A stretch of 64,000 nucleotides of DNA, taken from Gemmatimonadota bacterium (GTDB taxonomy: Bacteria > Gemmatimonadota > Gemmatimonadetes > Longimicrobiales > Gaopeijiaceae). This document shows, one piece after another, positions 1 to 64,000 of this stretch (positions are counted from its first letter, which is position 1; each line of letters begins with the position of its first letter). The stretch spans positions 1 through 64,000 of the forward strand of contig JAUIEJ010000007.1 of the NCBI GenBank assembly GCA_030428885.1, in the 5' to 3' direction. The notes under the pieces are model-generated. The model saw only the letters and a program-made list of their open reading frames with translations, did not search any database and was not told the origin of the DNA. A program made the position numbers and the translations under genes.

Positions 1-3000
1 CCACCACCCCGGTGGCCTGGCTCGGGCCGGCGTTGGCCGCCTGGACCGTCCACGAGATCCCCGTGCCCGCCGTGTCCGCCGCCGCCCCCGTCTTGGTCAC
101 CGAGAGGTCGGCCACGGCCGCGAGGGCGGTGGTCACGGCACTGCGATCGTTGGCGGACGCCGGATCGGCGGTGGTGGCGGCCACCCGGGCCCGGTTGTCC
201 AGGGAGCCCGTGGCCGTGGCCGGGATCGTGGCGCTCACCGTGTAGACCGGCGTGGAAGCTCCCGACGCCAGCGTCCCCACGGTCCACGTCACCACGTTGC
301 CCGCCACGACGCCGCCGTTGGAGGCGGTCACCCCGGTCAGACCCGGGGGCAGGGTGTCGCTCACCACCACCCCGGTGGCCTGGCTCGGGCCGGCGTTGGC
401 CGCCTGGACCGTCCACGAGATCCCCGTGCCCGCCGTGTCCGTCGCCGCCCCGGTCTTGGTCACCGACAAGTCGGCCACCGCCGTGATGGCGGTGGTGACG
501 GCGCTGCGATCGTTCGCCGACGCCGGGTCGGCGCTGGTGGCGGCGACCCGGGCCCGGTTGGTGATGGAGCCCGTGGCCGTGGCCGGAATCGTGGCACTCA
601 CGGTGTAGACCGGCGTGGAAGCTCCCGAGGCCAGCGTCCCCACGGTCCACGTCACGACATTGCCCACCACGACGCCGCCGCCCGATGCGCTGATGCCCGT
701 GACGCCCGGGGGCAGGGTGTCGCTCACCACAACCCCGGCGGCGGCGCTGGGGCCGGTATTGCTCGCCTGAACGGTCCAACTCGTGCTCGTTCCCGCCGTG
801 TCGGCCGCCGCCCCCGTCTTGGTCACCGACAGGTCCGCCACCGCCGTGATGGCGGTGGTCACGGCGCTGCGGTCGTTGGCCGCCGACGGGTCGCCGGTGG
901 TGGCCGCCACGCGAGCCCGGTTGGTGATGGAGCCCGTGGCCGTGGCCGGAATGGTGGCGCTCACGGTGTAGACCGGCGTCGAAGCTCCCGACGCCAGCGT
1001 CCCCACCGTCCACGTCACCACGTTGCCCACCACGACACCGCCGTTGGAGGCGGTCACCCCCGTCAGACCTGCGGGCAGCGTATCGCTCACCACCACCCCC
1101 GTGGCCTGACTCGGACCGGCGTTGCCGGCCTGGACCGTCCACGAGATGCCGGTCCCGGCCGTGTCGGCGGCCGCTCCGGTCTTGGTCACCGAGAGGTCGG
1201 CCACGGCCACCACGCTGGTGGTCACGGCGCTGCGGTCGTTGGCCGCCGACGGGTCCGTGGTGGTGGCGGCGACGCGAGCCCGGTTGTCCAGGGTGCCCGT
1301 GGCCGTGGCCGGGATCGTGGCGCTCACCGTGTAGACCGGCGTCGAGCCTCCCGACGTCAGCGTTCCCACGGTCCACGTCACCACGTTGCCCACCACCACA
1401 CCGCCCCCCGACGCCGTCACTCCCGTGACGCCCGGGGGCAGCGTATCGCTCACCACCACCCCCGTGGCCTGGCTCGGCCCGGCGTTGCTCGCCTGGACCG
1501 TCCACGAGATCCCCGTGCCCGCCGTGTCGGCCGCGGCCCCCGTCTTGGCCACCGACAGATCCGCCACCGCCGTGATGGCGGTGGTCACGGCGCTGCGATC
1601 GTTGGCCGCCGCCGGGTCGGCGGTGGCGGCGGCAACGCGGGCCCGGTTGGTGATGGAGCCGGTGGCCGTGGCCGGAATCGTGGCGCTCACCGTGTACACC
1701 GGCGTCGAGGCCCCCGACGCCAGCGTCCCCACGGTCCATGTCACCACGTTGCCCACCACCACGCCCCCGCCCGACACCGTCACGCCCGTGACGCCGGCGG
1801 GCAGCGTGTCGCTCACCACAACCCCCGTGGCCTGGCTCGGACCGGCGTTGCTCGCCTGGACCGTCCACGAGATCCCCGTGCCCGCCGTGTCGGCCGCGGC
1901 CCCCGTCTTGGTCACCGACAGGTCGGCTACGGCCACCACGCTGGTGGTCACGGCGCTGCGGTCGTTGGCCGACGCCGGGTCGGCGCTGGTGCCGGCGACC
2001 CGGGCCCGGTTGGTGATGGAGCCGGTGGCCGTGGCCGGAATCGTGGCGCTCACCGTGTACACCGGCGTCGAGGCCCCCGAGGCCAGCGTGCCCACGGTCC
2101 ACGTCACCACGTTGCCCACCACCACACCGCCCCCCGATGCCGTCACCCCCGTGACGCCCGGCGGCAACGTGTCGCTCACCACCACCCCCGCGGCGGCACT
2201 GGGGCCGGCATTGCTCGCCTGGACCGTCCAACTCGTGGCCGTCCCGGCCGTGTCCACCGCCGCCCCCGTCTTCGTCACCGACAGGTCGGCCACCGCCACC
2301 ACGGTGGTGGTCGCGGCGCTCCGGTCGTTGGCCGCCGCCGGATCCCCGGTGGCCGCCGCCACCCGGGCCCGATTGGTGATGGACCCGGTGGCCGTCGTGG
2401 GGATCGAGGCGCTCACCGTGAAGACCGGCGTCGAGGCCCCCGGCGCCAGCGTGCCCACGGTCCAGGTCACCACGTTGCCCACCACCACGCCGCCCCCGGA
2501 CGCGCTGACGCCCGTGACCCCCGGCGGCAGCGTGTCGCTCACCACCACCCCCGTGGCGGCACTGGGCCCGGCGTTGCTCGCCTGGACCGTCCAGCTCGTG
2601 GCCGTCCCCGCCGTGTCCACCGCCGCGCCGGCCTTGGTCACCGACAGGTCGGCCGACGCCACCACGGTGGTGGTCACCGCGTCGACGTCGTTGCCCGGCG
2701 TCGGGTCGGCACTGGTGGCCGTGGCCACCGCCGCGTTCCGGATCGTCCCCGTGGCCGTGGCGGGGATCGTGGCGCTCACCGTGTAGACCGGCGTCGAGCC
2801 TCCCGACGCAAGGGTCCCCACGGTCCACGTCACCACGTTGCCCACCACCACACCGCCCCCCGACGCCGTCACACCGGTGACGCCTGCCGGCAGGGTGTCC
2901 CGCACCACCACCCCCGTGGCCTGGCTCGGGCCGGCGTTGCTCGCCTGCACCGTCCAGCTCGTGGACGTCCCCGCCGTGTCCACCGCCGCGCCGGTCTTGG

Positions 3001-6000
3001 TCACCGACACGTCGGCCACCGACACCACACTGGTGCTCACGGCGCTCCGGTCGTCGGCTGCGGTGGGATCCGGGGTCGTGGCCGCCACTCGGGCCCGGTT
3101 CTGGATCGTGCCCGACGCGGTGGTCGGGATCGTGGCGCTCACCGTGTAGACCGGCGTGGACGACCCCACCCCCAGCGTGCCCACGGACCAGGTCACGACA
3201 TTGCCCACCACCACCCCACCGCCCGACGCCGTCACCCCCGTCACGCCCGGCGGCAGCGTGTCGCTCACCACCACGCCGGCCGCCGCACTGGGGCCGGCGT
3301 TGGAGGCCTGGACCGTCCAGCTCGTGGAGGTCCCCGCCGTGTCCACCGCCGCCCCGGCCTTGGTGACGGCCAGGTCGGCCACCGAGACCACGGAGGTCGT
3401 CACCGCGTCCCGATCGTTGGCCGGGCTCGGATCACTGGCGCTGGACGCCACCCGGGCCCGGTTCTGGATGGAGCCGGTGGCCGTGGCGGGAATCGAGGCG
3501 CTCACCGTGTAGACCGGCGTCGAAGCCCCCACCCCCAGCGTTCCCGCGGACCAGGTCACCACGTTGCCCACCACGACTCCGCCGTTGGAGGCGGACACCC
3601 CGGTGACCCCTGGCGGTAGCGTGTCGCTCACCACCACCCCCGTGGCGGCACTGGGGCCCCCGTTGCTCGCCTGGACGGTCCAGCTCGTGGCCGTTCCCGC
3701 CGTGTCCACCGCCGCGCCGGTCTTGGTCACCGACAGGTCGGCCGACGCCACCACCGTGGTGGTCACCGCGTCGACGTCGTTGCCCGGCGTCGGGTCGGCG
3801 CTGGTGGCCGTGGCCACCGCCGCGTTGCGGATCGTCCCCGTGGCCGTGGCCGGGATCGTGGCGCTCACCGTGTAGACCGGCGTCGACGCCCCCGACGCCA
3901 GCGTCCCCACCGTCCACGTCACCACGTTGCCCACCACCACACCGCCGCCCGAGGCCGTCACCCCCGTGACGCCCGCCGGCAGGGTGTCCCGCACCACCAC
4001 CCCCGCCGCCGCACTGGGTCCGGCGTTGGAGGCCTGAACCGTCCAGCTCGTGGACGTCCCCGCCGTGTCCACCGCCGCGCCGGTCTTGGTCACCGACACG
4101 TCGGCGACGGACACCACACTCGTGCTCACCGCACTCCGGTCGTTGGCCGCCGTGGGATCGGAGGTGGTGGCCGCCACCCGGGCCCGGTTCTGGATCGTTC
4201 CCGACGCGGTGGGCGGGATCGTGGCGCTCACCGTGTAGAGCGGCGTCGACGATCCCGACGCCAGCGTTCCCACGCTCCACGTCACCACGTTGCCCACCAC
4301 GACCCCACCGTTGGAGGCGGTCACCCCGGTGACCCCCGGCGGCAGCGTGTCGCTCACCACCACGCCCGTGGCCTGACTCGGGCCGGCGTTGGAGGCCCGC
4401 ACCGTCCAACTCGTGGGGGTCCCGGCCGTGTCTGCCGCGGCCCCGGTCTTCGTCACCGACAGGTCCGAGACCGCCACCACGCTGGTGGTCACCGCGTCCC
4501 GGTCGTTGGCGGCGGTGGGATCGGAGCTCGTGGTGGCCACGGCCGCCGCATTCCGGATCGTTCCGCCCACCGTGGGCGGAATCAGGGCGCTCACGGTATA
4601 GACGGGCGTCGACGCTCCCGCCGCCAGCGTCCCCACCGTCCAGGTCACCACGTTGCCCACCACCACACCGCCCCCCGAGGCCGTGATGCCCGTCACCCCC
4701 GCGGGCAGGGTATCGGTCACCACCACCGCCGCCGCCGCGCTGGGGCCGGCGTTGGAGGCCTGGACCGTCCAACTCGCCGAGGTCCCCGCCGTGTCCACCG
4801 CCGCCCCGGTCTTGGTCACCGACAGATCGGCCACCGACGCCACCGTGGTGGACACCACGTCCCGGTCGTTGGCCGACGTGGGGTCGGAGGTCCCGCTGGA
4901 CACCCGGGCCCGGTTCTGGATCGTCCCCACCGTGGTGGCCGGGAGGGTGGCGCTCACCGTGTACACGGGGGTGGACGCCCCCGACGCCAGCGTCCCCGCC
5001 GCCCAGGTGACGACGTTGCCCACCACCACCCCTCCGTTGGAGGCGGTCACCCCGGTGACGCCCGGGGGAAGCGTGTCGCTGACCACCACCGACACCGCGG
5101 CGCTGGGACCCGCATTCGTGGCCCGGATGGTCCAGGTGGTGGAGGTGCCCGCCGTATCCACGGCCTGGCCCGTCTTGGTCACCGAGAGGTCGGCCACACC
5201 CGCCACCGTCAGCGAGGCCGTGGCTCGACCGTTGGCCGTGGCGGGGTCGGGCGTGGTGGAGGTGGCCGCCGCCACGTTCTGGATCGTGCCCACCGTGGTG
5301 GCCGCGATGGTGGCGTTCACCGTGTATCCCTGACTCCCTCCCGCCGCCAGCGTGGCCAGCGAGGGCCAGGTCACCACGTTGCCCGAGACGGTTCCTCCGC
5401 CCGAGGCCGACACGAACGCCACCCCCGCCGGGAGCGTGTCGGTCACCACCACCCCCGTGGCGGTACTGGGGCCGGCATTGGACACCTGGACCGTCCACGA
5501 CGTGGCCGTTCCCGCCGTGTCCACCGCCGCCCCCGTCTTGGCCACCGACACGTCGCTGGAGGCCTGGACCGCCGTGGAGGCCACCGCCCGATCGTCGGTG
5601 GTCACCGGATCCGGCGACGTCGCGCTCACCCGAGCCACGTTCTGGAGCGTGCCCGTGGTCCCCGGCCCCACCACCACCGTGACGGTGAACGACCGGGACG
5701 CCCCGGGAGTCAGCGACGCCACGGTGGGCCACGTCACCACGCCCCCGGCGTGGGAACCGCCGCCGCTGGCGGCCACGAAGGTCACGCCCGACGGCAGGGT
5801 GTCCCGCACCACCACCCCCGTCGCCGTGCTGGGACCCGCGTTGGTCACCTGGACGGTCCACGTGGCATTGGTGCCGGCCGTGACCGTGGCGGGGCCGGTC
5901 TTGGTCAGCCCCAGGTCGGCCACCACCTGGACCGAAGTGGACGCCGTGGCCCGGTTGTCCGCACCCACCGGATCCGTCACCGCCGAGACCACGGCGGCGG

Positions 6001-6534
6001 TGCTGGTCACGGGGGTGGTGCGGCCCGCGGCGATGGCGACGGTCACCTGCACCGTCACCGAGTCACCGGGCGCGATGATGGACGACGGCCAGGTCACCAC
6101 CCCCGCCGACGCCGTGCCGCCGCCGGTGGCGGAGACGAAGCTGGTGCCTCCCGACAACGTGTCGGTGAGGACCACTCCGGTGGCGGTGCTGGGACCCGCG
6201 TTCCGCGCCGTCAGGGTATAGGTCGCCGTCTGCCCCGCCACGGCGGTGGTCGGTCCCGTCTTGGTGAGACCGAGGTCGGCTCGGGTCAGCAACGAGGTGA
6301 CCACCGCCGACCGATCGTCGGTGCTGTCGGGATCGGTGGTGCCGGACCGGGCCCGGGCCACGTTGGTGGCGCTCCCCGTGGAGGCCGGGTTCAATACGGT
6401 CTGCACCGTGCGCACCACGCTGTCGCCGGCCACCAGGGTCGGCAGGGTGGGCCAGGTCACCACCCCTCCGGCCACCGTGCCGCCGTTGCTCACGGCCGTC
6501 ACGGAGGCGCCCGGCGGCAGGGAGTCCTCCACCA
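1..6534. repeat. Tandem array of 363-bp DUF11-coding units
   Basis: The same marker (plus-strand CCACCACCCC, antisense of a Val-Val-Val-Ser/Thr-Asp-Thr-Leu-Pro coding stretch) was checked by hand at 1, 364, 1090, 1453, 1816, 2179, 2905, 3631, 5083, 5446, 5809 and 6172, all on one 363-bp grid. That gives 18 phase-locked units of exactly 121 codons. Beyond about 6530 the spacing drifts by a codon or more. Units are similar but not identical in DNA. The array lies inside one minus-strand gene and has no spacers, so it is a protein repeat and not a CRISPR. Confidence 0.9.
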
Positions 6535-8725
6535 CGACGTTCAGGGCGTCGCTGGGCCCGTCGTTGCGCACGACGATGCTGTAGGCCGCCGCGGTCCCCG
6601 CCGTGTCCGAAGCCGGGCCCGATTTGGCCACGGCGAGGTCCGCCAGGGTCACCACCGCGCTGAGGGCCGACGCCGTGTCCGGGGCCGGCCCGGGGTCGGC
6701 CGTGGGGCTGGTGACCCCCACCCCGTGTCGGAGCACGCCCGACGTCGCCGTGGCCACGTCCACCACGATCCGCTGGATCGCGCTGTCGCCGGGCATGAGT
6801 ACGGGGATCGCGGGCCAGGTCACCACGCTGCCTGCGGCCGTCCCTCCGCCGCTCGCCGAGACGAAGGTGACCCCGGCGGGAAGGGTGTCGACCACCACCA
6901 CCGCGGCGGCGTCGCTGGGCCCGTGATTGCGCACCCCGGCCACCAGGGTGTCCCGGGTACCCGCCGTCATCGTCGCGGGCGCCGCCGCCACGGCTTCGAG
7001 GTCGGCGTAGACCACCACCGGCGTCTGGACGACGCTGGTGTCGCTGGCGGGATCGGGATCCCGGATGGCCGACGCGGCCGAGGCCGTGTCCACCAGGACG
7101 CCGGTTCGGCTCGAGGGCACCGACACGGTCACGGTGCGGACGAGGCTGTCGCCCGCCACCAGCCGCTGGACCACGGGCCAACTCACCTCCCGCCCCGAGA
7201 CGACCCCGGCGTCGCTGGCCGCCACGAAGGTGGTGGAGTCGGGAATCACGTCCCGGGCGACCACGCTCACGGCATCGCTGGGACCCGCGTTCCGGACCAC
7301 CACGGTCCAGGTGGCGTCGGTTCCGGCGAAGACGCTGTCGGGGCCCGTCTTCCGCACCACGAGATCGGCGGCCCGCACCACGTTGGTGCTCACCGAGGCG
7401 GTACGGGACGACGGACTCGGGTCGGGAGACGGACTCGCCGCCCCGGCGGCGTTCCTCAGGACGCCGATGTTGCCCGACGGAATGTCCACTTCCACGGCGA
7501 ACGACCGCTGGCTTCCCGGCGGGAGATCGCCCAGATCCCACCGCAGGACTCCGTCGTCGAGGACCGAGCCGTCGGGCACCGCCACCAGGTCGGCGTTGGT
7601 GGGAAGGGTGTCGGTGAACACCACGGTCTCGGCCAGGCTCGGGCCTTCGTTGACCACCTGGAGGGCGTAGGTGACCCGGGTTCCCGCCGCCGCCGAATCG
7701 GGACCGATCTTGGTGACGCGGAGATCGGCCCGGGCCTCGACGTTCAAGGTGACCACCACGTCCTTGGGACTGTTCAGGGCCGCGGCGGAGAGGAGGCGCG
7801 CACGGGCCCGATACACGCCCGGCTGGAGGGGTCCGGGATCGGCCCGGAGGCTCAGTTGGGCCGGCGACGCCGCCCCCGAAAGCCCGATGGTGAGCCAGTT
7901 GGATCCGTCCTCGTAGACGATGGTGGCCGAGAGGTCGTCGAGCTCCCCTCCCCCGATGTTCTCCACCTCCACCACCTGCTCGGGAGGGCGCGCCCCTCCG
8001 CTCACGCCGGAGAATCCCACCAGCGCCGGGGTCACCGCGATCACGGGCTCGTCGGCCACGATCCGAAGCCGCACCGGAATCTGGAAGGGGCTGTTGGAGG
8101 CGGTGGACGAGGTCAGGGTCACCGTGGCGTCGTACTCTCCCACCTCGAGCCCGGTGGAGACAGCCGACAGTTCCAGGGTGGTGGGTGCCGTGGTGGACGC
8201 AAGGGACGGGGTGAGCCAACCCGTGGGTCCGCCGGGGGCGTAGGACACCGACGCCACCAGCCCGCTCAGGGTGCCCGAACCGGTGTTCTCGATGGCGACG
8301 TCCACGGGCTCGGGGGGCGGAGTCCCCCCCAGAAGGCCCGCCAGGGTCGCCGCGGTCTGGGACACACCGATGGTGGGCGGCGGCTCCACCGTGAGCCTCG
8401 CCGATCCCGAGACCCCCTCGGCCGTGGCCCGCACGGTGCCGCTGCCGGCTCCCACGGCCGTCACCAGCCCCGAGGGATCGACGGTGATCACCGAGGAGGG
8501 AGAGGCGCTCCAGTCCACGCCGATGCTGGAGGGCACGGCGTTGCCGTCCTGGTCCCGCACGTCCACGGTGAAGCGCTGGGTCTCCCCTACGATGAGGGTC
8601 GCCGTGGCAGGGCGAACCGTGACCGAGGTGACCTCGACCGTGCTGACCTTGTCGGAGGAGCACGCCACCCCCGCCACCACGGCTGCCGCCAGGACCGTCG
8701 CGACGCGCCAGGCCCGGATGTTCAC
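1..8725 (-). CDS. Giant DUF11-repeat surface lipoprotein, C-terminus beyond window
   Basis: At least 2908 residues, still open at the window edge. The start is a GTG at 8725 overlapping the upstream stop as GTGA. Residues 1-22 form a signal peptide ending in Cys22 (VAGVAC; slightly non-canonical lipobox). A BIG2-like Ig domain follows (about 27-115), then BACON-like modules (about 120-325) shared with the upstream lipoprotein, then about 22 DUF11 units beginning near residue 328. Each unit starts with a pattern like ADLSVTKTG, passes through NAGPS and DTLP, and ends with NRA/NVA. DUF11 proteins are extracellular and often very long stalk-like or adhesive surface proteins. The role here (cell-surface filament or adhesin) is inferred. 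The antisense strand is also open in places because of repetitive GC-rich codons; those frames are not genes. Confidence 0.9.
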   Translation of the reverse strand, partial: MNIRAWRVATVLAAAVVAGVACSSDKVSTVEVTSVTVRPATATLIVGETQRFTVDVRDQDGNAVPSSIGVDWSASPSSVITVDPSGLVTAVGAGSGTVRATAEGVSGSARLTVEPPPTIGVSQTAATLAGLLGGTPPPEPVDVAIENTGSGTLSGLVASVSYAPGGPTGWLTPSLASTTAPTTLELSAVSTGLEVGEYDATVTLTSSTASNSPFQIPVRLRIVADEPVIAVTPALVGFSGVSGGARPPEQVVEVENIGGGELDDLSATIVYEDGSNWLTIGLSGAASPAQLSLRADPGPLQPGVYRARARLLSAAALNSPKDVVVTLNVEARADLRVTKIGPDSAAAGTRVTYALQVVNEGPSLAETVVFTDTLPTNADLVAVPDGSVLDDGVLRWDLGDLPPGSQRSFAVEVDIPSGNIGVLRNAAGAASPSPDPSPSSRTASVSTNVVRAADLVVRKTGPDSVFAGTDATWTVVVRNAGPSDAVSVVARDVIPDSTTFVAASDAGVVSGREVSWPVVQRLVAGDSLVRTVTVSVPSSRTGVLVDTASAASAIRDPDPASDTSVVQTPVVVYADLEAVAAAPATMTAGTRDTLVAGVRNHGPSDAAAVVVVDTLPAGVTFVSASGGGTAAGSVVTWPAIPVLMPGDSAIQRIVVDVATATSGVLRHGVGVTSPTADPGPAPDTASALSAVVTLADLAVAKSGPASDTAGTAAAYSIVVRNDGPSDALNVVVEDSLPPGASVTAVSNGGTVAGGVVTWPTLPTLVAGDSVVRTVQTVLNPASTGSATNVARARSGTTDPDSTDDRSAVVTSLLTRADLGLTKTGPTTAVAGQTATYTLTARNAGPSTATGVVLTDTLSGGTSFVSATGGGTASAGVVTWPSSIIAPGDSVTVQVTVAIAAGRTTPVTSTAAVVSAVTDPVGADNRATASTSVQVVADLGLTKTGPATVTAGTNATWTVQVTNAGPSTATGVVVRDTLPSGVTFVAASGGGSHAGGVVTWPTVASLTPGASRSFTVTVVVGPGTTGTLQNVARVSATSPDPVTTDDRAVASTAVQASSDVSVAKTGAAVDTAGTATSWTVQVSNAGPSTATGVVVTDTLPAGVAFVSASGGGTVSGNVVTWPSLATLAAGGSQGYTVNATIAATTVGTIQNVAAATSTTPDPATANGRATASLTVAGVADLSVTKTGQAVDTAGTSTTWTIRATNAGPSAAVSVVVSDTLPPGVTGVTASNGGVVVGNVVTWAAGTLASGASTPVYTVSATLPATTVGTIQNRARVSSGTSDPTSANDRDVVSTTVASVADLSVTKTGAAVDTAGTSASWTVQASNAGPSAAAAVVVTDTLPAGVTGITASGGGVVVGNVVTWTVGTLAAGASTPVYTVSALIPPTVGGTIRNAAAVATTSSDPTAANDRDAVTTSVVAVSDLSVTKTGAAADTAGTPTSWTVRASNAGPSQATGVVVSDTLPPGVTGVTASNGGVVVGNVVTWSVGTLASGSSTPLYTVSATIPPTASGTIQNRARVAATTSDPTAANDRSAVSTSVVSVADVSVTKTGAAVDTAGTSTSWTVQASNAGPSAAAGVVVRDTLPAGVTGVTASGGGVVVGNVVTWTVGTLASGASTPVYTVSATIPATATGTIRNAAVATATSADPTPGNDVDAVTTTVVASADLSVTKTGAAVDTAGTATSWTVQASNGGPSAATGVVVSDTLPPGVTGVSASNGGVVVGNVVTWSAGTLGVGASTPVYTVSASIPATATGSIQNRARVASSASDPSPANDRDAVTTSVVSVADLAVTKAGAAVDTAGTSTSWTVQASNAGPSAAAGVVVSDTLPPGVTGVTASGGGVVVGNVVTWSVGTLGVGSSTPVYTVSATIPTTASGTIQNRARVAATTPDPTAADDRSAVSTSVVSVADVSVTKTGAAVDTAGTSTSWTVQASNAGPSQATGVVVRDTLPAGVTGVTASGGGVVVGNVVTWTVGTLASGGSTPVYTVSATIPATATGTIRNAAVATATSADPTPGNDVDAVTTTVVASADLSVTKAGAAVDTAGTATSWTVQASNAGPSAATGVVVSDTLPPGVTGVSASGGGVVVGNVVTWTVGTLAPGASTPVFTVSASIPTTATGSITNRARVAAATGDPAAANDRSAATTTVVAVADLSVTKTGAAVDTAGTATSWTVQASNAGPSAAAGVVVSDTLPPGVTGVTASGGGVVVGNVVTWTVGTLASGASTPVYTVSATIPATATGSITNRARVAGTSADPASANDRSAVTTSVVAVADLSVTKTGAAADTAGTGISWTVQASNAGPSQATGVVVSDTLPAGVTGVTVSGGGVVVGNVVTWTVGTLASGASTPVYTVSATIPATATGSITNRARVAAATADPAAANDRSAVTTAITAVADLSVAKTGAAADTAGTGISWTVQASNAGPSQATGVVVSDTLPPGVTGVTASGGGVVVGNVVTWTVGTLTSGGSTPVYTVSATIPATATGTLDNRARVAATTTDPSAANDRSAVTTSVVAVADLSVTKTGAAADTAGTGISWTVQAGNAGPSQATGVVVSDTLPAGLTGVTASNGGVVVGNVVTWTVGTLASGASTPVYTVSATIPATATGSITNRARVAATTGDPSAANDRSAVTTAITAVADLSVTKTGAAADTAGTSTSWTVQASNTGPSAAAGVVVSDTLPPGVTGISASGGGVVVGNVVTWTVGTLASGASTPVYTVSATIPATATGSITNRARVAATSADPASANDRSAVTTAITAVADLSVTKTGAATDTAGTGISWTVQAANAGPSQATGVVVSDTLPPGLTGVTASNGGVVAGNVVTWTVGTLASGASTPVYTVSATIPATATGSLDNRARVAATTADPASANDRSAVTTALAAVADLSVTKTGAAADTAGTGISWTVQAANAGPSQATGVV

Positions 8726-9765
8726 CGTTGGCCGCCCGCGCCCGACGCCCGCCCCGGTTGGGCGACCCGGAACGTCACGTCCAGGAAGACCGGGCTGACC
8801 CTCGCCACCGGCGAGGTGACGGCCACCCGGGCCGAGTAGTTGCCCGCCTGGAGTCCCAGCGCCCGCGCCGACACCCGCAGGGTGGTGGGCGCCTCGGTCG
8901 CCGACAGGGTCGCGGTCAACCATCCCTGGGGCTGTCCCGCGGTATAGATCACCGCGGCGGCCAGGCCGGTGAGATCACCGGCGCCGGAATTGGTGACCCC
9001 CACATCGGCGGTGGCGGGGATGGGATCGGCCACGATGCTGGACAGGCCCACCGTCCCCGACTCCAGGGCGATGGCCGGCGGAGGCGGGGAGACCTGGAAG
9101 GTGACGGCGAGATCGGCGGTGATTCCCCCCGCCGAGGGCGACGAGACCCGGACCGTGGCCGAGTAGGTCCCCGGCGTGAGCCCGGCTCCCGACGCCACCA
9201 GGGTCATGGACGTGGGCGCCGTGGTGCCGTTCAGCCCCACGGAGAGCCATCCGGCGGGTCCCCCCGACGCGTACGTGGTGAGGGTCGACAGCCCGGAGAT
9301 GGCGCCGTTGCCCCCGTTGGTGATGGAGACGTCGACCCCCGCCCCCACCTCGCCCTGGCGCCCGTCGATGGTGAGCTCGTCGCTGGACAGGGTGATGGAC
9401 GGCCCCAGGAGAACGTCCAGGGTGGCCGACGCGCTTCGGCCCTCCGCCGACGCCCGGATCGTGGCCCGGCCGGCCGAGAGGCCCGTCACCGTCACCTGGC
9501 TGCCCGTGCCCGACGAGAGGGACGCCACGTCGGAATCGGAGGTGGACCACACGATGGTCCGACCGGTGAGGGCCTCGCCGTCGGGGCCCCGGGCCGACGC
9601 GGTGAACGCCACGGCGTCTCCCTCCACCAGGGTGTGGGTCGCCGGGGCCACCTCCACCCGGTCCAACTCCACCACCACGACGTTGACCTTCTCGCAACCC
9701 GCCAGGAGAGACCCGGCCAGAAGGGCCTGCAGGAGAAGAGGTCGGGAGAGACGCGTCGGGATCAG
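8722..9765 (-). CDS. BIG2/BACON-like domain lipoprotein
   Basis: About 347 residues. No ATG, GTG or TTG precedes the signal peptide in frame; the best start is a CTG at 9765 overlapping the upstream TGA as CTGA. Residues 10-24 form a clear lipoprotein signal with lipobox LLAGC (Cys24). A BIG2-like domain spans about 35-120 and two related modules follow (about 130-225 and 230-330), each with a GWL core and a GxYSA(R/T)V strand typical of BACON-like beta-sandwiches. The same modules open the adjacent giant protein, so the two genes look like paralogues that share anchoring domains. It lies between a TPR protein and the giant, overlapping both by 4 bp, so the three are probably translated together. 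Exported and lipid-anchored; exact function unknown. Confidence 0.75.
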   Translation of the reverse strand: MIPTRLSRPLLLQALLAGSLLAGCEKVNVVVVELDRVEVAPATHTLVEGDAVAFTASARGPDGEALTGRTIVWSTSDSDVASLSSGTGSQVTVTGLSAGRATIRASAEGRSASATLDVLLGPSITLSSDELTIDGRQGEVGAGVDVSITNGGNGAISGLSTLTTYASGGPAGWLSVGLNGTTAPTSMTLVASGAGLTPGTYSATVRVSSPSAGGITADLAVTFQVSPPPPAIALESGTVGLSSIVADPIPATADVGVTNSGAGDLTGLAAAVIYTAGQPQGWLTATLSATEAPTTLRVSARALGLQAGNYSARVAVTSPVARVSPVFLDVTFRVAQPGRASGAGGQR

Positions 9766-10925
9766 AAAGTCACCCGGAAGAACCGCACGTCCGCGCCGAG
9801 CCCACGGGCCTGTACGGACGGTCCCAGAAGCCGCGCGCCACCTCCCAGCGCCGCCACCTCCACCTCGTCCACTCCCCGGGCGTGGAGGAAGGCCTCCACC
9901 GCACCCCCGAGGATCACGGCCCCGGCGCCCACCAGACCCCAGGTGAGGTAGGGCTGGGACGTGGTCCGACCGACGATCTGATCGGGAGGGCACGACTGAC
10001 CGGGTTCCACGGCCCGAAGGCACCGCACGTCGGTCTCCTCGATAAGGAAACCGGCCGCCGCCGCACCGCCGGCCACCGCCAGGAGGAGGACGCCTCCCAG
10101 GGGTCGGCCCGTGTAGAACTGGCCGCCTCCGGGCAGGAGCATGCCCAGGGCCAGGGCCGACCCGGGGCTGGGAAGGCCGCCCGGCACCACCTGCAACTGG
10201 CCGATCCGCTCCGAGACCCGAATGGCGTCCGGGGCGTCGGGCCGCAGATCGAGATACGCCCGATACGCCTCCGCGGCGTCCACGGCCCGGCCCAGGGATT
10301 CCAGCGCCACGGCCCGGTTGAACTCGGCTTCGGGGAAGTCGGCGTGGGCCGCGGACGCGGCCACGAAGCCCTCTTCCGCCGCGGCCCATCGGCCTTCTCC
10401 GGCCGCCGCCACCCCGCTCCCGAACGCCTCCAGCGCCGAAGCGGGGATCCGCCGCCGGTTCTCGTCGGCGTAGGCGTCGACCCGCGCCTGGGCGTCCACG
10501 GCGTCGTCGCCGCCGCCGCCCCCGTCCAGGACGCGGCAGTACTGGAGCACCGCCTCCCGGGGCTGTCCCAGATCCTCCAGGACCCGACCGTACTGGTACG
10601 CCAGGGACGAGGAGCGGGAGTCCAGCGACACGGCTCGAGCCAGGAGTCCCCGGGCCCGCTCCACGTCGCCCAGGATCACGGCCTGGCGCGCCGTGGCCCC
10701 GAGCTGAGCCGCCTGCCGCGCCTCCTCCTCCGAGGGCACGACCAGCTCGCCGGGAGCGGGACACCGGAACGCGTCGAGCCCCGACACGGCGACCTTGATG
10801 GCGGGCGTCTGCGCCGCACCCCTCCCCGGGACCGTCGCGGCGGCGACGGCCAGAACGACCAGCGGCCAGGCGAGGAGCCGGCGCCGGTGGAGTGGGGGGG
10901 CGGATGGGTACATGTCGCGTCTCAT
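9762..10925 (-). CDS. Exported TPR-repeat membrane protein
   Basis: 387 residues, with ATG at 10925 or the in-frame ATG 12 bases later; no strong ribosome site separates them. An N-terminal hydrophobic segment ending near GRGAAQ looks like a cleavable signal peptide. TPR-like helices cover roughly residues 60-240 (for example RGLLARAVSLDSRSS, YQYGRVLEDLGQPREA). Near residue 260 a GGGQFYTGR motif begins the first of two C-terminal transmembrane helices, an arrangement seen in DUF5683-like proteins. It is first in a coupled three-gene set with two surface lipoproteins, which suggests a role in assembling or anchoring them. That link is inferred from position only. Confidence 0.7.
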   Translation of the reverse strand: MRRDMYPSAPPLHRRRLLAWPLVVLAVAAATVPGRGAAQTPAIKVAVSGLDAFRCPAPGELVVPSEEEARQAAQLGATARQAVILGDVERARGLLARAVSLDSRSSSLAYQYGRVLEDLGQPREAVLQYCRVLDGGGGGDDAVDAQARVDAYADENRRRIPASALEAFGSGVAAAGEGRWAAAEEGFVAASAAHADFPEAEFNRAVALESLGRAVDAAEAYRAYLDLRPDAPDAIRVSERIGQLQVVPGGLPSPGSALALGMLLPGGGQFYTGRPLGGVLLLAVAGGAAAAGFLIEETDVRCLRAVEPGQSCPPDQIVGRTTSQPYLTWGLVGAGAVILGGAVEAFLHARGVDEVEVAALGGGARLLGPSVQARGLGADVRFFRVTF

Positions 10926-10935
10926 CAGGACGAAC

Positions 10936-10964
10936 CGGCCGGCCTCCCGGGGGGTGGCCGGCCG
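10936..10964 (-). other. GC-rich hairpin before the TPR gene
   Basis: A perfect 9-bp stem (CGGCCGGCC with GGCCGGCCG) closes an 11-base loop 10 bases upstream of the ATG at 10925. There is no T-run on the minus strand, so it is not a classic intrinsic terminator. It could act as a Rho-type pause, a partial terminator after the 11044-11772 gene, or a structure limiting ribosome access to the TPR gene. Confidence 0.45.
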
Positions 10965-11043
10965 CGCTCCGTACGGTCAGGACACGAAAGCTCCCGACGG
11001 GTTCCCCCCGCGTCAAGCAGGGCGTGAACGGGTGGGGAGGCGG

Positions 11044-11772
11044 TCACGCGGCGTCGGGGTCGGCCACGGCGCCCAGCCACCCGCATCCCCGCAGCACCTG
11101 CCCCCCCAACTGGACCTCCACCGTGAGGTGCGAATAGGCCCCGGACATGGCGTTGCGGCAGGGGAGTTCGGTGAGGGACACGAAGACGTTGCCGGACTGG
11201 GGATCGGTCCCCTGGAGGACCCATCCCTCGGCGTCCATCTCCAGGGGCTGCATCTCCAACGTCCGGGTGCCCTCGGGCGTGGCGAACTCGGCCCCGTCCT
11301 CGGTGACCTGGAGGCGCCAGAAGGGCTCGGTGCCCGCGGCCGCCGCCACGACGGCGGGATCCACGTCTCCGCAGTTCCAGCCTTCGAAGGCGGCCCGGCG
11401 CAGGAGTTCGACGATGAGGGCGCCCGCATAGGCCGTCCCGGGACCCGACGCCGGCGGGGGGTCGATGTCCGCCACCACGTCCAGGAAGATGCCCTCGAAC
11501 GGCTCCACACCGGGGGTCAACTCGCCGTGGAGCGACACCAGGTCGGCGGTGAGGGGGCCGTCGAGCCAGAGGGGCTCCCCCCCCTCGCAGGGGCGGAACT
11601 CGGCGGTGTTCTCCCCCACCATGAGAATGCCGGCGATCCGCACCGCACTCCGGGTCTCCACGGCCGCCGGCGCTTCGGCTTCGGGGGCGTCGGGACCGGG
11701 GGCCCCGGCATCGGGCGACCCGTCGCCGCCGCACGCCGCGAGGACGAAGGTCAGGATCAGGGCTCGGCGCAT
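11044..11772 (-). CDS. COG3650-like lipoprotein
   Basis: 242 residues. The start is fixed by a GGAGG five bases before the ATG at 11772; an upstream in-frame ATG at 11799 has no such site and would spoil the signal. Residues 1-15 form a lipoprotein signal ending LAAC, followed by a low-complexity Pro/Ala/Glu linker. The C-terminal half has the GTEPFWRLQV and MSG...Y patterns and paired cysteines (CRN, GCGW) that I associate with COG3650/HslJ-type periplasmic proteins of unknown biochemical role. It is the last gene of the tdh-kbl-fhs-peptidase run, 23 bases after the peptidase stop. Function not established. Confidence 0.7.
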   Translation of the reverse strand: MRRALILTFVLAACGGDGSPDAGAPGPDAPEAEAPAAVETRSAVRIAGILMVGENTAEFRPCEGGEPLWLDGPLTADLVSLHGELTPGVEPFEGIFLDVVADIDPPPASGPGTAYAGALIVELLRRAAFEGWNCGDVDPAVVAAAAGTEPFWRLQVTEDGAEFATPEGTRTLEMQPLEMDAEGWVLQGTDPQSGNVFVSLTELPCRNAMSGAYSHLTVEVQLGGQVLRGCGWLGAVADPDAA

Positions 11773-11795
11773 GGTTCCTCCGGCGTGTTCGCGAT

Positions 11796-12692
11796 TCATG
11801 GCGATCCGCCCCCCCTCCGCTCCACCCGGTCGAGGGGGCGGAAGGTGGCTCCGGGGCGGGAGGGAGTCCGGGTGGCGAGATCGAAGCGATCTCCGTCCCG
11901 GAGGAAGTAGAAGGGTCCGCCGCCCTCGAGGACGGCTCCGGCGTCGTAGATGGCCACGTATCCCCTGCCCAGCACCTCGAACCGGTCGCCGTCCACCAGG
12001 ATCGCCGTGTCCTCATCCAGGCCGATCCCCAGGAGTTCGGGGCGGGCTTCGATGACCTCCAGGAGGTCGAACTGCCGGTTCCGGGCGAGAAGGTGCTGAT
12101 CGATGGCGGTGTCCCGGAGGTAGCCGAACCCCACCTCGTGATCTCCCATCATGACGGTGTTGGAGCGGGTATCGCCCCGGGCCAGATACGATCCCTGGAT
12201 CGAGGCCCCCGCCGACGTGCCCCCGATCACCCCTCCCCGATCCAGCACCCCCTGGAGCGCCGCTTCGGTGGCGGTGCCGAGATACGCGTCGGCCAACCGC
12301 CACTGCCGTCCCCCGGGGAACCACACCCCCCGGGCCTCCCGCAGAGGCGCCACGAACGACTCCCGGTCGGCCTCGGCGGGGTCGTAGGTGTGGAGCACGG
12401 TGAGGTTGCGGGCGCCGTTGGCACGGAGCTGGGCCAGGCAGGCGCACCAGGGGCCGTAGTCGGCATCGTCCCCTCCGCCCGCCGTGGGAATCACGACGAT
12501 GGGTGCATCGGGCCCCCCGGCGCGGGCGATGAACGCCCGCACGATCTCCGGGTCCCGCAGCGCCCCTCCCACCACCACCAGACTCCCTCGGGCCGGGCCC
12601 ACCGAGGGTTCGGGGGACTGGGCCGCGGCCGGAGGCGACCACGCCGCCGCCAGAAGGACGGCCAACGGCACGGCGCCGGCGAGGCGCCGCAT
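11796..12692 (-). CDS. Cyanophycinase-like S51 peptidase, exported
   Basis: 298 residues. The ATG at 12692 shares its A with the fhs stop (TGATG), so translation is coupled. Residues 1-24 are a signal peptide ending AAAQ. The nucleophile motif GGTSAGAS lies near residue 160, preceded by a GVWFPGG stretch and followed by YLARGDTRSN and a GLDEDTAI segment, the signature layout of peptidase family S51/cyanophycinases. Family members cleave beta-aspartyl bonds or Asp dipeptides. A secreted form would act on extracellular or periplasmic peptides. No cyanophycin synthetase is in the window, so storage-polymer breakdown cannot be assumed. Confidence 0.85.
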   Translation of the reverse strand: MRRLAGAVPLAVLLAAAWSPPAAAQSPEPSVGPARGSLVVVGGALRDPEIVRAFIARAGGPDAPIVVIPTAGGGDDADYGPWCACLAQLRANGARNLTVLHTYDPAEADRESFVAPLREARGVWFPGGRQWRLADAYLGTATEAALQGVLDRGGVIGGTSAGASIQGSYLARGDTRSNTVMMGDHEVGFGYLRDTAIDQHLLARNRQFDLLEVIEARPELLGIGLDEDTAILVDGDRFEVLGRGYVAIYDAGAVLEGGGPFYFLRDGDRFDLATRTPSRPGATFRPLDRVERRGGGSP

Positions 12693-14356
12693 CAGAACAG
12701 CCCCGTCACGTGCCCGTCCACCACATCCATGCCCACCGCGGCGGGCCGAGCCGCCAGTCCCGGCATGGTCATGACGTCGCCGGTCTTGGCCACCACGAAG
12801 CCGGCCCCGGCCGACGGCGTGACTTCCCGCACGGTGATGCGGAAGCCCGTGGGCCGCCCGAGAAGGGTGGGATTGTCGGAGAAGGAGTACTGGGTCTTGG
12901 CGATGCACACCGGCACGTCCCGAAGCCCGATGGCCTCGAGGCGATCGATCTGCTTCGCCGCCGCCGGCGCCACGTCCACGCCGTCGGCCCCGTAGATCTC
13001 CCGAGCGACGGTCTCGATCTTCGAGACGAGCCCCCCCTCCACCGGATAGAGGGGACGGTAGTCCGCCTCACCCCCGTCCAGGACGTCCTGCACCGCGTCG
13101 GCCAGGTCCAGGCACCCCTCGCCTCCCCCGCCCCACGGGTCGGCCACCACCGCCGTGGCGCCCACGGCGCGGCACGCCTCCAGGACCGCCTCGATCTCGG
13201 CGTCGGTGTCGGAGACGAACCGATTGAGGGCCACCACCGGCGGCACACCGAACTTCCGCACGTTCTCGATGTGGGCCTGGAGGTTGACCACCCCCCGGGT
13301 CACCGCGGCCACGTCTTCGGAGCCCAGGGCGTCCTTCGCCACGCCGCCGTTCATCTTGAGGGCCCGCACGGTGGCCACCACCACGGCGGCGGCGGGGCGC
13401 AGGTTGCCGAACCGGCACTTGATGTCGAAGAACTTCTCGGCGCCCAGGTCCGCCCCGAAGCCCGCCTCGGTCACCACCACGTCGCCCAGAGCCATGCCGG
13501 CCCGGGTGGCGGCCAGGGAGTTGCACCCGTGGGCGATGTTGGCGAAGGGGCCGCCGTGGACGAAGGCCGGCGTGCCGCCCAGGGTCTGAACCAGGTTGGG
13601 ATTGATGGCGTCCTTCAGGAGCACGGCCATGGCCCCCACCGCGTCGAGATCGGCGGCCCGCACCGGATCCCCGCTGCGGCTGTAGCCCACGATGATCCGC
13701 CCCAGCCGCTCCTTGAGGTCGTCCAGGCCGTCGGCGAGGCAGAAGATGGCCATGATCTCCGAGGCCGCCGTGATGACGAACGACTCCTGTCGGGGAATCC
13801 CCCCGGTGCGTCCTCCCAGCCCCACCACCACGGACCGGAGAGCCCGGTCGTTCATGTCCACGGCCCGGGGCCAGGTGATGGCCGTGCGGTCCACGTCCAG
13901 GGTGTCGGGTCGGTACATGTGGTTGTCGAGGAGGGCCGACAACAGCGCATGGGCCGAGGAGATGGCGTGGAAATCCCCGGTGAAGTGGAGGTTGATCTCC
14001 TCCATGGGCACCACCTGGGAATACCCCCCGCCGGCCGCTCCCCCCTTGATGCCGAAGACCGGCCCGAGGGACGGCTCCCGGAGGCAGAGCACCGGATTGC
14101 GGTTCCGGAGCGTGAAGGCGTCGGCCAGCCCCACCGACACGGTGGACTTGCCCTCCCCTGCGGCCGTGGGATTCACCCCCGTCACCAGCACCAGGGGCGC
14201 CGGATCCCCTCCGCGACTCCGGGCCACGTCCAGGGGCACCTTGGCCTTGTGGTGGCCGAAGGGCACGATGTCGGCGGGCTCGAGGCCGATCCTGGCCGCG
14301 ATGTCCTGGATCGGGCGCAGGGTCGCGGACTGGGCGATCTCGATGTCGGTGGGCAT
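12692..14356 (-). CDS. fhs: Formate--tetrahydrofolate ligase
   Basis: 554 residues, the usual length for the family. It catalyses formate + THF + ATP to 10-formyl-THF in the cytosol. The ATP-binding loop reads GVNPTAAGEGKST near residue 60, and the N-terminal PFGHHKAKV and the LNFTGDF-like (LHFTGDFHAI) segments match FTHFS. The gene follows kbl by 50 bases and overlaps the peptidase start by one base. Next to a threonine-to-glycine pathway it most likely links C1 units derived from glycine or formate to the folate pool. The direction of flux cannot be read from sequence. Confidence 0.97.
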   Translation of the reverse strand: MPTDIEIAQSATLRPIQDIAARIGLEPADIVPFGHHKAKVPLDVARSRGGDPAPLVLVTGVNPTAAGEGKSTVSVGLADAFTLRNRNPVLCLREPSLGPVFGIKGGAAGGGYSQVVPMEEINLHFTGDFHAISSAHALLSALLDNHMYRPDTLDVDRTAITWPRAVDMNDRALRSVVVGLGGRTGGIPRQESFVITAASEIMAIFCLADGLDDLKERLGRIIVGYSRSGDPVRAADLDAVGAMAVLLKDAINPNLVQTLGGTPAFVHGGPFANIAHGCNSLAATRAGMALGDVVVTEAGFGADLGAEKFFDIKCRFGNLRPAAAVVVATVRALKMNGGVAKDALGSEDVAAVTRGVVNLQAHIENVRKFGVPPVVALNRFVSDTDAEIEAVLEACRAVGATAVVADPWGGGGEGCLDLADAVQDVLDGGEADYRPLYPVEGGLVSKIETVAREIYGADGVDVAPAAAKQIDRLEAIGLRDVPVCIAKTQYSFSDNPTLLGRPTGFRITVREVTPSAGAGFVVAKTGDVMTMPGLAARPAAVGMDVVDGHVTGLF

Positions 14357-14406
14357 TGCGGATGGCTCCCGGGGTGGGGTTGAAATGATGTGGGGCGACG
14401 GAGGCG

Positions 14407-15633
14407 TCAGCCCGGATAGGCGGCCAGCAGTTCGAGGACGTGATCGATGTCGGCCTCGGTGTGATCGGCGTTGATCTGGGTCCGGATCTCCTCGTCGCCC
14501 CGAGGCACCACAGGGTAGGCGAGGCCGGTGACGAGCACGCCGTGGTCGAAGAGGTGGCGCACCAGGTCCCGGGTCCGGGCGGTGTCCCGGATCATGAGGG
14601 GGACCACGGGGTGGGGGCCGGGGATCGTCTCGATGCCGATCCGACCGAGGCCGTCTTCGAAGCGCCGCGTGAGTCCCCGGAGGCGCTCCAGCATGCCGCG
14701 ACCTTCGGGGGAGTCGACGATGGACACCGCCGCCCGGGCGGCCCGGGCTTCACCCGGCGTGATGGGGTTGGAGTAGATGTACATGGGCGACGACTCCCGG
14801 AGGAATCGCACGAGGGACTCGGATCCCACCACGTACCCGCCGTTCACCCCGAAGGCCTTCCCCAGGGTGCCCACCAGGACGTCGGCGGGCCCGGAGCCCG
14901 TGTGCTCCTCCGTGCCCCGCCCCGTGTCGCCGAAGGCCCCCACGCCGTGGGAGTCGTCCACCACCAGCACGACGTTCTCGGGATAGCGGGCGTCGTGGGC
15001 GCGGCACACCTCCACGATCTCGGCCAGGGGCGCGTGATCTCCCCGCATGGAGAAGATCCCGTCGGTCACCACCAGGGCGCGGCGGGCCGAGCCGGCGTGC
15101 TTCTCCAGCGCCGCCGCGAGTCCGTCGACGTCGTTGTGGTGGTAGATGGCCTTGGCCTTGGGCCGCGCCAGGCGCATGGCGTTGATGATGCAGTTGTGGT
15201 TCAGTTCGTCGCTGATGAGCACCGTCTCGTCGGTGACCAGGGGCACGATGGTGGACACCACCGTGGCATACGCCGACGAAAACGCCATGGCCGCCCCTCG
15301 GCCGTGGAAGGCGGCCAGGGCCGATTCCAACTCGGTGTGGGCGTCGTAGGTGCCGGAGATGAAGCGCACCGCACCCGGTCCGGCTCCGTAGGCGCGCGAC
15401 CCTTCCTCTTCCGCCTCGATGACGGCGGGATGGAGTCCCAGTCCCAGATACGAGTTGGAATTCATGCGCAGGAACTCCTTCTCGCCGTGCCCCTCGAGGT
15501 GGAAACGAGGGCCCCGCCCGTCGCGGGGGCGGATCACCCGGGTGACCACCGCCTCGTCACCCTTGGCCGTCCCGGCGGATTCGAGGTCGGCCACGTGGGC
15601 GTCCAGCACGGCGGTGAGGCGATCCATGGGCAT
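14407..15633 (-). CDS. kbl: Glycine C-acetyltransferase (2-amino-3-ketobutyrate CoA ligase)
   Basis: 408 residues. ATG at 15633 has AGGAG eight bases upstream, so it is preferred over an ATG two codons later. Alpha-oxoamine synthase fold: NSNSYLGLG near the N-terminus, DELNHNCIINA, VVDDSHGVGAFG, and the PLP-lysine in GTLGKAFGVNGG. The same family includes BioF and ALA synthase; assignment to Kbl rests on the adjacent SDR-type threonine dehydrogenase, 53 bases upstream. Together they convert threonine to glycine and acetyl-CoA. A 5-aminolevulinate synthase role is possible in principle for a phototroph but is less likely given the partner gene. Confidence 0.88.
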   Translation of the reverse strand: MPMDRLTAVLDAHVADLESAGTAKGDEAVVTRVIRPRDGRGPRFHLEGHGEKEFLRMNSNSYLGLGLHPAVIEAEEEGSRAYGAGPGAVRFISGTYDAHTELESALAAFHGRGAAMAFSSAYATVVSTIVPLVTDETVLISDELNHNCIINAMRLARPKAKAIYHHNDVDGLAAALEKHAGSARRALVVTDGIFSMRGDHAPLAEIVEVCRAHDARYPENVVLVVDDSHGVGAFGDTGRGTEEHTGSGPADVLVGTLGKAFGVNGGYVVGSESLVRFLRESSPMYIYSNPITPGEARAARAAVSIVDSPEGRGMLERLRGLTRRFEDGLGRIGIETIPGPHPVVPLMIRDTARTRDLVRHLFDHGVLVTGLAYPVVPRGDEEIRTQINADHTEADIDHVLELLAAYPG

Positions 15634-15686
15634 GGGCGAACTCCTGCGCAGAAAAGAAACGTGAGAAGGGAATCGTCGAGCGGAGG

Positions 15687-16637
15687 TCAGGAGGTTCGGA
15701 CCTGGGCCCGTGCCCGCACCCGGCGGAGCATGTCGGCCGTCATGCCTTCGAGGTCGTACTCGGGGCGCCATCCCCACTCCTCGCGGGCCGCGGAATCGTC
15801 CAGGCTCCGGGGCCACGAGTCGGCGATGGCCTGACGCACCGGGTCGGGATCGAAGCCGAGGCGGAAGTCGGGCAGGTGGCGTCGGATCGCGTCGCCGAGC
15901 GTCGCCGGCGTGAGCTGCATCGCCGTGACGTTGAAGGCGTTGCGATGCGCCAGCCCCGTGCCGTCGGCCTCCATGAGTTCCATGGCGGCCCGCAGGGCGT
16001 CGGGCATGTACATCATGTCGAGTTGGGTGTCGGCCGACAGGAACGACGTGTAGCTGCCCCGCTCCACGGCGGCGAAGAAGATCTCCACCGCGTAGTCGGT
16101 GGTGCCCCCGCCCGGAGGCGAGGCGCTGATGATCCCCGGGTACCGCACCCCCCGGGTGTCGACGCCGAACCGGGTGTGGTAGTAGTCGCAGAGCAACTCG
16201 CCGGCAACCTTGGTGACCCCGTACATGGTGGACGGGCGCTGAAGGGTGTCCTGGGGCGTACCGTCCCGGGGCGTGGAGGGGCCGAAGGCGGCGATGGACG
16301 AGGGGGTGAACACCGCGAAGCCCTGCTCCCGGGCCGCTTCCAGGACGTTGAAGAGCCCGCCCAGGTTCACCTCGTAGGCCGTCTGGGGCTTCCGCTCCCC
16401 CACGGCGGAGAGGAGGGCCGCCAGATGGTAGACCACCGTGGGACGATGCTCGGCGAGTCGTTCGGCCACCGCTCCCGGATCGGTGCAGTCCAGGAGGGCG
16501 AAGGGGCCGGCGCCGGGTTCCGTAGGAGGGTGGATGTCGGTGGCCAGCACGCGGTCGCCTCCGTAGGCTTCCCGCAGCGCGGGGACGAGCGCCGAGCCGA
16601 TCTGGCCCGCCGCTCCCGTGACCAGAACCCGTGTCAC
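15687..16637 (-). CDS. tdh: L-threonine 3-dehydrogenase, SDR (epimerase-like) type
   Basis: 316 residues from a GTG at 16637, with an AGGGAGG-like site just upstream; longer ATG starts would add an Arg/Gly-rich non-conserved tail. The Rossmann motif GAAGQIGS is at residues 7-14, followed by an acidic residue (ATDI) for NAD, and the catalytic YGVTK (Tyr-X3-Lys) near the middle with SSIAAFGP upstream. This matches the short-chain Tdh family rather than the zinc MDR family. It oxidises threonine to 2-amino-3-ketobutyrate, the substrate of the Kbl encoded immediately downstream. It probably heads the operon 16637-11044. Confidence 0.88.
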   Translation of the reverse strand: MTRVLVTGAAGQIGSALVPALREAYGGDRVLATDIHPPTEPGAGPFALLDCTDPGAVAERLAEHRPTVVYHLAALLSAVGERKPQTAYEVNLGGLFNVLEAAREQGFAVFTPSSIAAFGPSTPRDGTPQDTLQRPSTMYGVTKVAGELLCDYYHTRFGVDTRGVRYPGIISASPPGGGTTDYAVEIFFAAVERGSYTSFLSADTQLDMMYMPDALRAAMELMEADGTGLAHRNAFNVTAMQLTPATLGDAIRRHLPDFRLGFDPDPVRQAIADSWPRSLDDSAAREEWGWRPEYDLEGMTADMLRRVRARAQVRTS

Positions 16638-16795
16638 CTGGGACTCCCTCCCTGAACGATGGATGTCGCGGCCGCCGAGCCGGGAGCCGGACGGCGGACC
16701 GGCAATATAGGGGTCCGTTCCCCGCAGCGTCACGGTGCGCCGTCGTCCGGGACGACCTATCGTTCCGCCGTCCCGTCCCCCCCATCGAGCGCCCC

Positions 16796-18217
16796 ATGGC
16801 CGACCCACCCCCTTCGACGTCCGAGTCGACGCCTGGTGCCGAGCCCCACCGTCGCCTCTCCCGACGGGCCCGACGGGTGCTCCGGGACCTCCACCATCGT
16901 ACGTGGGAACTCGAGTTCCTCATGTCCGGGGCCCTCGCCGTGGCGCTGGGGCAGCTGCCGGCGCGGGTCGACGGGGCCTTCGCCCGCTGGTACCCCCTCG
17001 CCGGCGAGGGGGGCGGCCTCGCCCTCACCGTCGGCTACCAGTACGTCAAGCTGATCCTCTACACCCTGATCTTCACCTTCGTCCTGCACATCGCCCTGAG
17101 GGCGTTCTGGGTGTCGCTCATCGGCCTGGATTCGGTGTTTCCCCGGGGCGTGCGATGGGACCGCGTGCGGATCGGTCCCATCGGGCGGGCGTACCTGCGC
17201 CGGCACATGCCGTCGGTCCGGGAACTCATCGTTCGCACCGACGGAATCGCCAGCGTGCTCTTCGCCGGGGCCTTCTACGTGTCGGCGATCTTCCTGGTGT
17301 CCGTACTCGCCGCCAGCGCGGTGGCGATCCCACTTCTGCTGGTCAGCAGCGTCCTGCCGTGGTCACTCCCGGCGCCCATCGTCCCCCTCGTGGCGGCGGT
17401 CGGGCTCAGCCTGGCGCTGTCGATCCCGACGGTCCTGGACCGGCTCCGGGGTTCGCGGATCGACCCCGACGGCGGCCTCGCCCGGTGGATCCGGGCAACC
17501 CACCGATTCACGCTGCGGTGGTTCGGCCTCGCGGCCTACGGACCGGCCCAGTACACGTTCGCGAGCCGCATCGGGGGCGGCCGTTCGGTCGGGCTCCTGA
17601 TGCTGGTGATGGTGGCCATCACCGGGACCTTCATCGTGCGGGACGTGATCGTGGAGCGGGAACGGCTCCAGTTCGGGGTGCTGCCCTTCGTGCCGGAGAT
17701 CCCCGGGGCCGCGGGCGTCGACCCCCGCTACTACGAGTCCCAGTGGGTCGACGGACCGCCGCCCCTCCCCGTCCCGTCCATCGAAGCCGACGCTCTGGAC
17801 GACGAAACGGCGTGGGTGCGCCTGTTCGTGCCGTTCCGCCCCACCGCCGATCCCGACGCCGTCGCGGCCCTCTGCCCCGACCTCGCCCCGGTGGCCCGGG
17901 CCGGCTTTCGCTTCGTGCGCCCCGAACGCGGAATCCCCACCGACACCCTCGACGCTTCCATCGCCGCGTCGCTGGTCTGCGCCGCCGGATTGTGGGACGT
18001 GGCCCTGGACGGTCGCGGCGTGTCGACCGACCCGGTGTTCGCCACCCACCCCGTGACCCGGCTCCCGGGCCTCGCCTGGTATCTGGACGTGCGGGGGGTC
18101 GCGCCGGGGCGCCACCTCCTCACGGTGAACCGGAGCGCCACCGCCTACGCCGCCGACGTCACCGGCGAGGACGATCCCCCGCCCCCGCGCCGCCACGCCA
18201 TTCCGTTCTGGCGGTAG
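16796..18217 (+). CDS. Multi-pass membrane protein of unknown family
   Basis: 473 residues from the ATG at 16796. Hydrophobic segments near residues 38-60, 75-105, 150-185, 195-220 and 265-290 suggest four or five membrane helices, followed by a soluble C-terminal region of about 180 residues containing GVDPRYYESQWVDG and two scattered cysteines. The extracytoplasmic tail ends in a proline-rich HAIPFWR. I recognise no catalytic motif. It is transcribed away from tdh across a 158-base shared upstream region and converges on rlpA with an 18-base gap. Function unknown. Confidence 0.8.
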   Translation: MADPPPSTSESTPGAEPHRRLSRRARRVLRDLHHRTWELEFLMSGALAVALGQLPARVDGAFARWYPLAGEGGGLALTVGYQYVKLILYTLIFTFVLHIALRAFWVSLIGLDSVFPRGVRWDRVRIGPIGRAYLRRHMPSVRELIVRTDGIASVLFAGAFYVSAIFLVSVLAASAVAIPLLLVSSVLPWSLPAPIVPLVAAVGLSLALSIPTVLDRLRGSRIDPDGGLARWIRATHRFTLRWFGLAAYGPAQYTFASRIGGGRSVGLLMLVMVAITGTFIVRDVIVERERLQFGVLPFVPEIPGAAGVDPRYYESQWVDGPPPLPVPSIEADALDDETAWVRLFVPFRPTADPDAVAALCPDLAPVARAGFRFVRPERGIPTDTLDASIAASLVCAAGLWDVALDGRGVSTDPVFATHPVTRLPGLAWYLDVRGVAPGRHLLTVNRSATAYAADVTGEDDPPPPRRHAIPFWR

Positions 18218-18235
18218 TCCGGCGGTCGCCGGGCC

Positions 18236-18841
18236 CTACTTCCGCGACGGCACCTCGTCGGCGTCCAGGGCCCGCACTTCGACCCGGGCCAACCCCGCCG
18301 ATACCACCCCCAGTTCCCGGGCCGCACCGTAGGACAGGTCCAGGATGCGTCGGCCGGTGTCGGCGAAGGGCCCCCGGTCGTTCACCCGCAGGGTGAGGCT
18401 CCGGCCGTTGTCGAGGTTGCGCACCTCGACCCAGGTGTGGAGGGGCAGGGTTCGATGGGCCGCGCTGATGCCGTGCATGTCGTAGGTCTCGCCGCTGGCC
18501 GTGGGGCGCCCGTGGAACGCCTCCCCGTACCACGACGCCAGACCCGTCTCCCGATACCCGTCGGCGGCGTCCAGCACCCGATAGCGGCGCCCGAACACCT
18601 CGTAGCTGCGGCCGGCGTCGCTCCGGGCACCGGGCGGTGCGGGGGTGGAGCGGGGAGCGGAACGGGGGGAGGCGTCGGGTGCCGGATCGGGCGCCGGGTT
18701 CGATGCCGGGGTCGACGCCGGGACCGGCGAGGACGCGGGCCGCGCCCCGGTTCCCGACGGATACCCCACCACGGTACAGCCGGCGGCTCCCCCCAGGAGC
18801 AGGATCGCGGCGAACCCGCGGTACGACCGGAAGCTGGGCAC
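18236..18841 (-). CDS. rlpA: RlpA-family lytic transglycosylase, lipoprotein
   Basis: 201 residues, GTG start at 18841 preceded by GGGAGGGGAG. A lipoprotein signal ends at AAGC, then a Pro/Ala-rich linker of about 50 residues, then the double-psi beta-barrel: GLASWYGEAFHGRPTASGE, MHGISAAHRTLP, NGRSLTLRVNDRGPF and LDLSYGAA. RlpA proteins bind and cleave denuded peptidoglycan at the septum. Here the C-terminal SPOR domain of E. coli RlpA is absent, which is common in shorter homologues. It stands alone downstream of the sigma/anti-sigma pair with an 81-base gap. Confidence 0.92.
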   Translation of the reverse strand: MPSFRSYRGFAAILLLGGAAGCTVVGYPSGTGARPASSPVPASTPASNPAPDPAPDASPRSAPRSTPAPPGARSDAGRSYEVFGRRYRVLDAADGYRETGLASWYGEAFHGRPTASGETYDMHGISAAHRTLPLHTWVEVRNLDNGRSLTLRVNDRGPFADTGRRILDLSYGAARELGVVSAGLARVEVRALDADEVPSRK

Positions 18842-18922
18842 GACTCCCCTCCCATCACCGGGAAGGCGGATCCTCCCCTCCCCCCACGATACGAAACGGA
18901 TGTTTGTCGGCCAAGCGTTACG

Positions 18923-19192
18923 TCACGCGGCCCCGTCTTCGGCGAGGCGCCGGCGGAGTCCGGCGGCCATCTCCGGGGGTACTCCGCCGGTGGGGCGGGC
19001 CAGCGATCGCCGGAGGGCCGCCACCGTCGACGCGAACCGGCCGCCGAAACGTTCACAGCGGTCGCACCCGGCCAGATGGGCCTCCACGGCCGCGACCCGG
19101 GTGGGCGGAAGCTCTCCGTCCACGTATTCGGAGAGATCGACCAGGACCTCTCGGCAGGACACGCCGCCGACCACCCGATCCAGGACACTCAT
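18923..19192 (-). CDS. Zinc-finger anti-sigma factor
   Basis: 89 residues; the ATG at 19192 overlaps the sigma-factor stop as ATGA. The N-terminal half carries the HC-type zinc-binding pattern: Cys in GVSCREV, then HLAGCDRCERF (His-X3-Cys-X2-Cys) as in zf-HC2/ZAS anti-sigma domains. There is no transmembrane helix, so it is likely a soluble, possibly redox-sensitive, anti-sigma factor for the adjacent ECF sigma. Regulation by disulphide formation is inferred from family behaviour. Confidence 0.85.
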   Translation of the reverse strand: MSVLDRVVGGVSCREVLVDLSEYVDGELPPTRVAAVEAHLAGCDRCERFGGRFASTVAALRRSLARPTGGVPPEMAAGLRRRLAEDGAA

Positions 19193-19773
19193 GCTCGGTC
19201 CTCCTCGTCGTCGGTGAGGGCCTGGCTCCGCACGCGGGCCACGAACCGGAGTCGCGCCCGGTGCAGCCGGCTCTTCTGGGCCGCCAGGCTCAGGCCCAGA
19301 AGTTCGGCCACCTCTTCGCCCCCGAGTCCCTCCAACTCCCGCAGGACCAGGATCTCCCGATCCCCGGGCGCCAGGCCGTCCAGGGCCCAGCGCAGGAGAT
19401 CCTCCCGTTCCAGGGCCTCCTCGGCGGGCTCGGGCCGTCCCCACCCCGCGGCCCGACCGAGGTGGTCCAGGTCCTCCAGGGGCTCGTAGCCGGTGGGTTC
19501 GCCGGCCCGCCGTCGGTGATGCCGACGCAGGGCGTTGCGGGCCACGGTCAGCATCCACGCCCGGGCCGAGCCCTCGCCGCGAAACCCGCCGGCGCCGCGC
19601 CACGCCGCCAGGAAGGCCTCCTGGAAGGCGTCGTCGGCGTCGGCGTCCTGCGCCGCCGCGGCCCGGAGGTACCGAAGCACCGACGCCTCGTGCCGATCCA
19701 CGAACCGGGCGAAGGCGCGTCGATCCCCGTCCGCCGCGGCGGCGAGAAGTCGTGCGTCGTCAGCTTCGCTCAT
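19189..19773 (-). CDS. ECF-family RNA polymerase sigma factor
   Basis: 194 residues. Region 2 (about 25-95) contains DADDAFQEAFLAAWR and the ARAWMLTVARNALRRHHRR segment; region 4 (about 125-185) contains LDGLAPGDREILVLRELEGL and a helix-turn-helix EVAELLGLSLAAQKSRLHRAR. It partners with the coupled zinc-finger anti-sigma gene downstream. The upstream DUF2892 gene overlaps its start by 14 bp, so the three form one transcription unit. Target genes cannot be inferred. Confidence 0.93.
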   Translation of the reverse strand: MSEADDARLLAAAADGDRRAFARFVDRHEASVLRYLRAAAAQDADADDAFQEAFLAAWRGAGGFRGEGSARAWMLTVARNALRRHHRRRAGEPTGYEPLEDLDHLGRAAGWGRPEPAEEALEREDLLRWALDGLAPGDREILVLRELEGLGGEEVAELLGLSLAAQKSRLHRARLRFVARVRSQALTDDEEDRA

Positions 19774-19969
19774 TCACGGGGCAGGTGCTCAGACCCAGGA
19801 CCGTGTAGAGCGGGCAGCTTCCCAGGAGTCCCGTGGCCAGCGGCACGATCCCCAGGAGGGCCCAGGGCGACCGGGGTCCCACGAAGAAGAGGGAAAGAAT
19901 CGCCAGGCCGAGGACGACGCGGAGCGCGCGCTCCACCTTGTGCTCGTTGCGGGGGAAGAGACGGGCCAT
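19760..19969 (-). CDS. DUF2892 (YgaP-type) small membrane protein
   Basis: 69 residues from the ATG at 19969 (GGAG eight bases upstream); an upstream GTG at 20008 is less well placed. It begins with the polar NEHKVERALR segment, then two hydrophobic helices separated by a short turn (VVLGLAILSLFF and WALLGIVPLATGLLG), and ends with CPLYTVLGLSTC, the DUF2892 signature. Function of the family is unknown; some members are fused to rhodanese domains. It overlaps the sigma factor start by 14 bp. Confidence 0.85.
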   Translation of the reverse strand: MARLFPRNEHKVERALRVVLGLAILSLFFVGPRSPWALLGIVPLATGLLGSCPLYTVLGLSTCPVNERS

Positions 19970-20067
19970 GAGGAACTCCGTGAGGTGAGGGGCGAGACTG
20001 GGCTCCACTGGAAGAGAGTCCCAAGCTCGCCGAAAGGATTCACCCCCACCCGCCGGGACCTGGATAC

Positions 20068-20225
20068 AAAAAAAGGAGCGGCCCGGATCAGGCTACCTGG
20101 GACCCTCCCTTCACCAGGCTTTCGTCACCGGGCCGGCTCCGGAGTCCTTCCTGCGCTTCGGACCGGAGGCGTTCCTGCTGCCCGGGCCCGGCCGACCGGA
20201 GAGGGGACTCCGTCCTCCCGGCGGC
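20068..20225 (-). ncRNA. Candidate structured small RNA, family not recognised
   Basis: Within the 370-base gene-free stretch between ilvA and the sigma operon. On the minus strand a TGCTATCCT element (20232-20240) resembles an extended -10 promoter, and transcription from near 20225 would end at a U7 run after a long hairpin. The predicted RNA of about 160 nt contains several nested stems (for example CCGGUCC with GGACUCCGG, and GCCUGG with CCAGGU). It carries no convincing reading frame. I compared it mentally with SRP RNA, 6S RNA, tmRNA and c-di-GMP riboswitches and found no clear match. It could instead be a long leader of the sigma operon with an attenuator. Confidence 0.4.
20075..20140 (-). 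terminator. Intrinsic terminator with extended hairpin
   Basis: On the minus strand GGAGCCGGCCCGG (from 20140) pairs with CCGGGCCGCUCC (to 20075) with one bulged base, enclosing a second stem GCCUGG/CCAGGU. It is followed at once by seven T residues (plus-strand A run 20068-20074). It ends the candidate small RNA, or attenuates transcription into the DUF2892-sigma operon. Confidence 0.7.
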
Positions 20226-20231
20226 TGAACA

Positions 20232-20240
20232 AGGATAGCA
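20232..20240 (-). promoter_or_regulatory. Extended -10-like element
   Basis: Minus-strand TGCTATCCT matches the extended -10 form TGnTATnnT. The position 17 bases upstream (20255-20260) shows CACCCG, which is not a -35 box, so activity would rely on the extended -10. About 80 bases further upstream, just before the ilvA stop, is an AT-rich patch (20310-20340) unusual for this window. Confidence 0.3.
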
Positions 20241-20339
20241 GGGGAGGCGTGCCGCGGGTGTCGGGACACCCTCCCCCGGGTAGGGGGGTGATCGCCCGCA
20301 GCTCCTGTGGGGATATCTACCTACGCATATATCCGGATA

Positions 20340-21584
20340 TCAGGTGTATTCCTCCACCACCAGCCCTTCGCCCTCCAGCCCCGCCACCAGGGCGTGGACG
20401 TGGGCCTGGCCCCGTGTCTCCAGCGTGAAGACGATCTCCACGTCGCCCACCGAGATGTCGGCGAAGCCCCGGCGATGGGAGGTCTCCAGGACGTTGGCAC
20501 CCCGCTCCGCCACCATGCGGGTGAGTCGAGCCAGCGACCCGGGAAGGTCCGGCACCTTCACCAGGAGCCGGACGAGGCGACCGTCGGCCACCAGGCCCCG
20601 ATCGATGATGCGCGACACCATGTTGACGTCGATGTTGCCGCCGGAGATCACCAGGACGATCCGCTGGCCCGGTCGGGCGCCCACGGCGCCCCGGGTGAGG
20701 GCGGCGAGTCCCACGGCCCCCGCCCCCTCCACCACGCTCTTCTGCCGCTCCAGGAGCTGGAGCACCGCGCTGGCGATCTCCTCTTCCGACACGGTCACCA
20801 GATCGTCGACCAACGCCTCCACCATGGGAAACGTGCAGTCTCCCACCCGCTTGGTGGCGATGCCGTCGGCCAGGGTGCGGGAACTGGTGATCTTCACGAT
20901 CTCCCCCGCATCCCGGGACGCCCGGGCCGAGGGGGCGGCATCGGCCTCCACCCCCACGATGCGCACGTGGGGAGCCCGGCTCTTCACGGCCAGGGCGATG
21001 CCCGAGATCATGCCGCCCCCACCCACGGGCACCACGATGACGTCGACCTCGGGCACCTGCTCCAGAATCTCGAGACCGATGGAACCCTGCCCGGCGATGA
21101 CCTGGGGATCGTCGAAGGGGTGGATCATGACCAACCCCTCGTCCGCCACCAATCGGCGCGCTTCCACCGCCGAGTCGTCCAGGACCTCGCCGAGTTGGAC
21201 CACCCGGGCCCCGTATCCCTCGGTGTTGGACACCTTGATCAGGGGCGCCGTCTCGGGCATCACCACGGTGCACGGGATGCCGAGGCGGGACGCGTGGAAC
21301 GCCACGGCCTGGGCGTGGTTGCCGGCGCTCGCCGTGACCACGCCCCGGGCCCGCTCCTCGTCGGTGAGATGGAGCATGCGATTCAGCGAACCCCGGTCCT
21401 TGAACGAACCGGTGCGCTGAAGATTCTCGAGCTTCAGGTGCAGGGGCCCGGGGGCCACGTCGTGGAAGGCCGGGGCCCGGGGGCACGGCGTGAGCACCAC
21501 GTGGGGCTCGATGCGCCTCCGTGCGTCGTCGATCTCACCCGGAGCCACCGGGAGGCCCGGCGGCACCACCGACGGCGCGGTCAT
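20340..21584 (-). CDS. ilvA: Threonine ammonia-lyase with C-terminal ACT-like domain
   Basis: 414 residues; the ATG at 21584 overlaps the upstream stop as ATGA. PLP lysine in GSFKDRGSLN near residue 60, ASAGNHAQAVA substrate loop, and the phosphate-binding VPVGGGGMISGIA near residue 180. The last 75 residues (LVRLLVKVPDLPGSLARL onward) form an ACT-like regulatory domain, typical of single-ACT threonine dehydratases. It makes 2-oxobutyrate from threonine, for isoleucine synthesis or threonine breakdown; with one ACT copy either is possible. It competes for threonine with the tdh/kbl route in this window. Confidence 0.92.
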   Translation of the reverse strand: MTAPSVVPPGLPVAPGEIDDARRRIEPHVVLTPCPRAPAFHDVAPGPLHLKLENLQRTGSFKDRGSLNRMLHLTDEERARGVVTASAGNHAQAVAFHASRLGIPCTVVMPETAPLIKVSNTEGYGARVVQLGEVLDDSAVEARRLVADEGLVMIHPFDDPQVIAGQGSIGLEILEQVPEVDVIVVPVGGGGMISGIALAVKSRAPHVRIVGVEADAAPSARASRDAGEIVKITSSRTLADGIATKRVGDCTFPMVEALVDDLVTVSEEEIASAVLQLLERQKSVVEGAGAVGLAALTRGAVGARPGQRIVLVISGGNIDVNMVSRIIDRGLVADGRLVRLLVKVPDLPGSLARLTRMVAERGANVLETSHRRGFADISVGDVEIVFTLETRGQAHVHALVAGLEGEGLVVEEYT

Positions 21585-21991
21585 TCCGTGGGACGGTAGA
21601 TGCCGAGGTGGAGGGGCGGGTCGACGTGGACCTTGAAGTGCAGGCGGTTCTCGCCCTCCTGCACCACCGTCCGGGTGGCCTGCCGGGTCTTGGGGTAGTT
21701 GGAGCCCTGCTGATTCTCCACCACCACCAGGTCGCCCTCCTGGATCCCGGCCATGATCTCGTCGATCCGGGCCTCCAGGTCGGCCAGCACCGCCTGCTCC
21801 ACCTCGTCGTGAACGTCCCCCTCGGCCTCGGCCGCCAGGGTGTGATCCTGGACCTTGGTGTGGGACGACTCGAACTCGTCCCAATCCAGCGACGCTTCGT
21901 GGTCCCGGCGGAAGGCGATCTCGTTGAGGGCCTTGCTGTCGAAGTTCAGCTCCACGCTCTGGAGGCGGGAGCCGTAACGGCGCATGAGCAT
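21581..21991 (-). CDS. Conserved-looking hypothetical protein
   Basis: 136 residues, starting at ATG 21991 or the ATG two codons later; no clear ribosome site. The sequence is acidic and soluble, with a probable helical stretch (about 60-85) and a C-terminal strand-rich segment containing GDLVVVENQQGSNYPKTRQA. I recognise no family. It sits between the DEAD-box helicase (22 bases upstream) and ilvA (ATGA overlap), so it is co-translated with ilvA. Function unknown. Confidence 0.65.
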   Translation of the reverse strand: MLMRRYGSRLQSVELNFDSKALNEIAFRRDHEASLDWDEFESSHTKVQDHTLAAEAEGDVHDEVEQAVLADLEARIDEIMAGIQEGDLVVVENQQGSNYPKTRQATRTVVQEGENRLHFKVHVDPPLHLGIYRPTE

Positions 21992-22013
21992 CGTGACGGT
22001 GGGGAGAGGAGGG

Positions 22014-23291
22014 TCAGGAGTGCTTCAGGAGCTCGGCGAGCTCTTCGGGGCTCAACTCGGCGCCCAATCTGGAGCCCATACCCCGGGGGGCCCGGGAGTG
22101 CCGTCCCCGGGCGCCGCCGCCCGATGTCCGCTCGGCCTTCGGCGTCCCGGCATAGTCGAACTCCGGAAGGTGCTCCCGCTCCAGAGGCCGGCCCAGATGG
22201 TGCTCCAGGCTCTTCACGTGCCCCAGGTCGCCCGCGGCGACGAAGGTCACCGCGGTGCCGTCGGCTCCCGCCCGTCCCGTGCGGCCGATGCGGTGCACGT
22301 AGTCTTCCGGATCCAGGGGCACGTCGTAGTTCACCACGTGGGTGATGCCCTCCACGTCCAGGCCCCGCTGGGCGATGTCCGTGGCCACCAGCACCCGCAC
22401 CTTCCCCTCGGCGAACCGATCCAGGGCCCGGGTGCGCTCCTTCATGCCCCGGTCCGAGTGCATGGCGTCGGTCCGGATTCCCTCCCGCTCCAGACGGGCC
22501 TCCAGCACGTTGGCGCCGGCTTTGGTCCGGGTGAAGACCAGCACCTGGTCCCATCCCTCGCCCTGGAGCAGGTGGAGCAGGAGGTCGGGCTTCTTCTCGG
22601 GCTTGACCGAGTAGGCGATTTCCACGATCCCGCTGGCGGTGGTCCCCGACGGCGCCGCCTCCACCCAGGCGGGGTCGTTGGTGAGCCGAAGCGCCAGGTC
22701 GTGCACGCCGTGGGGCATGGTGGCGCTGAACAGCATGGTGCGGTGCCCGCCCTTCTTCAGTCCCCGCATGACGTCTTCGATCTGGGGCCGGAAGCCCATG
22801 TCGAGCATGCGATCCGCTTCATCCAGGATGAAGAAGCGGATGTTGGACAGATCGACCTTGCCCGAGCGCATGTGGTCGATGAATCGCCCGGGCGTCGCGG
22901 CGATGACCTCGAACCCCTGGGACAGGGCCTCGAGCTGGGGACCGTAGCTCACCCCGCCGTAGATCGACGCCGTGCGGATCGACGTCCCCCGCGACAGGGC
23001 CGCGGCGTCGTCGCACACCTGCTGGGCCAGCTCCCGGGTGGGGGCCAGGACCAGAACCTGGAGTCCCCCGCCGGCAGACACCTGCTCCAGCGCCGGGATC
23101 ATGAAGGCGCCGGTCTTGCCCGTCCCCGTCTGGGCGATGCCCACCACGTCCTGCCCCGCCAGCGCAGGCGGAATCGCCTTGACCTGGATGGGCGTGGGCC
23201 GACTCCAACCCAGGGCCTCCACGGCCGCGAGGGAGGGCTCGGACAGGCCGAGTTCTGCGAAGGACTTCTCGGTGGTTTCAGGTGCGGACAC
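22014..23291 (-). CDS. DEAD-box ATP-dependent RNA helicase (RhlE-like)
   Basis: 425 residues with every helicase motif intact: Q motif (RPTPIQ), motif I AQTGTGKT, Ia PTRELAQQ, Ib TPGR, II DEAD, III SAT, IV VFTRTK, V ATDIAQRGLD, VI HRIGRTGR. The C-terminal tail is short and basic. It unwinds RNA duplexes in ribosome assembly or mRNA decay. It is the intact counterpart of the motif-less paralogue at 27029-28627. Divergent from the tyrosine phosphatase gene across an 80-base spacer. Confidence 0.96.
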   Translation of the reverse strand: MSAPETTEKSFAELGLSEPSLAAVEALGWSRPTPIQVKAIPPALAGQDVVGIAQTGTGKTGAFMIPALEQVSAGGGLQVLVLAPTRELAQQVCDDAAALSRGTSIRTASIYGGVSYGPQLEALSQGFEVIAATPGRFIDHMRSGKVDLSNIRFFILDEADRMLDMGFRPQIEDVMRGLKKGGHRTMLFSATMPHGVHDLALRLTNDPAWVEAAPSGTTASGIVEIAYSVKPEKKPDLLLHLLQGEGWDQVLVFTRTKAGANVLEARLEREGIRTDAMHSDRGMKERTRALDRFAEGKVRVLVATDIAQRGLDVEGITHVVNYDVPLDPEDYVHRIGRTGRAGADGTAVTFVAAGDLGHVKSLEHHLGRPLEREHLPEFDYAGTPKAERTSGGGARGRHSRAPRGMGSRLGAELSPEELAELLKHS

Positions 23292-23371
23292 GTCGGGGAT
23301 ACTCCGGGATTCGGTCGGTTCGTAGAGCCGAAAGGTAGGAACGCGGGCGACGGAAACATAGCTTCGGGTCC

Positions 23372-23872
23372 ATGGACTCCTCCCCGCTCCCTCCGGACAC
23401 CGTCTCGGTGTTGTTCGTCTGCCTGGGCAATATCTGCCGCTCTCCCCTGGCCGAGGGCGTGTTTCGCCACCGGGTCGAATCCGCGGGTCTCGGGGACCGG
23501 ATCCGCATCGATTCGGCCGGCACGGGAGGGTGGCACGTGGGCGATCCGCCCGACCCCCGATCCCGGGACGTGGCGGCGGCCCACGGGGTGTCCCTGGACG
23601 GTCAGAGCGCCCGCAGGGTCGCGCCGGACGACTTCCGCACGTGGGACTGGATCGTGGCCATGGACCGATCCAACCTGGAGGATCTCACCCGGCTTCAGGA
23701 GCGCCACGGCGGCGACGCCACCCTCGTCCTGTTGCGGGACTTCGACCCGGATCCGGGCGACGGGGAAGTCCCCGACCCCTACTACGGAGGCCCGGGGGGA
23801 TTCGACCGGGTCTTCGAGATGGTGGACCGCTCCTGCGCCGCCCTCCTGGAGCGGATCGCCGAGGGCGCGTGA
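23372..23872 (+). CDS. Low-molecular-weight protein-tyrosine phosphatase
   Basis: 166 residues. The P-loop FVCLGNICRS (C-X5-R-S) lies at about residues 15-24 after a 12-residue N-terminal extension, and the general-acid Asp is in DPYYGG near residue 135. The fold and length match family members such as Wzb and PtpA. It dephosphorylates phosphotyrosine in the cytosol. Its stop overlaps the next start as GTGA, so the two are co-translated; the phosphatase/kinase-like pairing is common in bacteria. Confidence 0.93.
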   Translation: MDSSPLPPDTVSVLFVCLGNICRSPLAEGVFRHRVESAGLGDRIRIDSAGTGGWHVGDPPDPRSRDVAAAHGVSLDGQSARRVAPDDFRTWDWIVAMDRSNLEDLTRLQERHGGDATLVLLRDFDPDPGDGEVPDPYYGGPGGFDRVFEMVDRSCAALLERIAEGA

Positions 23873-24774
23873 CCCTTCCCGAGGCCGTGGCCCGGGCCCT
23901 GGTCCGGGACGTCGACGGGGTGGGGAGGATCGAGGGTGCCCGCGCCCTGGGGGGAGGGTGCATTCACGCCGCGGCCCGGGTCGACACCGATGGGGGACCC
24001 CTCTTCTGCAAGTGGAACCACGGCGACGCCGGGGCCGCCTTCGGCGCCGAGGCCCGGGGCCTGGACGACCTACGGCGGGCCGCCGGGGACGGCGGCCTCC
24101 GCATCCCCGACGTCCGGGGCTGGCGAGACGCCACGGAGGGAACCCCGGGATGGCTTGCCCTGGAGTACCTGCCCCCGTCCCCGCCGGCGCCGGACTACGA
24201 ACGGCGCCTGGGACGAGGGCTCGCCGCCCTCCACTCCGCTCCCGTGGCGGGGTGGGGCGGCTCGGAGCCGAACCGGATCGGCTCCCTCCTCCAGGTGAAC
24301 CCCTCCCGGGAGTCGTGGGCCGTCTTCTGGCGCGAAGCGCGCCTGGAGCCCCAGCTCCGCCTCGCCGAGGAGGCGGGCCGTCTCGACCCCCGGGCCCGAC
24401 GACTCCTGGACGGGGCCCTGGACACCGCCGCGGAACTCCTGGCCCCGGTGGAGCACGACGGACCGTCCCAGCTCCACGGCGACCTGTGGGCGGGCAACGT
24501 CCACGCCGGTCCCCACGGTGGACCGGTGCTGGTGGACCCGGCGGCCTACCGGGGGCACCGGGAAGTCGATCTGGCCATGGCCGACCTGTTCGGCGGCCTT
24601 CCCGCCGGGGCCCGGGCGGCCTACGAGGAGGTGCGCCCCCTGGTGCCGGGATACGCCGGGCGCCGCCCCCTGTACCAGCTCTACTACCTGCTGGTCCACG
24701 TCAACCTGTTCGGGGCCGGCTACCTGGCCTCCACCGTCGACGCGGCGCGACGGATCGTGGCGTCCCGGTCCTGA
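23869..24774 (+). CDS. Fructosamine kinase family protein
   Basis: 301 residues from the GTG at 23869, coupled to the phosphatase gene. The N-terminal lobe has LGGGCIHAAARV and the lysine in FCKWN; the C-terminal lobe has LHGDLWAGNV (catalytic Asp), LVDPAAYRGHREVDLAM (the DPA metal-binding variant) and the closing YQLYYLLVHVNLFG. These are hallmarks of fructosamine-3-kinase/ketosamine-3-kinase proteins, which repair glycated amines by phosphorylation. Together with the LMW phosphatase this may be a glycation-repair pair. That role is inferred. Confidence 0.9.
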   Translation: MTLPEAVARALVRDVDGVGRIEGARALGGGCIHAAARVDTDGGPLFCKWNHGDAGAAFGAEARGLDDLRRAAGDGGLRIPDVRGWRDATEGTPGWLALEYLPPSPPAPDYERRLGRGLAALHSAPVAGWGGSEPNRIGSLLQVNPSRESWAVFWREARLEPQLRLAEEAGRLDPRARRLLDGALDTAAELLAPVEHDGPSQLHGDLWAGNVHAGPHGGPVLVDPAAYRGHREVDLAMADLFGGLPAGARAAYEEVRPLVPGYAGRRPLYQLYYLLVHVNLFGAGYLASTVDAARRIVASRS

Positions 24775-24784
24775 CGGTCCGGAC

Positions 24785-25966
24785 CTACCCCACGAGGGCG
24801 GCGATGCGCCGTACGGCTTCCTCGATCTGGGCGTCCGACGCGGCGAAGCTCATGCGGGCGAATTCGGGCGCTCCGAAGGCCTCGCCGGGCACCACGGCCA
24901 CCCCGGCCTCGTTCAGGATCCACGAACACACGGCCCCCGCCGACTCCCGCCCCTCGGCGAAGAGGGAGTCCACGCGGAAGAACAGGTAGAAGGCCCCCTC
25001 CGGCCGCAGGTACGACAGGCCCGGGAGCTTCTCGTCGAAGAGCCGCACCACCAGGTCGCGCCGCCGGTGGAACGCGTCCCGCATGCGCGCCACGTCTTCC
25101 CGGGTCCGCCCCACGTCGGTGTAGGCCGCCAGCGCCGCCATCTGGGAGGGGGTGGCGGCGTTGGAGGTCATGTGGCTCTGCACCGCCGAGAAGGTCGAGG
25201 CCAGCTCGGGTGTGGTCACCGAGAAGCCCACCCGCCAGCCGGTCATGGCGAACGACTTCGACGCGCCGTCGATGAGCACCTGGGGCCCGAGGGAGGTGGG
25301 CGACAGATCCCGGATACCCGGCGCCTCGCCCCCCTCGCCGAAGTAGATGTGCCGGTAGATCTCGTCGGAGATCAGCCACACTCCCCGGTCCCGGGCCCAC
25401 TCGGCCACGGCCCGGAGTTCGTCCAGGGAATAGACCACGCCGGTGGGATTGCACGGCGAACTGAAGATGAGCCCCCGGGTGGCCGGGGTGGCCACGGCCT
25501 CCAGCTCGTCGGGGGTGAGCCGGAAGTCCCTCTCCTCGGCGCCGCGAGCGAACACCGGGTTCGCCCGGGCCAGACCCACGATCTCCGGGTAGCTGGTCCA
25601 GTACGGCGTGGCGATGAGCACGTCGTCTCCGGGCCCGAAGAGGCTGAAACAGGCGTTGAAGAGCGACTGCTTCGCCCCCGACGACACCACCACCCCCGCG
25701 GGGTCCACGACCCGATCCCCGGTGGAGAGGAACCGGGCGATGGCGGCGCGGAGCTCGGGGAGGCCCGGGCTCGGCGTGTAGCGGGTGCGGCCCTCCCGGA
25801 TCCCCTGCATCGCCGCATCGGAGATCCACCCCGGGGTGTCGAAGTCCGGTTCGCCGGTGGAGAGGTTGAGGATGTCGCGCCCCTCGGCCATGAGCCGCTT
25901 GGCCAGCGAACTGACGGCGATGGTGGCGGAGGGCTGGATCGAGGCGACGTTGGGACTGAGATCCAT
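24785..25966 (-). CDS. PLP-dependent aspartate aminotransferase family protein
   Basis: 393 residues, class I/II aminotransferase. Visible motifs: NLSTGEPDFDTP, YTPSPGLPELR, SPCNPTG, the Tyr in DEIYRHIYF, the PLP lysine in GASKSFAMTGWRVGF, and the C-terminal Arg in FARMSFA. Closest in pattern to thermostable-type aspartate/prephenate aminotransferases (AspC/AroAT-Ib). Substrate cannot be set from sequence alone. Convergent with the upstream kinase gene with a 10-base gap; divergent from 26111. Confidence 0.92.
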   Translation of the reverse strand: MDLSPNVASIQPSATIAVSSLAKRLMAEGRDILNLSTGEPDFDTPGWISDAAMQGIREGRTRYTPSPGLPELRAAIARFLSTGDRVVDPAGVVVSSGAKQSLFNACFSLFGPGDDVLIATPYWTSYPEIVGLARANPVFARGAEERDFRLTPDELEAVATPATRGLIFSSPCNPTGVVYSLDELRAVAEWARDRGVWLISDEIYRHIYFGEGGEAPGIRDLSPTSLGPQVLIDGASKSFAMTGWRVGFSVTTPELASTFSAVQSHMTSNAATPSQMAALAAYTDVGRTREDVARMRDAFHRRRDLVVRLFDEKLPGLSYLRPEGAFYLFFRVDSLFAEGRESAGAVCSWILNEAGVAVVPGEAFGAPEFARMSFAASDAQIEEAVRRIAALVG

Positions 25967-26110
25967 GGGTGGACCCTTCCTGGGGGAAGCCGGCGAGGCC
26001 CGTGGGGCGGGGCGCGAGGGTCGGCAATATCAATGGGCGCCGGAGTCGGATCAAGGCGACGACCCGGGGAGCCGTTGCCCCGGGTCCGAGATCCGGACAC
26101 ATTCCGCCCC

Positions 26111-26689
26111 ATGCCTGGACCGATCCTCCGCCTCCATTACGACTTCGTGGATCCGGGATCGTTCCTGATGCAGCGACGGATTCGGGCCCTTCGACCCGAC
26201 TGCGTCCTGGCGGGATTCGAGCTGCGCCCTCCCCCCGAACCCCTGGTGGACCCGACGGACCCCGCCTGGGTGTCGTGGTGGAACGCCGCGGAGGACGGGC
26301 TGCGGGAGGCGGGGCTGAAGCCCGCCCGCCCGGTTCTGGTGCCGTGGTCCCGCAAGGCCCACGAACTGGTGCATCACGCCGCGAACCTGGGCGGCGACGC
26401 CGAACGGGTGGAGGGCCTCCGCACCCGCATCTTCCGAGCCTGGCTCGAAAGCGGCGACGACATCGGACGCATCGACGTTCTGGTGCCCCTGGCCGAAGCG
26501 GAGGGGTTCGACCGCACCGAGACGCGGGCCGTCCTGGACGTGGACCGCTGGCGGAGCGCGGTGGAGGAGGAGCGGCGTCGGGCGGAGGAGGAGGGCGTAC
26601 GGGGGATCCCCACGCTCCTCCACGGGCGCCGACGCCTGGAAGGACTGCACGACCTGGATACGCTCCGAGCGTTCCTGGGAGACGATTGA
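26111..26689 (+). CDS. DsbA-family thioredoxin-fold protein
   Basis: 192 residues from ATG 26111. It begins LRLHYDFVDPGSFLMQRR, like the HCCA isomerase/DsbA-like superfamily, and ends with a VRGIPTLLHGRRRLEGL segment carrying the cis-proline of that fold. The CxxC redox pair is missing: the position holds DPGS. No signal peptide. A cytosolic glutathione-S-transferase-kappa-like or FrnE-like role is possible; it is unlikely to be a thiol oxidase. Confidence 0.78.
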   Translation: MPGPILRLHYDFVDPGSFLMQRRIRALRPDCVLAGFELRPPPEPLVDPTDPAWVSWWNAAEDGLREAGLKPARPVLVPWSRKAHELVHHAANLGGDAERVEGLRTRIFRAWLESGDDIGRIDVLVPLAEAEGFDRTETRAVLDVDRWRSAVEEERRRAEEEGVRGIPTLLHGRRRLEGLHDLDTLRAFLGDD

Positions 26690-26723
26690 TCCCCGGGACG
26701 CCGGACCCACGACGAACACGACG

Positions 26724-27026
26724 ATGGCTGGTTATCAGAGGAAGACGGCCTTGGGGCCGACGGAGGTCATGGCGCGGGCCGAGGCCCTGCTCCCGGACAT
26801 GTTGGGGGTCTCGCGCACGAAGAGCTCGGGACACTCGTCCACCTGGACGGGGGAGGAGGGCGTGGTGACGGTCACTGCCCACCGCCACGGGCCCTACACC
26901 GACGTGGTGGCCCAGACCGACCGCCTCCGCACCTCCCGGATGGACTACGAGGTCCAGAAATTCCTCAACCGGCTACCCTACGAACCCGGCGACCGGGGTG
27001 GCCCCGGAACCGGCGAGCCGAGCTGA
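26724..27026 (+). CDS. Small hypothetical protein before the pseudo-helicase
   Basis: 100 residues. Alternating charged and hydrophobic stretches suggest a compact alpha/beta fold (VMARAEALLPDMLG helix; EEGVVTVTAHRHG strand; TDVVAQTD). No motif recognised. It stops two bases before the start of the 27029 gene, so the two are co-translated and probably act together. The last 12 residues are Gly/Pro-rich. Confidence 0.65.
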   Translation: MAGYQRKTALGPTEVMARAEALLPDMLGVSRTKSSGHSSTWTGEEGVVTVTAHRHGPYTDVVAQTDRLRTSRMDYEVQKFLNRLPYEPGDRGGPGTGEPS

Positions 27027-27028
27027 CC

Positions 27029-28627
27029 ATGGATTCGTTCGAAGAACTGCATCTGACCCCCGAGGTCGTCGAGGCCCTGGCCGCCGAGGGGATCGAGCGC
27101 CCCACGGCGCTCCAGGCCGCCGCCGTACCCGTGGTCCAGCGCGGGCACAACCTGGTCGCCGCAGCCGGCCCGGGGGCCGGGGTGCTGGTGGCGGTGGGCG
27201 CCCCCCTCCTCTCCCGCCTCGAGCCGGCGGAGGGGCGCCCCGTGGGCCTGATCCTCACCCCCACCCGGGACCGGGCTCGGGCGCTGGCCGAGGCCCTGGG
27301 CCGCCTGGCCATGGCCACCGGCCACCGCATCGCGGCCCTGGGCGCCCCGTGGGCGCTCCCCGAGCGGGCCTCCGTTCTGGTGGCCACGCCGGGCGATCTC
27401 CTGGAGGGCCTGGCCGACGCCCGGGTGACCCTGGAGGGCGTGGACGCCCTGGTGGTGGACGGCGCCGCGGTGCTGGAGCGTCTGGGGGTCCTGGGAGACA
27501 TCGAGACCGTGGCCGAGGCCCTGCCCGCCGAGGCCCAGCGGATCGTGGTGTCCCTCCCCGTGACCCCGGGCGTCCGGGACTTCGTGGATCGCCACGCCCG
27601 CCGTGCCGTCACCGTCCCCCCCCAGGACGCCGAAGGGGCCGGCGCCACGCCGCCCCGTCGCGGCGCGGTGGCGGTCCGGGTGGTGGCGGGCGAGAAGGAC
27701 GACGAGGCCGCGGCCCTGGCCCACGACCTCCTCACCGACGACGTGCACCACCTGGTGGTCTTCGTGCGCAACGAGGACGTGGCCGCCGACCTGGGCGACC
27801 GCCTCGCCCTCCGGGGCTTCGGAGTGGGCGCCCCCGGCGACGGGGACGCGCCCATCTGGCTGGTGGTGGACGACATGGAGGGTCGCAAGGCCCTGGACGC
27901 CCTGGACGAGGGCCGGGGACACGCCGTGAGCTTCGACGCCCCCGCCGACCCCAACGCCCTGGATCGACGCCACGGCGGCGGCCATGGCGGAACGATCCTG
28001 GCCGAGGCCCGGGAGGCAGCGCACCTCCGGGATGTGGCCGCCCGGACCGGGTACCAACTGGACTTCGAGCCCACCCGCACCGGGCCCCGGGGACCGTCCG
28101 GTTCGCTGAGCGCGCTCCTCGAGGCCGTGGCCGAGGCCGTGGAGGCCCGGGACGTGGAGGCGTACGAGGTGGTGCTGGAGCCTCTCTTCCGGGCACACGG
28201 CCCCGCGGCGGTGGCGGCGGCCACCCTGGCCCTGCTCCGGGCCCGAGCCCCCTCGACCCCCGCCGCCCCGCCGGCGGAGCGGGCCAGTGCCGCCGTGCCG
28301 CCGGGTCCGGCGCCCTTCGCCAAGCTCTTCGTGAGCCTCGGCGCCAAGGACGGAGTCAAGCCCGGCGACCTGGTGGGCGCCATCACCGGCGAAGCGGGCA
28401 TCCAGGGCGACGAGATCGGGCGCATCGAGATCCGGGAGACCTTCTCCCGGGTGGAGGTGGCCCGCCCGGTGGCGGAGCGGGTCATCTCGTCGCTGAACGG
28501 CACCACGGTCCGGGGCCGTTCGGTGCGGGTCGACCTGGATCGGAGCGAACGGGGCGGCGGTGCCCGCCCTCGCGGTGGCCCCCCCCGCGGCCGGACGGGC
28601 GGGGGAGGACGACGCCCCGGCGCCTGA
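27029..28627 (+). CDS. Degenerate DEAD-box-like protein with DbpA RNA-binding domain
   Basis: 532 residues laid out like a DEAD-box helicase but with the ATPase motifs lost. The Q motif survives (ERPTALQ), motif I reads AAGPGAGVL instead of GxGKT, Ia PTRDRARALA, Ib TPGDLLEG, motif II VVDGAAVL instead of DEAD, motif III lacks SAT, and the motif VI region is RRHGGGHGG instead of HRIGRTGR. Residues about 430-505 match the DbpA C-terminal RNA-binding domain (FAKLFVSLG, GDLVGAIT, IGRIEIRETFSRVEV), followed by an Arg/Gly-rich tail. Likely a non-catalytic RNA-binding scaffold, perhaps in ribosome assembly. The frame is intact and long, arguing against a pseudogene. Confidence 0.85.
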   Translation: MDSFEELHLTPEVVEALAAEGIERPTALQAAAVPVVQRGHNLVAAAGPGAGVLVAVGAPLLSRLEPAEGRPVGLILTPTRDRARALAEALGRLAMATGHRIAALGAPWALPERASVLVATPGDLLEGLADARVTLEGVDALVVDGAAVLERLGVLGDIETVAEALPAEAQRIVVSLPVTPGVRDFVDRHARRAVTVPPQDAEGAGATPPRRGAVAVRVVAGEKDDEAAALAHDLLTDDVHHLVVFVRNEDVAADLGDRLALRGFGVGAPGDGDAPIWLVVDDMEGRKALDALDEGRGHAVSFDAPADPNALDRRHGGGHGGTILAEAREAAHLRDVAARTGYQLDFEPTRTGPRGPSGSLSALLEAVAEAVEARDVEAYEVVLEPLFRAHGPAAVAAATLALLRARAPSTPAAPPAERASAAVPPGPAPFAKLFVSLGAKDGVKPGDLVGAITGEAGIQGDEIGRIEIRETFSRVEVARPVAERVISSLNGTTVRGRSVRVDLDRSERGGGARPRGGPPRGRTGGGGRRPGA

Positions 28628-28645
28628 CCCGAACCCCACCGGCCC

Positions 28646-29665
28646 ATGAGCGTCTTCACCCGCCGCTTCCTCTTCGCCTTCGCCGCCTTCGGTGTGCTGA
28701 CGGCGTTCGGGACGGCCGGGTACGTGGTGCTCGAAGGGTGGGCGTTCCGCGACGCCCTCTACATGACGGTGATCACTCTCACCGCCGTGGGTTATTCGGA
28801 GGTCCAGCCCCTCTCGCCCACGGGCCGCATCTTCACCATGGTGCTCCTGGGGGGCGGCATCACCTGGATGGGGATCTGGTTCGCCCTCATCACCTCGCTC
28901 CTGGTGGAGCTCGACCTGACCCACGGCTTCCGGAGACGCCGGCTCATGAAGGAGATCGCCGAACTGGAGGACCACGTCATCGTCTGTGGCGCCGGCCGCA
29001 CCGGGCGTCAGGTCATCCAGGAACTGGACGCCATGAAGGCGCGGTGGATCACGGTGGAACGGGACCCCGCCCGGGTGGAATCCCTGCGCCACGCCCATCC
29101 CGACGGTCTCGTGGTGGAGGGGGACGCCACCCACGACGACGCCCTCCTGGAAGCCGGACTGGAACGGGCGCGGGGCCTCGTCTCCTGCCTGAGCGCCGAC
29201 ACCGACAACCTCTTCGTCTGCCTCTCGGCCCGGGATCTGAAGCCCGATCTCACCATCGTGGCCCGGGCCTACGAGGAGGAGACCATGGACAAGCTCTACC
29301 GGGCCGGCGCCACCCACGTGGTGAGCCCCAACGTGAGCGGAGCGATCCGCATGGCCTCGGTGCTCCTGCGTCCGTCGGTGGTTTCGTTCCTCGACATCGC
29401 CACGAGGTCGTCGGAACTGGCGCTGCGCATGGAGCAGGCGGAGATCCCCGAGAAGAGTCCCCTGGCGGGCCGCACCCTGGCCGAGGCCCGCATTCCCCAG
29501 GAAACGGGGCTCATCGTCATCGCCATGCGGAAGGGCGGCGCCGGCGCCGAGGGGCGCTTCGTGTTCAATCCCGTGGCCGACACCCGCATGGAGCCCGGCG
29601 ACGAACTCATCGTCCTGGGCACCGTCGATCAGATCCGGCTGCTGCGGGAACACGTGGAGCCGTAG
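28646..29665 (+). CDS. Potassium channel with TrkA-N (RCK) domain
   Basis: 339 residues. Two transmembrane helices (about 8-30 and 65-95) flank a pore loop with selectivity filter TLTAVGYSE (GYSE rather than GYGD). A cytosolic Rossmann RCK domain starts with VIVCGAGRTGRQV near residue 112 and includes the NAD-binding acidic residue (VERDP) and GDATHDDALL. A TrkA-C-like domain closes the protein (about 255-335). It would form a tetrameric, ligand-gated K+ channel in the inner membrane. It stands 18 bases after the pseudo-helicase gene. Confidence 0.92.
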   Translation: MSVFTRRFLFAFAAFGVLTAFGTAGYVVLEGWAFRDALYMTVITLTAVGYSEVQPLSPTGRIFTMVLLGGGITWMGIWFALITSLLVELDLTHGFRRRRLMKEIAELEDHVIVCGAGRTGRQVIQELDAMKARWITVERDPARVESLRHAHPDGLVVEGDATHDDALLEAGLERARGLVSCLSADTDNLFVCLSARDLKPDLTIVARAYEEETMDKLYRAGATHVVSPNVSGAIRMASVLLRPSVVSFLDIATRSSELALRMEQAEIPEKSPLAGRTLAEARIPQETGLIVIAMRKGGAGAEGRFVFNPVADTRMEPGDELIVLGTVDQIRLLREHVEP

Positions 29666-29694
29666 CTCCGTCCGACCCCGCGTTCAACGACGCA

Positions 29695-29727
29695 ACGCCC
29701 CGCCGGGACCGGGTCCCGGCGGGGCGT
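29695..29727. terminator. Bidirectional hairpin between convergent genes
   Basis: ACGCCCCGCCGGGACC at 29695-29710 is the exact inverse of 29712-29727, a 16-bp perfect inverted repeat with a one-base centre, 29 bases after the channel stop and 32 bases after the convergent minus-strand gene. No T-run, so it may work as a Rho-independent-like block in both directions or protect 3' ends. Confidence 0.6.
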
Positions 29728-29759
29728 CGTTCGACGTACTTCCGGTACGGCCGGGTCGG

Positions 29760-29960
29760 TCAGACCTCGGCCGTCTTCTCCCGTCGACGGAAGAAGAGCC
29801 GGTACACCACGTAGGCGATGGCCCCCCAGAACAGCACCTTCATCCCCACCATCATCATCCCCGCCACGGCGCCGAGCAGGGGCATCAACAGCGCCGCCAG
29901 CACCTTGAGGAGCACCACACCAAGGACTCCACTCACCGCCATCGCACCGAACCGCATCAT
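29760..29960 (-). CDS. Small two-helix membrane protein
   Basis: 66 residues. A GGAGG five bases before the ATG at 29960 fixes the start; the long upstream extension in the same frame is Arg/Gly/Pro-rich and unlikely to be coding. Two hydrophobic segments cover most of the protein (about 5-30 and 33-55), ending with a basic RLFFRRREK tail that predicts a cytosolic C-terminus. No family recognised. Confidence 0.65.
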   Translation of the reverse strand: MMRFGAMAVSGVLGVVLLKVLAALLMPLLGAVAGMMMVGMKVLFWGAIAYVVYRLFFRRREKTAEV

Positions 29961-30156
29961 ATCGACCTCCGGAAGTTGTCGTCGTGTGCAGGGTCCTACG
30001 CGGGCCGGGCCCCGGAGGTTTCGACGGGTCCCACCATGGCATCGCCCCACCGCTTCGGTCCGGCCCCGTCCGTGAAGACTTGGGGGGCGACCCGTGCCTC
30101 TCCGCCCCACCCCGCTCGACTTCGACCCCACCGCCCGTTTCGGCGACGCACGAGGA

Positions 30157-30177
30157 CCGGTCGGATTCCCCGACCGG
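30157..30177. promoter_or_regulatory. Perfect inverted repeat upstream of 30206 gene
   Basis: CCGGTCGG (30157-30164) and CCGACCGG (30170-30177) flank five bases, 28 bases before the start at 30206 in a 245-base divergent region. It could be an operator or an mRNA 5' hairpin. Nothing else clear was seen in this spacer. Confidence 0.4.
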
Positions 30178-30205
30178 AGCATCGTCCTCCCGTTCCGGAG
30201 GTTTC

Positions 30206-30529
30206 ATGTCCGTTCTCTCCCGCCCGTCGCTTCGCATCGCCCTGCTGGCCTTCCTGGCCCTGGGCGCCACCCTCCTCACGGCCCGGGCCGCGTGGGCCTG
30301 CGAGGCGTACGACGTCTACGACAATCCTCGCCCGTGCACCTTCCTCGAGGAGTACGGCGAGTGCCTCGTGTCGGCCCTCGACGCCCACGAGCAGTGCATG
30401 GAACGCAAGGAGTCGCTCCTGGACGCCGTGCGCTGCCACACCGGGACCCAGGTCGACCTCCTGGTCTGCAACCTGGGCATGCCCCTCGACTTCATCGGAA
30501 AGGTCCTGAACCCCTTCGACGACGACTGA
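30206..30529 (+). CDS. Small secreted Cys-containing protein
   Basis: 107 residues from ATG 30206 with GGAG six bases upstream. A signal peptide (about 1-32) ends ARAAWAC, leaving a mature protein of about 75 residues with six cysteines (counting the one at the cleavage site) spaced as CEAY, PCTF, GECL, QCME, RCHT, VCNL. These could form three disulphides in the periplasm. Strongly acidic C-terminus (FDDD). I do not recognise the family. A hairpin follows the stop. Confidence 0.7.
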   Translation: MSVLSRPSLRIALLAFLALGATLLTARAAWACEAYDVYDNPRPCTFLEEYGECLVSALDAHEQCMERKESLLDAVRCHTGTQVDLLVCNLGMPLDFIGKVLNPFDDD

Positions 30530-30538
30530 GGCGAGACG

Positions 30539-30567
30539 CCCGGCCGCGCCCTCGAGGCGCGGTCGGG
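30539..30567 (+). terminator. Hairpin after the secreted Cys protein
   Basis: CCCGGCCGCGCC (30539-30550) pairs with GGCGCGGTCGGG (30556-30567), 12 bp with one G-T pair and a five-base loop, 10 bases after the stop. No T-run follows; a GC-rich terminator or 3' stabiliser. Confidence 0.5.
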
Positions 30568-30645
30568 CCGTCGTCCCATCCCGCCATTCCCGTGCCTCCA
30601 CCCGCCCACCAGGGTGGAGGATCACCCTGTCGAGGAGACCGAGCC

Positions 30646-31749
30646 GTGCCCACCCCCATGCCCCCCGATCCCTGGGTAGGGGCGCTCCTGCGCCGCCTCC
30701 TGTTCGCCGCCGTCGCCGCCCTGGTCCTGGTCCAGTTCACCCCCCGGTCGTCCACCGGACGTTCGGACGTCCCGACACCCGGCGAAGGCGAGGGCACGGC
30801 CCGGGTCCTCCCCACCGCGCCCCGGACCCTGGATCCCCCCGGGGCGGGCGCGCTCCTGCCTCCCTTCGAAGCCGATGACGTGGAGCACTCCCGGGCCGGC
30901 TGGGTGTTGCTGGACCGAAGCGAGGGCGAGGTCCTGGTGCTGGACCCCACCGGACACCCCACCCGACGGTTTGGGCGCCGGGGACAGGGTCCAGGAGAGC
31001 TGGAACGCCCTCTGGACGTGGCCCTGGCCGACGACGGCACCGTCGCTGTCCTGGACGCGTCCGGGCTCCGCCTCGACCTCTTCCCCACGGTCGGGATCCC
31101 CCGGCGGGTGGCCCTGGCCGCCGACGGATGCGCCGGCACCTTCGGCGACGACGTCGTCCATCACGACGACAGTTGGTGGGTGATCCGACGATGCTTCGAC
31201 GGTCCCAACGCCGATCTCGAGGTGGTACGGGTGCCCCTGGCCGGTCCTCCGGTCCGGGCCGAGCGCCGGGCCCTGACCCGTATGAACACCGACCCCCATC
31301 GGGTGCCGCTGCTGGTGGCCGACGGCGGCGGTCTCTTCGCCGGCAGCAACCTCGCCCCCTGCCTCGACCCGGTGGGCGGCGAGGGTGCTCGCCTCTGCCT
31401 GCCCCAACCAGCCCGGGCCCCCATCCCCGACACCACGTCGGCTCGTCTCTTCGGCGACCTGGGGCGGCGGGCCGCCGCCGTGGGGCTGGATCTGGAGATC
31501 CCCACCCACTACCCGGCCCTCATCGAGGCCCGGAGCCGGCCCGGCGGCCCGGTGATCCGGGCCATTCTCCCCGACGGGTCCGCCGCCTGGGCCGAGGAGG
31601 CCCGGGACACGCTCTGGATCCTGGAGCCCGGGGCCGACGCCCGGGTGGAGCCCGGCCACGACGGGTGGCTCTTCCTCCGGGACGACGGCGCCGGACTCCG
31701 GGTGTGGACCCTGCCTCAGGCCGGGGACGGGGCGGGCGGATCGTCCTGA
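30646..31749 (+). CDS. 6-bladed beta-propeller protein, exported
   Basis: 367 residues. GTG at 30646 has GAGGAG eight bases upstream; an ATG four codons later is the alternative. A single N-terminal hydrophobic helix (about 17-33) anchors or exports it. The first visible blade contains the NHL-like RRGQGPGELERPLDVALADDGTVAVLD pattern (quoted here only as FGRRGQGPGEL). Two Cys pairs (CAGTF/RRCFD and APCLD/RLCLP) could be disulphides. The type is common in Gemmatimonadota and often annotated as a 6-bladed beta-propeller; ligand unknown. Its 3' end overlaps the convergent sigma-54 activator by 34 bases. A related gene is at 50425. Confidence 0.75.
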   Translation: MPTPMPPDPWVGALLRRLLFAAVAALVLVQFTPRSSTGRSDVPTPGEGEGTARVLPTAPRTLDPPGAGALLPPFEADDVEHSRAGWVLLDRSEGEVLVLDPTGHPTRRFGRRGQGPGELERPLDVALADDGTVAVLDASGLRLDLFPTVGIPRRVALAADGCAGTFGDDVVHHDDSWWVIRRCFDGPNADLEVVRVPLAGPPVRAERRALTRMNTDPHRVPLLVADGGGLFAGSNLAPCLDPVGGEGARLCLPQPARAPIPDTTSARLFGDLGRRAAAVGLDLEIPTHYPALIEARSRPGGPVIRAILPDGSAAWAEEARDTLWILEPGADARVEPGHDGWLFLRDDGAGLRVWTLPQAGDGAGGSS

Positions 31750-32555
31750 AGGAGTCCGTCGAGGAGGTCCGGAGCCACCCGGGTTCCCGGCGAGAGGATC
31801 GCCGCAGCCTCCATCACGTGGGCGAGCTGGCGCACGTTTCCGGGCCAGGGATGAGCCTCCAGGCGCTGGCGGGCGACGGGCTTCAGCACGCGCTCCCCCA
31901 GCCCGTGGCGCCGGACGGCGGCGTCCAGGAACCGGCGGGCCAGGGGGGCGATGTCGTCGGGCCGGTCCCGAAGGGGGGGCAGGGTCACTCGCAGGACCGC
32001 GACCCGATGGTAGAGATCGCGGCGGAACCGGCCCCCGGCCCCCTCCCCGGCGAGGGCTCGGCAGGTGGCCGAGAGGAGCCGGAAGTCCACGTCGAACCCC
32101 GCCGAGCCCCCCACGGGGCGGACGTGGCGATCCTCCACCGCCGACAACAGCTTCGCCTGCTGGGCCGGGGGCAGGTCACCGATTTCGTCCAGGAAGAGGG
32201 TCCCCCCCGTGGCGGCGGCCACCAGTCCCGTGCGATCGGCGTGGGCACCGGTGAAGGCGCCCCGGGTGTGGCCGAACAACTCGCTCTCGAACAGCGTCTC
32301 CGGGACCGCGGCACAATTGACGGCGACGAAGGGGCCTTCGGCGCGCCGGCTGGCGGCGTGGAGGTGGCGAGCCAGGAGCGTCTTGCCGGTTCCGGTCTCG
32401 CCCTGGATCAGGACCGAGGCGTCCACCGGGGCCGCCAGTTCGAGGAACCGCCGGACCCGGGTCACGGCCGGACTCCGGCCGAAGAGGGGTGGGAGACTGG
32501 GAAAGGTGGGCACGACGGAGTGTGGCCCCACCGGTGGGGCGGCCCCATGGTCCAT
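31716..32555 (-). CDS. Sigma-54 AAA+ activator lacking a DNA-binding domain
   Basis: 279 residues, essentially only the AAA+ core. Walker A GETGTGKT, the sigma-54 contact loop RGAFTGA, Walker B GGTLFLDEIGDL, sensor I region RLLSATCRAL, the arginine-finger stretch FRRDLYHRVAVLRV, and the lid segment HPWPGNVRQL. The N-terminus has only 25 residues before the core (no receiver, PAS or GAF), and the protein ends soon after the lid with no Fis-type helix-turn-helix. It would have to activate sigma-54 polymerase from solution or with a partner. No rpoN gene is in the window. Confidence 0.88.
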   Translation of the reverse strand: MDHGAAPPVGPHSVVPTFPSLPPLFGRSPAVTRVRRFLELAAPVDASVLIQGETGTGKTLLARHLHAASRRAEGPFVAVNCAAVPETLFESELFGHTRGAFTGAHADRTGLVAAATGGTLFLDEIGDLPPAQQAKLLSAVEDRHVRPVGGSAGFDVDFRLLSATCRALAGEGAGGRFRRDLYHRVAVLRVTLPPLRDRPDDIAPLARRFLDAAVRRHGLGERVLKPVARQRLEAHPWPGNVRQLAHVMEAAAILSPGTRVAPDLLDGLLQDDPPAPSPA

Positions 32556-32571
32556 CCGGTCCCGAGGCGCC

Positions 32572-32787
32572 CTACTTGTACCGGTAGGTCACCCGACCCT
32601 TGCTGAGATCGTACGGCGACATCTCCACCTTCACCCGGTCGCCCTCCAGAACCCGGATGTAGTTCTGCCGCATCTTGCCCGAGAGGTAGGCCAGCACCTC
32701 GTGGCCGTTCTCCAGTTCGACCCGGAAGGTGGCGTTGGGAAGCACCTCGGTCACCGTCCCCTCGATCTCGATGGCGTCCTTTCCCAC
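32572..32787 (-). CDS. infA: Translation initiation factor IF-1
   Basis: 71 residues, the normal length. OB-fold pattern [56 protein letters not shown] and the C-terminal YRYK. It binds the ribosomal A site during initiation. Monocistronic here, upstream of the sigma-54 activator gene by 16 bases on the same strand; not part of a ribosomal protein cluster. Confidence 0.98.
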
Positions 32788-32949
32788 GGGGTCTCCAGGG
32801 TAGAGGGGTGGCTCGAGGCTACTCTAGGACCGCGCGTCCGACGAAATCAACCATTTCCGGTGGGGGGTGCCCGGGGCCGCCCGGTACCCCGATCCGGGAC
32901 CCCACCGACCCCGACTGGTCCCGCGAGCCCGCGGGGTCGATGTTCCCCC

Positions 32950-33165
32950 ATGGCCGACACCTGGACCCGGGAGGAGGAGCGCTCTCTGCGCAGGGCCGTG
33001 GCCGAGGGTATGCCCCTCGTCTGCCCCGTCTGCGACGTGCGCCTCGAAGTGGAGACGGTGGCGCCCCGGCGGGACGTGTCGTACGTGCGCCGACGCCGCT
33101 GGCTCCGGTGCTCCCGGTGCCGTCGTTCCCTGGTGGTGGACGCTCCCCGGGAGGAGGGGGCGTGA
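32950..33165 (+). CDS. Small zinc-ribbon protein
   Basis: 71 residues from ATG 32950. Two CxxC pairs (CPVC near residue 25 and CSRC near residue 54) predict a zinc ribbon with a basic centre (VRRRRWLRC). Its stop overlaps the nudC start as GTGA, so the two are co-translated; since NudC itself binds zinc the pairing may be functional, but that is inference. Family not recognised. Confidence 0.7.
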   Translation: MADTWTREEERSLRRAVAEGMPLVCPVCDVRLEVETVAPRRDVSYVRRRRWLRCSRCRRSLVVDAPREEGA

Positions 33166-34004
33166 CGGCGGCGGCGCGGGGCGCCCCGCGGTGGTGGGTC
33201 TTCCGGGGGCGTCACGTCCTGCTGCGGGAACGATGGACGGCCGACCCCCACGCCGACCCCGACGACCCCCGACCCTCCGGGCCCCTCCCCGATCCCCCCG
33301 GGGGGATTCGCCTGCGCATCGCCGTCCCGGTGGACTCGGGGCTCGCCTCCCCCGACCCGCCCGGCGAAGGCCCCCACGACCCGGCCCAGCTCGTCACGGG
33401 CGAAGAGCCCCCGGCTCCCGAGGGCTACGGGTGGGTCGACCTGCGGGTGGCCGCCGCGTGGCTGGGCGACGACCTCTTCCGGCGGGCCGGGCGGGCGTGG
33501 CAGCTCCTGGAGTGGCATCGCTCCCACCGCTTCTGTGGCGTGTGCGGCAACCCCACCGCCCCGGGGCCCTACGACGCCCTGACCTGCACGGTGTGCGACC
33601 ACCTCCATTTTCCCCGCCTCTCCCCTGCCGTGATCGTCCTGGTCCACGACGGCGACCGGGTGCTCCTGGGGCGGGGTCGGCACCTTCCCGAGGGCATGTA
33701 CTCCACCCTGGCCGGATTCGTGGAGCCCGGGGAATCGCTGGAAGAGGCGGTGCACCGGGAGATCCGTGAGGAGGCCGACGTCACCCTCACCGACCTGCGC
33801 TACTTCGGCAGTCAGCCCTGGCCGTTCCCCCACTCCCTCATGGTGGGCTTCCTGGCGCGCTGGGCCGGGGGCGCCCCCCACCCCGCCGACGGCGAACTGG
33901 AAGCGGTGGAGTGGTTCCGGAAGGACGCCCTTCCCCGGATCCCCGGGCGGGTGTCCATCGCCCGGAGTCTCATCGACGCGTGGCGGGCCGGCGCCGGGAC
34001 GTGA
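33162..34004 (+). CDS. nudC: NAD+ diphosphatase / mRNA de-NADding NUDIX hydrolase
   Basis: 280 residues from a GTG at 33162. A zinc ribbon (FCGVCGN ... LTCTVCDH) precedes the NUDIX domain; the Nudix box is GFVEPGESLEEAVHREIREE and the diagnostic NudC motif SQPWPFPHS follows. It cleaves NADH/NAD+ to NMN and AMP and removes NAD caps from RNA. The N-terminal 110 residues are divergent, as usual in the family. Confidence 0.95.
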   Translation: MTAAARGAPRWWVFRGRHVLLRERWTADPHADPDDPRPSGPLPDPPGGIRLRIAVPVDSGLASPDPPGEGPHDPAQLVTGEEPPAPEGYGWVDLRVAAAWLGDDLFRRAGRAWQLLEWHRSHRFCGVCGNPTAPGPYDALTCTVCDHLHFPRLSPAVIVLVHDGDRVLLGRGRHLPEGMYSTLAGFVEPGESLEEAVHREIREEADVTLTDLRYFGSQPWPFPHSLMVGFLARWAGGAPHPADGELEAVEWFRKDALPRIPGRVSIARSLIDAWRAGAGT

Positions 34005-34011
34005 GGCCGGG

Positions 34012-35106
34012 TCAGCCCCCGGTGCGCCAGTCCACCAGGTCGGCGTAGGGGAGGTCGACGCCGCGGCGGGTCCAGAGCAGCACCACCCCGCAGCGGGAGT
34101 CGGAGTCGACGTACTCGGGCGGGACGCTGGCCGTGCTCTTGTAGAGTTCCACGAGCTCCAGGTCCATGGTGCTGAGGTCGGTGGTGGCCGTCCAGTTCCG
34201 GAGCTTCACGCCGTCCATGTAGAAGGTGGGCGCGCAGGGGCCCCCCGAGAGGGAGGCGGCGCTGCGAAAGACCGGGACTCCCCCCGCGATGCGCATCCCC
34301 GGGACCCCCTGCAGGAACTGTCGCCACGTGGGGTACCCCCGGATCTCGAACTCCTGGCGGGTCACGAAGTCGCCGAACCCCATGGCCACCCGACGTCGCA
34401 GGTCCTCCAGATGCAGCATGGTGCGGCGGCTCACGGCGGTGACGGTGATGGGCTCGAGCTCCACCGCCTGCACGGGGAGAACCACCGTCAGGAACACCCC
34501 CTCCTCGGCCTGGGGCGTCACCGTATCCACCACCATGGCCCGGCCCAGCGCCTCGAAGCGCACGGGGATGGGCCCCTGGTCGTCCACGGGCACCTCGAAG
34601 TAGCCCCGGTCGTCGCTGAGCACCGAGTCGCCGGCCACGGTGACGAGGACGGCGGCGAGGGGGGCGCCGCCGGGATCGGCCACCCGACCCAGCACCCGGC
34701 CCCGGCGGGGCGCCTCGGGCAGGTCGATGACCGACTCCGAGGGGTCCATGCGCATCAGGGCGACCCGCAGGGGCCCGGCGCCGGCCGGGGGCACCGCCAC
34801 CGGTTCGTTGGCCCGGTATCCGGCCCGGGTCGCCACCACCTGGAGTCCCTCGGGCTCCTCGCCGTCCACCTCGATGCGGAACGAGCCGTCGGCCTCCGTG
34901 GCCCCGGCGGCCACGGCCCGCATCCGTCCCGTGAGCACCACGACCCGGGCGCCGTCGAGCCCTCGACCGTCGGCCCCATCCACCACCACCCCCACCACCT
35001 GGGCGGGGATGGGGCGGGCCGATGCAGTGGACAGGGCCGCGGCCAGGACGGCGGCCGCCCCCAGGCCCCCACCCCGGGGCCGTCGTCGACTCGGTGGGAT
35101 CGTCAT
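34012..35106 (-). CDS. Carboxypeptidase-regulatory-like protein with orphan TonB plug
   Basis: 364 residues from ATG 35106; an upstream ATG adds 12 unlikely residues. A signal peptide ends ARPIPAQ, then two carboxypeptidase regulatory-like beta-sandwiches (about 35-115 and 130-200; the second with GRVADPGGAPLAAVLVTV and SDDRGYFEVPV), then a segment like the TonB receptor plug (about 225-340; FLQGVPGMRI, PTFYMDGVKL). The 22-strand barrel is absent. Barrel-less plug proteins of this kind are frequent in Gemmatimonadota and Bacteroidota; role unknown, presumably at the outer membrane. Confidence 0.8.
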   Translation of the reverse strand: MTIPPSRRRPRGGGLGAAAVLAAALSTASARPIPAQVVGVVVDGADGRGLDGARVVVLTGRMRAVAAGATEADGSFRIEVDGEEPEGLQVVATRAGYRANEPVAVPPAGAGPLRVALMRMDPSESVIDLPEAPRRGRVLGRVADPGGAPLAAVLVTVAGDSVLSDDRGYFEVPVDDQGPIPVRFEALGRAMVVDTVTPQAEEGVFLTVVLPVQAVELEPITVTAVSRRTMLHLEDLRRRVAMGFGDFVTRQEFEIRGYPTWRQFLQGVPGMRIAGGVPVFRSAASLSGGPCAPTFYMDGVKLRNWTATTDLSTMDLELVELYKSTASVPPEYVDSDSRCGVVLLWTRRGVDLPYADLVDWRTGG

Positions 35107-35219
35107 GGATCGATGGTTACGCGCACCCCGCGCCACACGCAACGTCCGTCCCCCGGTTGCCTCTCGCCCACCGTCCCCCGAGCTTGCCGCGTTCGCCGTG
35201 TCCCTACCCGGAGCCTTCC

Positions 35220-36152
35220 GTGCCCCCCACGACTCCCGCCCGCGTCGTCTCCCTCGTTCTCCTGGCCGCCGCCATGGTGAGCGCCCCGGCCCTCCACGCC
35301 CAGGCTCCGGACCGGGGTCCGGTGGTGGCCGACCTGGGCTTCGGCGCCCGGGCTCAGGGCATGGGCGGAGCGTTTCAACCCGACGCCGGCGATTCCGACG
35401 CGGTGTTCGTGAACCCGGCCCTGGCCGCCCAGGCGGGAGGCTTCGCCCTGGGCTGGCAGCGGTTCGACACCGAAGGCACGGCCCTCAGCCTGTCGGCGGC
35501 CAGGCCCTGGTTCGATGGCGGGGTCTTCGGCGGGATCCGGATGCTGGACCATGCGGGGCTGGGGGGCCCCGGGGGGCACACCGGCGGCGTGGATCCCCTC
35601 CTGGCCGACGGCGGCCCGGGCACGTCGGAGACGGCCCTCACCGTGGGGTACGGCCGGGAGATCTTCGGCCTGGAGGCGGGCATCGCCGGCTCGTACCTGC
35701 TTCAGCGATCCGGATCCACCAACGCGGCCACCATGGCCGTGGACCTGGGGCTGGCCACCGATCTCGGCCCCGGGACGCTCCACCTGGCCGCCCGCAACCT
35801 GGGGGCGGCCACCACCTGGGGCAGCCGCGAGGTGGAGCTTCCCACCGCCGTGGCCGCGGGTTGGGGGGCGTACGGCCGCCCCCTGGGCCCCCTGGACCTG
35901 GGAGGGGCCGTGGACGTGGCCCGACGCGCCGACGGCGAGTGGCTGGTGGGCGGCGGCCTGGAGTTCGGCTACTGGCCCGTGCGGGGCCGCACCTTCGTGG
36001 CCCGCGTCGGTGCCCGCACCGTGCCCGAGGGCGACGCCTCGCCCTTGACGGTGGGTGGATCGTATTGGGGCGACGACCTGGTGCTGGACTACGCCTTCCA
36101 ATCGGTGGACGGCACCGACGGGATCCACCGCATCACCCTGGCCTGGCGCTGA
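35220..36152 (+). CDS. PorV/PorQ-like outer-membrane protein
   Basis: 310 residues. GGAG six bases before the GTG at 35220 fixes the start. A signal peptide ends LHAQ. The mature N-terminus LGFGARAQGMGGAFQPDAGDSDAVFVNPA is the PorV/PorQ (FadL-like) signature, quoted here in part as ARAQGMGGAF, and the rest is a series of amphipathic strands with alternating Gly/Ala. It ends in an aromatic-basic strand (ITLAWR), typical of a beta-barrel C-terminus. In type 9 secretion these proteins shuttle cargo, but no T9SS genes are visible here. Confidence 0.85.
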   Translation: MPPTTPARVVSLVLLAAAMVSAPALHAQAPDRGPVVADLGFGARAQGMGGAFQPDAGDSDAVFVNPALAAQAGGFALGWQRFDTEGTALSLSAARPWFDGGVFGGIRMLDHAGLGGPGGHTGGVDPLLADGGPGTSETALTVGYGREIFGLEAGIAGSYLLQRSGSTNAATMAVDLGLATDLGPGTLHLAARNLGAATTWGSREVELPTAVAAGWGAYGRPLGPLDLGGAVDVARRADGEWLVGGGLEFGYWPVRGRTFVARVGARTVPEGDASPLTVGGSYWGDDLVLDYAFQSVDGTDGIHRITLAWR

Positions 36153-36170
36153 GGCCCGGAGACCGACGGT

Positions 36171-37604
36171 TCAGCGGACCCCCACCCACCCCCGCACCGA
36201 GTCGAAGAGGCGGGCCGAGTCGTAGCCGACCCCGTCCTTGAACACCAGGGTCATGCGCCGGAAAGCGTCCAGGTCGGTGGTGGGATCGCCGTCCAGCACC
36301 ACCAGATCGGCCCGCTTCCCCACTTCCACGGTGCCGATCTCGTCGTCCCGCTCCAGATAGACGGCCCCGTTTCGGGTGGCCACCGCCACCGCCTCCTCCA
36401 CCGGGAGTCCCATCTCCACCAGCAACTGCAGCATGCGCTGGTTGGCGTAGCCGGGAACCACGTCCCCCGCCCCCGTGGGGTCGGTTCCGGCCACCAGGAG
36501 TCCCCCGGCATCGTGGAAGGCCTTTTCAAGGGCCATCATCTTCCGGAAGTACTCCAGCGACTCGGGCGTGGCCCGGGCCTGACGGGCCTCGTAGCTCCTC
36601 ATGACCTGCTCCCGGAGTTCGGGAAGCATGGCGGCCTGGGCCCCGGCCGGCGGTGGCGGGCGCCGGGCCGCCCCCCGCTCGAAGACGGTGAGGGTGGAGG
36701 TCAGGGCCACACCCCGCTCCACCATGACGTCCACCAGATCGAGGAACGCGGGATCGGCGGGATCCAGGCTCCGCAGGGACGCACCGGCGCCCCCGGGGCA
36801 GCGGTCGGCCTCCTTCCCGTCCACGAAGTCGGTCGCCGCGTAGAAGCCGTGCTCCAGGTTGTCGATGCCCAGCTCCGCCGCCTCCCGGTAGGTGATGGAG
36901 CAGAGGTGTCCCGTCACCTTCAAACCCCGGGCGTGGGCCGCCTCGATCCCGGCCCCGAGGGTGGCCCGGTCGATGAGGTTGTAGGCCTTGAAGGACGTCA
37001 CGCCCCGGTCGGCCCAGAAGTTCACGTGGTCCCGGGCCTCCTGGGGCGTGGTGAGGGCGGGAAGCCCCCAGGCGAAGCCGCCTTCGCCCTCCAGGTACGG
37101 GCCGGTGACGTCCATGTGGGGTCCCACGGCGCGACCGGCTTCGATCTCCCGGGCCACCCGCAGATCGGTGTAGGTCTCCATGCTGCCGCCGGTGCGCATG
37201 GTGGTGACGCCCCCGGCCAGATACAGGGGCGGAAAGGAGCGCTGGTTCGTGTTGTAGCGCCCCTGGCCCGAGGGGTAGAAGAGATGCTCGTGGAGCATGA
37301 CGAGACCCGGGATCACGGTGCGCCCCGCGCCTTCCATGACCCGGGCGTCGTCGGGCACCGCCACCGACCCCTCGGGCCCAACGGCGGTGATCCGGCCGTC
37401 GCGCATCACCACGGTCACGCCCTCCCGGGCCGGCGCCCCCGTGCCGTCCAGGAGCCGCACCCCCACCAGGGCCACGTGGGTCTCGGGCACCGACACGAAC
37501 TCGGTGACGGCCGGGCCCAATCGGTCCACGGCCTGGGCCTCCCCGGCCCGGGGGAGGACGGCGAGACCCAGGAGGAGGGAGCCCGTGAGGCGTGCTCGAA
37601 GCAT
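36171..37604 (-). CDS. Exported metal-dependent amidohydrolase
   Basis: 477 residues from ATG 37604 with a signal peptide ending AGEAQ. Motifs: LVGVRLLDGTGAPAREGVTV, VIPGLVMLHEHLF (HxH position reads HEH), SFKAY (probable carbamylated Lys), GHLCS and LEHGF histidines, and the Asp in VAGTDPTGAG. Closing GKRADLVVLDGDP is the amidohydrolase-family signature. Substrates may be peptides, lactams or N-acyl amino acids; not determined. Convergent with the PorV-like gene and 29 bases after the kinase stop. Confidence 0.9.
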   Translation of the reverse strand: MLRARLTGSLLLGLAVLPRAGEAQAVDRLGPAVTEFVSVPETHVALVGVRLLDGTGAPAREGVTVVMRDGRITAVGPEGSVAVPDDARVMEGAGRTVIPGLVMLHEHLFYPSGQGRYNTNQRSFPPLYLAGGVTTMRTGGSMETYTDLRVAREIEAGRAVGPHMDVTGPYLEGEGGFAWGLPALTTPQEARDHVNFWADRGVTSFKAYNLIDRATLGAGIEAAHARGLKVTGHLCSITYREAAELGIDNLEHGFYAATDFVDGKEADRCPGGAGASLRSLDPADPAFLDLVDVMVERGVALTSTLTVFERGAARRPPPPAGAQAAMLPELREQVMRSYEARQARATPESLEYFRKMMALEKAFHDAGGLLVAGTDPTGAGDVVPGYANQRMLQLLVEMGLPVEEAVAVATRNGAVYLERDDEIGTVEVGKRADLVVLDGDPTTDLDAFRRMTLVFKDGVGYDSARLFDSVRGWVGVR

Positions 37605-37633
37605 GGCCGGCGATCCGGATCGGGGAACGGGGA

Positions 37634-38842
37634 CTACCGCAACACCAGCACGGCGCTCACACCGAGCCAGACCGTGGCGATGGCGGCGTACATGAGCCAC
37701 TCCACGGGGGTCGCCTTCTGGCGGCCCGCGGCGCCGTGGTACCAGGAGCCCACCAGGGCGACGAGCACCAGGGCCACGGCGAAGACGATGGTGAGGTCGA
37801 GCCCCAGGCGCGGCAGTCCGTAGAACTCCACGCCCGCCCCCGCCAGTCCGATGAGGGTGACCCCCGCCGTGATGGCCAACGCCACGAGCTGGGGTACCCG
37901 CCGCTTGATGAGCTCGGCCAGGTCCATCTCGCCGTCGTCGACAGCCACCGGCCCGCGGGGCGGAGCCGCGGGAGCCAGGGGACGGGACAGGAGGCGGACC
38001 ACGTCGGAGGCCCGGGGGCGGTGCTCGGCCTGTTTGGCCAGACAGCGGCGCAGAAGGTCGGCCACCTCGGCCGGCACGTCGGGCCTCAGGGCCTTCAGGT
38101 CCTTGGGGTCCTGGGTCAGGTGGGCCCGGATCCAGTCGGCCTTGCTCCGGGCGTCGAAGGGCCCCTCCCCGGTGAGCAACTCGTAGCCCAGGAGCCCGAG
38201 CCCGTAGATGTCGGCCTGCCCCGTCACGTCCCGATCGTCGAGCTGCTCCGGGCTCATGTACCGGGGATCGCCCACGGTCACGCCCACGGCGGTGAGGCGC
38301 GCCGACTCCATGGCGCTGGTTTCGAGAATGGCGGCGATGCCGAAGTCGGTGAGGTAGGCTTTGCCCTCTTCGTCGTCCCACAGGACGTTCCCGGGCCGCA
38401 CGTCCCGATGGACGATCCCCTTGGCGTGGGCGGCGGCCAGGGCCGAGGCCACACTCCGGAGCACGTTCAGGGCGTGCTCCAGGGGAAGCCGCCCCTCGGC
38501 CCGGAGGCGCTGCTCCAGGGTGCGCCCCTGGACGTAGCGCATGACCAGATACGGTGTGCCGTCGGAGAGCTGCCCGAAGCGGTGGATCCCCACGATGTCG
38601 GGGTGCTCCGAGAGCGACGCCACGGCGCGGGCCTCCCGCTGGAAGCGCCGGCGCACCACGTCGTCGCCGCCCACCTCACCGCTGAGGACCTTGATGGCCA
38701 CCAGCCGGCCCAGGGCGCGCTCCCGGGCCAGGTGCACCTCGGACGTGGCCCCGGTGCCCAGGAGCCGGAGGATCTGGAACTCGCCCCCCAGGTCCCGAGC
38801 GAGGGCGCCTGCGGCGTCGGCGGACTCGGCGGATTCGGTCAT
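37634..38842 (-). CDS. Hanks-type serine/threonine protein kinase with C-terminal membrane helices
   Basis: 402 residues. Gly-loop LLGTGATSEVHLA, ATP lysine AIKVL, catalytic HRDVRPGN, DFG in LTDFGIAA, and MSPEQL. The kinase domain covers about 20-280; two or three transmembrane helices follow (about 320-400) and there is no extracellular sensor domain. It phosphorylates Ser/Thr residues at the inner membrane. The catalytic loop has Arg in place of the usual Lys (HRDVRPGN rather than HRDLKPGN), seen in some bacterial kinases. Starts 42 bases downstream of the SH3 gene stop. Confidence 0.93.
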   Translation of the reverse strand: MTESAESADAAGALARDLGGEFQILRLLGTGATSEVHLARERALGRLVAIKVLSGEVGGDDVVRRRFQREARAVASLSEHPDIVGIHRFGQLSDGTPYLVMRYVQGRTLEQRLRAEGRLPLEHALNVLRSVASALAAAHAKGIVHRDVRPGNVLWDDEEGKAYLTDFGIAAILETSAMESARLTAVGVTVGDPRYMSPEQLDDRDVTGQADIYGLGLLGYELLTGEGPFDARSKADWIRAHLTQDPKDLKALRPDVPAEVADLLRRCLAKQAEHRPRASDVVRLLSRPLAPAAPPRGPVAVDDGEMDLAELIKRRVPQLVALAITAGVTLIGLAGAGVEFYGLPRLGLDLTIVFAVALVLVALVGSWYHGAAGRQKATPVEWLMYAAIATVWLGVSAVLVLR

Positions 38843-38884
38843 GGACCGGGAGCTTGCCGCCCCGACCTCCGCCGGGCAAGGGGC

Positions 38885-39526
38885 TCAGTCGTCTTCGCCG
38901 TCCGGTCGCCGGGCCGCTTCGATCTCCCGATCCAGGCGCCGCATCTCGTCGCGCCAGTGGGCGGCATCTTCCTCGAACTCGCGGCGCAGTCGGGCCTCGT
39001 GGCCGGTCTCCAGCGCCGTGACGCCCGGTGCGGAGGCGCCGTCGGCCAGACGAGCCACCCGCTGCACCTCGGCCGCGGTGCGACTGGCCTCGTCCATTTC
39101 GTACATCCGCGACCCGTGCTGGGCCGCCGACTGGCTGTAGGTGACGAACCGCTCCTCGGCGTACTCCCGCTGCTGCTGGAGGCGGCGCAACCGCTGACGT
39201 CGCCGCCCCTCCCGCACCGGGTCGAAACGCAGGAAGTCGGGCAATCGAGGCGTGTCGGTGGGGGGCGGCGTCTCGTCCACGGCCACCCGCTGAAGATACC
39301 GGGCCCAGCACCATCCCTGCTCCACCCGGTGCCAGGTGCCCTCGTCGTTGCGCTCGGTCTCGTAGACCGTCACCACGGCGCCCCGGGGGAGCTGATGCAC
39401 GACCCGATAGCCCAGGCTGGGGCGCACGCGCACGTTCAGGGGCTTCCAGCGGGTGACGACGCGATAGACCATGGTTCGCTGCCTGGCGGGAACCGCTCGA
39501 TGGACGTCGATGGACACCCGCACCAT
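38885..39526 (-). CDS. SH3-domain protein with coiled-coil region
   Basis: 213 residues from ATG 39526 (GGAG eight bases upstream); a second ATG at 39472 is possible. The N-terminal third has a bacterial SH3-like pattern (LNVRVRPSLGYRVVHQLPRG, AVVTVYE, TWHRVEQGWCWARYL). The rest is highly charged and likely helical (RRQRLRRLQQQREYAEERF and a C-terminal EEDAAHWRDEMRRLDREIE). No signal peptide, so it may be cytosolic. It lies between the kinase and the hydrolase on the same strand; a kinase adaptor role is only a guess. Confidence 0.7.
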   Translation of the reverse strand: MVRVSIDVHRAVPARQRTMVYRVVTRWKPLNVRVRPSLGYRVVHQLPRGAVVTVYETERNDEGTWHRVEQGWCWARYLQRVAVDETPPPTDTPRLPDFLRFDPVREGRRRQRLRRLQQQREYAEERFVTYSQSAAQHGSRMYEMDEASRTAAEVQRVARLADGASAPGVTALETGHEARLRREFEEDAAHWRDEMRRLDREIEAARRPDGEDD

Positions 39527-39591
39527 AGGGGACTCCGGAGAGGCTTCGCCAGCCCCCGTGGGCCACGGCCCACCCCCATGTCGACGGCGGG

Positions 39592-41529
39592 CTACCGCAC
39601 CCGGGCCCGCCAGAAATCGGGGCCCATGGCCGAGAAGCCGATCTCGTCCACCACCACCTCGCCCGCCGTGGCCCGGTCGAAGACGAGGCGCACGGCCACG
39701 AGGCGAGCCGGGTCGAGTCCCGGCGTGGATTCGGCGAAGTCGCTCAGGGGGATGTGGTACGACTGGAGCACCATCTCCGTGGGATCCCGGGTCTCCTGGT
39801 CCGTGCGGCGCAGGATGTGGATCTCCAGGGGACGCCGGATGGGGCCGTAGTCCGAGAGGGGCACCGACGCGGTCCGGCCCCCGGCGTCTTCCACTTCGAT
39901 GGACAGGTCCACGGGCGGCTTGGGGGCGTCGGGGTCGGGACGCCCCCGACGGCCTCGCCGGCCCTCGCCGCCCGCTGCGTCGTCGTCGTCGTCGGTCTCG
40001 GGAGGACGTCGCGGTCCCGGCAGCCGCTCGGTGGCCACCAGGGAGAGGTCGAGGGAGTGCTCGCCGCCGAGCCCCCACTCCGCGGCCAGGCCCGCGGGCA
40101 GCCCGATCTCGTAGCGGGCCGGGGGTCCCATGCGCGTGGTGTCGGGCCCCGCCAACCGGTTGTTCCACGCCAGCCGCAGCGCCTGATTCTCCTGAGATGC
40201 CGAGGTGTTGGCCCGATTCGACGAGCGCAGCAGGAGCCGCTCCTCCCGCCAGGTGTCCAGGCTGTCGCCCCGGAGCGTCACCCCGTCGGCCGATCCCGTG
40301 GTCACGTCCACGTCGCCCTCGAAATCGGCCAGGGGCCGGAAGGAGCTGTGCTGGAGCCGGGTCACGTACATGGACTCGGGGAGCCATTCCCCGATGACCC
40401 GGTGGTCCCGGAACATGGATAGCCACCGGGGATCGTCCTTGAGGCTGGCCTCGAGGAACGCCGTGACGTAGAGCTCGGCGAACCGGCGCTGATCCGCCGG
40501 GGGCACGAGGTAGCGGAGGTCCAGGATCCGGGGGGAGCGGGGCCCGTTGTCGTACGAATTCCAGACCGTGTTCCACTGCCCGTGGTTGGCCCGGTACATG
40601 TAGATGGCCGATTTGAAGTGATCCCGGCCGTCGGTGTACTTCAGACGATCCCAGATGCGCAGGCCGTGGAAGCTCGTGACGTCGCCGTCGTGGGATCCGT
40701 GGAAGACCAGATAGTCCACGTTCTCCAGGGGCATGGGACGCCCGGTGGGCAGGTACTGGCCGTCCACGGGAGCGATGGACACGGCGGCCCGGATGTCGAA
40801 GCCGAAGTCGAACTCCAGGGTGGCGTCGTCGGGATACCGGGGCAGTCGATTGAAGGCGGCGGCCAGGGGCGCCGCCTCCCCGCCCCGGGAGTGGCCCATG
40901 ACCGCGAGGCGGGTCATGTCGACCTTGCCGGCAAAGGGATTGTCCGGGTCGGCGTCGAAGCCCTGCCACGCCTCCAGGTGTTTCAGCAGCAGCCACCCCC
41001 GGCCGTCGTTCTCCCCCCGGATGCCCCCGTTGATGAAGTTCATGTCCACCGAGGCCAGGATGATGCCCCGGCTGGCCAGGAGCTCGCCCAGGTAGTCGTA
41101 GCCCGGGTCGCTGAAGTCCCGCATGTCGTGGTTGCCGTGGACGACCAGCGCCAGGGGGAAGGGCCCGTCGCCGTCGGGATACCACACCCGCGCGTTGAGG
41201 GGGAACTCCTCGGGGGTGAAGCCCCAGTACTCGTTGCGGCTCTCGGCCGACGATCCCAGGTCCACCAGCTTCGATGCGTCCACCGACCCGGTGGTGATGG
41301 TCACCGAGTCCCGGTACTCGGGGCGGTTGGCGTCGGTGCCGCTCCCGTAGTAGAGGGTCCGGACGGCGTACGGCCCGGCGACTCCGGGATCGGGCGCCTC
41401 CAGGGTGCGCTGGGCCAGGACGGTCCCGGCGTCGGAGGGGGTGAGTTGGAGGGATCCCCGGCACGCCGGGGCGACGGTGGCCACGACGGCGAGCAGCGCG
41501 AGGGAACGCGGAAGGTGGAAGCGACGCAT
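39592..41529 (-). CDS. Alpha/beta-hydrolase lipoprotein
   Basis: 645 residues. The ATG at 41529 gives a clean lipoprotein signal ending APAC; no strong ribosome site is visible. Nucleophile elbow GHSRGGE near residue 215, the HGNHD oxyanion-type loop upstream, and a candidate catalytic His in RANHGQWN. An acidic-basic linker (ETDDDDD... GRRGRRGR) splits off a C-terminal beta-rich domain of about 130 residues. Probable periplasmic or surface esterase/lipase; substrate unknown. Divergent from the pucBA operon. Confidence 0.82.
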   Translation of the reverse strand: MRRFHLPRSLALLAVVATVAPACRGSLQLTPSDAGTVLAQRTLEAPDPGVAGPYAVRTLYYGSGTDANRPEYRDSVTITTGSVDASKLVDLGSSAESRNEYWGFTPEEFPLNARVWYPDGDGPFPLALVVHGNHDMRDFSDPGYDYLGELLASRGIILASVDMNFINGGIRGENDGRGWLLLKHLEAWQGFDADPDNPFAGKVDMTRLAVMGHSRGGEAAPLAAAFNRLPRYPDDATLEFDFGFDIRAAVSIAPVDGQYLPTGRPMPLENVDYLVFHGSHDGDVTSFHGLRIWDRLKYTDGRDHFKSAIYMYRANHGQWNTVWNSYDNGPRSPRILDLRYLVPPADQRRFAELYVTAFLEASLKDDPRWLSMFRDHRVIGEWLPESMYVTRLQHSSFRPLADFEGDVDVTTGSADGVTLRGDSLDTWREERLLLRSSNRANTSASQENQALRLAWNNRLAGPDTTRMGPPARYEIGLPAGLAAEWGLGGEHSLDLSLVATERLPGPRRPPETDDDDDAAGGEGRRGRRGRPDPDAPKPPVDLSIEVEDAGGRTASVPLSDYGPIRRPLEIHILRRTDQETRDPTEMVLQSYHIPLSDFAESTPGLDPARLVAVRLVFDRATAGEVVVDEIGFSAMGPDFWRARVR

Positions 41530-41618
41530 GGAGCCCGGTTCGAAGGAAGGAGCGGATCGGTTCGGATGATACGCGGGCCTTCCCGGGGACGGAAAGGAGG
41601 TGGAGGGAAGGAACGGGT

Positions 41619-41636
41619 TGTCCATATTGCTTGACA
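41619..41636 (+). promoter_or_regulatory. PpsR/CrtJ-type operator TGT-N12-ACA
   Basis: TGTCCATATTGCTTGACA fits the TGT-N12-ACA consensus of the photosynthesis repressor PpsR/CrtJ. Its last six bases are also a perfect -35 box TTGACA (41631-41636). It lies 110 bases upstream of pucB. A site overlapping the -35 is the expected arrangement for repression by oxygen or light. A chance match is possible (six fixed bases); no second copy was seen nearby. Confidence 0.5.
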
Positions 41637-41659
41637 TTCGCCTGCGTCACGTGAACCTT
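41631..41659 (+). promoter_or_regulatory. pucB: Probable puc promoter (-35 TTGACA, weak -10)
   Basis: TTGACA at 41631-41636 is followed 17 bases later by AACCTT, a poor -10. The spacer includes CACGTG. Weak -10 elements are usual at activator-dependent photosynthesis promoters. The leader downstream contains CTGCAG twice (41674-41679 and 41696-41701) around a GCCC/GGGC stem, which could fold as a 5' hairpin. Confidence 0.4.
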
Positions 41660-41745
41660 ACGCATGCAGTCGTCTGCAGGGCCCTTCTGGGCAAGCTGCA
41701 GTAGGATCGTGCTGTGGCATCACCTCATCCGGGGAGGCATGTACA

Positions 41746-41907
41746 ATGCCAGATCTGGACGATCCGGACCGCGTGTGGCCGACAGGACTCACGATCCGGG
41801 AATCGGAGGAGCTTCATAAGCACGTGATCGATGGCACTCGGGTCTTTTTCCTGATCGCCATCGTCGCCCACGTGCTGGCCGCCCTCTACACGCCCTGGCT
41901 CGGGTAA
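41746..41907 (+). CDS. pucB: LH2-type light-harvesting beta polypeptide
   Basis: 53 residues; GGGGAGG eight bases before ATG 41746. A 15-residue N-terminal extension precedes the conserved part: [16 protein letters not shown] then a single membrane helix with IVAHVLA and the closing TPWLG. His42 (VAH) is the expected B850-type bacteriochlorophyll ligand; His24 (LHK) and Arg32 (GTR) match residues around the B800 pigment in Rhodoblastus acidophilus LH2 beta, which reads [15 protein letters not shown]. The match is to LH2 rather than LH1 beta. It sits in the intracytoplasmic or inner membrane and pairs with the alpha polypeptide encoded nine bases downstream. Confidence 0.95.
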
Positions 41908-41916
41908 GGAGGAAAG

Positions 41917-42060
41917 ATGAACCAAGGCAGAATCTGGACCGTCGTGAAGCCGACGGTGGGCTTGCCGCTGTTCCTGGGGACGGTCCTCGTGATCGCCATC
42001 CTGGTGCACCTGGCCCTCATCAACAACACGGATTGGTTCCCGGCCTACTGGAACGGCTGA
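41917..42060 (+). CDS. pucA: LH2-type light-harvesting alpha polypeptide
   Basis: 47 residues; AAGGAGGAAAG sits directly before ATG 41917. Sequence opens [17 protein letters not shown], nearly the R. acidophilus LH2 alpha start (MNQGKIWTVVNPAIGIP), then one membrane helix with His31 (ILVHLAL) and the end WFPAYWNG. Met1 is the B800 ligand position in LH2. Tyr44 and Trp45 fall at the same numbers as the residues that hydrogen-bond B850 in LH2, so an 850-nm-like band is predicted over an 800/820 type. LH1 alpha proteins look different (MWxLW start), so LH1 is rejected. Outer-ring LHh of Gemmatimonas phototrophica is a possible functional equivalent. Confidence 0.95.
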
Positions 42061-42087
42061 GCCATCCAAAGCCGCAGTATCCGGAAC

Positions 42088-42125
42088 GGACTCCGGGGTT
42101 CGGCGCTCTGCCGGGCCCCGGGTCC
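42088..42125 (+). other. Intercistronic stem-loop downstream of pucBA
   Basis: GGACTCCGGGG (42088-42098) pairs with CCCCGGGTCC (42116-42125) over 10 bp with one bulged T and a 17-base loop, 28 bases after the pucA stop. In purple bacteria stem-loops after pucBA/pufBA protect the antenna message and set its excess over downstream genes. The same use is inferred here. Confidence 0.6.
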
Positions 42126-42159
42126 GGTCTTCCACGATCACACGACTGGAGAGACCACC

Positions 42160-42729
42160 ATGCTCATGGGTGTGCGCATCTACCCCGATGAATCCGGCGC
42201 GCGGCGCGCGTCCGAAGCTCTCGTCGCCGCGGGCCTGGACCCGGGGATGATCACCGTCCTGATTCCCGGCGCGAGCTCGGAGGCGGCGACGGTCCAGACG
42301 GCCATCGAGGCCCGGCGCCTCCCGGAGAGTCACCGCAAGGCGGCCACCGCGGCCCTCGGGCGAGGACAGGCCGTCCTGTCCGTGGACCTTCCCTACGAGA
42401 GCCAGGTCGCCCTGGACATCATGGAGGCCCACGGGGCCGTGGACACGGCGTCCCTTCCCCAGGTGCCCCCCCGGGACCCGAGCCCCCTCTCCGACGCGTT
42501 GGGGCTTCCGGTGCTGACCTCGTCCAGGAGCACGACGCAGCTCGCTCCGAGCCACCAGTTCATGCTCGGATTCGGGGCGCTCCTGACCCGGTCCCAGGGA
42601 CCCACCTTCGGCGGGAACCTGACGGGCAGTCAGAGCGCCCCCGACCGCAGTCTGGGATTCCCGACGCTGTCGAAGAACCAGAAGGGGCCGGACCGGAGCT
42701 TCGGGTTCCCCACCCTTCTCGGGAAGTAG
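42160..42729 (+). CDS. Unrecognised protein between pucBA and pucC, with C-terminal 16-residue repeats
   Basis: 189 residues; GGAG eight bases before ATG 42160. The N-terminal 100 residues (VRIYPDESGARRASEALVAA, MITVLIPGAS) look like a small alpha/beta fold of the kind seen in general-stress 17M/YflT-like domains. After a Pro-rich hinge (PQVPPRDPSP) the last 50 residues hold two clear tandem units, TGSQSAPDRSLGFPTL and SKNQKGPDRSFGFPTL, and a degenerate third (LTRSQGPTFGGNL). No signal peptide or membrane helix. Position inside the antenna operon suggests a role in LH assembly, attachment or regulation. I know no described antenna protein like this. Confidence 0.75.
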   Translation: MLMGVRIYPDESGARRASEALVAAGLDPGMITVLIPGASSEAATVQTAIEARRLPESHRKAATAALGRGQAVLSVDLPYESQVALDIMEAHGAVDTASLPQVPPRDPSPLSDALGLPVLTSSRSTTQLAPSHQFMLGFGALLTRSQGPTFGGNLTGSQSAPDRSLGFPTLSKNQKGPDRSFGFPTLLGK

Positions 42730-42757
42730 CGGCGGCCTCCGGGCCCCGGGTGCCAGG

Positions 42758-44173
42758 GTGACGACGCTGCGAGATCGGACGGTGCGGTGGCTGGCCACCC
42801 GGGGGGCCCGCTACCTCCCCTTCGCCGACGTCGCCACCGAGGATCTGCCGCTCCGGCGGCTCCTCCGCCTCTCCCTGTTCCAGGTCTCCACGGCCATGGC
42901 GCTGGTGCTCCTCGTGGGCACTCTGAACCGGGTCATGATCGTGGAACTCGGCGTGCCGGCCTCCCTGGTGGGGGTCATGATCGCCCTCCCGGTGGTGGCG
43001 GCGCCGTTTCGTGCGTTCATCGGCTTCAAGTCGGACATCCACCGGTCGGCCCTGGGGTGGCGCCGGGTGCCCTTCCTCTGGCGGGGCAGCCTGCTCCAGT
43101 TCGGGGGCTTCGCCATCATGCCCTTCGCCCTGCTGGTCCTGGCGGGAAAGGGCGAGTCGGGCAACGCCCCGGTGTGGATCGGGCACTCCAGCGCCGCCCT
43201 CTCGTTCCTGCTCGTCGGGGCCGGCGTCCACACCGTCCAGACCGCCGGCCTGGCGCTGGCCACCGACCTCACCCCCGCCCGCTCCCACCCCCGGGTGGTG
43301 GGGCTGATGTACGTGGTGTTCCTGTTGGGCATGGCCGTGAGCGCCCTGCTCTTCGGCGCCGCACTCACCTCGTTCACCCCGGGCCGTCTGGTGCAGGTCG
43401 TCCAGGGGGCGGCGGTGATGACCCTGGTCCTCAACGTGGTGGCCATGTGGAAGCAGGAGGGCCGGCGCCGACGATTCTCGTGGGAACCCGAGCCCCCGCC
43501 GGACCCCACGTTCGGGGAATCGTGGGCCGCCTTGCGGGAGGGCGGGAACGTGGCGCGCCGCCTGGTGGTGGTGGGGCTCGGCACGCTGGCCTTCGGGATG
43601 GCCGACATCCTCCTGGAGCCCTTCGGCGGGCAGGTGCTCGACCTCACCGTGTCGGCCACGACCCGGTTGACCGCCCTTTTCGCCCTGGGCGGGCTGCTGG
43701 GGTTCGGAGCGGCGTCGACGTGGGCCGAGCGAGGGGCCGATCCCCACGGGATCGCCCGGGTGGGCGCTGCCGTGGGACTTCCCGCCTTCGCGTTCGTGAT
43801 CCTGGCCGAGCCCCTGGGGATCATGGGCCTCTTCCTGGCGGGCAATGCCCTCATCGGGTTCGGCGGCGCCCTCTTCAGTCACGGCACCCTCACGGCCGCC
43901 ATGAACAAGGCCCCGCCGGATCAGGCGGGGCTGGCGCTGGGCGCCTGGGGGGCCGTACAGGCGACGGCGGCCGGGGTCGCCATCGCGGTGAGCAGCGGTC
44001 TCCGGGACGTGGTCACCCGGCTCTGGGGCGGAGACGACGTCGCCGCGGGCTACCTCTCGGTCTACGGTGTGGAGGTGGCCCTCCTCCTCGTCACCATCGC
44101 GGCGATCTGGCCCCTCATCGGGCGTCGGTCGGCGGAGGCGACTCCGGTGCCGGTGCCGGCCGCGGGACGGTAG
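42758..44173 (+). CDS. pucC: PucC-family (BCD) MFS transporter, antenna assembly
   Basis: 471 residues from a GTG at 42758. About 12 transmembrane helices. N-terminal PLRRLLRLSLFQVSTAMALVLLVGTLNRVMIVEL and the FRAFIGFKSDIH loop are typical of the PucC/LhaA/BCD family; VPFLWRGSLLQFGGFAIMPFALL and GVHTVQTAGLALATDL also match (segments named, not quoted in full beyond 20 residues: SLLQFGGFAIMPFALL). PucC is needed for LH2 assembly in Rhodobacter capsulatus. Its place 28 bases after the unknown protein completes a puc-like operon. Highly conserved charged residues lie in loops. Confidence 0.92.
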   Translation: MTTLRDRTVRWLATRGARYLPFADVATEDLPLRRLLRLSLFQVSTAMALVLLVGTLNRVMIVELGVPASLVGVMIALPVVAAPFRAFIGFKSDIHRSALGWRRVPFLWRGSLLQFGGFAIMPFALLVLAGKGESGNAPVWIGHSSAALSFLLVGAGVHTVQTAGLALATDLTPARSHPRVVGLMYVVFLLGMAVSALLFGAALTSFTPGRLVQVVQGAAVMTLVLNVVAMWKQEGRRRRFSWEPEPPPDPTFGESWAALREGGNVARRLVVVGLGTLAFGMADILLEPFGGQVLDLTVSATTRLTALFALGGLLGFGAASTWAERGADPHGIARVGAAVGLPAFAFVILAEPLGIMGLFLAGNALIGFGGALFSHGTLTAAMNKAPPDQAGLALGAWGAVQATAAGVAIAVSSGLRDVVTRLWGGDDVAAGYLSVYGVEVALLLVTIAAIWPLIGRRSAEATPVPVPAAGR

Positions 44174-44178
44174 GAGCC

Positions 44179-44709
44179 ATGGCCCGCCGGCCGATCCTGG
44201 AGTATCCCGACGCCGCCCTCCGGCGTCGTGCCCGGCCCGTGGCCGCGTTCGACGGCGCACTCGCCCACCTCGTGGACGATCTGACCGAGACCCTCCGGGC
44301 CACCGGGGGACTCGGCCTCAGCGCCCCCCAGATCGACGACCATCGGGCCGTCTTCATCACCGATCTCTCCGACGACGGGTCCGGCGTGCGGGCCTGGGTG
44401 AACCCGGCGATCGTGGACGCACGGGTCCCGGCCCTGGTGGAGGAGAGCTGCCTCTCGATCCCCGGCGTGGTGGGCAACGTGATCCGCTCCACCGAGCTCG
44501 ACGTGCGGGCCCGGGACGGGGCGGGACGGGCCGTGGAAACCCACCTGTCGGGCATGGAAGCCGTCGCCTTTCAACACGAACTCGACCACCTCGAGGGCCG
44601 CCTGTTCATCGACCGGCTGTCGGTGTTCCGTCGGCTCCGCATCGGGGTGGGGGCCCGTCGGCGGCAACGGCGCTCCGCTCGTCTCGACCCGCGCACGGGA
44701 TCCCGGTAG
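44179..44709 (+). CDS. def: Peptide deformylase
   Basis: 176 residues; ATG 44179 lies five bases after the pucC stop. The three metal-site motifs are GLGLSAPQI, ESCLS and QHELDHLEG. Motif 2 has Ser in place of the usual Gly (EGCLS), seen in some divergent deformylases. It removes the formyl group from nascent proteins. Distance to pucC suggests co-transcription. A basic C-terminal tail (RRLRIGVGARRRQRR) could bind the ribosome. Confidence 0.92.
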   Translation: MARRPILEYPDAALRRRARPVAAFDGALAHLVDDLTETLRATGGLGLSAPQIDDHRAVFITDLSDDGSGVRAWVNPAIVDARVPALVEESCLSIPGVVGNVIRSTELDVRARDGAGRAVETHLSGMEAVAFQHELDHLEGRLFIDRLSVFRRLRIGVGARRRQRRSARLDPRTGSR

Positions 44710-44751
44710 CTTCTGCCCAGCAGACACATCCACCCCAGTCGAGCGCACCCC

Positions 44752-45216
44752 ATGGCCAACCGCCACGCCACCATCGAAACGAACCACGGCACCGTGAAGA
44801 TCGAGCTCTTCGAGGATTCGGCCCCCAAGACCGCCGGCAACTTCATCACGCTGGCCGAGAAGGGCTTCTACGACGGCGTGATCTTCCACCGGGTCATCGA
44901 CGGCTTCATGATCCAGGGCGGCGATCCCACCGGCACCGGCCGCGGCGGGCCGGGTCACACCATCGACGACGAGTTCGGCCCCGGGCTGAAGCACGACGTG
45001 GAGGGCATGCTCTCCATGGCCAACGCCGGCCCCGACACCGGCGGATCCCAGTTCTTCATCACCCTGGCGGCCACCCCCTGGCTCGACGGCAAGCACGCCA
45101 TCTTCGGCAAGGTGGTGGAGGGCATGGACGTGGTCCGGGCCATCGGCAAGGTCGAGACCGGCATGGGCGATCGCCCCAAGGCCGACGTGGTCATGGAGAA
45201 GGTGACCATCGCCTGA
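44752..45216 (+). CDS. Cyclophilin-type peptidyl-prolyl isomerase
   Basis: 154 residues, cytosolic (no signal peptide). Active-site pattern FHRVIDGFMIQGGDPTGTG, SMANAGPDTGGSQFFITL and the WLDGKHAIFGKV segment (Trp retained). It catalyses cis-trans prolyl isomerisation during folding. It follows def by 42 bases and may be in the same transcript. Confidence 0.97.
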   Translation: MANRHATIETNHGTVKIELFEDSAPKTAGNFITLAEKGFYDGVIFHRVIDGFMIQGGDPTGTGRGGPGHTIDDEFGPGLKHDVEGMLSMANAGPDTGGSQFFITLAATPWLDGKHAIFGKVVEGMDVVRAIGKVETGMGDRPKADVVMEKVTIA

Positions 45217-45231
45217 CGACCCCTGGAAGGG

Positions 45232-45480
45232 TCACTCGTCCTCGGTCTCCAGGGTCACCGCCGCCACCCCGTCGGTCCACCGGGCCGTGACCCTCCAGGG
45301 GCGGCAGCACACCGGACAGTCCTCGACGTACTCCTGGTGGGCGCCGCCCCCGGGGTCGAGGGTCAGTTCGCAGGGCTCGCCACAGTAGGGGCAGGCGGCT
45401 TCCGCCGTGTCGTCGGCGGTGCCGTCGCCCAGGGGGAACGCCTCGTCGAGGGGGTCTGGAGCGTCGGGGAATCGGACCAT
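45232..45480 (-). CDS. CPXCG-motif cysteine-rich protein
   Basis: 82 residues. Two Cys pairs, CPYCG and CPVCC, in a short beta-rich domain with the GEPCELTLDPGGGAHQEYVED core and a WRV strand, matching the CPXCG family of small zinc-binding proteins. Function unknown. It is eight bases downstream of the MBL-fold gene on the same strand, so the two are probably co-transcribed. Confidence 0.88.
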   Translation of the reverse strand: MVRFPDAPDPLDEAFPLGDGTADDTAEAACPYCGEPCELTLDPGGGAHQEYVEDCPVCCRPWRVTARWTDGVAAVTLETEDE

Positions 45481-45487
45481 GCCGGTG

Positions 45488-46576
45488 CTACCCCCGGGGG
45501 CCCGCGCCGTTGCTCCCCGGGCCGCCGGCGGCGGTGATCCGCACCGTTCCCCCGATGCCCGGTTCGTGGAGGTCGGCGTCGGGCAGTCCGGCCTCCGCCC
45601 ACGCCGCCCGGGTCCGCTCCGGAGGCTCGAGCACGTCTTCGTCGGTGAGGCGGAACGTGCCCCAGTGCATGCCCACGAAGCCGCCCCGCCGCCCCAGCGC
45701 CTCGTAGGCCCGCACGGCCTCTTCCGGATTCATGTGGGCGAAGCGCATGAACCAGCGGGGTTCGTACGCCCCCACCGGCATGAGGGTCAGGTCGAAGGGC
45801 CCGGTCCGGCGGCCGATCTCCCCGTAGCCGTCGAACCACCCCGAGTCGCCCCCGAAATACACCGAGGCCCCGGCCGTCCGCAGGGCGAACGACGCCCACA
45901 GCCGACGGTTCATGGCCCACCCCCGCCGGGTCCAGTGCTGGGCCGGGGCCGCCGTCACCTCCAGTTCCACCTGGGGCGCCACCTCCACACCCGTGGCCTC
46001 CCACCAGTCCAGCTCCACGACCCGGTGGATGTCCCGGGCGGCGAACCAGTCCCGGTAGCCCAGGGGCGTGATCCACGTCAGGGCGTCGCCGAAGCGGGCC
46101 CGGAGCCCCCGCACGCTCGCCTCGTCCAGGTGGTCGTAGTGGTCGTGGGACACCACCACGGCATCCACGGGGGGCAGGGCGTCCACGCCCAGAGGCGCCG
46201 GGACGAACCGGGCCGGGCCCGCGAAGGAGACGGGCGACGCCCGGTGGCTGAACACCGGATCGGTGAGGACCGTGGCGGGCCCGATCTGCAGCAGGAACGA
46301 CGCATGGCCCAACCAGGTCGCCCGGATCTCTCCGGGCGCGGCCCGCCGGGGCGCAGGGTCGGGCACGCCGCGCGGAATGGCCGCCGGGTCCGGCGCGGGA
46401 AGGGGCGACCGCAGCCGCTGCCACCGCCAGCGGAGCAGGTCCAGAAGCCCGGGGTGGGGATCGGTTTCGAACCACGGCGCGCGGAATCCACCGTCGGGAC
46501 GATGGTGGGAGGGACGGCCTCCCGAAACTTCTCCCGATTCGGACTCGTCTGAATCTATCGTTCTATAGTTTCGCAT
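45488..46576 (-). CDS. MBL-fold hydrolase (NAPE-PLD/UlaG-like)
   Basis: 362 residues from ATG 46576; a further upstream ATG would run into the divergent PadR promoter. Metal motif SHDHYDHLDE (HxHxDH), second-site GGDSGW and the terminal HWGTF histidine. ATWLGHASFLLQIG and LTDPVFSHRASP are typical of the N-acyl-phosphatidylethanolamine phospholipase-like branch. The true substrate may be a phospholipid or a nucleotide-derived ester. Divergent from PadR. Confidence 0.9.
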   Translation of the reverse strand: MRNYRTIDSDESESGEVSGGRPSHHRPDGGFRAPWFETDPHPGLLDLLRWRWQRLRSPLPAPDPAAIPRGVPDPAPRRAAPGEIRATWLGHASFLLQIGPATVLTDPVFSHRASPVSFAGPARFVPAPLGVDALPPVDAVVVSHDHYDHLDEASVRGLRARFGDALTWITPLGYRDWFAARDIHRVVELDWWEATGVEVAPQVELEVTAAPAQHWTRRGWAMNRRLWASFALRTAGASVYFGGDSGWFDGYGEIGRRTGPFDLTLMPVGAYEPRWFMRFAHMNPEEAVRAYEALGRRGGFVGMHWGTFRLTDEDVLEPPERTRAAWAEAGLPDADLHEPGIGGTVRITAAGGPGSNGAGPRG

Positions 46577-46609
46577 CGTTCTGCCCCATTTCGCCGTGGC
46601 ACGCCCCCC

Positions 46610-46954
46610 ATGACCGAACCCCTCAAGCCCCGGTGGTTCCACATCCTACTGGCCCTCTCCGAAGGGGAGAAGCACGGCTCGGCCATCATGGAGGAGGTGC
46701 TGGCCCGCACCGACGGCGGGATGAAGCTCTGGCCCGCCACCCTCTACGGCTCCCTCCGGGATCTGGAGGAGGCGGGATGGATCCGGGAGGTGGACCCCGA
46801 TCCCGACGCTCCCCCCGAGCCGGGGCGCCGCCGCGTCCACACCCTGACGGAGGGGGGCCGCGACGTGTTGCGCGACGAGCTGGAACGCATGCGGGAGATC
46901 CTGGAACTCGCCCGGACCCGACGCCTGCTCCCCGACCCGGAGCCCGGTCGGTGA
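46610..46954 (+). CDS. PadR-family transcriptional regulator
   Basis: 114 residues. Winged-helix pattern FHILLALSEGEKHGSAIMEEV, WPATLYGSLRDLEEAGWI, and a charged dimerisation helix at the C-terminus. Its stop overlaps the permease start as GTGA. In Acidobacteria and Gemmatimonadota a PadR gene of this type routinely precedes an orphan FtsX-type permease, and is presumed to control it. The 33-base spacer to the MBL gene holds the AT-rich stretch CTATCGTTCTATAGTTTCG, likely the shared promoter region. Confidence 0.92.
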   Translation: MTEPLKPRWFHILLALSEGEKHGSAIMEEVLARTDGGMKLWPATLYGSLRDLEEAGWIREVDPDPDAPPEPGRRRVHTLTEGGRDVLRDELERMREILELARTRRLLPDPEPGR

Positions 46955-49683
46955 CGCCACCGAGTCTGCGCCTCTATCGGCGGGTGCTCGCCCTCTACCC
47001 CCCGGCCTTCCGCGCGCGCTGGGGCCCGGAGATGGAGCGGAGTTGGCTCCGGATGCTGGCCCACACCCGAGGGCCCGGAGAGCGGGTCTGGGCGGTGACC
47101 CGGGGCCTCCTGGACGCCCTCCGGGGAGCGGCCCGGGAACGGCGGCGGGCTCGACGGACCCCACGACTCGGGCCCACACCGGCCCCGGGTCGCCCCAACG
47201 GACGACGACGAGGAGGAACGACGATGACGGGACGATGGATGTCGGACGCACGCCAGGCCGTGCGGCAGCTCGCCAAGCGGCCGCTGTTCGTGGGGGTGGC
47301 CGCCGGATCGCTGGCCATCGGCATCGGGGCCAACACCGCCGTGTTCAGCGTGGCCAACGCCGTGCTGCTCCGGCCTCTCCCGGGCATCGCCGAGCCCCAT
47401 GGGGTGGTGGAGTTGGGTCGCACCAATCGGGGATCGGGCTTCGACACCTTCTCGTGGCCCGACTTCCAGGACATCCGCACCGAGATCCCGGCGCTGGACG
47501 ACGCGGCGGCCTACACGTTCGAGCTCTTCAGTCTGTCGGAAGACGGCGAAGGACTGCGGGCCGTGGGCTTCCACGTGACGCCGTCGTATTTCGACGTCCT
47601 GGGAGCGGTTCCGGCCCAGGGCCGGCTGCTGGGTCCCGACGAAGAGGAGGGATTCGACGCCCATCCTGTGGTAGTGGTGTCCCACGCCTATTGGCGCGAC
47701 CACCTGGGATCGGACCCCGACGCCGTAGGGGCCACCCTCCGCCTCAACCGCACGCCCTACACCATCGTGGGGGTCACCCGCCCAGAATTCCGGGGCCACG
47801 TCATCGGCATCGCCCCCGACGTCTACGTGCCCATGACCCAGGTGCCGTCCCTCGGGGGGCGGCGGGAGGACTTCGACCATCGAGGCTCTTCGTGGCACAT
47901 GGCCGTGGGCCGTCTGTCGGAGGGAGCCGACATCGACGAACTCGACGCCCAGCTCGCCGGGCTGGCGGCTCGCCTCGCCGAAGCGTACCCGGGCACCAAC
48001 GAGCACCGATCGTGGCGAGCCGTGGCCCTGGGTCCCGTCCCCGGCGCGGGGCGGGAGGGCGTGCGCCTCTTCATGACGGCCCTCCTGGGCATGGTGGCCC
48101 TCATCCTCCTGGTCACCTGCACCAACGTGGCCGGCATGTTCCTCGCCCGGGCCGTGTCCCGGGAGCGGGAGGTGGCGGTGCGCCTCTCCCTGGGGGCCGG
48201 TCGGGGAGCCCTGGTGCGCATGCTCACCCTCGAGACCCTGGCGGTGTTCGTGCTGGGGGGCGGGGCCGGTGTGTTCCTGGGACTCCGGGCCGTGGCCCTG
48301 ATCCGCCCCGAGTCCCTGCCCGTGCCGGTGCCCGTGCACTTCTCCCTGGCCCCCGATCTGCGGGTGTTGGTCTTCGCCGTGGGGGTGACCCTGATCACGG
48401 GACTCCTCTTCGGGCTCCTTCCGGCGGCCCGGGCCACACGGGTGGATCTGGCCCGGACGCTTCGGGACGAAGGGCGCGGCGGAGGCCGACGCTCGGCCCG
48501 ACTGCGCCGGGGATTCGCCGGAGCCCAGGTGGCCCTGTCGGTGATTCTCCTGGTGACGGCGGGACTGTTCGTGCGATCGCTGCAACGGGCGGCCGCCGTG
48601 GACACCGGCTTCGACGCCGGGAACGCCTGGGTGACCATGATGGACCTGGAGATCGAGGGGTACGACGGCGACACGGGTCCCCTCTTCCAGGAGCGGTTGC
48701 TGGACGCCCTCGACCAGGCCTCGTGGGTCCAGGCGGCGAGCCTGTCCAGCGACCTTCCCCTGGACCTGTCGTCCTCGGGCACCGTGGTGGTTCCCGAGGG
48801 GTGGGAGGGCGACGAGCCCGCCCGGGGGCTGGGCATCGAATTCAATCGGGTGTCCACGGGGTACTTCGAAGCCCTGGGCATCCCCATCCTCCGGGGCCGG
48901 GCCCTGGACGAGAGCGACGGCGTCGACGCGCCCCGGGTGGTGGTGGTGAGCGAGGGCTTCGCCCGGGCCGCCTGGCCCGACGCGCCGGCCCTGGGCCGCA
49001 CCTTCTCCCTGGGGGTGCGCTCCGACGACGGGCGGGAAGAGGAGCTGTGGGAGGTGGTGGGGGTGGTGCCCGACGTGAAGAACCAGGTGGTGACCGAGGT
49101 CCCGGAGCCGTTCGTGTACTTCCCGCTGGCCCAGCGCTACACCTCCCTCACCCAGGTCGTGGTGCGCACCGAACTCGACGGCGGCGAGGCGTCCCGCCGT
49201 CTCCGGGCCGCGATCCTGTCCCTGGACCCGGCCCTGTCCCTGGGCCCGGTGACCTCGCTGGACCGCTACACGGGAGTCGGCATCCTGCCCCAGCGCATCG
49301 CCGCCGGCCTCACCACCGCCCTGGCGGCCCTGGCCCTCCTCCTCTCGGGCCTGGGTCTGTACGGCGTGGTCTCCTTCGCCGTGGCCCGGGAACGGAGGGA
49401 GATCGGCATCCGCATGGCCCTGGGCGCCGACCGCGGCTCGGTGGTGCGCCGGGTCCTGGCGGGGGGACTCCGGCTCGCCCTCCCGGGGGTCGTGGTGGGC
49501 GGGGCGGCGGCGCTGCTGGTGGGCCGGGCCCTCCGGGCCCTTCTCCTGGACCTCACGCCCTACGATCCCCTGGCGCTGGGCGCCGTGGCCGTCCTGCTCC
49601 TCTCGGTGGTGCTGGTGGCCACGTGGCTCCCGGCGCGCAGGGCCGCCCGGGTCGACCCGGTGGACTCCCTACGGGCGGAATAG
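46951..49683 (+). CDS. Acidobacterial-type duplicated orphan permease (ADOP; FtsX/MacB fold)
   Basis: 910 residues from GTG 46951, fused to the PadR stop. The first 80 residues (YRRVLALYPPAFRARWGPEM) are the soluble prefix usual for this group, then a MacB-type N-terminal helix and periplasmic domain, FtsX core one (about 460-560), a second periplasmic domain and FtsX core two (about 770-905). No ATPase is encoded next door; such permeases are called orphan for that reason. Export of peptides or lipoproteins or stress-signal transduction is inferred from MacB. Confidence 0.92.
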   Translation: MTPPSLRLYRRVLALYPPAFRARWGPEMERSWLRMLAHTRGPGERVWAVTRGLLDALRGAARERRRARRTPRLGPTPAPGRPNGRRRGGTTMTGRWMSDARQAVRQLAKRPLFVGVAAGSLAIGIGANTAVFSVANAVLLRPLPGIAEPHGVVELGRTNRGSGFDTFSWPDFQDIRTEIPALDDAAAYTFELFSLSEDGEGLRAVGFHVTPSYFDVLGAVPAQGRLLGPDEEEGFDAHPVVVVSHAYWRDHLGSDPDAVGATLRLNRTPYTIVGVTRPEFRGHVIGIAPDVYVPMTQVPSLGGRREDFDHRGSSWHMAVGRLSEGADIDELDAQLAGLAARLAEAYPGTNEHRSWRAVALGPVPGAGREGVRLFMTALLGMVALILLVTCTNVAGMFLARAVSREREVAVRLSLGAGRGALVRMLTLETLAVFVLGGGAGVFLGLRAVALIRPESLPVPVPVHFSLAPDLRVLVFAVGVTLITGLLFGLLPAARATRVDLARTLRDEGRGGGRRSARLRRGFAGAQVALSVILLVTAGLFVRSLQRAAAVDTGFDAGNAWVTMMDLEIEGYDGDTGPLFQERLLDALDQASWVQAASLSSDLPLDLSSSGTVVVPEGWEGDEPARGLGIEFNRVSTGYFEALGIPILRGRALDESDGVDAPRVVVVSEGFARAAWPDAPALGRTFSLGVRSDDGREEELWEVVGVVPDVKNQVVTEVPEPFVYFPLAQRYTSLTQVVVRTELDGGEASRRLRAAILSLDPALSLGPVTSLDRYTGVGILPQRIAAGLTTALAALALLLSGLGLYGVVSFAVARERREIGIRMALGADRGSVVRRVLAGGLRLALPGVVVGGAAALLVGRALRALLLDLTPYDPLALGAVAVLLLSVVLVATWLPARRAARVDPVDSLRAE

Positions 49684-49691
49684 GCGCCCCC

Positions 49692-50204
49692 TCACGGAGC
49701 GGGGGGAGGTTCGGTCACCTCCCACCCCCGGTGCCCTTCCCGGATCGCGGGCCGGTACCACACCCCGGCGTACTCCTTGTACTCCACGCCCGAGACCCGC
49801 ACTCCGTGGGCGTCGGCGGGGAGCACGCGGACGAACGCCCCGGGCGGTGCGGCCACGACCCTCCAGCGGGACTCCCACGGCGTGTAGAACACGCCCCGGG
49901 AGTAGGCGTAGGGGTCGCGTTCCACCATCACGGTGACGTACCCCGGTGGAGGGCTGGGCACCACGGCCCCCATGGGGGCCGGCACCACCAGGTACCCCCG
50001 CCGGTATCGGCGGTAGAAGATGCCGTCGTGATAGAAGTAGCGCCCCGTACCCACCGTCACCGACACGAACCCGCCCGGGAGGATGTCGATGGCGGTGCCC
50101 AGGGACACGAAGGCGGGGCCCACGCAGCCGGTGGAGGGGATGGTCACCCCTCCCACGACCAGGGCGGAGAGCAGAGGGAGGGTCCAGCGTCGCAGCGTCC
50201 TCAT
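49692..50204 (-). CDS. DUF6515-like lipoprotein
   Basis: 170 residues; AGGAGG just before ATG 50204. Lipoprotein signal ends with a Cys in PSTGCVG. The rest has two aromatic-rich repeats (GRYFYHDGIFYRRYRRGY and RGVFYTPWESRWRVVAAPPGA) followed by EYAGVWYRPAIREG, a pattern I associate with DUF6515. Outer-membrane or periplasmic; function unknown. Confidence 0.75.
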   Translation of the reverse strand: MRTLRRWTLPLLSALVVGGVTIPSTGCVGPAFVSLGTAIDILPGGFVSVTVGTGRYFYHDGIFYRRYRRGYLVVPAPMGAVVPSPPPGYVTVMVERDPYAYSRGVFYTPWESRWRVVAAPPGAFVRVLPADAHGVRVSGVEYKEYAGVWYRPAIREGHRGWEVTEPPPAP

Positions 50205-50216
50205 GGCTCCTCCTCG

Positions 50217-50353
50217 CCTCCCCGTGGGATCGGGGAGGACACCCGTCGGGAGTGCAAGTCCGGTGCCGGTCCTCCCCGTCCCGACCCTGGGCCGGAAACC
50301 CGCATTCCCACGGGCCGCACGGCACCGCCGGGGGTGCTCTCGCCGCCCGTGGG
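50217..50353 (+). promoter_or_regulatory. Structured leader, weakly cobalamin-riboswitch-like
   Basis: Three strong helices lie in the 220-base leader of the 50425 gene: CCTCCCCG/CGGGGAGG (50217-50224 with 50231-50238), GTCGGGA/TCCCGAC (50245-50251 with 50279-50285), and CCCACGGGC/GCCCGTGGG (50307-50315 with 50345-50353). The second encloses GTGCAAGTCC, and GGCCGGAAACCCGC follows; both recall the cobalamin riboswitch core (GGUGnAAnUCC and the CAGGAnACCnGC element). Several consensus bases are missing, so the identity is tentative. Confidence 0.35.
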
Positions 50354-50424
50354 AGAGGACACGCCGTCCGCTGCGGAGGTCAGCCCGCCTCGCTCCCGCC
50401 TCGGTGCCGGCCTACCTTCGGGCC

Positions 50425-51708
50425 ATGTCGATTCGACCCGGGGCCCCCGCCCCTCTCCTCCTGGCGTCCCTCCCGGCCCTCCTCGCCGGCTGCGGGGCAT
50501 CCGACGCGGGCGATCCCCCCGCGACCGGTCGGGCCGTGCGCGACAGTGCCGGCGTGGAGATCGTCTCCAGCGATGCGCCGCGGTGGGCCGACGGGGGCGG
50601 GTGGACGGTGGCGCCGGAGGCCGACGCGATCCTGGCGGGCCACGGCGACGCCGACTTCGCCCTCTTCCGGGCCGTGGACCTGGCGCTGCTTCCCCACGGG
50701 GCAGTGGCCGTGGCGAACTCGGGGACCGCCGAAGTGGCGGTGCTGGAGGCCGACGGGGCCCTGCGGGCCCGCCTCGGGGGGAGGGGAGAGGGGCCCGGGG
50801 AGTTCCAGTGGCTGAACGGCGTCCTGGCCCGGGGCGACTCGGTGGTCGCCGTGGATGGGGCGACCCTGCGCTTCTCCGTCTTCGGGCCCGACGGCGACCT
50901 GGCCCGGGAGTTCTCCGTGGAACCGGAACCCGGGCATCCCACGGGGATCCGGGCCGTCGCCATGGGAGAGGCCGGCGTGGGCGTGTTCCGGGAAGTGGGG
51001 TTCGCCGAGAAGCTCGCTCCCGGCGTCGTGCGGCTGCCCGGCTCCGCCTTCCGCCTGGACTGGGGCGGCACCCGCGCCGTCGACTTTCCCGGATCGTTCC
51101 CGGGCGGGGCGATCTTCGTCCTCACCGACGGCATGGGGACCCTCCCCCTGGGACCGGACCTGTTCCTGGCCGGCGACGCCGACGGGTTCCACGTGGGCGA
51201 CGGCGAGCGGGCCGAGGTCCGGGCCTACGCCCCCGACGGACGACTCACCCGCCTGGTGCGCTGGGCGGCCGTCCCGCGCCCGGTGAGCGAGGCCATGCGG
51301 GCCGAATGGACGGAAGCACAGTCGGCGTCCATGCGGGAGCAGGGAATGCCCGAAGAGGCGGTCGCCAAGCAGCGCCAGTTCCAGGAGCGCGTGCCCTTTC
51401 CCGAACATCTGCCGGTACACCGGGACCTGGTCGTGGACGAGGGCGGCCACCTCTGGGTGCGCCGCTACCGAACGGGTCTCTCCAGCGACACACCCACCTC
51501 CTGGCAGGGCAAGACCGTCGGCCCCGACGCACCCCTCGCCGAACGCCCCTCCGACTGGTGGGTGTTCGCCCCCGACGGCGAGTGGCTGGGCCTGGTGACG
51601 ACCCCGCCCGGACTCCGGGTGGAGGTGGTCACCACCGACGCCGTCTGGGGTGTACACACCGACGCCCTGGGGGTGGAGACGGTCCGTCGCCACGCCCTGG
51701 TGCACTGA
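50425..51708 (+). CDS. 6-bladed beta-propeller lipoprotein
   Basis: 427 residues. Lipoprotein signal ends LLAGC. The propeller begins with VRDSAGVEIVSSDAPRW and a blade with RLGGRGEGPGEFQWLNGV, the hallmark of this Gemmatimonadota-abundant family; a C-terminal VVDEGGHLWVRRY blade follows. Likely an extracytoplasmic binding protein. The unusually long, folded leader suggests regulation at RNA level. A relative is at 30646. Confidence 0.85.
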   Translation: MSIRPGAPAPLLLASLPALLAGCGASDAGDPPATGRAVRDSAGVEIVSSDAPRWADGGGWTVAPEADAILAGHGDADFALFRAVDLALLPHGAVAVANSGTAEVAVLEADGALRARLGGRGEGPGEFQWLNGVLARGDSVVAVDGATLRFSVFGPDGDLAREFSVEPEPGHPTGIRAVAMGEAGVGVFREVGFAEKLAPGVVRLPGSAFRLDWGGTRAVDFPGSFPGGAIFVLTDGMGTLPLGPDLFLAGDADGFHVGDGERAEVRAYAPDGRLTRLVRWAAVPRPVSEAMRAEWTEAQSASMREQGMPEEAVAKQRQFQERVPFPEHLPVHRDLVVDEGGHLWVRRYRTGLSSDTPTSWQGKTVGPDAPLAERPSDWWVFAPDGEWLGLVTTPPGLRVEVVTTDAVWGVHTDALGVETVRRHALVH

Positions 51709-51717
51709 ACGGCCTGC

Positions 51718-52488
51718 CTACGGCCCGAACGTCTCCTCGAGCCGATCCCGGTAGCGGCGACTGAGGCGCAGTTCGGTGCCGTCGTGGAGTTCCACCTGCA
51801 GATCGCCGTGGGACCACGGGTGCAGTGCCGCGATACGGTCGAGGTTCACGATGGTCGACCGGTGGATCCGGGCGAAGTGGACCGGCGGCAGCCGCTCTTC
51901 CAGGGTCTGGAGGGTGCCTCGCACCAGGTGGACCGCCCCGCTCACGTGGAGTTCCACGTAGTTGCCGGCGGCCCCGATCCAGTCCACGTCGCCCACGGGC
52001 ACCAGGTGCATCCGGCCCCGGCTGCGCACCAGGAACCGCTCCAGGGGTCGGGGGGCCGGCAGAGCCTCCAGGACGCGGCGCACCTTTCGTCTCCGCGACG
52101 CCCCCACGGCCAGGGCCCGTCCCACCGCCTCGGCGAAGCGCGTCCGATCCACGGGCTTCAGCAGGTAGTCCACGGCCTGCACCTCGAAGGCCCGCACGGC
52201 GTGTTCGTCGTGGGCCGTGACGAAGACCACCGCGGGGAGTCGGTCGCCCTCCAGGGCCGCCAGTACGTCGAAGCCATCCATCTCGGGCATCTGGACGTCC
52301 AGGAGCAACAGATCGGGCTCCACCTCCTCGACGAGGGCCACGGCGGCCATCCCGTCTCCCGCCTCCCCCACCCACTCCACCCGGGGATCGTCGGCCAGGT
52401 ATCGCCGCAGCTTCTCCCGGGCATGAGGTTCGTCGTCCACCACCACCACCCGGGCCGGCGGTGCGGTCCGGCCGCGCTGCTCAGCCAC
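51718..52488 (-). CDS. LytTR-family response regulator
   Basis: 256 residues. Receiver domain (about 12-130) with phospho-acceptor Asp in LLLDVQMPEMDG, Thr in FVTAHDEHAV and Lys in LLKPVD. LytTR DNA-binding domain (about 150-250) with VDWIGAAGNYVELHV and RIHRSTIVNLDRIAAL. It binds direct repeats after phosphorylation by the coupled kinase, whose stop it overlaps by 8 bases. Confidence 0.95.
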   Translation of the reverse strand: MAEQRGRTAPPARVVVVDDEPHAREKLRRYLADDPRVEWVGEAGDGMAAVALVEEVEPDLLLLDVQMPEMDGFDVLAALEGDRLPAVVFVTAHDEHAVRAFEVQAVDYLLKPVDRTRFAEAVGRALAVGASRRRKVRRVLEALPAPRPLERFLVRSRGRMHLVPVGDVDWIGAAGNYVELHVSGAVHLVRGTLQTLEERLPPVHFARIHRSTIVNLDRIAALHPWSHGDLQVELHDGTELRLSRRYRDRLEETFGP

Positions 52489-53635
52489 CGCCCGCCTCCT
52501 CCGACGCCCGCCGACATGGCAGGCGCACGGTGACCCGAAGCCCTCCGCCGGCCTCGTTCGCCAAGGTGAGCGCCGCCCGGTCCCCGTGGAGGTGGGCCAG
52601 GCGCTCCCGGGTGTTCGCCAAGCCGATCCCCCTCCCCACGGCCGCCTCCGGGTCGCCGGTGATGCCCGGACCGTCGTCCGCCACGTCGATCCGCAGGTCG
52701 TCGCCCTCCCGGGCCACCGTCACCGCCACGGACCCGGGTCCCGCCCGGGGTCCCACACCGTGGAGCACGGCGTTCTCCACCAGGGGCTGGATCAGGAACA
52801 CGGGTACCGACGCCCCCCGGGCCGCCGGGTCGACGTCCACCGTGACCGAGAGGCGATCCTCGAACCGGGTCGTCACCAGCTCCACGTAGCCCCGGAGGAT
52901 CGCCAGCTCCTCTTCCAGCGACACCTCGGGGCGATGGGGCGCGTCGAGACTCGCCCGCAGCAGGTCGGACAGACGGGCGATGAGATCGTCGGCCCGTCGC
53001 GGATCGTCGTAGAGCACCGACGAGATGGTGTTCAGCGTGTTGAAGAGGAAATGGGGCTGGAGCTGGCCCTGGAGGGCCGCCAGGCGGGCCTCGCTGAGGC
53101 GAGCCTCCAGACGCGCCCGCCGAAGCTGGCGCTCCCGTTCCTCCCGCCACGCGTCCCACACGTGCACGCCCGTGGCGAGAAGCACGTACCCCATGACGTC
53201 GTTGGCCGCCTCCATGGGGAACCGCCAGGTCATGGTGCCGAAGTCGTAGGCTCCCCGACCCACCAGGGGCCAGAGCACGGACCGGGATCCCCACATGAGG
53301 AGCGTCTTCGCCACGGAGAACGCCCCCAAGGCCACGACGTGGGGCGGAACCCGGCTCGGCCACCCTGCGCCTCGGAGGGGAAAGCGCCGGCACATGGGCA
53401 CGACCAGCACGAAGAACAACAGCACGAGGGCCGCCGATGCCGTCATCTCGGCCACGAAGGCGTCGACGTAGGGATCGCCTCGGCCCTGGGCCAGCGCGCC
53501 GAAGTGGAAGTATCCGGACCGCATGAGCCCGTCCACGAGGAAGAACGCCGCCACCAGGAGGGCGCCCCGGCGCTCGAGACGGGCGTCGTCCGCGGACCGG
53601 TCGGAGGGGAGGTCGGGAGGGGGGGACGGGGCCAT
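52481..53635 (-). CDS. LytS-type sensor histidine kinase
   Basis: 384 residues from ATG 53635. Four predicted membrane helices (about 25-155), a short coiled coil (ERERQLRRARLEARLSEARL), the His_kinase motif LQPHFLFNTLNTISS (phospho-His), and an HATPase with PLVENAVLHG and DDGPGI plus GIGLANTRERL. Cognate partner of the LytTR regulator downstream. Stimulus unknown; no extracellular sensor domain. Confidence 0.95.
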   Translation of the reverse strand: MAPSPPPDLPSDRSADDARLERRGALLVAAFFLVDGLMRSGYFHFGALAQGRGDPYVDAFVAEMTASAALVLLFFVLVVPMCRRFPLRGAGWPSRVPPHVVALGAFSVAKTLLMWGSRSVLWPLVGRGAYDFGTMTWRFPMEAANDVMGYVLLATGVHVWDAWREERERQLRRARLEARLSEARLAALQGQLQPHFLFNTLNTISSVLYDDPRRADDLIARLSDLLRASLDAPHRPEVSLEEELAILRGYVELVTTRFEDRLSVTVDVDPAARGASVPVFLIQPLVENAVLHGVGPRAGPGSVAVTVAREGDDLRIDVADDGPGITGDPEAAVGRGIGLANTRERLAHLHGDRAALTLANEAGGGLRVTVRLPCRRASEEAGGG

Positions 53636-53788
53636 GGAGGGACGATGGCTTCGGCCGGGGCCCGACGAAAGACGGACGCGGTCCCGTTCGTCCCCGGCGT
53701 ATCCCGCTCGTCCCGAAAGGCTGGGTCCGCGGCCCGAGCCCCGGCATTCTTCGGCACGCACCTCACTCGTCGAACCCGAGTCCCCACG

Positions 53789-55885
53789 ATGCTCCCTGCG
53801 CTTCGCTTCGCCGCTCCGACCCTGGCCGCCCTCTCCGTGACCCTCTTCGCCTGCGGCCCCTCGGCGCCGTCGGATCGGGGGCCTGGTGACGGAGGGGTGG
53901 CCCTGTCGCCGGGTCGCGACGCCGACGAGTGGCGTCACTACGCCCGGGACGCCGGCGGCACCAAGTACTCGCCTCTCACCGAGATCGACACCGCGTCGGT
54001 GGCCCGTCTCGCCCTGGCCTGGACCATCCGCACCGGCGACTTCACCCCGGCCATGTTCGAAGGGGTGGAGCACGACGGCGTGGAGATCCCCGAAGACGCC
54101 CGGGCCCAGGGCGCCTGCGCGTCGTGCCACGGAGCGTCGATCCGCTTCGAAACCACGCCCCTCATGGTGGACGGACAGCTCTACGTCTCCACGCCGGCCA
54201 ACCGGGTCCTGGCCCTGGACCCGGCGACGGGAGAGGAACGCTGGGCCTTCGACCCCGGTGTCGACCTGGAGCGCAGCTACTCGGAGGACCTCATCAGCCG
54301 GGGGGTCTCCACCTGGCTCGACCATGACGCCGGCCCCGACGCTCCCTGCCGCCGCCGCCTCTACCTGGCCACCATCGACGCCCGCCTCATGGCCCTGGAC
54401 GGCGCCACCGGGCGGCTCTGCGGGGACTTCGGGGACGAGGGGACGGTGCACCTGGACCGGGGCGTGGGACTGAACGGTCGGGAGGCGGACCTCGGCGACT
54501 ACCTGGTGACGTCGCCCCCGGCGGTGGTGAACGGCGTGGTGGTGGTGGGCTCGGCCATCGGCGACAACCGGCGGTCGGACATCGAGTCGGGAGTGGTGCG
54601 CGCCTACGACGCCCGGAGCGGCGCGCTCCGGTGGAGCTTCGACCCCATTCCCCGCACCGACGATCACCCGGCGCGGGAGGGGTGGAGTCCGGAGAGCGTG
54701 GCTGTCACGGGCGCCGCCAACGTCTGGTCCATCATCTCGGCCGACCCGGAGCGGGATCTGGTCTTCCTCCCCACGGGAAGCGCGGCGCCGGACTTCTACG
54801 GCGGTGCCCGCCCCGGGCGCAACGACTTGGCCAATTCGGTGGTGGCGCTCCGGGCCTCGTCGGGCGAGTTCGTCTGGTCGTTCCAGGTGGTGCACCACGA
54901 TCTATGGGACTACGACGTGGCGTCCCAACCGGTGTTGATCGATCTGGAGCGGGACGGGGGTGTGGTCCCGGCCGTGGTGGTGGGGACGAAGATGGGACAC
55001 CTCTTCGTGCTCCATCGGGAGACGGGCGAGCCCCTCTTCGACGTGGAGGAACGGCCCGTGCCCGGCAGCGACGTGCCCGGCGAGCAGGCCTGGCCCACCC
55101 AGCCCTTCCCGGTGGCGCCGCCGACGCTCCACGAGACCGTGCTCACCCCCGACTCGGCCTTCGGCGTCGACGACGCCGACCGGGCCTTCTGCCGCGACTG
55201 GATCGCCTCGTCCCGGGGCAACGGGATCTTCACCCCGCCGTCCCTCCAGGGCACGATCCAGTGGCCGGGCTTCGCCGGCGGCATGAACTGGGACGGCATG
55301 GCGTGGGACCCGGCCCGGCAGATGCTGGTGGTGCCGGTGAAGCGCCTCGCCATGTTCGTGCAGCTCCACGAGCGCACCGACTTCGAGCGGGCGATCGCGG
55401 AACCGGAGGAGGGCTTCGAGTACGCCCGGCAGGAAGGCACACCGTACGGCATGAGCCGGATGCCCCTCGTGTCGCCCAAGGGGATCCCCTGTTCGCCCCC
55501 GCCGTGGTCGAAGCTGGTGGGCGTGGACCTCCGGTCGGGCACCCTGGCGTGGGAACGCCCCCTGGGCCGGGTTCCGGCCGGTCTCACGCCGGGGATGGAC
55601 GAACCGGGCCCGGACGCGTGGGGGTCCCTCACCTTCGGCGGGCCCCTGGCCACCGCCGGGGGCGTCACCTTCATCGCCGCCGGTCAGGACGACCGGTTGC
55701 GGGCCTTCGCCACCGCCACCGGCGCACCGTTGTGGGAGGCCGACCTCCCGGCGGGAGGCAACGCGGCCCCCATGACCTACCGCTTCGAGGGACGCCAGTA
55801 CGTGGTCATCGCCGCGGGCGGCCGGGGCGGCATCGGGTCGCCGGGAGACTACGTGGTGGCCTTCGCCCTGGACGCGGGGGGCTGA
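53789..55885 (+). CDS. PQQ-dependent dehydrogenase with haem-c motif
   Basis: 698 residues; signal with Cys in LFACG suggests a lipoprotein. An eight-bladed quinoprotein propeller as in membrane-type glucose dehydrogenase: DEWRHYARDAGGTKYSPL, LALDPATGEERWAFDP, QVVHHDLWDYDVASQP, and a C-terminal GGRGGIG. A CASCHG (CxxCH) motif near residue 110 predicts a covalently bound haem c inserted between early blades, rather than a separate cytochrome domain. It would oxidise sugars or alcohols in the periplasm. 3' end overlaps the convergent glycerate kinase by 37 bases. Confidence 0.9.
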   Translation: MLPALRFAAPTLAALSVTLFACGPSAPSDRGPGDGGVALSPGRDADEWRHYARDAGGTKYSPLTEIDTASVARLALAWTIRTGDFTPAMFEGVEHDGVEIPEDARAQGACASCHGASIRFETTPLMVDGQLYVSTPANRVLALDPATGEERWAFDPGVDLERSYSEDLISRGVSTWLDHDAGPDAPCRRRLYLATIDARLMALDGATGRLCGDFGDEGTVHLDRGVGLNGREADLGDYLVTSPPAVVNGVVVVGSAIGDNRRSDIESGVVRAYDARSGALRWSFDPIPRTDDHPAREGWSPESVAVTGAANVWSIISADPERDLVFLPTGSAAPDFYGGARPGRNDLANSVVALRASSGEFVWSFQVVHHDLWDYDVASQPVLIDLERDGGVVPAVVVGTKMGHLFVLHRETGEPLFDVEERPVPGSDVPGEQAWPTQPFPVAPPTLHETVLTPDSAFGVDDADRAFCRDWIASSRGNGIFTPPSLQGTIQWPGFAGGMNWDGMAWDPARQMLVVPVKRLAMFVQLHERTDFERAIAEPEEGFEYARQEGTPYGMSRMPLVSPKGIPCSPPPWSKLVGVDLRSGTLAWERPLGRVPAGLTPGMDEPGPDAWGSLTFGGPLATAGGVTFIAAGQDDRLRAFATATGAPLWEADLPAGGNAAPMTYRFEGRQYVVIAAGGRGGIGSPGDYVVAFALDAGG

Positions 55886-57006
55886 AGGCGCTCCCGAGCG
55901 AAGCGGGCCGCGCCCGCCTCCACCCATTCCCGGGCGCGCCGGAAGGCCTCGTCGTCGGACGCGTGAGCCGGGGCGGCGGCCCCGGCCCAGTCGATCCCGG
56001 CCGCCTGGATCCCGGCGTCCGTGAGGTCGACCCGTCCCGCCAGGACGGCCACGGGCACGCCGGCGCTCCCCGCTCGGTCCAGGACCCCGCTCACCACCTT
56101 TCCGTCCAGGGATTGGTCGTCCAGACGCCCCTCCCCCGTGAGCACCCAGTCGGCCCCCGCCAGGGCGGAGGAGAACTCCACGGCGTCCAGGATCCGGTCG
56201 ACGCCCCGCACAAGGGTGCCGCCCAGGAAGGCCACCACCCCGGCCCCCAACCCTCCGGCGGCGCCTGCCCCGGGGCCCTCGGCCACGTCGACGCCGAGGG
56301 CCTCGGTGACGAGGTGGGCCAGATGCGCCAGCCCCTCCTCGAGGCGCTCCACCGCGTCGGGAGACGCCCCCTTCTGGGGTCCGAACACCGCCGCGGCGCC
56401 CCGGGGCCCGAGCAACGGGTTGTCCACGTCGCAGAGGGCCGTGATCTCCACGTCCGGGGGGTTGGGGGGCGGAACCAGGCGAGCGATGCGGTGCAGCGCG
56501 CCCCCGCCCTCGGGCACGTCCCGCCCCGATCCGTCGAGGAACCGCCACCCCAGGGCCCGAGCGGCCCCCGTGCCGCCGTCCACGGTGGCGCTGCCCCCCA
56601 GGGTCAGCCAGATGCGGCGCGCCCCCTCGGCGACGGCCCGGGCGAGGAGTTCGCCGGTGCCCCGGGTGGTGGTGACCAGGGGGTCGCGCTCCGCCGGGGG
56701 CACCAGGACGAGGCCGCTGCTTCGGGCCGTCTCCACCACGGCGTCCGGGCCGTGGGCCGGGGGAGCGGTGACCTTCAGCCACGAGGCGCGAATCCGGCCC
56801 CGGCCCCGGGGGTGGGTCACCTCGGCCGGGCGCCACTCCCCCCCGAAGGCGTCGGCCAGGATCTCCGCCGTTCCCTCGCCGCCGTCGGCCAGGGGCAGCA
56901 CCCGTACATGGGCGTCGGGCACCACGCGACGGATGCCCGCCGCGGCGGCCTCCCCGGCCTCCCGGGCCCCCAGGGACCCCTTGAACCCATCGAAGGCCGC
57001 GAGCAC
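55849..57006 (-). CDS. Glycerate kinase (type 2, GlxK/GarK)
   Basis: 385 residues from GTG 57006; no ATG in frame gives the conserved start. AFDGFKGSLGAREAGEA at the N-terminus, LADGGEGTAEIL, TLGGSATVDGGTGAARALG and FSSALAGADWVLTGEGRLD are family signatures. It phosphorylates glycerate with ATP (2- or 3-position). It ends the probable Rnf transcript, downstream of the zinc-ribbon genes by 22 bases; metabolic link not obvious. Confidence 0.88.
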   Translation of the reverse strand: MLAAFDGFKGSLGAREAGEAAAAGIRRVVPDAHVRVLPLADGGEGTAEILADAFGGEWRPAEVTHPRGRGRIRASWLKVTAPPAHGPDAVVETARSSGLVLVPPAERDPLVTTTRGTGELLARAVAEGARRIWLTLGGSATVDGGTGAARALGWRFLDGSGRDVPEGGGALHRIARLVPPPNPPDVEITALCDVDNPLLGPRGAAAVFGPQKGASPDAVERLEEGLAHLAHLVTEALGVDVAEGPGAGAAGGLGAGVVAFLGGTLVRGVDRILDAVEFSSALAGADWVLTGEGRLDDQSLDGKVVSGVLDRAGSAGVPVAVLAGRVDLTDAGIQAAGIDWAGAAAPAHASDDEAFRRAREWVEAGAARFARERLQPPASRAKATT

Positions 57007-57028
57007 CCGGACGGGCGCCCGGCCCCCG

Positions 57029-57403
57029 TCAGCTTCGGGTGACGGCGATGGAGTGCTCGGCGTCCACGGGAACGATGACGTAGGTGTTCGTGCTCTCGCA
57101 CAGCGAGCAGATGGCGTGGGTGCCGTCCAGCACCTCCATCTCGGCCACCTGTCCACACGCCTCGCAGTGGGCGGTGAGGGTCCGGGCCGCGTGGGGAAGG
57201 TGGCTCTTGGCCAGCCGCACGCCCATGACCAGCCCGGGGCGGCCGGTCAGGGGGCAGGCCCCCTCGCTGCAACCCTCGCCGAAGTCGAGACAGACCACTT
57301 CGCCGCCTTCGGGGAGATTGGCGTGACCCGCTCGGTGTTCGGTGGTCATGGTGAGCCGCACCTTGTGATTGCAGCCCGGGCAATAGACGGTCGACACGTC
57401 CAT
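57029..57403 (-). CDS. Two-domain zinc-ribbon protein
   Basis: 124 residues. The first half (YCPGCNHKVR ... VVCLDFGEGCSEGACPL) is closely similar to the neighbour at 57405; the second half is an extra ribbon (HCEACG ... CSLC). Eight or more Cys in CxxC form suggest two zinc sites. One base separates it from the upstream gene. No function known; co-location with Rnf is the only clue. Confidence 0.75.
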   Translation of the reverse strand: MDVSTVYCPGCNHKVRLTMTTEHRAGHANLPEGGEVVCLDFGEGCSEGACPLTGRPGLVMGVRLAKSHLPHAARTLTAHCEACGQVAEMEVLDGTHAICSLCESTNTYVIVPVDAEHSIAVTRS

Positions 57404-57404
57404 T

Positions 57405-57644
57405 TCACACCCCTCCCATGCGCTCCCGCGCGCGTTCGATGAGGTCGGAGTAGCGGTTCTTCATCTCCTCGGAAGGGACGTCGAACAGCGGACACAACTC
57501 CCCGGTGCAGGTGTCGCCATGCTCCAGGCAGACGAGGTCTTCGGCGGTGGGCTCCCGGCCGGCGGCTGCAACCCGGGGATCCACGATCACCCGGACCTTG
57601 CGGTCACAGCCGGAGCAGTACGCCAGATGTGCATCGATGACCAT
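57405..57644 (-). CDS. Small zinc-ribbon protein, paralogue of the next gene
   Basis: 79 residues, pattern YCSGCDRKVR ... LVCLEHGDTCTGELCPLF, then EEMKNRYSDLIERARERMGG helix. GGAGG before ATG 57644. It follows the 52-residue membrane protein by 99 bases; no terminator seen in that gap. Function unknown. Confidence 0.75.
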   Translation of the reverse strand: MVIDAHLAYCSGCDRKVRVIVDPRVAAAGREPTAEDLVCLEHGDTCTGELCPLFDVPSEEMKNRYSDLIERARERMGGV

Positions 57645-57743
57645 GGAGCCTCCTGAATTCTCAACCGTGGTGCGGGATCCGGACGCAGAACCGCCGGAAC
57701 GGAGTTCGTGGCGCCGCCGCCCTGCAGAGGGAAAGATAGCGCG

Positions 57744-57902
57744 TCATGGCTCGCCCGAGGGGTGGGCGGCCTCGAATTCGCACGAGGTGCAGTCGCCGGA
57801 GCAGTCGCCGCACGAGCGATGGGCCAGGGGCAGGACTCCCACCAGGGAGAACAGCAGGGCCATGCCCACGATGCCCACCACCAGTCCCATGTGAAGATCC
57901 AT
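57744..57902 (-). CDS. 52-residue membrane protein with CX2CX3CX2C, next to rnfA
   Basis: One N-terminal membrane helix (about 5-27; MGLVVGIVGMALLFSLVGVL) and a short tail with Cys31, 34, 38 and 41 (CGDCSGDCTSC). The ATG at 57902 is nine bases after the rnfA stop, so it is co-translated. Layout (one helix plus four Cys) resembles NqrM, the small protein needed to load iron into the NqrD/NqrE pair, the homologues of RnfA/RnfE. A role in Rnf maturation is proposed. Too short for routine gene callers. Confidence 0.75.
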   Translation of the reverse strand: MDLHMGLVVGIVGMALLFSLVGVLPLAHRSCGDCSGDCTSCEFEAAHPSGEP

Positions 57903-57911
57903 CGGGTCCCC

Positions 57912-58487
57912 CTACGACGTGAACAGGCCGGCGAACCCCATGAACGCCAGCGACAGGGTTCCGGCCAGCACCAGGACCAGCCCCATGTTCCGGGCCACCG
58001 CCGGGACGTCGGACAACTCGACGCGTTCCCGGATCGAGGCCATGAGACTCAACGCCAGGGTGAGGCCGGCACCGGCGCCCAGGGCGAAGAAGAGCCCCTC
58101 GAGAGCCCCGTAGCCCCGGTTCGTCTGGAAGATGGCCAGCCCCAGGATCGCACAGTTGGTGGTGATGAGGGGCAGGAAGATGCCGAGTTCCCGGAAGAGC
58201 GTGGGGCTCAGCTTCTTGATGGCCATCTCCACGATCTGCACCAGCGAAGCGATGACCACGATGAACGAGATCAGCCGCAGGTAGGGCGCGTGGACCAGGA
58301 CGAAGGCGTTGAGGAACGAGGCCGTGAGGGAGGTGATGACCAGCACGAAGACGTTGGCCGCGCCCATGCGCACGGCGGTCCCCACCTTGGCCGACACCCC
58401 CAGGAACGGACACAGTCCCAGGAAGAGCACCAGGGTGAAGTTGTTGACCAACATGGCCGACACGAAGATCCACAGCAGTTCGCCCAT
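57912..58487 (-). CDS. rnfA: Rnf complex subunit A
   Basis: 191 residues, six membrane helices. The two cysteine motifs that bind the intramembrane [2Fe-2S] cluster with RnfE are present: LGLCPFLG and TTNCAILG. GELLWIFVSAMLVNNFTLVLFLG is the family opening (listed in part: VSAMLVNNFTLVLFLG). Separated by one base from rnfE. Part of the ferredoxin:NAD+ oxidoreductase (Rnf) ion pump. Confidence 0.96.
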   Translation of the reverse strand: MGELLWIFVSAMLVNNFTLVLFLGLCPFLGVSAKVGTAVRMGAANVFVLVITSLTASFLNAFVLVHAPYLRLISFIVVIASLVQIVEMAIKKLSPTLFRELGIFLPLITTNCAILGLAIFQTNRGYGALEGLFFALGAGAGLTLALSLMASIRERVELSDVPAVARNMGLVLVLAGTLSLAFMGFAGLFTS

Positions 58488-58488
58488 G

Positions 58489-59205
58489 TCAGTCGCTCCT
58501 CGGCGCGTTCACGCCGGCGCCGGCGGGGGAGCCTCCCGGTCCGCCGGCGTCCACCGTCACCGTGACGCCGTGGGGCCAGTGGCGGGGGTGGACCGGCACG
58601 TCCTTCCGCTCCTCCCACCAGGCGAAGACCAGGAGCAGGAGTCCCAGGGTGAAGAATCCCCCGGGGGGCAGGATCATGATGATCCACGGCTCGAAGGCGT
58701 CGCCGAAGAGGGGGACGCCCAGGAACGAGCCGTTGCCCAGCACTTCCCGCACCGTGCCCATCATGAAGAGGGCCACGATGAAGCCGAGGCCCGTGCCGAA
58801 GGCGTCCAGAAGCGCTCGGCCCACGGGCCGCTTCGACGCGAAGGCCTCCTGACGCCCCAGGATCATGCAGTTCACCACGATGAGGGCGATGAACGCCCCC
58901 AGCGCCTTGTGGATGTCGGGAACGAGGGCCGCCAGGAGCATGTCGGCCATGGTGACGAAGGTGGCGATGATCAGGATGTAGGCGCTGATCCGTACCTCCT
59001 TCGGAATCCACGACTTCAGGAGCGAGACCAGCAGGCTCGAACCGGTGAGGACGAAGAAGGTGGCGATGCCCATGGCCAGGCTGTTGGCCACCGTGTTGGT
59101 GACGGCCAGGGCCGGGCACAGCCCCAGGAGTTGAACCAGGACGGGATTCTCCCGCCACACGCCCCGGAGGAAATCCTCCGAGGGGGTCGTCACGCGGGGA
59201 CTCAC
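58489..59205 (-). CDS. rnfE: Rnf complex subunit E
   Basis: 238 residues from GTG 59205, GTGA overlap with rnfG. Six helices; Cys motifs LLGLCPALAV and VNCMILGRQE face the RnfA pair. A hydrophilic C-terminal tail (VPVHPRHWPHGV onward) is longer than in typical RnfE. Confidence 0.95.
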   Translation of the reverse strand: MSPRVTTPSEDFLRGVWRENPVLVQLLGLCPALAVTNTVANSLAMGIATFFVLTGSSLLVSLLKSWIPKEVRISAYILIIATFVTMADMLLAALVPDIHKALGAFIALIVVNCMILGRQEAFASKRPVGRALLDAFGTGLGFIVALFMMGTVREVLGNGSFLGVPLFGDAFEPWIIMILPPGGFFTLGLLLLVFAWWEERKDVPVHPRHWPHGVTVTVDAGGPGGSPAGAGVNAPRSD

Positions 59206-59933
59206 GGTAGACCTCCCGCCATGGACGGGGCCGCCGGCGCACTGCGCCACAGCGCCTGCACATCGGCCTCCACGGCCTCGAGGCGATGGTTGATGATGTC
59301 GATGATGGCCCGGGAACTGATGGTGGCCCCGGTGATCATGTCGATCTCGTCGTCGCCCCCCGACCCGGCGCCCTGCTTCACGCCCAGGAGCGGGGCGACG
59401 ACCCCTCGGAACTCCGCCACGAAGCTCGAGTCCTTCTCGATCTTGTCGCCCAGTCCCGGCGTTTCCTTCGACTCCAGCACCTTCATGCCCAGCACCGCCC
59501 CTCCGGCGGGATCGTAGCCGAAGATCAGTCGGATCACATCCTGGAAGCCCGGCTCGGCGGCCGCCAGGGCCACGCCCACGGGCGCCCCCCCGGCGTCGAA
59601 CCCCACGTAGACCCGGTCGGCCGAGGCCGTGTCGGCGGCGGCGGGGGGTTCGGCGGTGAAGGCGCCGTCCACGAGGAAAAACGTCCGGGTCGAGGACGGC
59701 CCGCTCAGCACCTCCACCACGGCCTCGTCCAGCACCCGGGCCTGGTGCTCCAGGATCCGGGGTTCGGTCCACTGGTGCACGAGAACGAGGACCAGTCCGG
59801 CGATGGCGCCGGCCACCGCAAGGGTGGCCACCAGCCGCGGCGAAGAGGTGTGCGGGACCACCGGAACGCGGCCTTCCTCCGCCGCGCGGGGGGCTTCCGG
59901 GGTCCCGGACACCGTCGGAAGGGACGCACTCAT
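59202..59933 (-). CDS. rnfG: Rnf complex subunit G (covalent FMN)
   Basis: 243 residues. One N-terminal membrane helix (about 34-54), then the FMN-binding domain with MITGATISS, where the Thr of SGAT/TGAT-S is the covalent FMN site, preceded by KETPGLGDKI. ATGA overlap with rnfD. An N-terminal polar extension of about 30 residues is longer than usual. Confidence 0.95.
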   Translation of the reverse strand: MSASLPTVSGTPEAPRAAEEGRVPVVPHTSSPRLVATLAVAGAIAGLVLVLVHQWTEPRILEHQARVLDEAVVEVLSGPSSTRTFFLVDGAFTAEPPAAADTASADRVYVGFDAGGAPVGVALAAAEPGFQDVIRLIFGYDPAGGAVLGMKVLESKETPGLGDKIEKDSSFVAEFRGVVAPLLGVKQGAGSGGDDEIDMITGATISSRAIIDIINHRLEAVEADVQALWRSAPAAPSMAGGLP

Positions 59934-60952
59934 GTCGCCGCCCTCCGCCCCGTACCGAACACCCGCGGCTGAGTGGCCCGGTCGATGAAGGGCACCAGGG
60001 CGTTCATGAGGAGGATCGCGTACATGACGCCCTCGGGCAGCCCGCCCCACAGGCGGATGAGCACCACGAGGGCGCCGATGCCGGCGCCGTAGAGCCAGGC
60101 ACCGGCGTTGGTCACCGGCGACGTCACCATGTCGGTGGCCATATACACGGCCCCCAGCATGAGACCGCCGGAGAACAACATGAAAGGCGCACCCGGAAAG
60201 CCGGCCGGATCGACCGCGTGAATCGCGCTGGAGAGACCTGCGACGACGGCCAGGATGCTTACCGGGATACGCCAGTTCAGATAGTTGCGATAGGCGAGAT
60301 AGGCGCCGCCCAGGAGAATCAGCAGCGCCGAGGTCTCCCCGAGGGAACCTCCCGTGGTGCCCAGGAAGAGCTCCCGGAAGGGCGTGGAGACCTCTTCGAA
60401 TTTCATGAGGCCCAGGGGTGTGGCGCCGGTCACGGCGTCGGCGCCCCCGGACAACAACGGAAGGGCGAAGGTATCGCCGGCCCACCGGCTCCACCCCTGC
60501 CCGGGGATGGGCCAGGTGGTGAGGGCGATGGGGAAGGCGGCCTGGAGGAAGGCCCGACCCACCAGGGCGGGATTGAAGACGTTCTGACCCAACCCCCCGA
60601 AGAGGAGCTTGCCGAACCCGATGCCGAAAGCGCCGCCCAGGAGAGCCATCCAGAGGGGCACTCCCGCCGGCAGCGTCAGCCCCAGGAGGAGGCCCGTGAG
60701 TGCGGCGGAGCCGTCGGCCAGCGACCCGCCCTGGCCGAAGAGGCGCTCAGTGCCTACGGCGCCCAGGGTGGCGGCGGCGATCACGAGCAGGGCGCTGAGG
60801 CCGAACGACCAGGCCGCCATGGCCACCACCGGCACCAGGGTCGCCACCACGGTCCACATGATCCGAACGGTGGACTGGGGGCCCTTGAGGTGGGGCGAAG
60901 CCACCAGTTCGAGGCGGCCGGCGTGGAGGGCGGCTTCGAGGCGGGCGCTCAT
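59930..60952 (-). CDS. rnfD: Rnf complex subunit D (covalent FMN)
   Basis: 340 residues, eight or more helices. GQNVFNPALVGRAFL, and the FMN attachment motif VTGATPL; YMATDMVTSPVT in the C-terminal half. ATGA overlaps on both sides. Together with RnfC/G/E/A it forms the membrane arm. Confidence 0.96.
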   Translation of the reverse strand: MSARLEAALHAGRLELVASPHLKGPQSTVRIMWTVVATLVPVVAMAAWSFGLSALLVIAAATLGAVGTERLFGQGGSLADGSAALTGLLLGLTLPAGVPLWMALLGGAFGIGFGKLLFGGLGQNVFNPALVGRAFLQAAFPIALTTWPIPGQGWSRWAGDTFALPLLSGGADAVTGATPLGLMKFEEVSTPFRELFLGTTGGSLGETSALLILLGGAYLAYRNYLNWRIPVSILAVVAGLSSAIHAVDPAGFPGAPFMLFSGGLMLGAVYMATDMVTSPVTNAGAWLYGAGIGALVVLIRLWGGLPEGVMYAILLMNALVPFIDRATQPRVFGTGRRAAT

Positions 60953-62337
60953 GCGGCCTTCCCTCCCCCGGGTCCGTCGGCCGCCGCCGCTTCCTTCGCG
61001 CGCTGCTGCTCCCGACGCACGGCGCCCTTGGCCAGGGCGAACATCTGCGACAGGGGGATGTTGGACGGGCACACGTACGAACACGAGCCGCAGAGCATGC
61101 AGTCCATGAGATGGTGCTCCACCATGTCGCCGTACCGACCGGCCTGGGCCTCCTTGCCCAGGAGCGACGGGTTCAGGAACACCGGGCAGGCGTCGAGGCA
61201 GTGACCGCACGAGATGCAGGGGTGGACCCGGGTGGGCTTCGCCTCGGCGGCGGTGAGAACCACGATACCGCTGGTGCCCTTCAGCACCGGCGCATCCAGA
61301 TCCCCCTGGGGCGCACCCATCATGGGACCGCCCATGAGCACCTCACGGGCGTCGGGGGTGAGCCCCCCGCAGAAGGCCAGGACGTCCCGGAGTTTGGTGC
61401 CCACGGGCACCAGCAGGTTGGACGGGCGCACCACCCCCGGTCCCGACACGGTGACGATGCGTTCGATGAGGGGGTAGCCCGTCTCGAAGATCTCGGCGAT
61501 GGCGGCGATGGAGCCCACGTTCTGCACCACCGTGCCCACGTGGATGGGCAGCTTTCCCGACGGCACCTCGCGCCCGGTGACGGCCTTGATGAGCATCTTC
61601 TCCGCCCCCTGGGGATACTTCACCCGCAGGGCGATGACCTCGATGTCCAGGTCGTCGGGGATCGTGGCCCGGAGGCGGGCCACGGCGTCGGGCTTGTTGC
61701 GCTCCACCCCGATCACCGCCCGGGACGTGCCCAGGCACTGCATCATGATGCGGATCCCGAAGTGCACCCGTTCGGGGTGCTCCAGCATGACCCGGTGGTC
61801 GGAAGTGAGGTACGGCTCACACTCGGCGCCGTTCACCAGGAGCGTTTCCACCGCCATGCCCTCGGGGGGCTTCAGCTTCACGTGGGTGGGGAACGCGGCG
61901 CCGCCCAGGCCCACGACCCCCGCGTCCTTCACGGCATCCCGCACCTGATCGGGGTTCAGGTCGTCCCAGCGCGGCACCAGCCGGGGCCGGGGGATCTGGG
62001 CCGAGTGGGGATCCACGGCGATCCGCACCGCCTCGGCCTGGGAGCCGTCGGGGTGGGGCCACCAGTCGACGCCCGTCACCGTGCCCGAGGCCGAGGCGTG
62101 GATGGGCACCGACACGTACCCCTGGGCCTCGCCCACCTTGTCGCCCCGCTCCACCCGCTGCCCGGGCTGCACCAGCAGCCGGGCCGGCGCCCCGGCGTGT
62201 TGCCGCAGGGGCAGCACGATCTCGTCGGGAAACGGCATGCGGCGGATCGGGTGGGAAGCCGTGGCCTCCTTGTGATCCGGCGGGTGGACTCCGTGCCGGA
62301 AGCCCCCCTTCAGCCAGCCGTCGAGCAGCGTGATCAC
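60949..62337 (-). CDS. rnfC: Rnf complex subunit C (NADH/FMN, two 4Fe-4S)
   Basis: 462 residues from GTG 62337 with GAGGAG upstream. Barrel-sandwich N-terminus (GGFRHGVHPPDHK), the FMN/NADH loop VGLGGAAFPTHVKL, ECEPYLT, and two ferredoxin motifs CISCGHCLDACP and CMLCGSCSYVCP. It is the soluble NAD(H)-reactive subunit. 28 bases after the 2-oxoacid oxidoreductase gene. Confidence 0.96.
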   Translation of the reverse strand: MITLLDGWLKGGFRHGVHPPDHKEATASHPIRRMPFPDEIVLPLRQHAGAPARLLVQPGQRVERGDKVGEAQGYVSVPIHASASGTVTGVDWWPHPDGSQAEAVRIAVDPHSAQIPRPRLVPRWDDLNPDQVRDAVKDAGVVGLGGAAFPTHVKLKPPEGMAVETLLVNGAECEPYLTSDHRVMLEHPERVHFGIRIMMQCLGTSRAVIGVERNKPDAVARLRATIPDDLDIEVIALRVKYPQGAEKMLIKAVTGREVPSGKLPIHVGTVVQNVGSIAAIAEIFETGYPLIERIVTVSGPGVVRPSNLLVPVGTKLRDVLAFCGGLTPDAREVLMGGPMMGAPQGDLDAPVLKGTSGIVVLTAAEAKPTRVHPCISCGHCLDACPVFLNPSLLGKEAQAGRYGDMVEHHLMDCMLCGSCSYVCPSNIPLSQMFALAKGAVRREQQRAKEAAAADGPGGGKAA

Positions 62338-62365
62338 CGGGTCGTCTCCTCGGTTCCGGGCCGGG

Positions 62366-64000
62366 TCAGTTGAACGGCTCGGCCCGCTTGGTCCACTTCT
62401 CCAGGTCCTTCTCCTTCGGGTTGAGCGGGGTGCCGGGGTGGATGATGGCTGCGGGGCACTTCTCGGCGGCCTGCACCAGTTGGGCGAACGTGCCCGCCTT
62501 CGGGTCCTGGATGTAGGCCTGTTTGGATCCGTTGTAGGCGAACATCTGGCCGTTGATGTTGATGCACTCGTTGCACGAGGTGCACATGGGCGTGTCGATC
62601 CACGGCTCCAGGGCCAGGCCGTCGTCCTCGTCGTCGGCCTCGACCTCCACCGCCGGGACGGACTCGGGCGCGACCGGGGCCTCCACCGCAGCGGGCGCCG
62701 CCGTGGCCGCGGGTGCCCCCGCCCCGTTGCCCGAGCCGTTGCCGCCCGTGCCGCCACCCAGCTCCAGTCCCGCCACGTCGTCGGCGGTCACGGGGGCCAG
62801 GGGCGAGGCGAAGGCCTGGGACAGCAGGTCCTGCACCGTCCGCTCTCCCCCGCCGTGGGCCAGGAGTCCCTGAGCCATGCGCCGGGCCACCGCCGCCGGC
62901 AGATCGGCCCGGAGTCGGGCCATCTTCGCCTCGTACTCGGCCTGGAGTTCCAGGACCCGGGTCTCGAAGCGCGCCTGGGCCTCGTCGTTCATGCGCTCCC
63001 GCACGTCGTCGGGCACGTCGAGACCCGCGAGTTCCCGGATCTGGTGCCAGAAGTTGAGGCGCTCTTCGGCGAGGAAGACGATCTCCTTCGACACCGCCAC
63101 CCGCGACCGCCTCCGCGCCTTGTCCAGGGTCCAGATGTAGGGCCGCTTGCCGTGGCGCTCGTCGGCGGGGAGGGCGATGAACTCGTGGAAGAGCACGTGG
63201 GCGTCGTCGTCCCACTCGTCCCGCTTCAGCACCTTGAAGTGTTTCCGGAAGCGGGTCTCGGTGAAGGCCCAGTCGGCGATGGTGAGGGGGAAGTCGTGGG
63301 ACTGCTCCGCACCCGCGTCGTCCACGTAGGTCAGGGTGTAGGTGGGCCAGGTCTCGTCCAACGCCGGGTTGCCGTCCAGGGTCAGGCAGTCGGCGATGTC
63401 CCGGCCCCCGTCGGGATCGTAGGTGAGGAACGGGAAGGCCCGGCTCTCCAGGGCAAGCTTGGCCGCCTCCGGCGCCCACTCGTCGGGCAATCCGTGCTCC
63501 ACGGGGCAGGGCGTGTAGATGTTGAACAGCGCCGGCCGCCGGGAATTGAGCCCCTTCACCACTCCCTGCATGAGGTGCGAAGCCAGGGCCTGGGACGACT
63601 GGTGGATGAACACCCCGCGGTGGGCCAGGGCGATGTACGACAGTTCCTTCCGCACCTCCTCCTTGCCGTGCTGGGCTTTGCCCCAGGCGCTCATGTCGGC
63701 CACCTGGCCCGTGAACCCCGAGGTGCAGGCCTGGCCGCCGGTGTTGGAATACACCTGGGTGTCCAGGACCAGGACCCGGATCGGCTTCCCGCTGGCCATG
63801 AGGCGCGAGAGGTTCTGGAACCCGATGTCGAGCATGGCCCCGTCGCCGCCGATGGTGAGGATCGGCGGGCACATCTTGAACTCCTCGTCGTCCAGGCCCT
63901 TCCAGTCGAGGGCGGCCCAGGCCAGTTCGTCGCGCTCGGAGTCGTAGCTGCCGTCCAGCAGCGCTTCCGCCCGCCGAACCTGCACGAAGCCGTCCACCAT
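62366..64000 (-). CDS. Pyruvate/2-oxoacid:ferredoxin oxidoreductase, C-terminal part with fused ferredoxin (5' end outside)
   Basis: At least 544 residues visible; an ATG at the very edge is chance and the N-terminal domains lie beyond the window. TPP-binding domain: GGDGAMLDIGFQNL, VLVLDTQVYSNTGGQ, ALFNIYTPCPVEHGL. Then about 130 helix-rich residues, a Gly/Ala/Pro-Glu linker, and a terminal single-cluster ferredoxin module (CTSCNEC ... KCPAAIIHPG). PFOR releases CO2 from pyruvate and reduces ferredoxin. Here the carrier appears covalently attached and the gene heads the rnf operon. Confidence 0.88.
   Translation of the reverse strand: MVDGFVQVRRAEALLDGSYDSERDELAWAALDWKGLDDEEFKMCPPILTIGGDGAMLDIGFQNLSRLMASGKPIRVLVLDTQVYSNTGGQACTSGFTGQVADMSAWGKAQHGKEEVRKELSYIALAHRGVFIHQSSQALASHLMQGVVKGLNSRRPALFNIYTPCPVEHGLPDEWAPEAAKLALESRAFPFLTYDPDGGRDIADCLTLDGNPALDETWPTYTLTYVDDAGAEQSHDFPLTIADWAFTETRFRKHFKVLKRDEWDDDAHVLFHEFIALPADERHGKRPYIWTLDKARRRSRVAVSKEIVFLAEERLNFWHQIRELAGLDVPDDVRERMNDEAQARFETRVLELQAEYEAKMARLRADLPAAVARRMAQGLLAHGGGERTVQDLLSQAFASPLAPVTADDVAGLELGGGTGGNGSGNGAGAPAATAAPAAVEAPVAPESVPAVEVEADDEDDGLALEPWIDTPMCTSCNECININGQMFAYNGSKQAYIQDPKAGTFAQLVQAAEKCPAAIIHPGTPLNPKEKDLEKWTKRAEPFN

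What the first reader, a model, noticed from the sequence alone, without database searches (positions are those of the whole stretch)
27029..28627. DEAD-box-like protein with all ATPase motifs erased but RNA-binding domain kept
Motif I, II, III and VI are replaced (GPGAGVL, DGAA, no SAT, RRHGGGHGG), yet the frame is intact, the DbpA RNA-binding domain is well kept and an RG-rich tail is present. A pseudo-helicase scaffold co-translated with an unknown 100-residue protein has not, to my knowledge, been characterised.
Basis: partly seen in the sequence, partly recalled or inferred. Interest (0 to 1): 0.65.

Follow-up and report, generated by a model that had tools for sequence, protein, structure and literature searches.

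The report
Conserved dead RNA helicase, DeaD-derived
A bacterial protein that looks like an RNA-unwinding enzyme but has lost the parts needed to burn ATP has been kept, with its RNA-gripping end intact, across a large part of the phylum Gemmatimonadota, so it is most likely a working pseudoenzyme and not a dying gene.

Summary
[quoted passage not shown] It is not recent decay: 101 of 101 ORFs (74 genomes) matching the family profile at 400 bits or more lack motif VI and DExD; dN/dS in the genus is 0.16-0.24; all such proteins form one clade (100/100), sister to the phylum's own active DeaD. So it is a pseudo-DeaD (CsdA type), not a pseudo-DbpA, and hairpin-92 binding should not be assumed. 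Constraint is inverted: active DeaD conserves RecA1 more than the RBD; all seven pseudo groups compared do the reverse. "All motifs erased" is too strong: the Q-motif Gln is kept in 69 of 69 proteins of the order plus family f9. The 100-aa partner gene is tightly linked, but three congeners lack it and keep the pseudohelicase. Most likely mechanism (inferred): an ATP-independent, dimeric RNA-binding platform or chaperone, perhaps working with the neighbouring RhlE, the only DEAD-motif helicase found in this genome. New variant of a known kind.

The parts
27029..28627 (+). Pseudo-DeaD: 532-aa DEAD-box-derived pseudohelicase (finding)
   Evidence: ORF; Pfam DEAD + DbpA RBD; only DbpA-domain ORF found in the genome
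27104..27553 (+). RecA1 remnant (residues 26-175); Q motif kept, P-loop GPGAGVL without Lys/Thr, motif II VDGAA
27641..28063 (+). RecA2 remnant (residues 205-345): motif V absent, motif VI replaced by LDRRH; newly fixed residues D250, D254, D257, W277, H315, H332
   Evidence: Helicase_C in 0 of 44 members
28112..28252 (+). Probable DeaD-type dimerization segment (residues 362-408)
   Evidence: PF25399 DeaD_dimer weak here (E 0.63), 22 of 44 family members at E 0.01 or better; profile aligns through CshA to its residue 425
28322..28531 (+). DbpA-type RNA-binding domain (residues 432-501), with the I-G-x-I guanine-contact loop at 463-466
   Evidence: G464 invariant in A1; contact residues from PMC3695512 (passages)
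28544..28624 (+). Basic RG/G-rich tail (residues 506-532), not conserved in all lineages
26724..27026 (+). orf100: conserved 100-aa protein of unknown function, tightly upstream; predicted beta-alpha-beta4-alpha fold, KA1/START-like
26111..26689 (+). DsbA-like thioredoxin-fold gene, upstream in the same run of genes
24785..25966 (-). Class I/II aminotransferase, divergent neighbour; synteny marker shared with the distant families f4 and f5
22014..23291 (-). RhlE-like canonical DEAD-box helicase; only DEAD-motif helicase found in this genome; candidate working partner (inferred)
28646..29665 (+). TrkA-domain potassium channel, downstream; also downstream in family f7

Best explanation
Shown by sequence: an ancient, single-origin pseudoenzyme derived from the DeaD/CsdA RNA helicase of Gemmatimonadota. 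Motif V, motif VI and the catalytic Glu are gone in nearly all members and the Walker A Lys in most lineages, while the RBD and fold-level residues stayed under purifying selection. Inferred: it does not hydrolyse ATP; it binds RNA through a pair of RBDs held together by the DeaD-type dimerization segment and acts as an ATP-independent RNA-binding platform or chaperone on structured, G-rich RNA or pre-rRNA. In genomes like this one, where RhlE is the only DEAD-motif helicase found, it may also bring RNA to RhlE.
For: No motif VI or DExD in 101 of 101 ORFs at 400 bits or more. Catalytic Glu column: 1 of 101 distinct pseudo proteins (L116); Walker A Lys: 10 of 101, all in f3 and f9 (these 101 were chosen by lack of motif VI, so only such other columns are informative). 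Purifying selection, dN/dS 0.160-0.237 in 6 pairs. One clade, 100/100, sister to the phylum's DeaD (joint node 97/89); a tree with the distant pseudo group joined to DeaD is rejected (p-AU 2e-54). RBD 44 of 44, DeaD_dimer 22 of 44, Helicase_C 0 of 44. Constraint inversion, mean pairwise identity RecA1 vs RBD: active DeaD 0.67 vs 0.50; pseudo f1 0.44 vs 0.59, f9 0.63 vs 0.75. Same locus in distant families: divergent aminotransferase nearby in 46/50 f1, 4/8 f2, 7/7 f4, 6/11 f5 genomes. Kept without active DeaD: 25 of 34 f1 genomes have just one DbpA-domain protein. Precedent: in DDX21 the dimerization domain, GUCT and basic tail remodel G-quadruplexes without ATP, and dimerization matters for that (PMC7721647, passages).
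Against: No usable structure: the two-sequence AlphaFold model had pLDDT 40, so fold and dimer are inferred from sequence. The dimer segment is the least conserved part in f1 (0.37), has the highest dN/dS (0.20-0.48), and Pfam sees it in half the members only. In f5 the RBD (0.46) is not more conserved than the dimer segment (0.49). The RG tail is absent or very short in f4, f7 and f9. The Q motif kept at 100% in the order hints at a nucleotide role that a pure platform would not need. f3 and f9 keep a full Walker A, so ATP binding there is not excluded. No RNA-binding, expression or interaction data.
Confidence: 0.5

Rival explanations
1. Adaptor for RhlE: the pseudo-DeaD takes the place of DeaD as partner of the neighbouring RhlE helicase, loading it on rRNA and having no chaperone activity of its own.
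For: An RhlE-like gene lies within about 5 kb, divergent, in 23 of 29 large f1 loci (two of the 23 as partial matches at a locus edge). RhlE is the only DEAD-motif protein among 12 of the 15 PF00270 hits in this genome that were examined; ten others were fetched and none carries DEAD or motif VI. RhlE seldom occurs as sole DEAD-box protein and is thought to cooperate with others in ribosome biogenesis (PMC8190605, passages).
Against: RhlE was not found beside it in the f2, f3, f4, f5, f7 or f9 loci looked at (locus ends limit this). No co-evolution test was made. f1 synteny is generally high, so neighbourhood alone is weak.
Confidence: 0.22
2. Nucleotide- or ligand-gated RNA binder: the old ATP cleft still binds an adenine base or other ligand through the Q motif and newly fixed residues, switching RNA binding by the RBDs.
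For: Q29 65/65 in the order and 4/4 in f9, F4 62/65 in the order, P-loop glycines 65/65, while the Walker A Lys is 0 of 58 in f1+f2 and T79/R80 of motif Ia vary. New near-invariant residues sit at former motif III and VI positions (P177 50/50, H315 48/50 in f1; H332 65/65 in the order).
Against: Q-motif residues may be structural. The Q motif is lost in f4, f5, f6 and f7.
Confidence: 0.14
3. Regulatory (dominant-negative or modulating) heterodimer subunit of active DeaD.
For: Derived from DeaD and keeps a DeaD-type dimerization segment. Most f3 genomes have both.
Against: 25 of 34 f1 genomes, this one included, have only one DbpA-domain protein and keep the pseudohelicase.
Confidence: 0.07
4. 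Pseudogene in decay.
For: Loss of catalytic motifs; long stem branch of 0.79-0.87.
Against: Open frame, dN/dS about 0.16-0.24, one origin, class-wide retention, conserved RBD.
Confidence: 0.01

Closest known systems
DeaD/CsdA, CshA, Hera: dimeric bacterial DEAD-box RNA helicases
   Same: Domain order, dimerization segment, RBD (CshA lacks a DbpA-type RBD); phylogenetic sister is the DeaD of the same phylum
   Different: No Walker A Lys (most), no catalytic Glu, no motif V or VI; constraint moved from core to RBD
Utp25/Def, eukaryotic SSU processome pseudohelicase (PMC9539457, passages)
   Same: DEAD-box-derived pseudohelicase with vestigial motifs and a proposed RNA/cofactor role
   Different: Eukaryotic; reported to keep motif Ia and partial Q, IV, V and VI, whereas V and VI are absent here; no DbpA-type RBD is mentioned in the passages seen; no direct alignment was made here
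Deinococcus radiodurans PriA pseudohelicase (PMC4504706, abstract and outline)
   Same: Bacterial lineage-level loss of ATPase with a binding role kept
   Different: DNA helicase PriA, replication restart; shown by assay, which is missing here
DDX21 C-terminal half: dimerization domain, GUCT/RRM, RG-rich tail (PMC7721647, passages)
   Same: Analogous layout; ATP-independent RNA remodelling by the non-core part
   Different: DDX21 keeps an active helicase core; eukaryotic

Membership tests
Active DEAD-box RNA helicase | Walker A GxGKT | tested here: not met
   GPGAGVL here; Lys 0/50 in f1
Active DEAD-box RNA helicase | Motif II DEAD | tested here: not met
   VDGAA; Glu 0/50 in f1
Active DEAD-box RNA helicase | Motifs III, V and VI | tested here: not met
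   VSLP, no ATDVAARGLD, LDRRHGGGH
Active DEAD-box RNA helicase | RecA-like two-domain fold | tested here: inconclusive
   PF00270 in 44/44, Helicase_C in 0/44; model too poor
DeaD/CsdA lineage | DbpA-type RBD | tested here: met
   44/44
DeaD/CsdA lineage | DeaD dimerization domain | tested here: inconclusive
   22/44 members at E 0.01 or better; window protein E 0.63
DeaD/CsdA lineage | Tree position with DeaD | tested here: met
   Sister to Gemmatimonadota DeaD, joint node 97/89; E. coli DeaD and DbpA outside
DbpA/YxiN | Groups with DbpA | tested here: inconclusive
   E. coli DbpA lies outside, with E. coli DeaD, at an unresolved fork; only one DbpA was in the tree
DbpA/YxiN | Reads loop of 23S hairpin 92 | not testable with these tools
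   Only the shared guanine-contact loop I-G-x-I is seen
Pseudohelicase (criteria in PMC9539457) | Degenerate motifs in a conserved helicase-derived protein | tested here: met
Pseudohelicase (criteria in PMC9539457) | Helicase-like structure | tested here: inconclusive
Pseudohelicase (criteria in PMC9539457) | No ATPase or unwinding in assay | not testable with these tools
   needs bench work

The most novel reading that the evidence does not exclude
A helicase turned, once and early in Gemmatimonadota, into a ligand-gated, ATP-independent RNA chaperone: the adenine-reading Q motif and P-loop glycines stay (in the order), the phosphate-gripping Lys and hydrolysis machinery go, and new fixed residues fill the old cleft and RecA2 face. 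It replaces DeaD and serves as obligate partner of RhlE in genomes with one active DEAD-box helicase.
Probability: 0.15. Interest if true: 0.82.

Novelty: new variant of a known kind. Interest (0 to 1): 0.62.

Why it matters
Pseudohelicases are very rare in print: PMC9539457 (passages) calls Utp25 only the second proposed. Here is a bacterial DEAD-box one with a single origin, about a hundred distinct sequences, a graded loss of motifs across families, and an active sister paralogue. That lets one ask in what order a helicase loses its ATPase parts and what remains useful without ATP. It passes Pfam's DEAD cut-off (41 vs 26 bits), so automatic annotation would probably call it a helicase (inference), and helicase counts for this phylum would be wrong.

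Tried and rejected
Recent decay: rejected. Independent losses in the deep families: a tree joining f4/f5/f6 pseudo proteins with active DeaD is rejected, but long branches are in play and the test may share the model's pull. DbpA origin: not favoured, though NCBIfam's best model is DbpA (138.6 bits, far below its cut-off of 524). Heterodimer with DeaD as general role: weakened. Obligate partnership with orf100: weakened, absent from G001, G003 and G005 by whole-genome search (52 of 58 genomes have it); at the G001 locus no orf100 was found between aminotransferase and pseudohelicase.

Led nowhere: AlphaFold of the pseudohelicase from two sequences (pLDDT 40); PHROGs (none); Rfam in 20000-34000 (none); promoter/terminator scan (none); Pfam and NCBIfam on orf100 (none). 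orf100 alone gave pLDDT 80, with KA1, START/Bet v 1-like and BamC matches: a common fold, no function inferred. Rows for other families rest on profile hits and the loci I fetched, not on all genomes. No match in a genome outside the class was seen in the listed rows, but unlisted rows could not be read, and other phyla were not searched with the profile.

Data handling: the 101 'distinct pseudo proteins' were picked by lack of an HR.GR..R string, score over 150 and length over 350 aa, so their lack of motif VI is by construction; the unbiased count is that (which also happens to be 101, ORFs there, with overlapping loci). Rows dropped: L001, L033 and L034; identical sequences; the partial L095 from A1. 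The active 'DeaD' group of 19 holds one outlier (L145); the 'RhlE' group of 19 appears to hold one Staphylococcus helicase, by the counts. dN/dS by YN00 failed in most pairs.

Full report
What is there. The ORF at 27029-28627 is open for 532 codons and begins 2 nt after the stop of a 100-aa ORF. Pfam gives a DEAD domain (41 bits, 26-175) and a DbpA-type RNA-binding domain (90.3 bits, 432-501), with no Helicase_C.

Relatives. The window lies in a genome of 5.39 Mb, 95.43% complete by the tool's table. A congener contig is public as 'Longimicrobiales bacterium', in phylum Gemmatimonadota by NCBI. Family codes f1-f9 are the tool's; f1 is the window's family, f2 and f3 the same order, the others the same class. 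In the 58 genomes of the 'relatives' set all have some hit, but that includes ordinary helicases; by my reading of that table a pseudo-type hit, fragments included, is present in 56 of 58 and not seen in G011 (contig breaks near orf100) and G036. Fragments were not each checked for motifs. In the window's family, full-length identities to the window protein run from 31 to 80%.

Not decay. Of 178 ORFs that match the family profile in the fetched loci, 101 score 400 bits or more (74 genomes) and none has motif VI or DExD; the best-scoring ordinary helicase is L073 at 339.5. Below 400 bits the two kinds mix: 330-400 bits, n=3, one with motif VI; 200-330, n=37, 18 with it; 150-200, n=16, 7 with it; under 150, n=21, 17 with it. 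dN/dS (NG86) among four congeners is 0.160-0.237 over the whole gene; by domain, in three congeners, RecA1 0.12-0.19, RecA2 remnant 0.11-0.16, dimer segment 0.20-0.48, RBD 0.11-0.13.

Origin. In an 80-row quick tree and a 48-row careful tree the pseudo proteins form one clade (100; 100/100) on a long stem (0.87; 0.79), next to active DeaD proteins of the same phylum (84; 97/89 for the joint node), with E. coli DeaD and DbpA outside. Holding the distant pseudo proteins together with DeaD costs 90.5 log-likelihood units (p-AU 2e-54). Independently of the tree, an aminotransferase homologous to the window's divergent neighbour lies near the gene in 46 of 50 f1, 4 of 8 f2, 2 of 7 f3, 7 of 7 f4 and 6 of 11 f5 genomes, and the potassium channel in 19 of 50 f1 and 10 of 12 f7 genomes (many f1 loci are short, so these are lower bounds). 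None of the f6 or f9 genomes (2 and 5) shows either.

Which motifs went. Walker A Lys: f1 0/50, f2 0/8, f3 7/7, f9 3/4, f7 0/12, f5 0/11, f4 0/7, f6 0/2. Catalytic Glu: 0 in all except 1/12 in f7 (L116, with DEAD in motif II but no Walker A Lys). Motif II Asp: f1 37/50, f2 2/8, f3 7/7, f9 4/4, f7 12/12; none in f5, f4 and f6. Q-motif Gln: f1 50/50, f2 8/8, f3 7/7, f9 4/4; not the common residue in f7, f5, f4, f6. This fits early loss of motifs V and VI and of the Glu, and later loss of the Lys. That order is an inference; no ancestral states were computed. In f1, 52 positions are kept in 47 or more of 50 proteins; several differ from the ordinary consensus, e.g. P177, D250, D254, D257, W277, H315, H332 (H332 65/65 in the order).

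What is kept. Mean pairwise identity inside groups, RecA1 / RecA2 / dimer / RBD: pseudo f1 .44/.43/.37/.59; f2 .49/.40/.58/.71; f3 .65/.54/.69/.76; f9 .63/.43/.70/.75; f7 .41/.34/.48/.61; f5 .36/.34/.49/.46; f4 .37/.34/.42/.50; active DeaD .67/.66/.49/.50. So the RBD exceeds RecA1 in all seven pseudo groups and falls below it in DeaD; the RBD is the highest segment in six of seven, the dimer segment in f5. Pfam on 44 members: DbpA 44, DEAD 44, DeaD_dimer 22, Helicase_C none. The profile aligns to CshA from residue 1 to 425, through its dimerization region. The RBD aligns to E. coli DbpA, to the RBD of entries 2g0c/3moj (YxiN by PMC3695512) and to a DeaD RBD (5b88). The loop that reads a guanine in Hera and YxiN (PMC3695512, passages) is I-G-R-I here, with G464 invariant in 44 rows. 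Hera and YxiN differ otherwise in what they read, so the RNA target cannot be named from this.

Setting. Order in this window: RhlE-like helicase (-), phosphatase-like and kinase-like ORFs (names recalled from sequence, not searched), aminotransferase (-), DsbA-like, orf100, pseudo-DeaD, potassium channel. RhlE is near in 23 of 29 large f1 loci. Of 15 PF00270 hits in this genome I fetched ten besides RhlE and the pseudohelicase; none has a DEAD motif or motif VI; the three weakest were not fetched. orf100 ends within -47 to +62 nt of the pseudohelicase start in 45 of the 50 f1 loci, farther in 3, not found in 2. It is missing genome-wide in G001, G003, G005, G036, G038 and G039 and present in 52 of 58.

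Active DeaD. DbpA-domain hits per genome in f1 (34 genomes): two in 7, one in 25, none in 2 (G011 and G016, fragmented assemblies). In f3 most have two. The pseudohelicase thus persists without DeaD.

Mechanism. Shown: loss of catalytic residues, retention of RBD, selection, single origin. Inferred: no ATPase; dimer; RNA platform or chaperone; possible work with RhlE. Precedents: DDX21's non-core half remodels G-quadruplexes without ATP (PMC7721647, passages); D. radiodurans PriA keeps DNA binding without helicase activity (PMC4504706, abstract); Utp25 is essential without working motifs (PMC9539457, passages).

In print. Searches for 'pseudohelicase', inactive/degenerate DEAD-box with DbpA, Gemmatimonad with DEAD-box, pseudoenzyme with DEAD-box and inactive paralogue/pseudo-helicase listed nothing on a bacterial DEAD-box pseudohelicase of this kind. 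The library holds open-licence PMC papers only. In PMC3071783 (passages) Gemmatimonadetes occurs once, in a table row. Other papers were seen as search listings only.

Noticed in passing
26724-27026: orf100: conserved 100-aa protein, unnamed by Pfam, NCBIfam and PHROGs, better conserved than its neighbour in f1 (57-83% in listed f1 hits); predicted KA1/START-like fold.
   Followed up: partly
22014-23291 (-): RhlE-like helicase appears to be the only DEAD-motif helicase in this 95%-complete genome.
   Followed up: partly
L116 (family f7), locus coordinates 4997-6797 (-): A pseudo-type protein with DEAD in motif II but no Walker A Lys and no motif VI.
   Followed up: no
L126, L128 (f5), L137, L134 (f4): A thymidine kinase gene lies downstream of the pseudohelicase in f4/f5, where f1 and f7 have the potassium channel.
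   Followed up: partly
G036 (family f2): 96%-complete genome without any DbpA-domain hit and without orf100: possible joint loss.
   Followed up: no
27959-27991: New conserved LDRRH block at the former motif VI position in f1 (R314 and H315 48/50 each).
   Followed up: partly

Follow-up and report, generated by a model that had tools for sequence, protein, structure and literature searches.

The window that we analysed, a 64-kb stretch of DNA from a Gemmatimonadota genome of 5.39 Mb in 23 contigs (here G000), carries on its + strand an operon in which pucB, pucA, a gene that we call X, pucC and a peptide deformylase gene follow one another with short gaps throughout (for instance, 28 bp from X to pucC and 5 bp from pucC to the deformylase). 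The features of this operon are the following:

41619..41636, + strand: TGT-N12-ACA palindrome (PpsR/CrtJ-type), overlapping TTGACA, 127 bp before pucB
41746..41907, + strand: pucB, LH2 beta polypeptide of 53 aa, Pfam LHC; nearest solved relatives the beta chains of 7ZDI, 7ZE8 and 7ZE3 (E ~5e-23)
41917..42060, + strand: pucA, LH2 alpha polypeptide of 47 aa, Pfam LHC, N-terminus MNQGRIW; nearest solved relatives the alpha chains of 7ZE8, 7ZDI and 7ZCU (E 1e-21 to 4e-20)
42088..42125, + strand: strong RNA hairpin in the gap from pucA to X
42160..42729, + strand: gene X, ATG start, 189 aa, LH2-linked, with an N-terminal alpha/beta domain and C-terminal 16-residue units
42160..42447, + strand: N-terminal domain of X, aa 1-96, predicted ferredoxin-like alpha/beta fold
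42475..42522, + strand: first unit of X, DPSPLSDALGLPVLTS, aa 106-121, after the Pro-rich joint and kept in all six homologues
42640..42687, + strand: tandem unit PDRSLGFPTLSKNQKG, aa 161-176, from self-alignment
42688..42726, + strand: tandem unit PDRSFGFPTLLGK, aa 177-189, from self-alignment
42758..44173, + strand: pucC, MFS-like LH2 assembly factor (PF03209, E = 1.3e-142)
44179..44709, + strand: second, puc-linked peptide deformylase, with the motifs GLGLSAPQ, EESCLS and QHELDH

The antenna polypeptides encoded upstream of X are truly of the LH2 type. The alpha chain is 79% identical to LH2 alpha of Rps. palustris over 47 residues, and the closest solved relatives of both window chains belong to the gamma-bearing LH2 of that organism (~79% identity), with other LH2 alpha chains coming next for alpha. 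Both chains carry the LHC domain and lie closest to LH2 chains, and the MNQGxIW start is present. An NCBIfam label of pucB as LH1 beta was rejected, since pucB is closest, among solved chains, to LH2 beta. In known LH2, Met1 of the alpha chain is the B800 ligand. In the literature searched, we saw no mention of LH2 genes from Gemmatimonadota, and the described members of the phylum use a double-ring LHh antenna with an LH1-derived outer ring, not LH2 (PMC12817894). In a further genome, G244 (L163 4050-4592), an LHC-family match (C1:290469-290591) lies inside a 180-aa ORF with an OmpA-like C-terminal part; it may mark an antenna-like helix that has become fused, or it may have arisen by chance.

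In the window's own assembly, which is 95.4% complete, the reaction-centre L and M genes, PF08369 (PCP_red) and the BchH N-terminal domain were not found, and only one PucC-family gene is present. The X-bearing relatives of this genome do have such photosynthesis genes; all six holders of X have LH2 genes, and five of the six assemblies also contain reaction-centre or chlorophyll-synthesis genes. Either this assembly or bin lacks the photosynthesis gene cluster, or the cluster has been lost from the strain, leaving an orphan LH2 operon.

X represents a real, undescribed family of LH2-linked proteins with a two-part build. Homologues were sought in 395 genomes of the phylum and then in 121 genomes of the window's family, and five further members at 28-38% identity were found beside the window protein (in G288, G400 (same genus), G151, G093 and G416), making six in all. 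Given that these homologues occupy the same gene slot, X is, on comparative grounds, a real gene, and the open reading frame that the earlier note had placed at 42160-42729 between pucBA and pucC does lie between genes with Pfam LHC and PF03209 domains. The earlier note had also proposed that synteny with pucBA be examined: each of the six members lies between pucA and pucC, and the order pucB-pucA-X-pucC-deformylase is constant in all six loci.

Within the family, X was present in all six genomes with LH2-type pucBA and in none of the relatives without LH2-type genes. For instance, it was not found in G100, G101, G191 and G344, phototrophs of the same family with reaction-centre genes and a single LH1-type antenna pair. 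Nor was it found in G135 and G393, two genomes of another family (f5) in which pucC follows pucBA directly. X tracks one particular LH2 operon, neither phototrophy in general nor every LH2, and, as these two f5 genomes carry pucBA-pucC without it, it is dispensable for LH2 as such. The f5 loci (L122 8114-9862 and L161 6535-8351) contain an LH2-like pucBA whose alpha chains have long Ala/Pro tails, and neither X nor the deformylase. We also looked for homologues in non-phototrophs, whose wide occurrence had been named beforehand as a point against an antenna role, and every holder found carries LH2 genes. When patterns built from four members were run against 84,980 genomes, a scan that relatives in purple bacteria could escape, only three Gemmatimonadota MAGs already found were returned, and such named MAGs among the relatives support the placement of the window in this phylum; no relatives were seen in two scans of viral contigs or in plasmids searched with an X homologue, and the window protein had no match in Pfam or NCBIfam. 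A match in G302 was rejected as a member, being limited to the first, N-terminal domain and lying outside any antenna operon, and we attributed other matches, at E 1e-4 to 0.1, to chance.

The N-terminal part of X, which had been described as fold-like, is predicted by AlphaFold as a confident domain for about residues 1-96. In the model of the whole protein, pLDDT is mostly 82-94 up to residue 90, lower beyond it and below 50 at residues 117-189, where no structure is thus predicted, and the domain modelled alone has a mean pLDDT of 82. Fold comparison (VIA-align) gave middling Z values of up to 7.6, reached by ActD of alternative complex III (rmsd 3.3 over 83 residues), with PII proteins at Z 6-7; matches in this range may reflect only a shared common arrangement, and Foldseek with either model gave no match under E = 0.001, with no PDB fold confidently assignable. 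In line with such a fold, two X homologues have weak profile matches to YflT (PF11181) at E 0.018-0.11, of which the best scores 16.0 bits, below the Pfam cut-off of 26.2 bits. The YflT and PII/ActD-type ferredoxin-like folds are thus similar to this domain by weak profile and middling fold matches; however, all of these matches fall below their cut-offs, and the proteins concerned have neither repeats nor a link to antenna genes.

The Pro hinge between this domain and the repeats was likewise confirmed as a Pro-rich joint. Over residues 98-189, the best self-alignment offset is exactly 16, with a score of 59 against a shuffle mean maximum of 24.5 (500 shuffles, p = 0.002), and the N-terminal 97 residues showed no periodicity in the same test (p = 0.15). 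This period bears out the two 16-residue units of the earlier note (residues 161-176 and 177-189); in addition to its degenerate third, a unit conserved across the family lies at residues 106-121, right after the hinge. Five residues of this first unit (P107, P109, S111, P117 and L119) are invariant across the six X proteins. The units follow the pattern P-[FLW]-x-S-x-[FL]-G-[FLM]-[PK]-x-L downstream of the Pro-rich joint, and an offset of 15 or 16 ranks among the best in five of the six members, with few and unevenly spaced units in G000, G288 and G416. The X protein of G416 (L118 3242-3856) also contains an inserted array of nine-residue units (RGKAKLANP), flanked by two normal units.

The earlier note knew of no antenna accessory protein of this type, but one does exist in Rps. 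palustris. Its LH2-gamma (PDB 7ZCU, 7ZDI, 7ZE3 and 7ZE8) forms an extended ribbon that passes around six of the nine alpha/beta pairs, close to the cytoplasmic side, with six 16-residue repeats that each provide one Ser ligating one extra bacteriochlorophyll, and it has been reported only from Rhodopseudomonas (PMC9618040). In LH2-gamma and X alike, the tandem units are 16 residues long and combine a G-x-P-L core with a charged/aromatic block, both proteins are without a transmembrane helix, both would be expected at one chain per many alpha/beta, and the polypeptides that they accompany are ~79% identical. Moreover, as one would expect of a protein like LH2-gamma, X is specific to organisms with LH2: it occurs in every LH2 holder of its family and was not found without LH2 genes. 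In contrast to LH2-gamma, which has ~97 aa, consists of repeats only and presents six regular units with the ligating Ser directly before Gly, X carries a further domain of 96 aa, its 2-5 units are less regular, and its gene lies inside pucBA-pucC.

The resemblance of the repeats is also found by sequence search. When the X protein of G093 was compared by phmmer with 177,635 distinct PDB sequences, LH2-gamma (7ZCU_S) came first at E = 3.4e-5, with the runner-up at E = 0.58; LH2-gamma was first for the X protein of G151 too (E = 0.08), and window X matched no PDB sequence, gamma included. With gamma as the query against 38 whole genomes, the one match at E <= 0.1 was X of G093 (E = 0.003). Repeats inflate such E-values, and gamma also matches unrelated plasmid repeat proteins, down to E = 1e-4, with no X relatives there. 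As a null for the similarity, we used column-permuted gamma with the period of 16, which gamma and X have in common, retained. Under this null, four members were significant (p = 0.0003 for G288, 0.003 for G151, 0.019 for G093 and 0.025 for G416) and two were not (0.20 for G000 and 1.0 for G400); pooled over units, p was 0.07. The natural register of X against gamma, which sets KEGPWEKSFGMKLLSR against QEGEYKGYSGEPLILK, is the best among 16. Given that repeats inflate E-values and that the similarity is absent in some members, our claim is that X works like gamma, not that it is a member of the same family. The Ser that ligates bacteriochlorophyll in gamma is not conserved in register: in X units, the position before Gly, where this Ser stands in gamma, is taken by Phe, Leu or Ile (Met once, in an overlapping sequence window), and the Ser of X units, where present, lies one to three residues farther upstream. 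Pigment binding by X is uncertain for this reason.

In our view, the chances are about even that X does work in this way, as a cytoplasmic-side clasp on the LH2 ring. X would be an accessory subunit of the peripheral LH2 ring, with its C-terminal half forming an extended chain that provides about one 16-residue unit per alpha/beta pair. Each unit (P-aromatic/Leu-x-S-x-F/L-G-x-P-x-L) would clip the outer, cytoplasmic-side face of one pair, the chain would follow an arc of about 2-5 pairs, and the N-terminal domain would stay at the cytoplasmic surface, serving either as a cap or for docking. It is also conceivable that the conserved Ser/aromatic-Gly turns hold extra monomeric bacteriochlorophylls. 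By itself, the repeat half is not predicted to fold, which is what one would expect if the ribbon became ordered only upon binding the ring. Of the earlier suggestion that the short aromatic-Pro repeats are docking peptides for LH rings or PucC, the ring part has gained support, both from the strict linkage to LH2 and from the resemblance of the repeats to a ribbon that binds an LH2 ring; PucC might nonetheless be the partner in place of the ring.

The arrangement of the operon bears on how much X is made. The hairpin after pucA has a folding energy of -47 kcal/mol in the window (z -2.6), and stable hairpins lie after pucA in all six loci, those of G093 and G151 being far stronger and that of G416 having a z not beyond composition. 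A search of Rfam found nothing. In purple bacteria, such hairpins let the pucBA mRNA outlast its distal part, so that far more alpha/beta than downstream product is made. By analogy, the hairpin would suit a subunit present at one copy per ring, and it would suit an assembly factor equally well. X could indeed be an LH2 assembly factor, with repeats that hold new alpha/beta or dock on PucC and with no place in the finished antenna, given that it lies just before pucC and behind a strong hairpin, so that it is probably made at pucC-like levels, and that pucC comes after every X found. However, we consider this rather unlikely, as the two f5 genomes have pucBA-pucC without X, and neither a 16-residue period nor a likeness to a structural subunit is expected in a chaperone. 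Upstream of the operon, the palindrome at 41619..41636 is presumably a PpsR site, judging from the known consensus. Similar TGT-N12-ACA-like sites are present at <=400 bp before pucB in four of seven other loci (G135 and, of the five X loci besides the window's, the three of G288, G093 and G400), against five such sites in the entire 64 kb of the window. The puc operon may therefore be under PpsR-type control.

Extrinsic linker polypeptides are known in Gemmatimonadota: RC-S and RC-U of Gemmatimonas phototrophica are, like X, extrinsic polypeptides of an antenna complex without known relatives elsewhere (PMC10214105). X might similarly act as a tether, its N-terminal domain binding RC-LH1 or another cytoplasmic protein and its repeats binding LH2, so that the antenna is kept near the core, and a two-part build with a Pro-rich joint would agree with such a role. 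Nevertheless, RC-S and RC-U bind the RC-LH1 core, whereas X is linked to LH2 genes; neither window X, two homologues nor a profile matched the chains of the Gem. phototrophica complex (7O0U and relatives) in the PDB at E <= 10, although a sequence search may miss a remote relation; and no reaction-centre gene was found in the window's own assembly. We thus regard a tether as quite improbable. Least plausible is a regulatory or stress-type protein with a YflT/PII-like domain that would control the expression of puc or the turnover of LH2, for which the weak YflT and PII/ActD-like matches might speak, since its repeats would be an incidental low-complexity tail, in which neither five invariant residues after the joint in six divergent proteins nor a period of 16 would be expected.

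The last gene of the operon may be connected with the LH2 ring too. A second deformylase is present in exactly the six genomes with X, always directly after pucC (44179-44709 in the window; L117-L121), and among ten other genomes checked, nine had one deformylase and one had none that we could find. The six puc-linked enzymes group in a single clade (support 100/100) that is separate from the housekeeping enzymes, and their catalytic motifs are retained, except that motif I is changed in G416. The Met1 of LH2 alpha has to lose its formyl group before it becomes the carboxy-Met that ligates B800, which means that a dedicated enzyme makes sense. This carboxy-Met (Cxm1) has been reported in LH2 alpha, and in Rps. 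palustris it contacts gamma Leu95 (PMC9618040). Thus, the puc-linked deformylase may serve to prepare the alpha Met1.

A bolder version, which we hold only tentatively and think has a modest chance of being correct, is that X is a second, two-part kind of pigment-binding ribbon. It would wrap the Gemmatimonadota LH2 and add bacteriochlorophylls to it, would have either evolved apart from the Rhodopseudomonas gamma or moved from one phylum to another along with the LH2 genes, and would be produced alongside a deformylase dedicated to preparing alpha Met1, the B800 ligand, which touches gamma in Rps. palustris. An LH2 ribbon subunit has so far been thought peculiar to one genus (PMC9618040). If X works as we propose, a similar but differently built LH2-tied protein exists in another phylum and offers a second case for testing how such a ribbon binds, and the wrapping of rings would be a general way of adding pigment or stability. 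This suggests that antenna-ring wrapping is a wider, or a repeatedly invented, trick.
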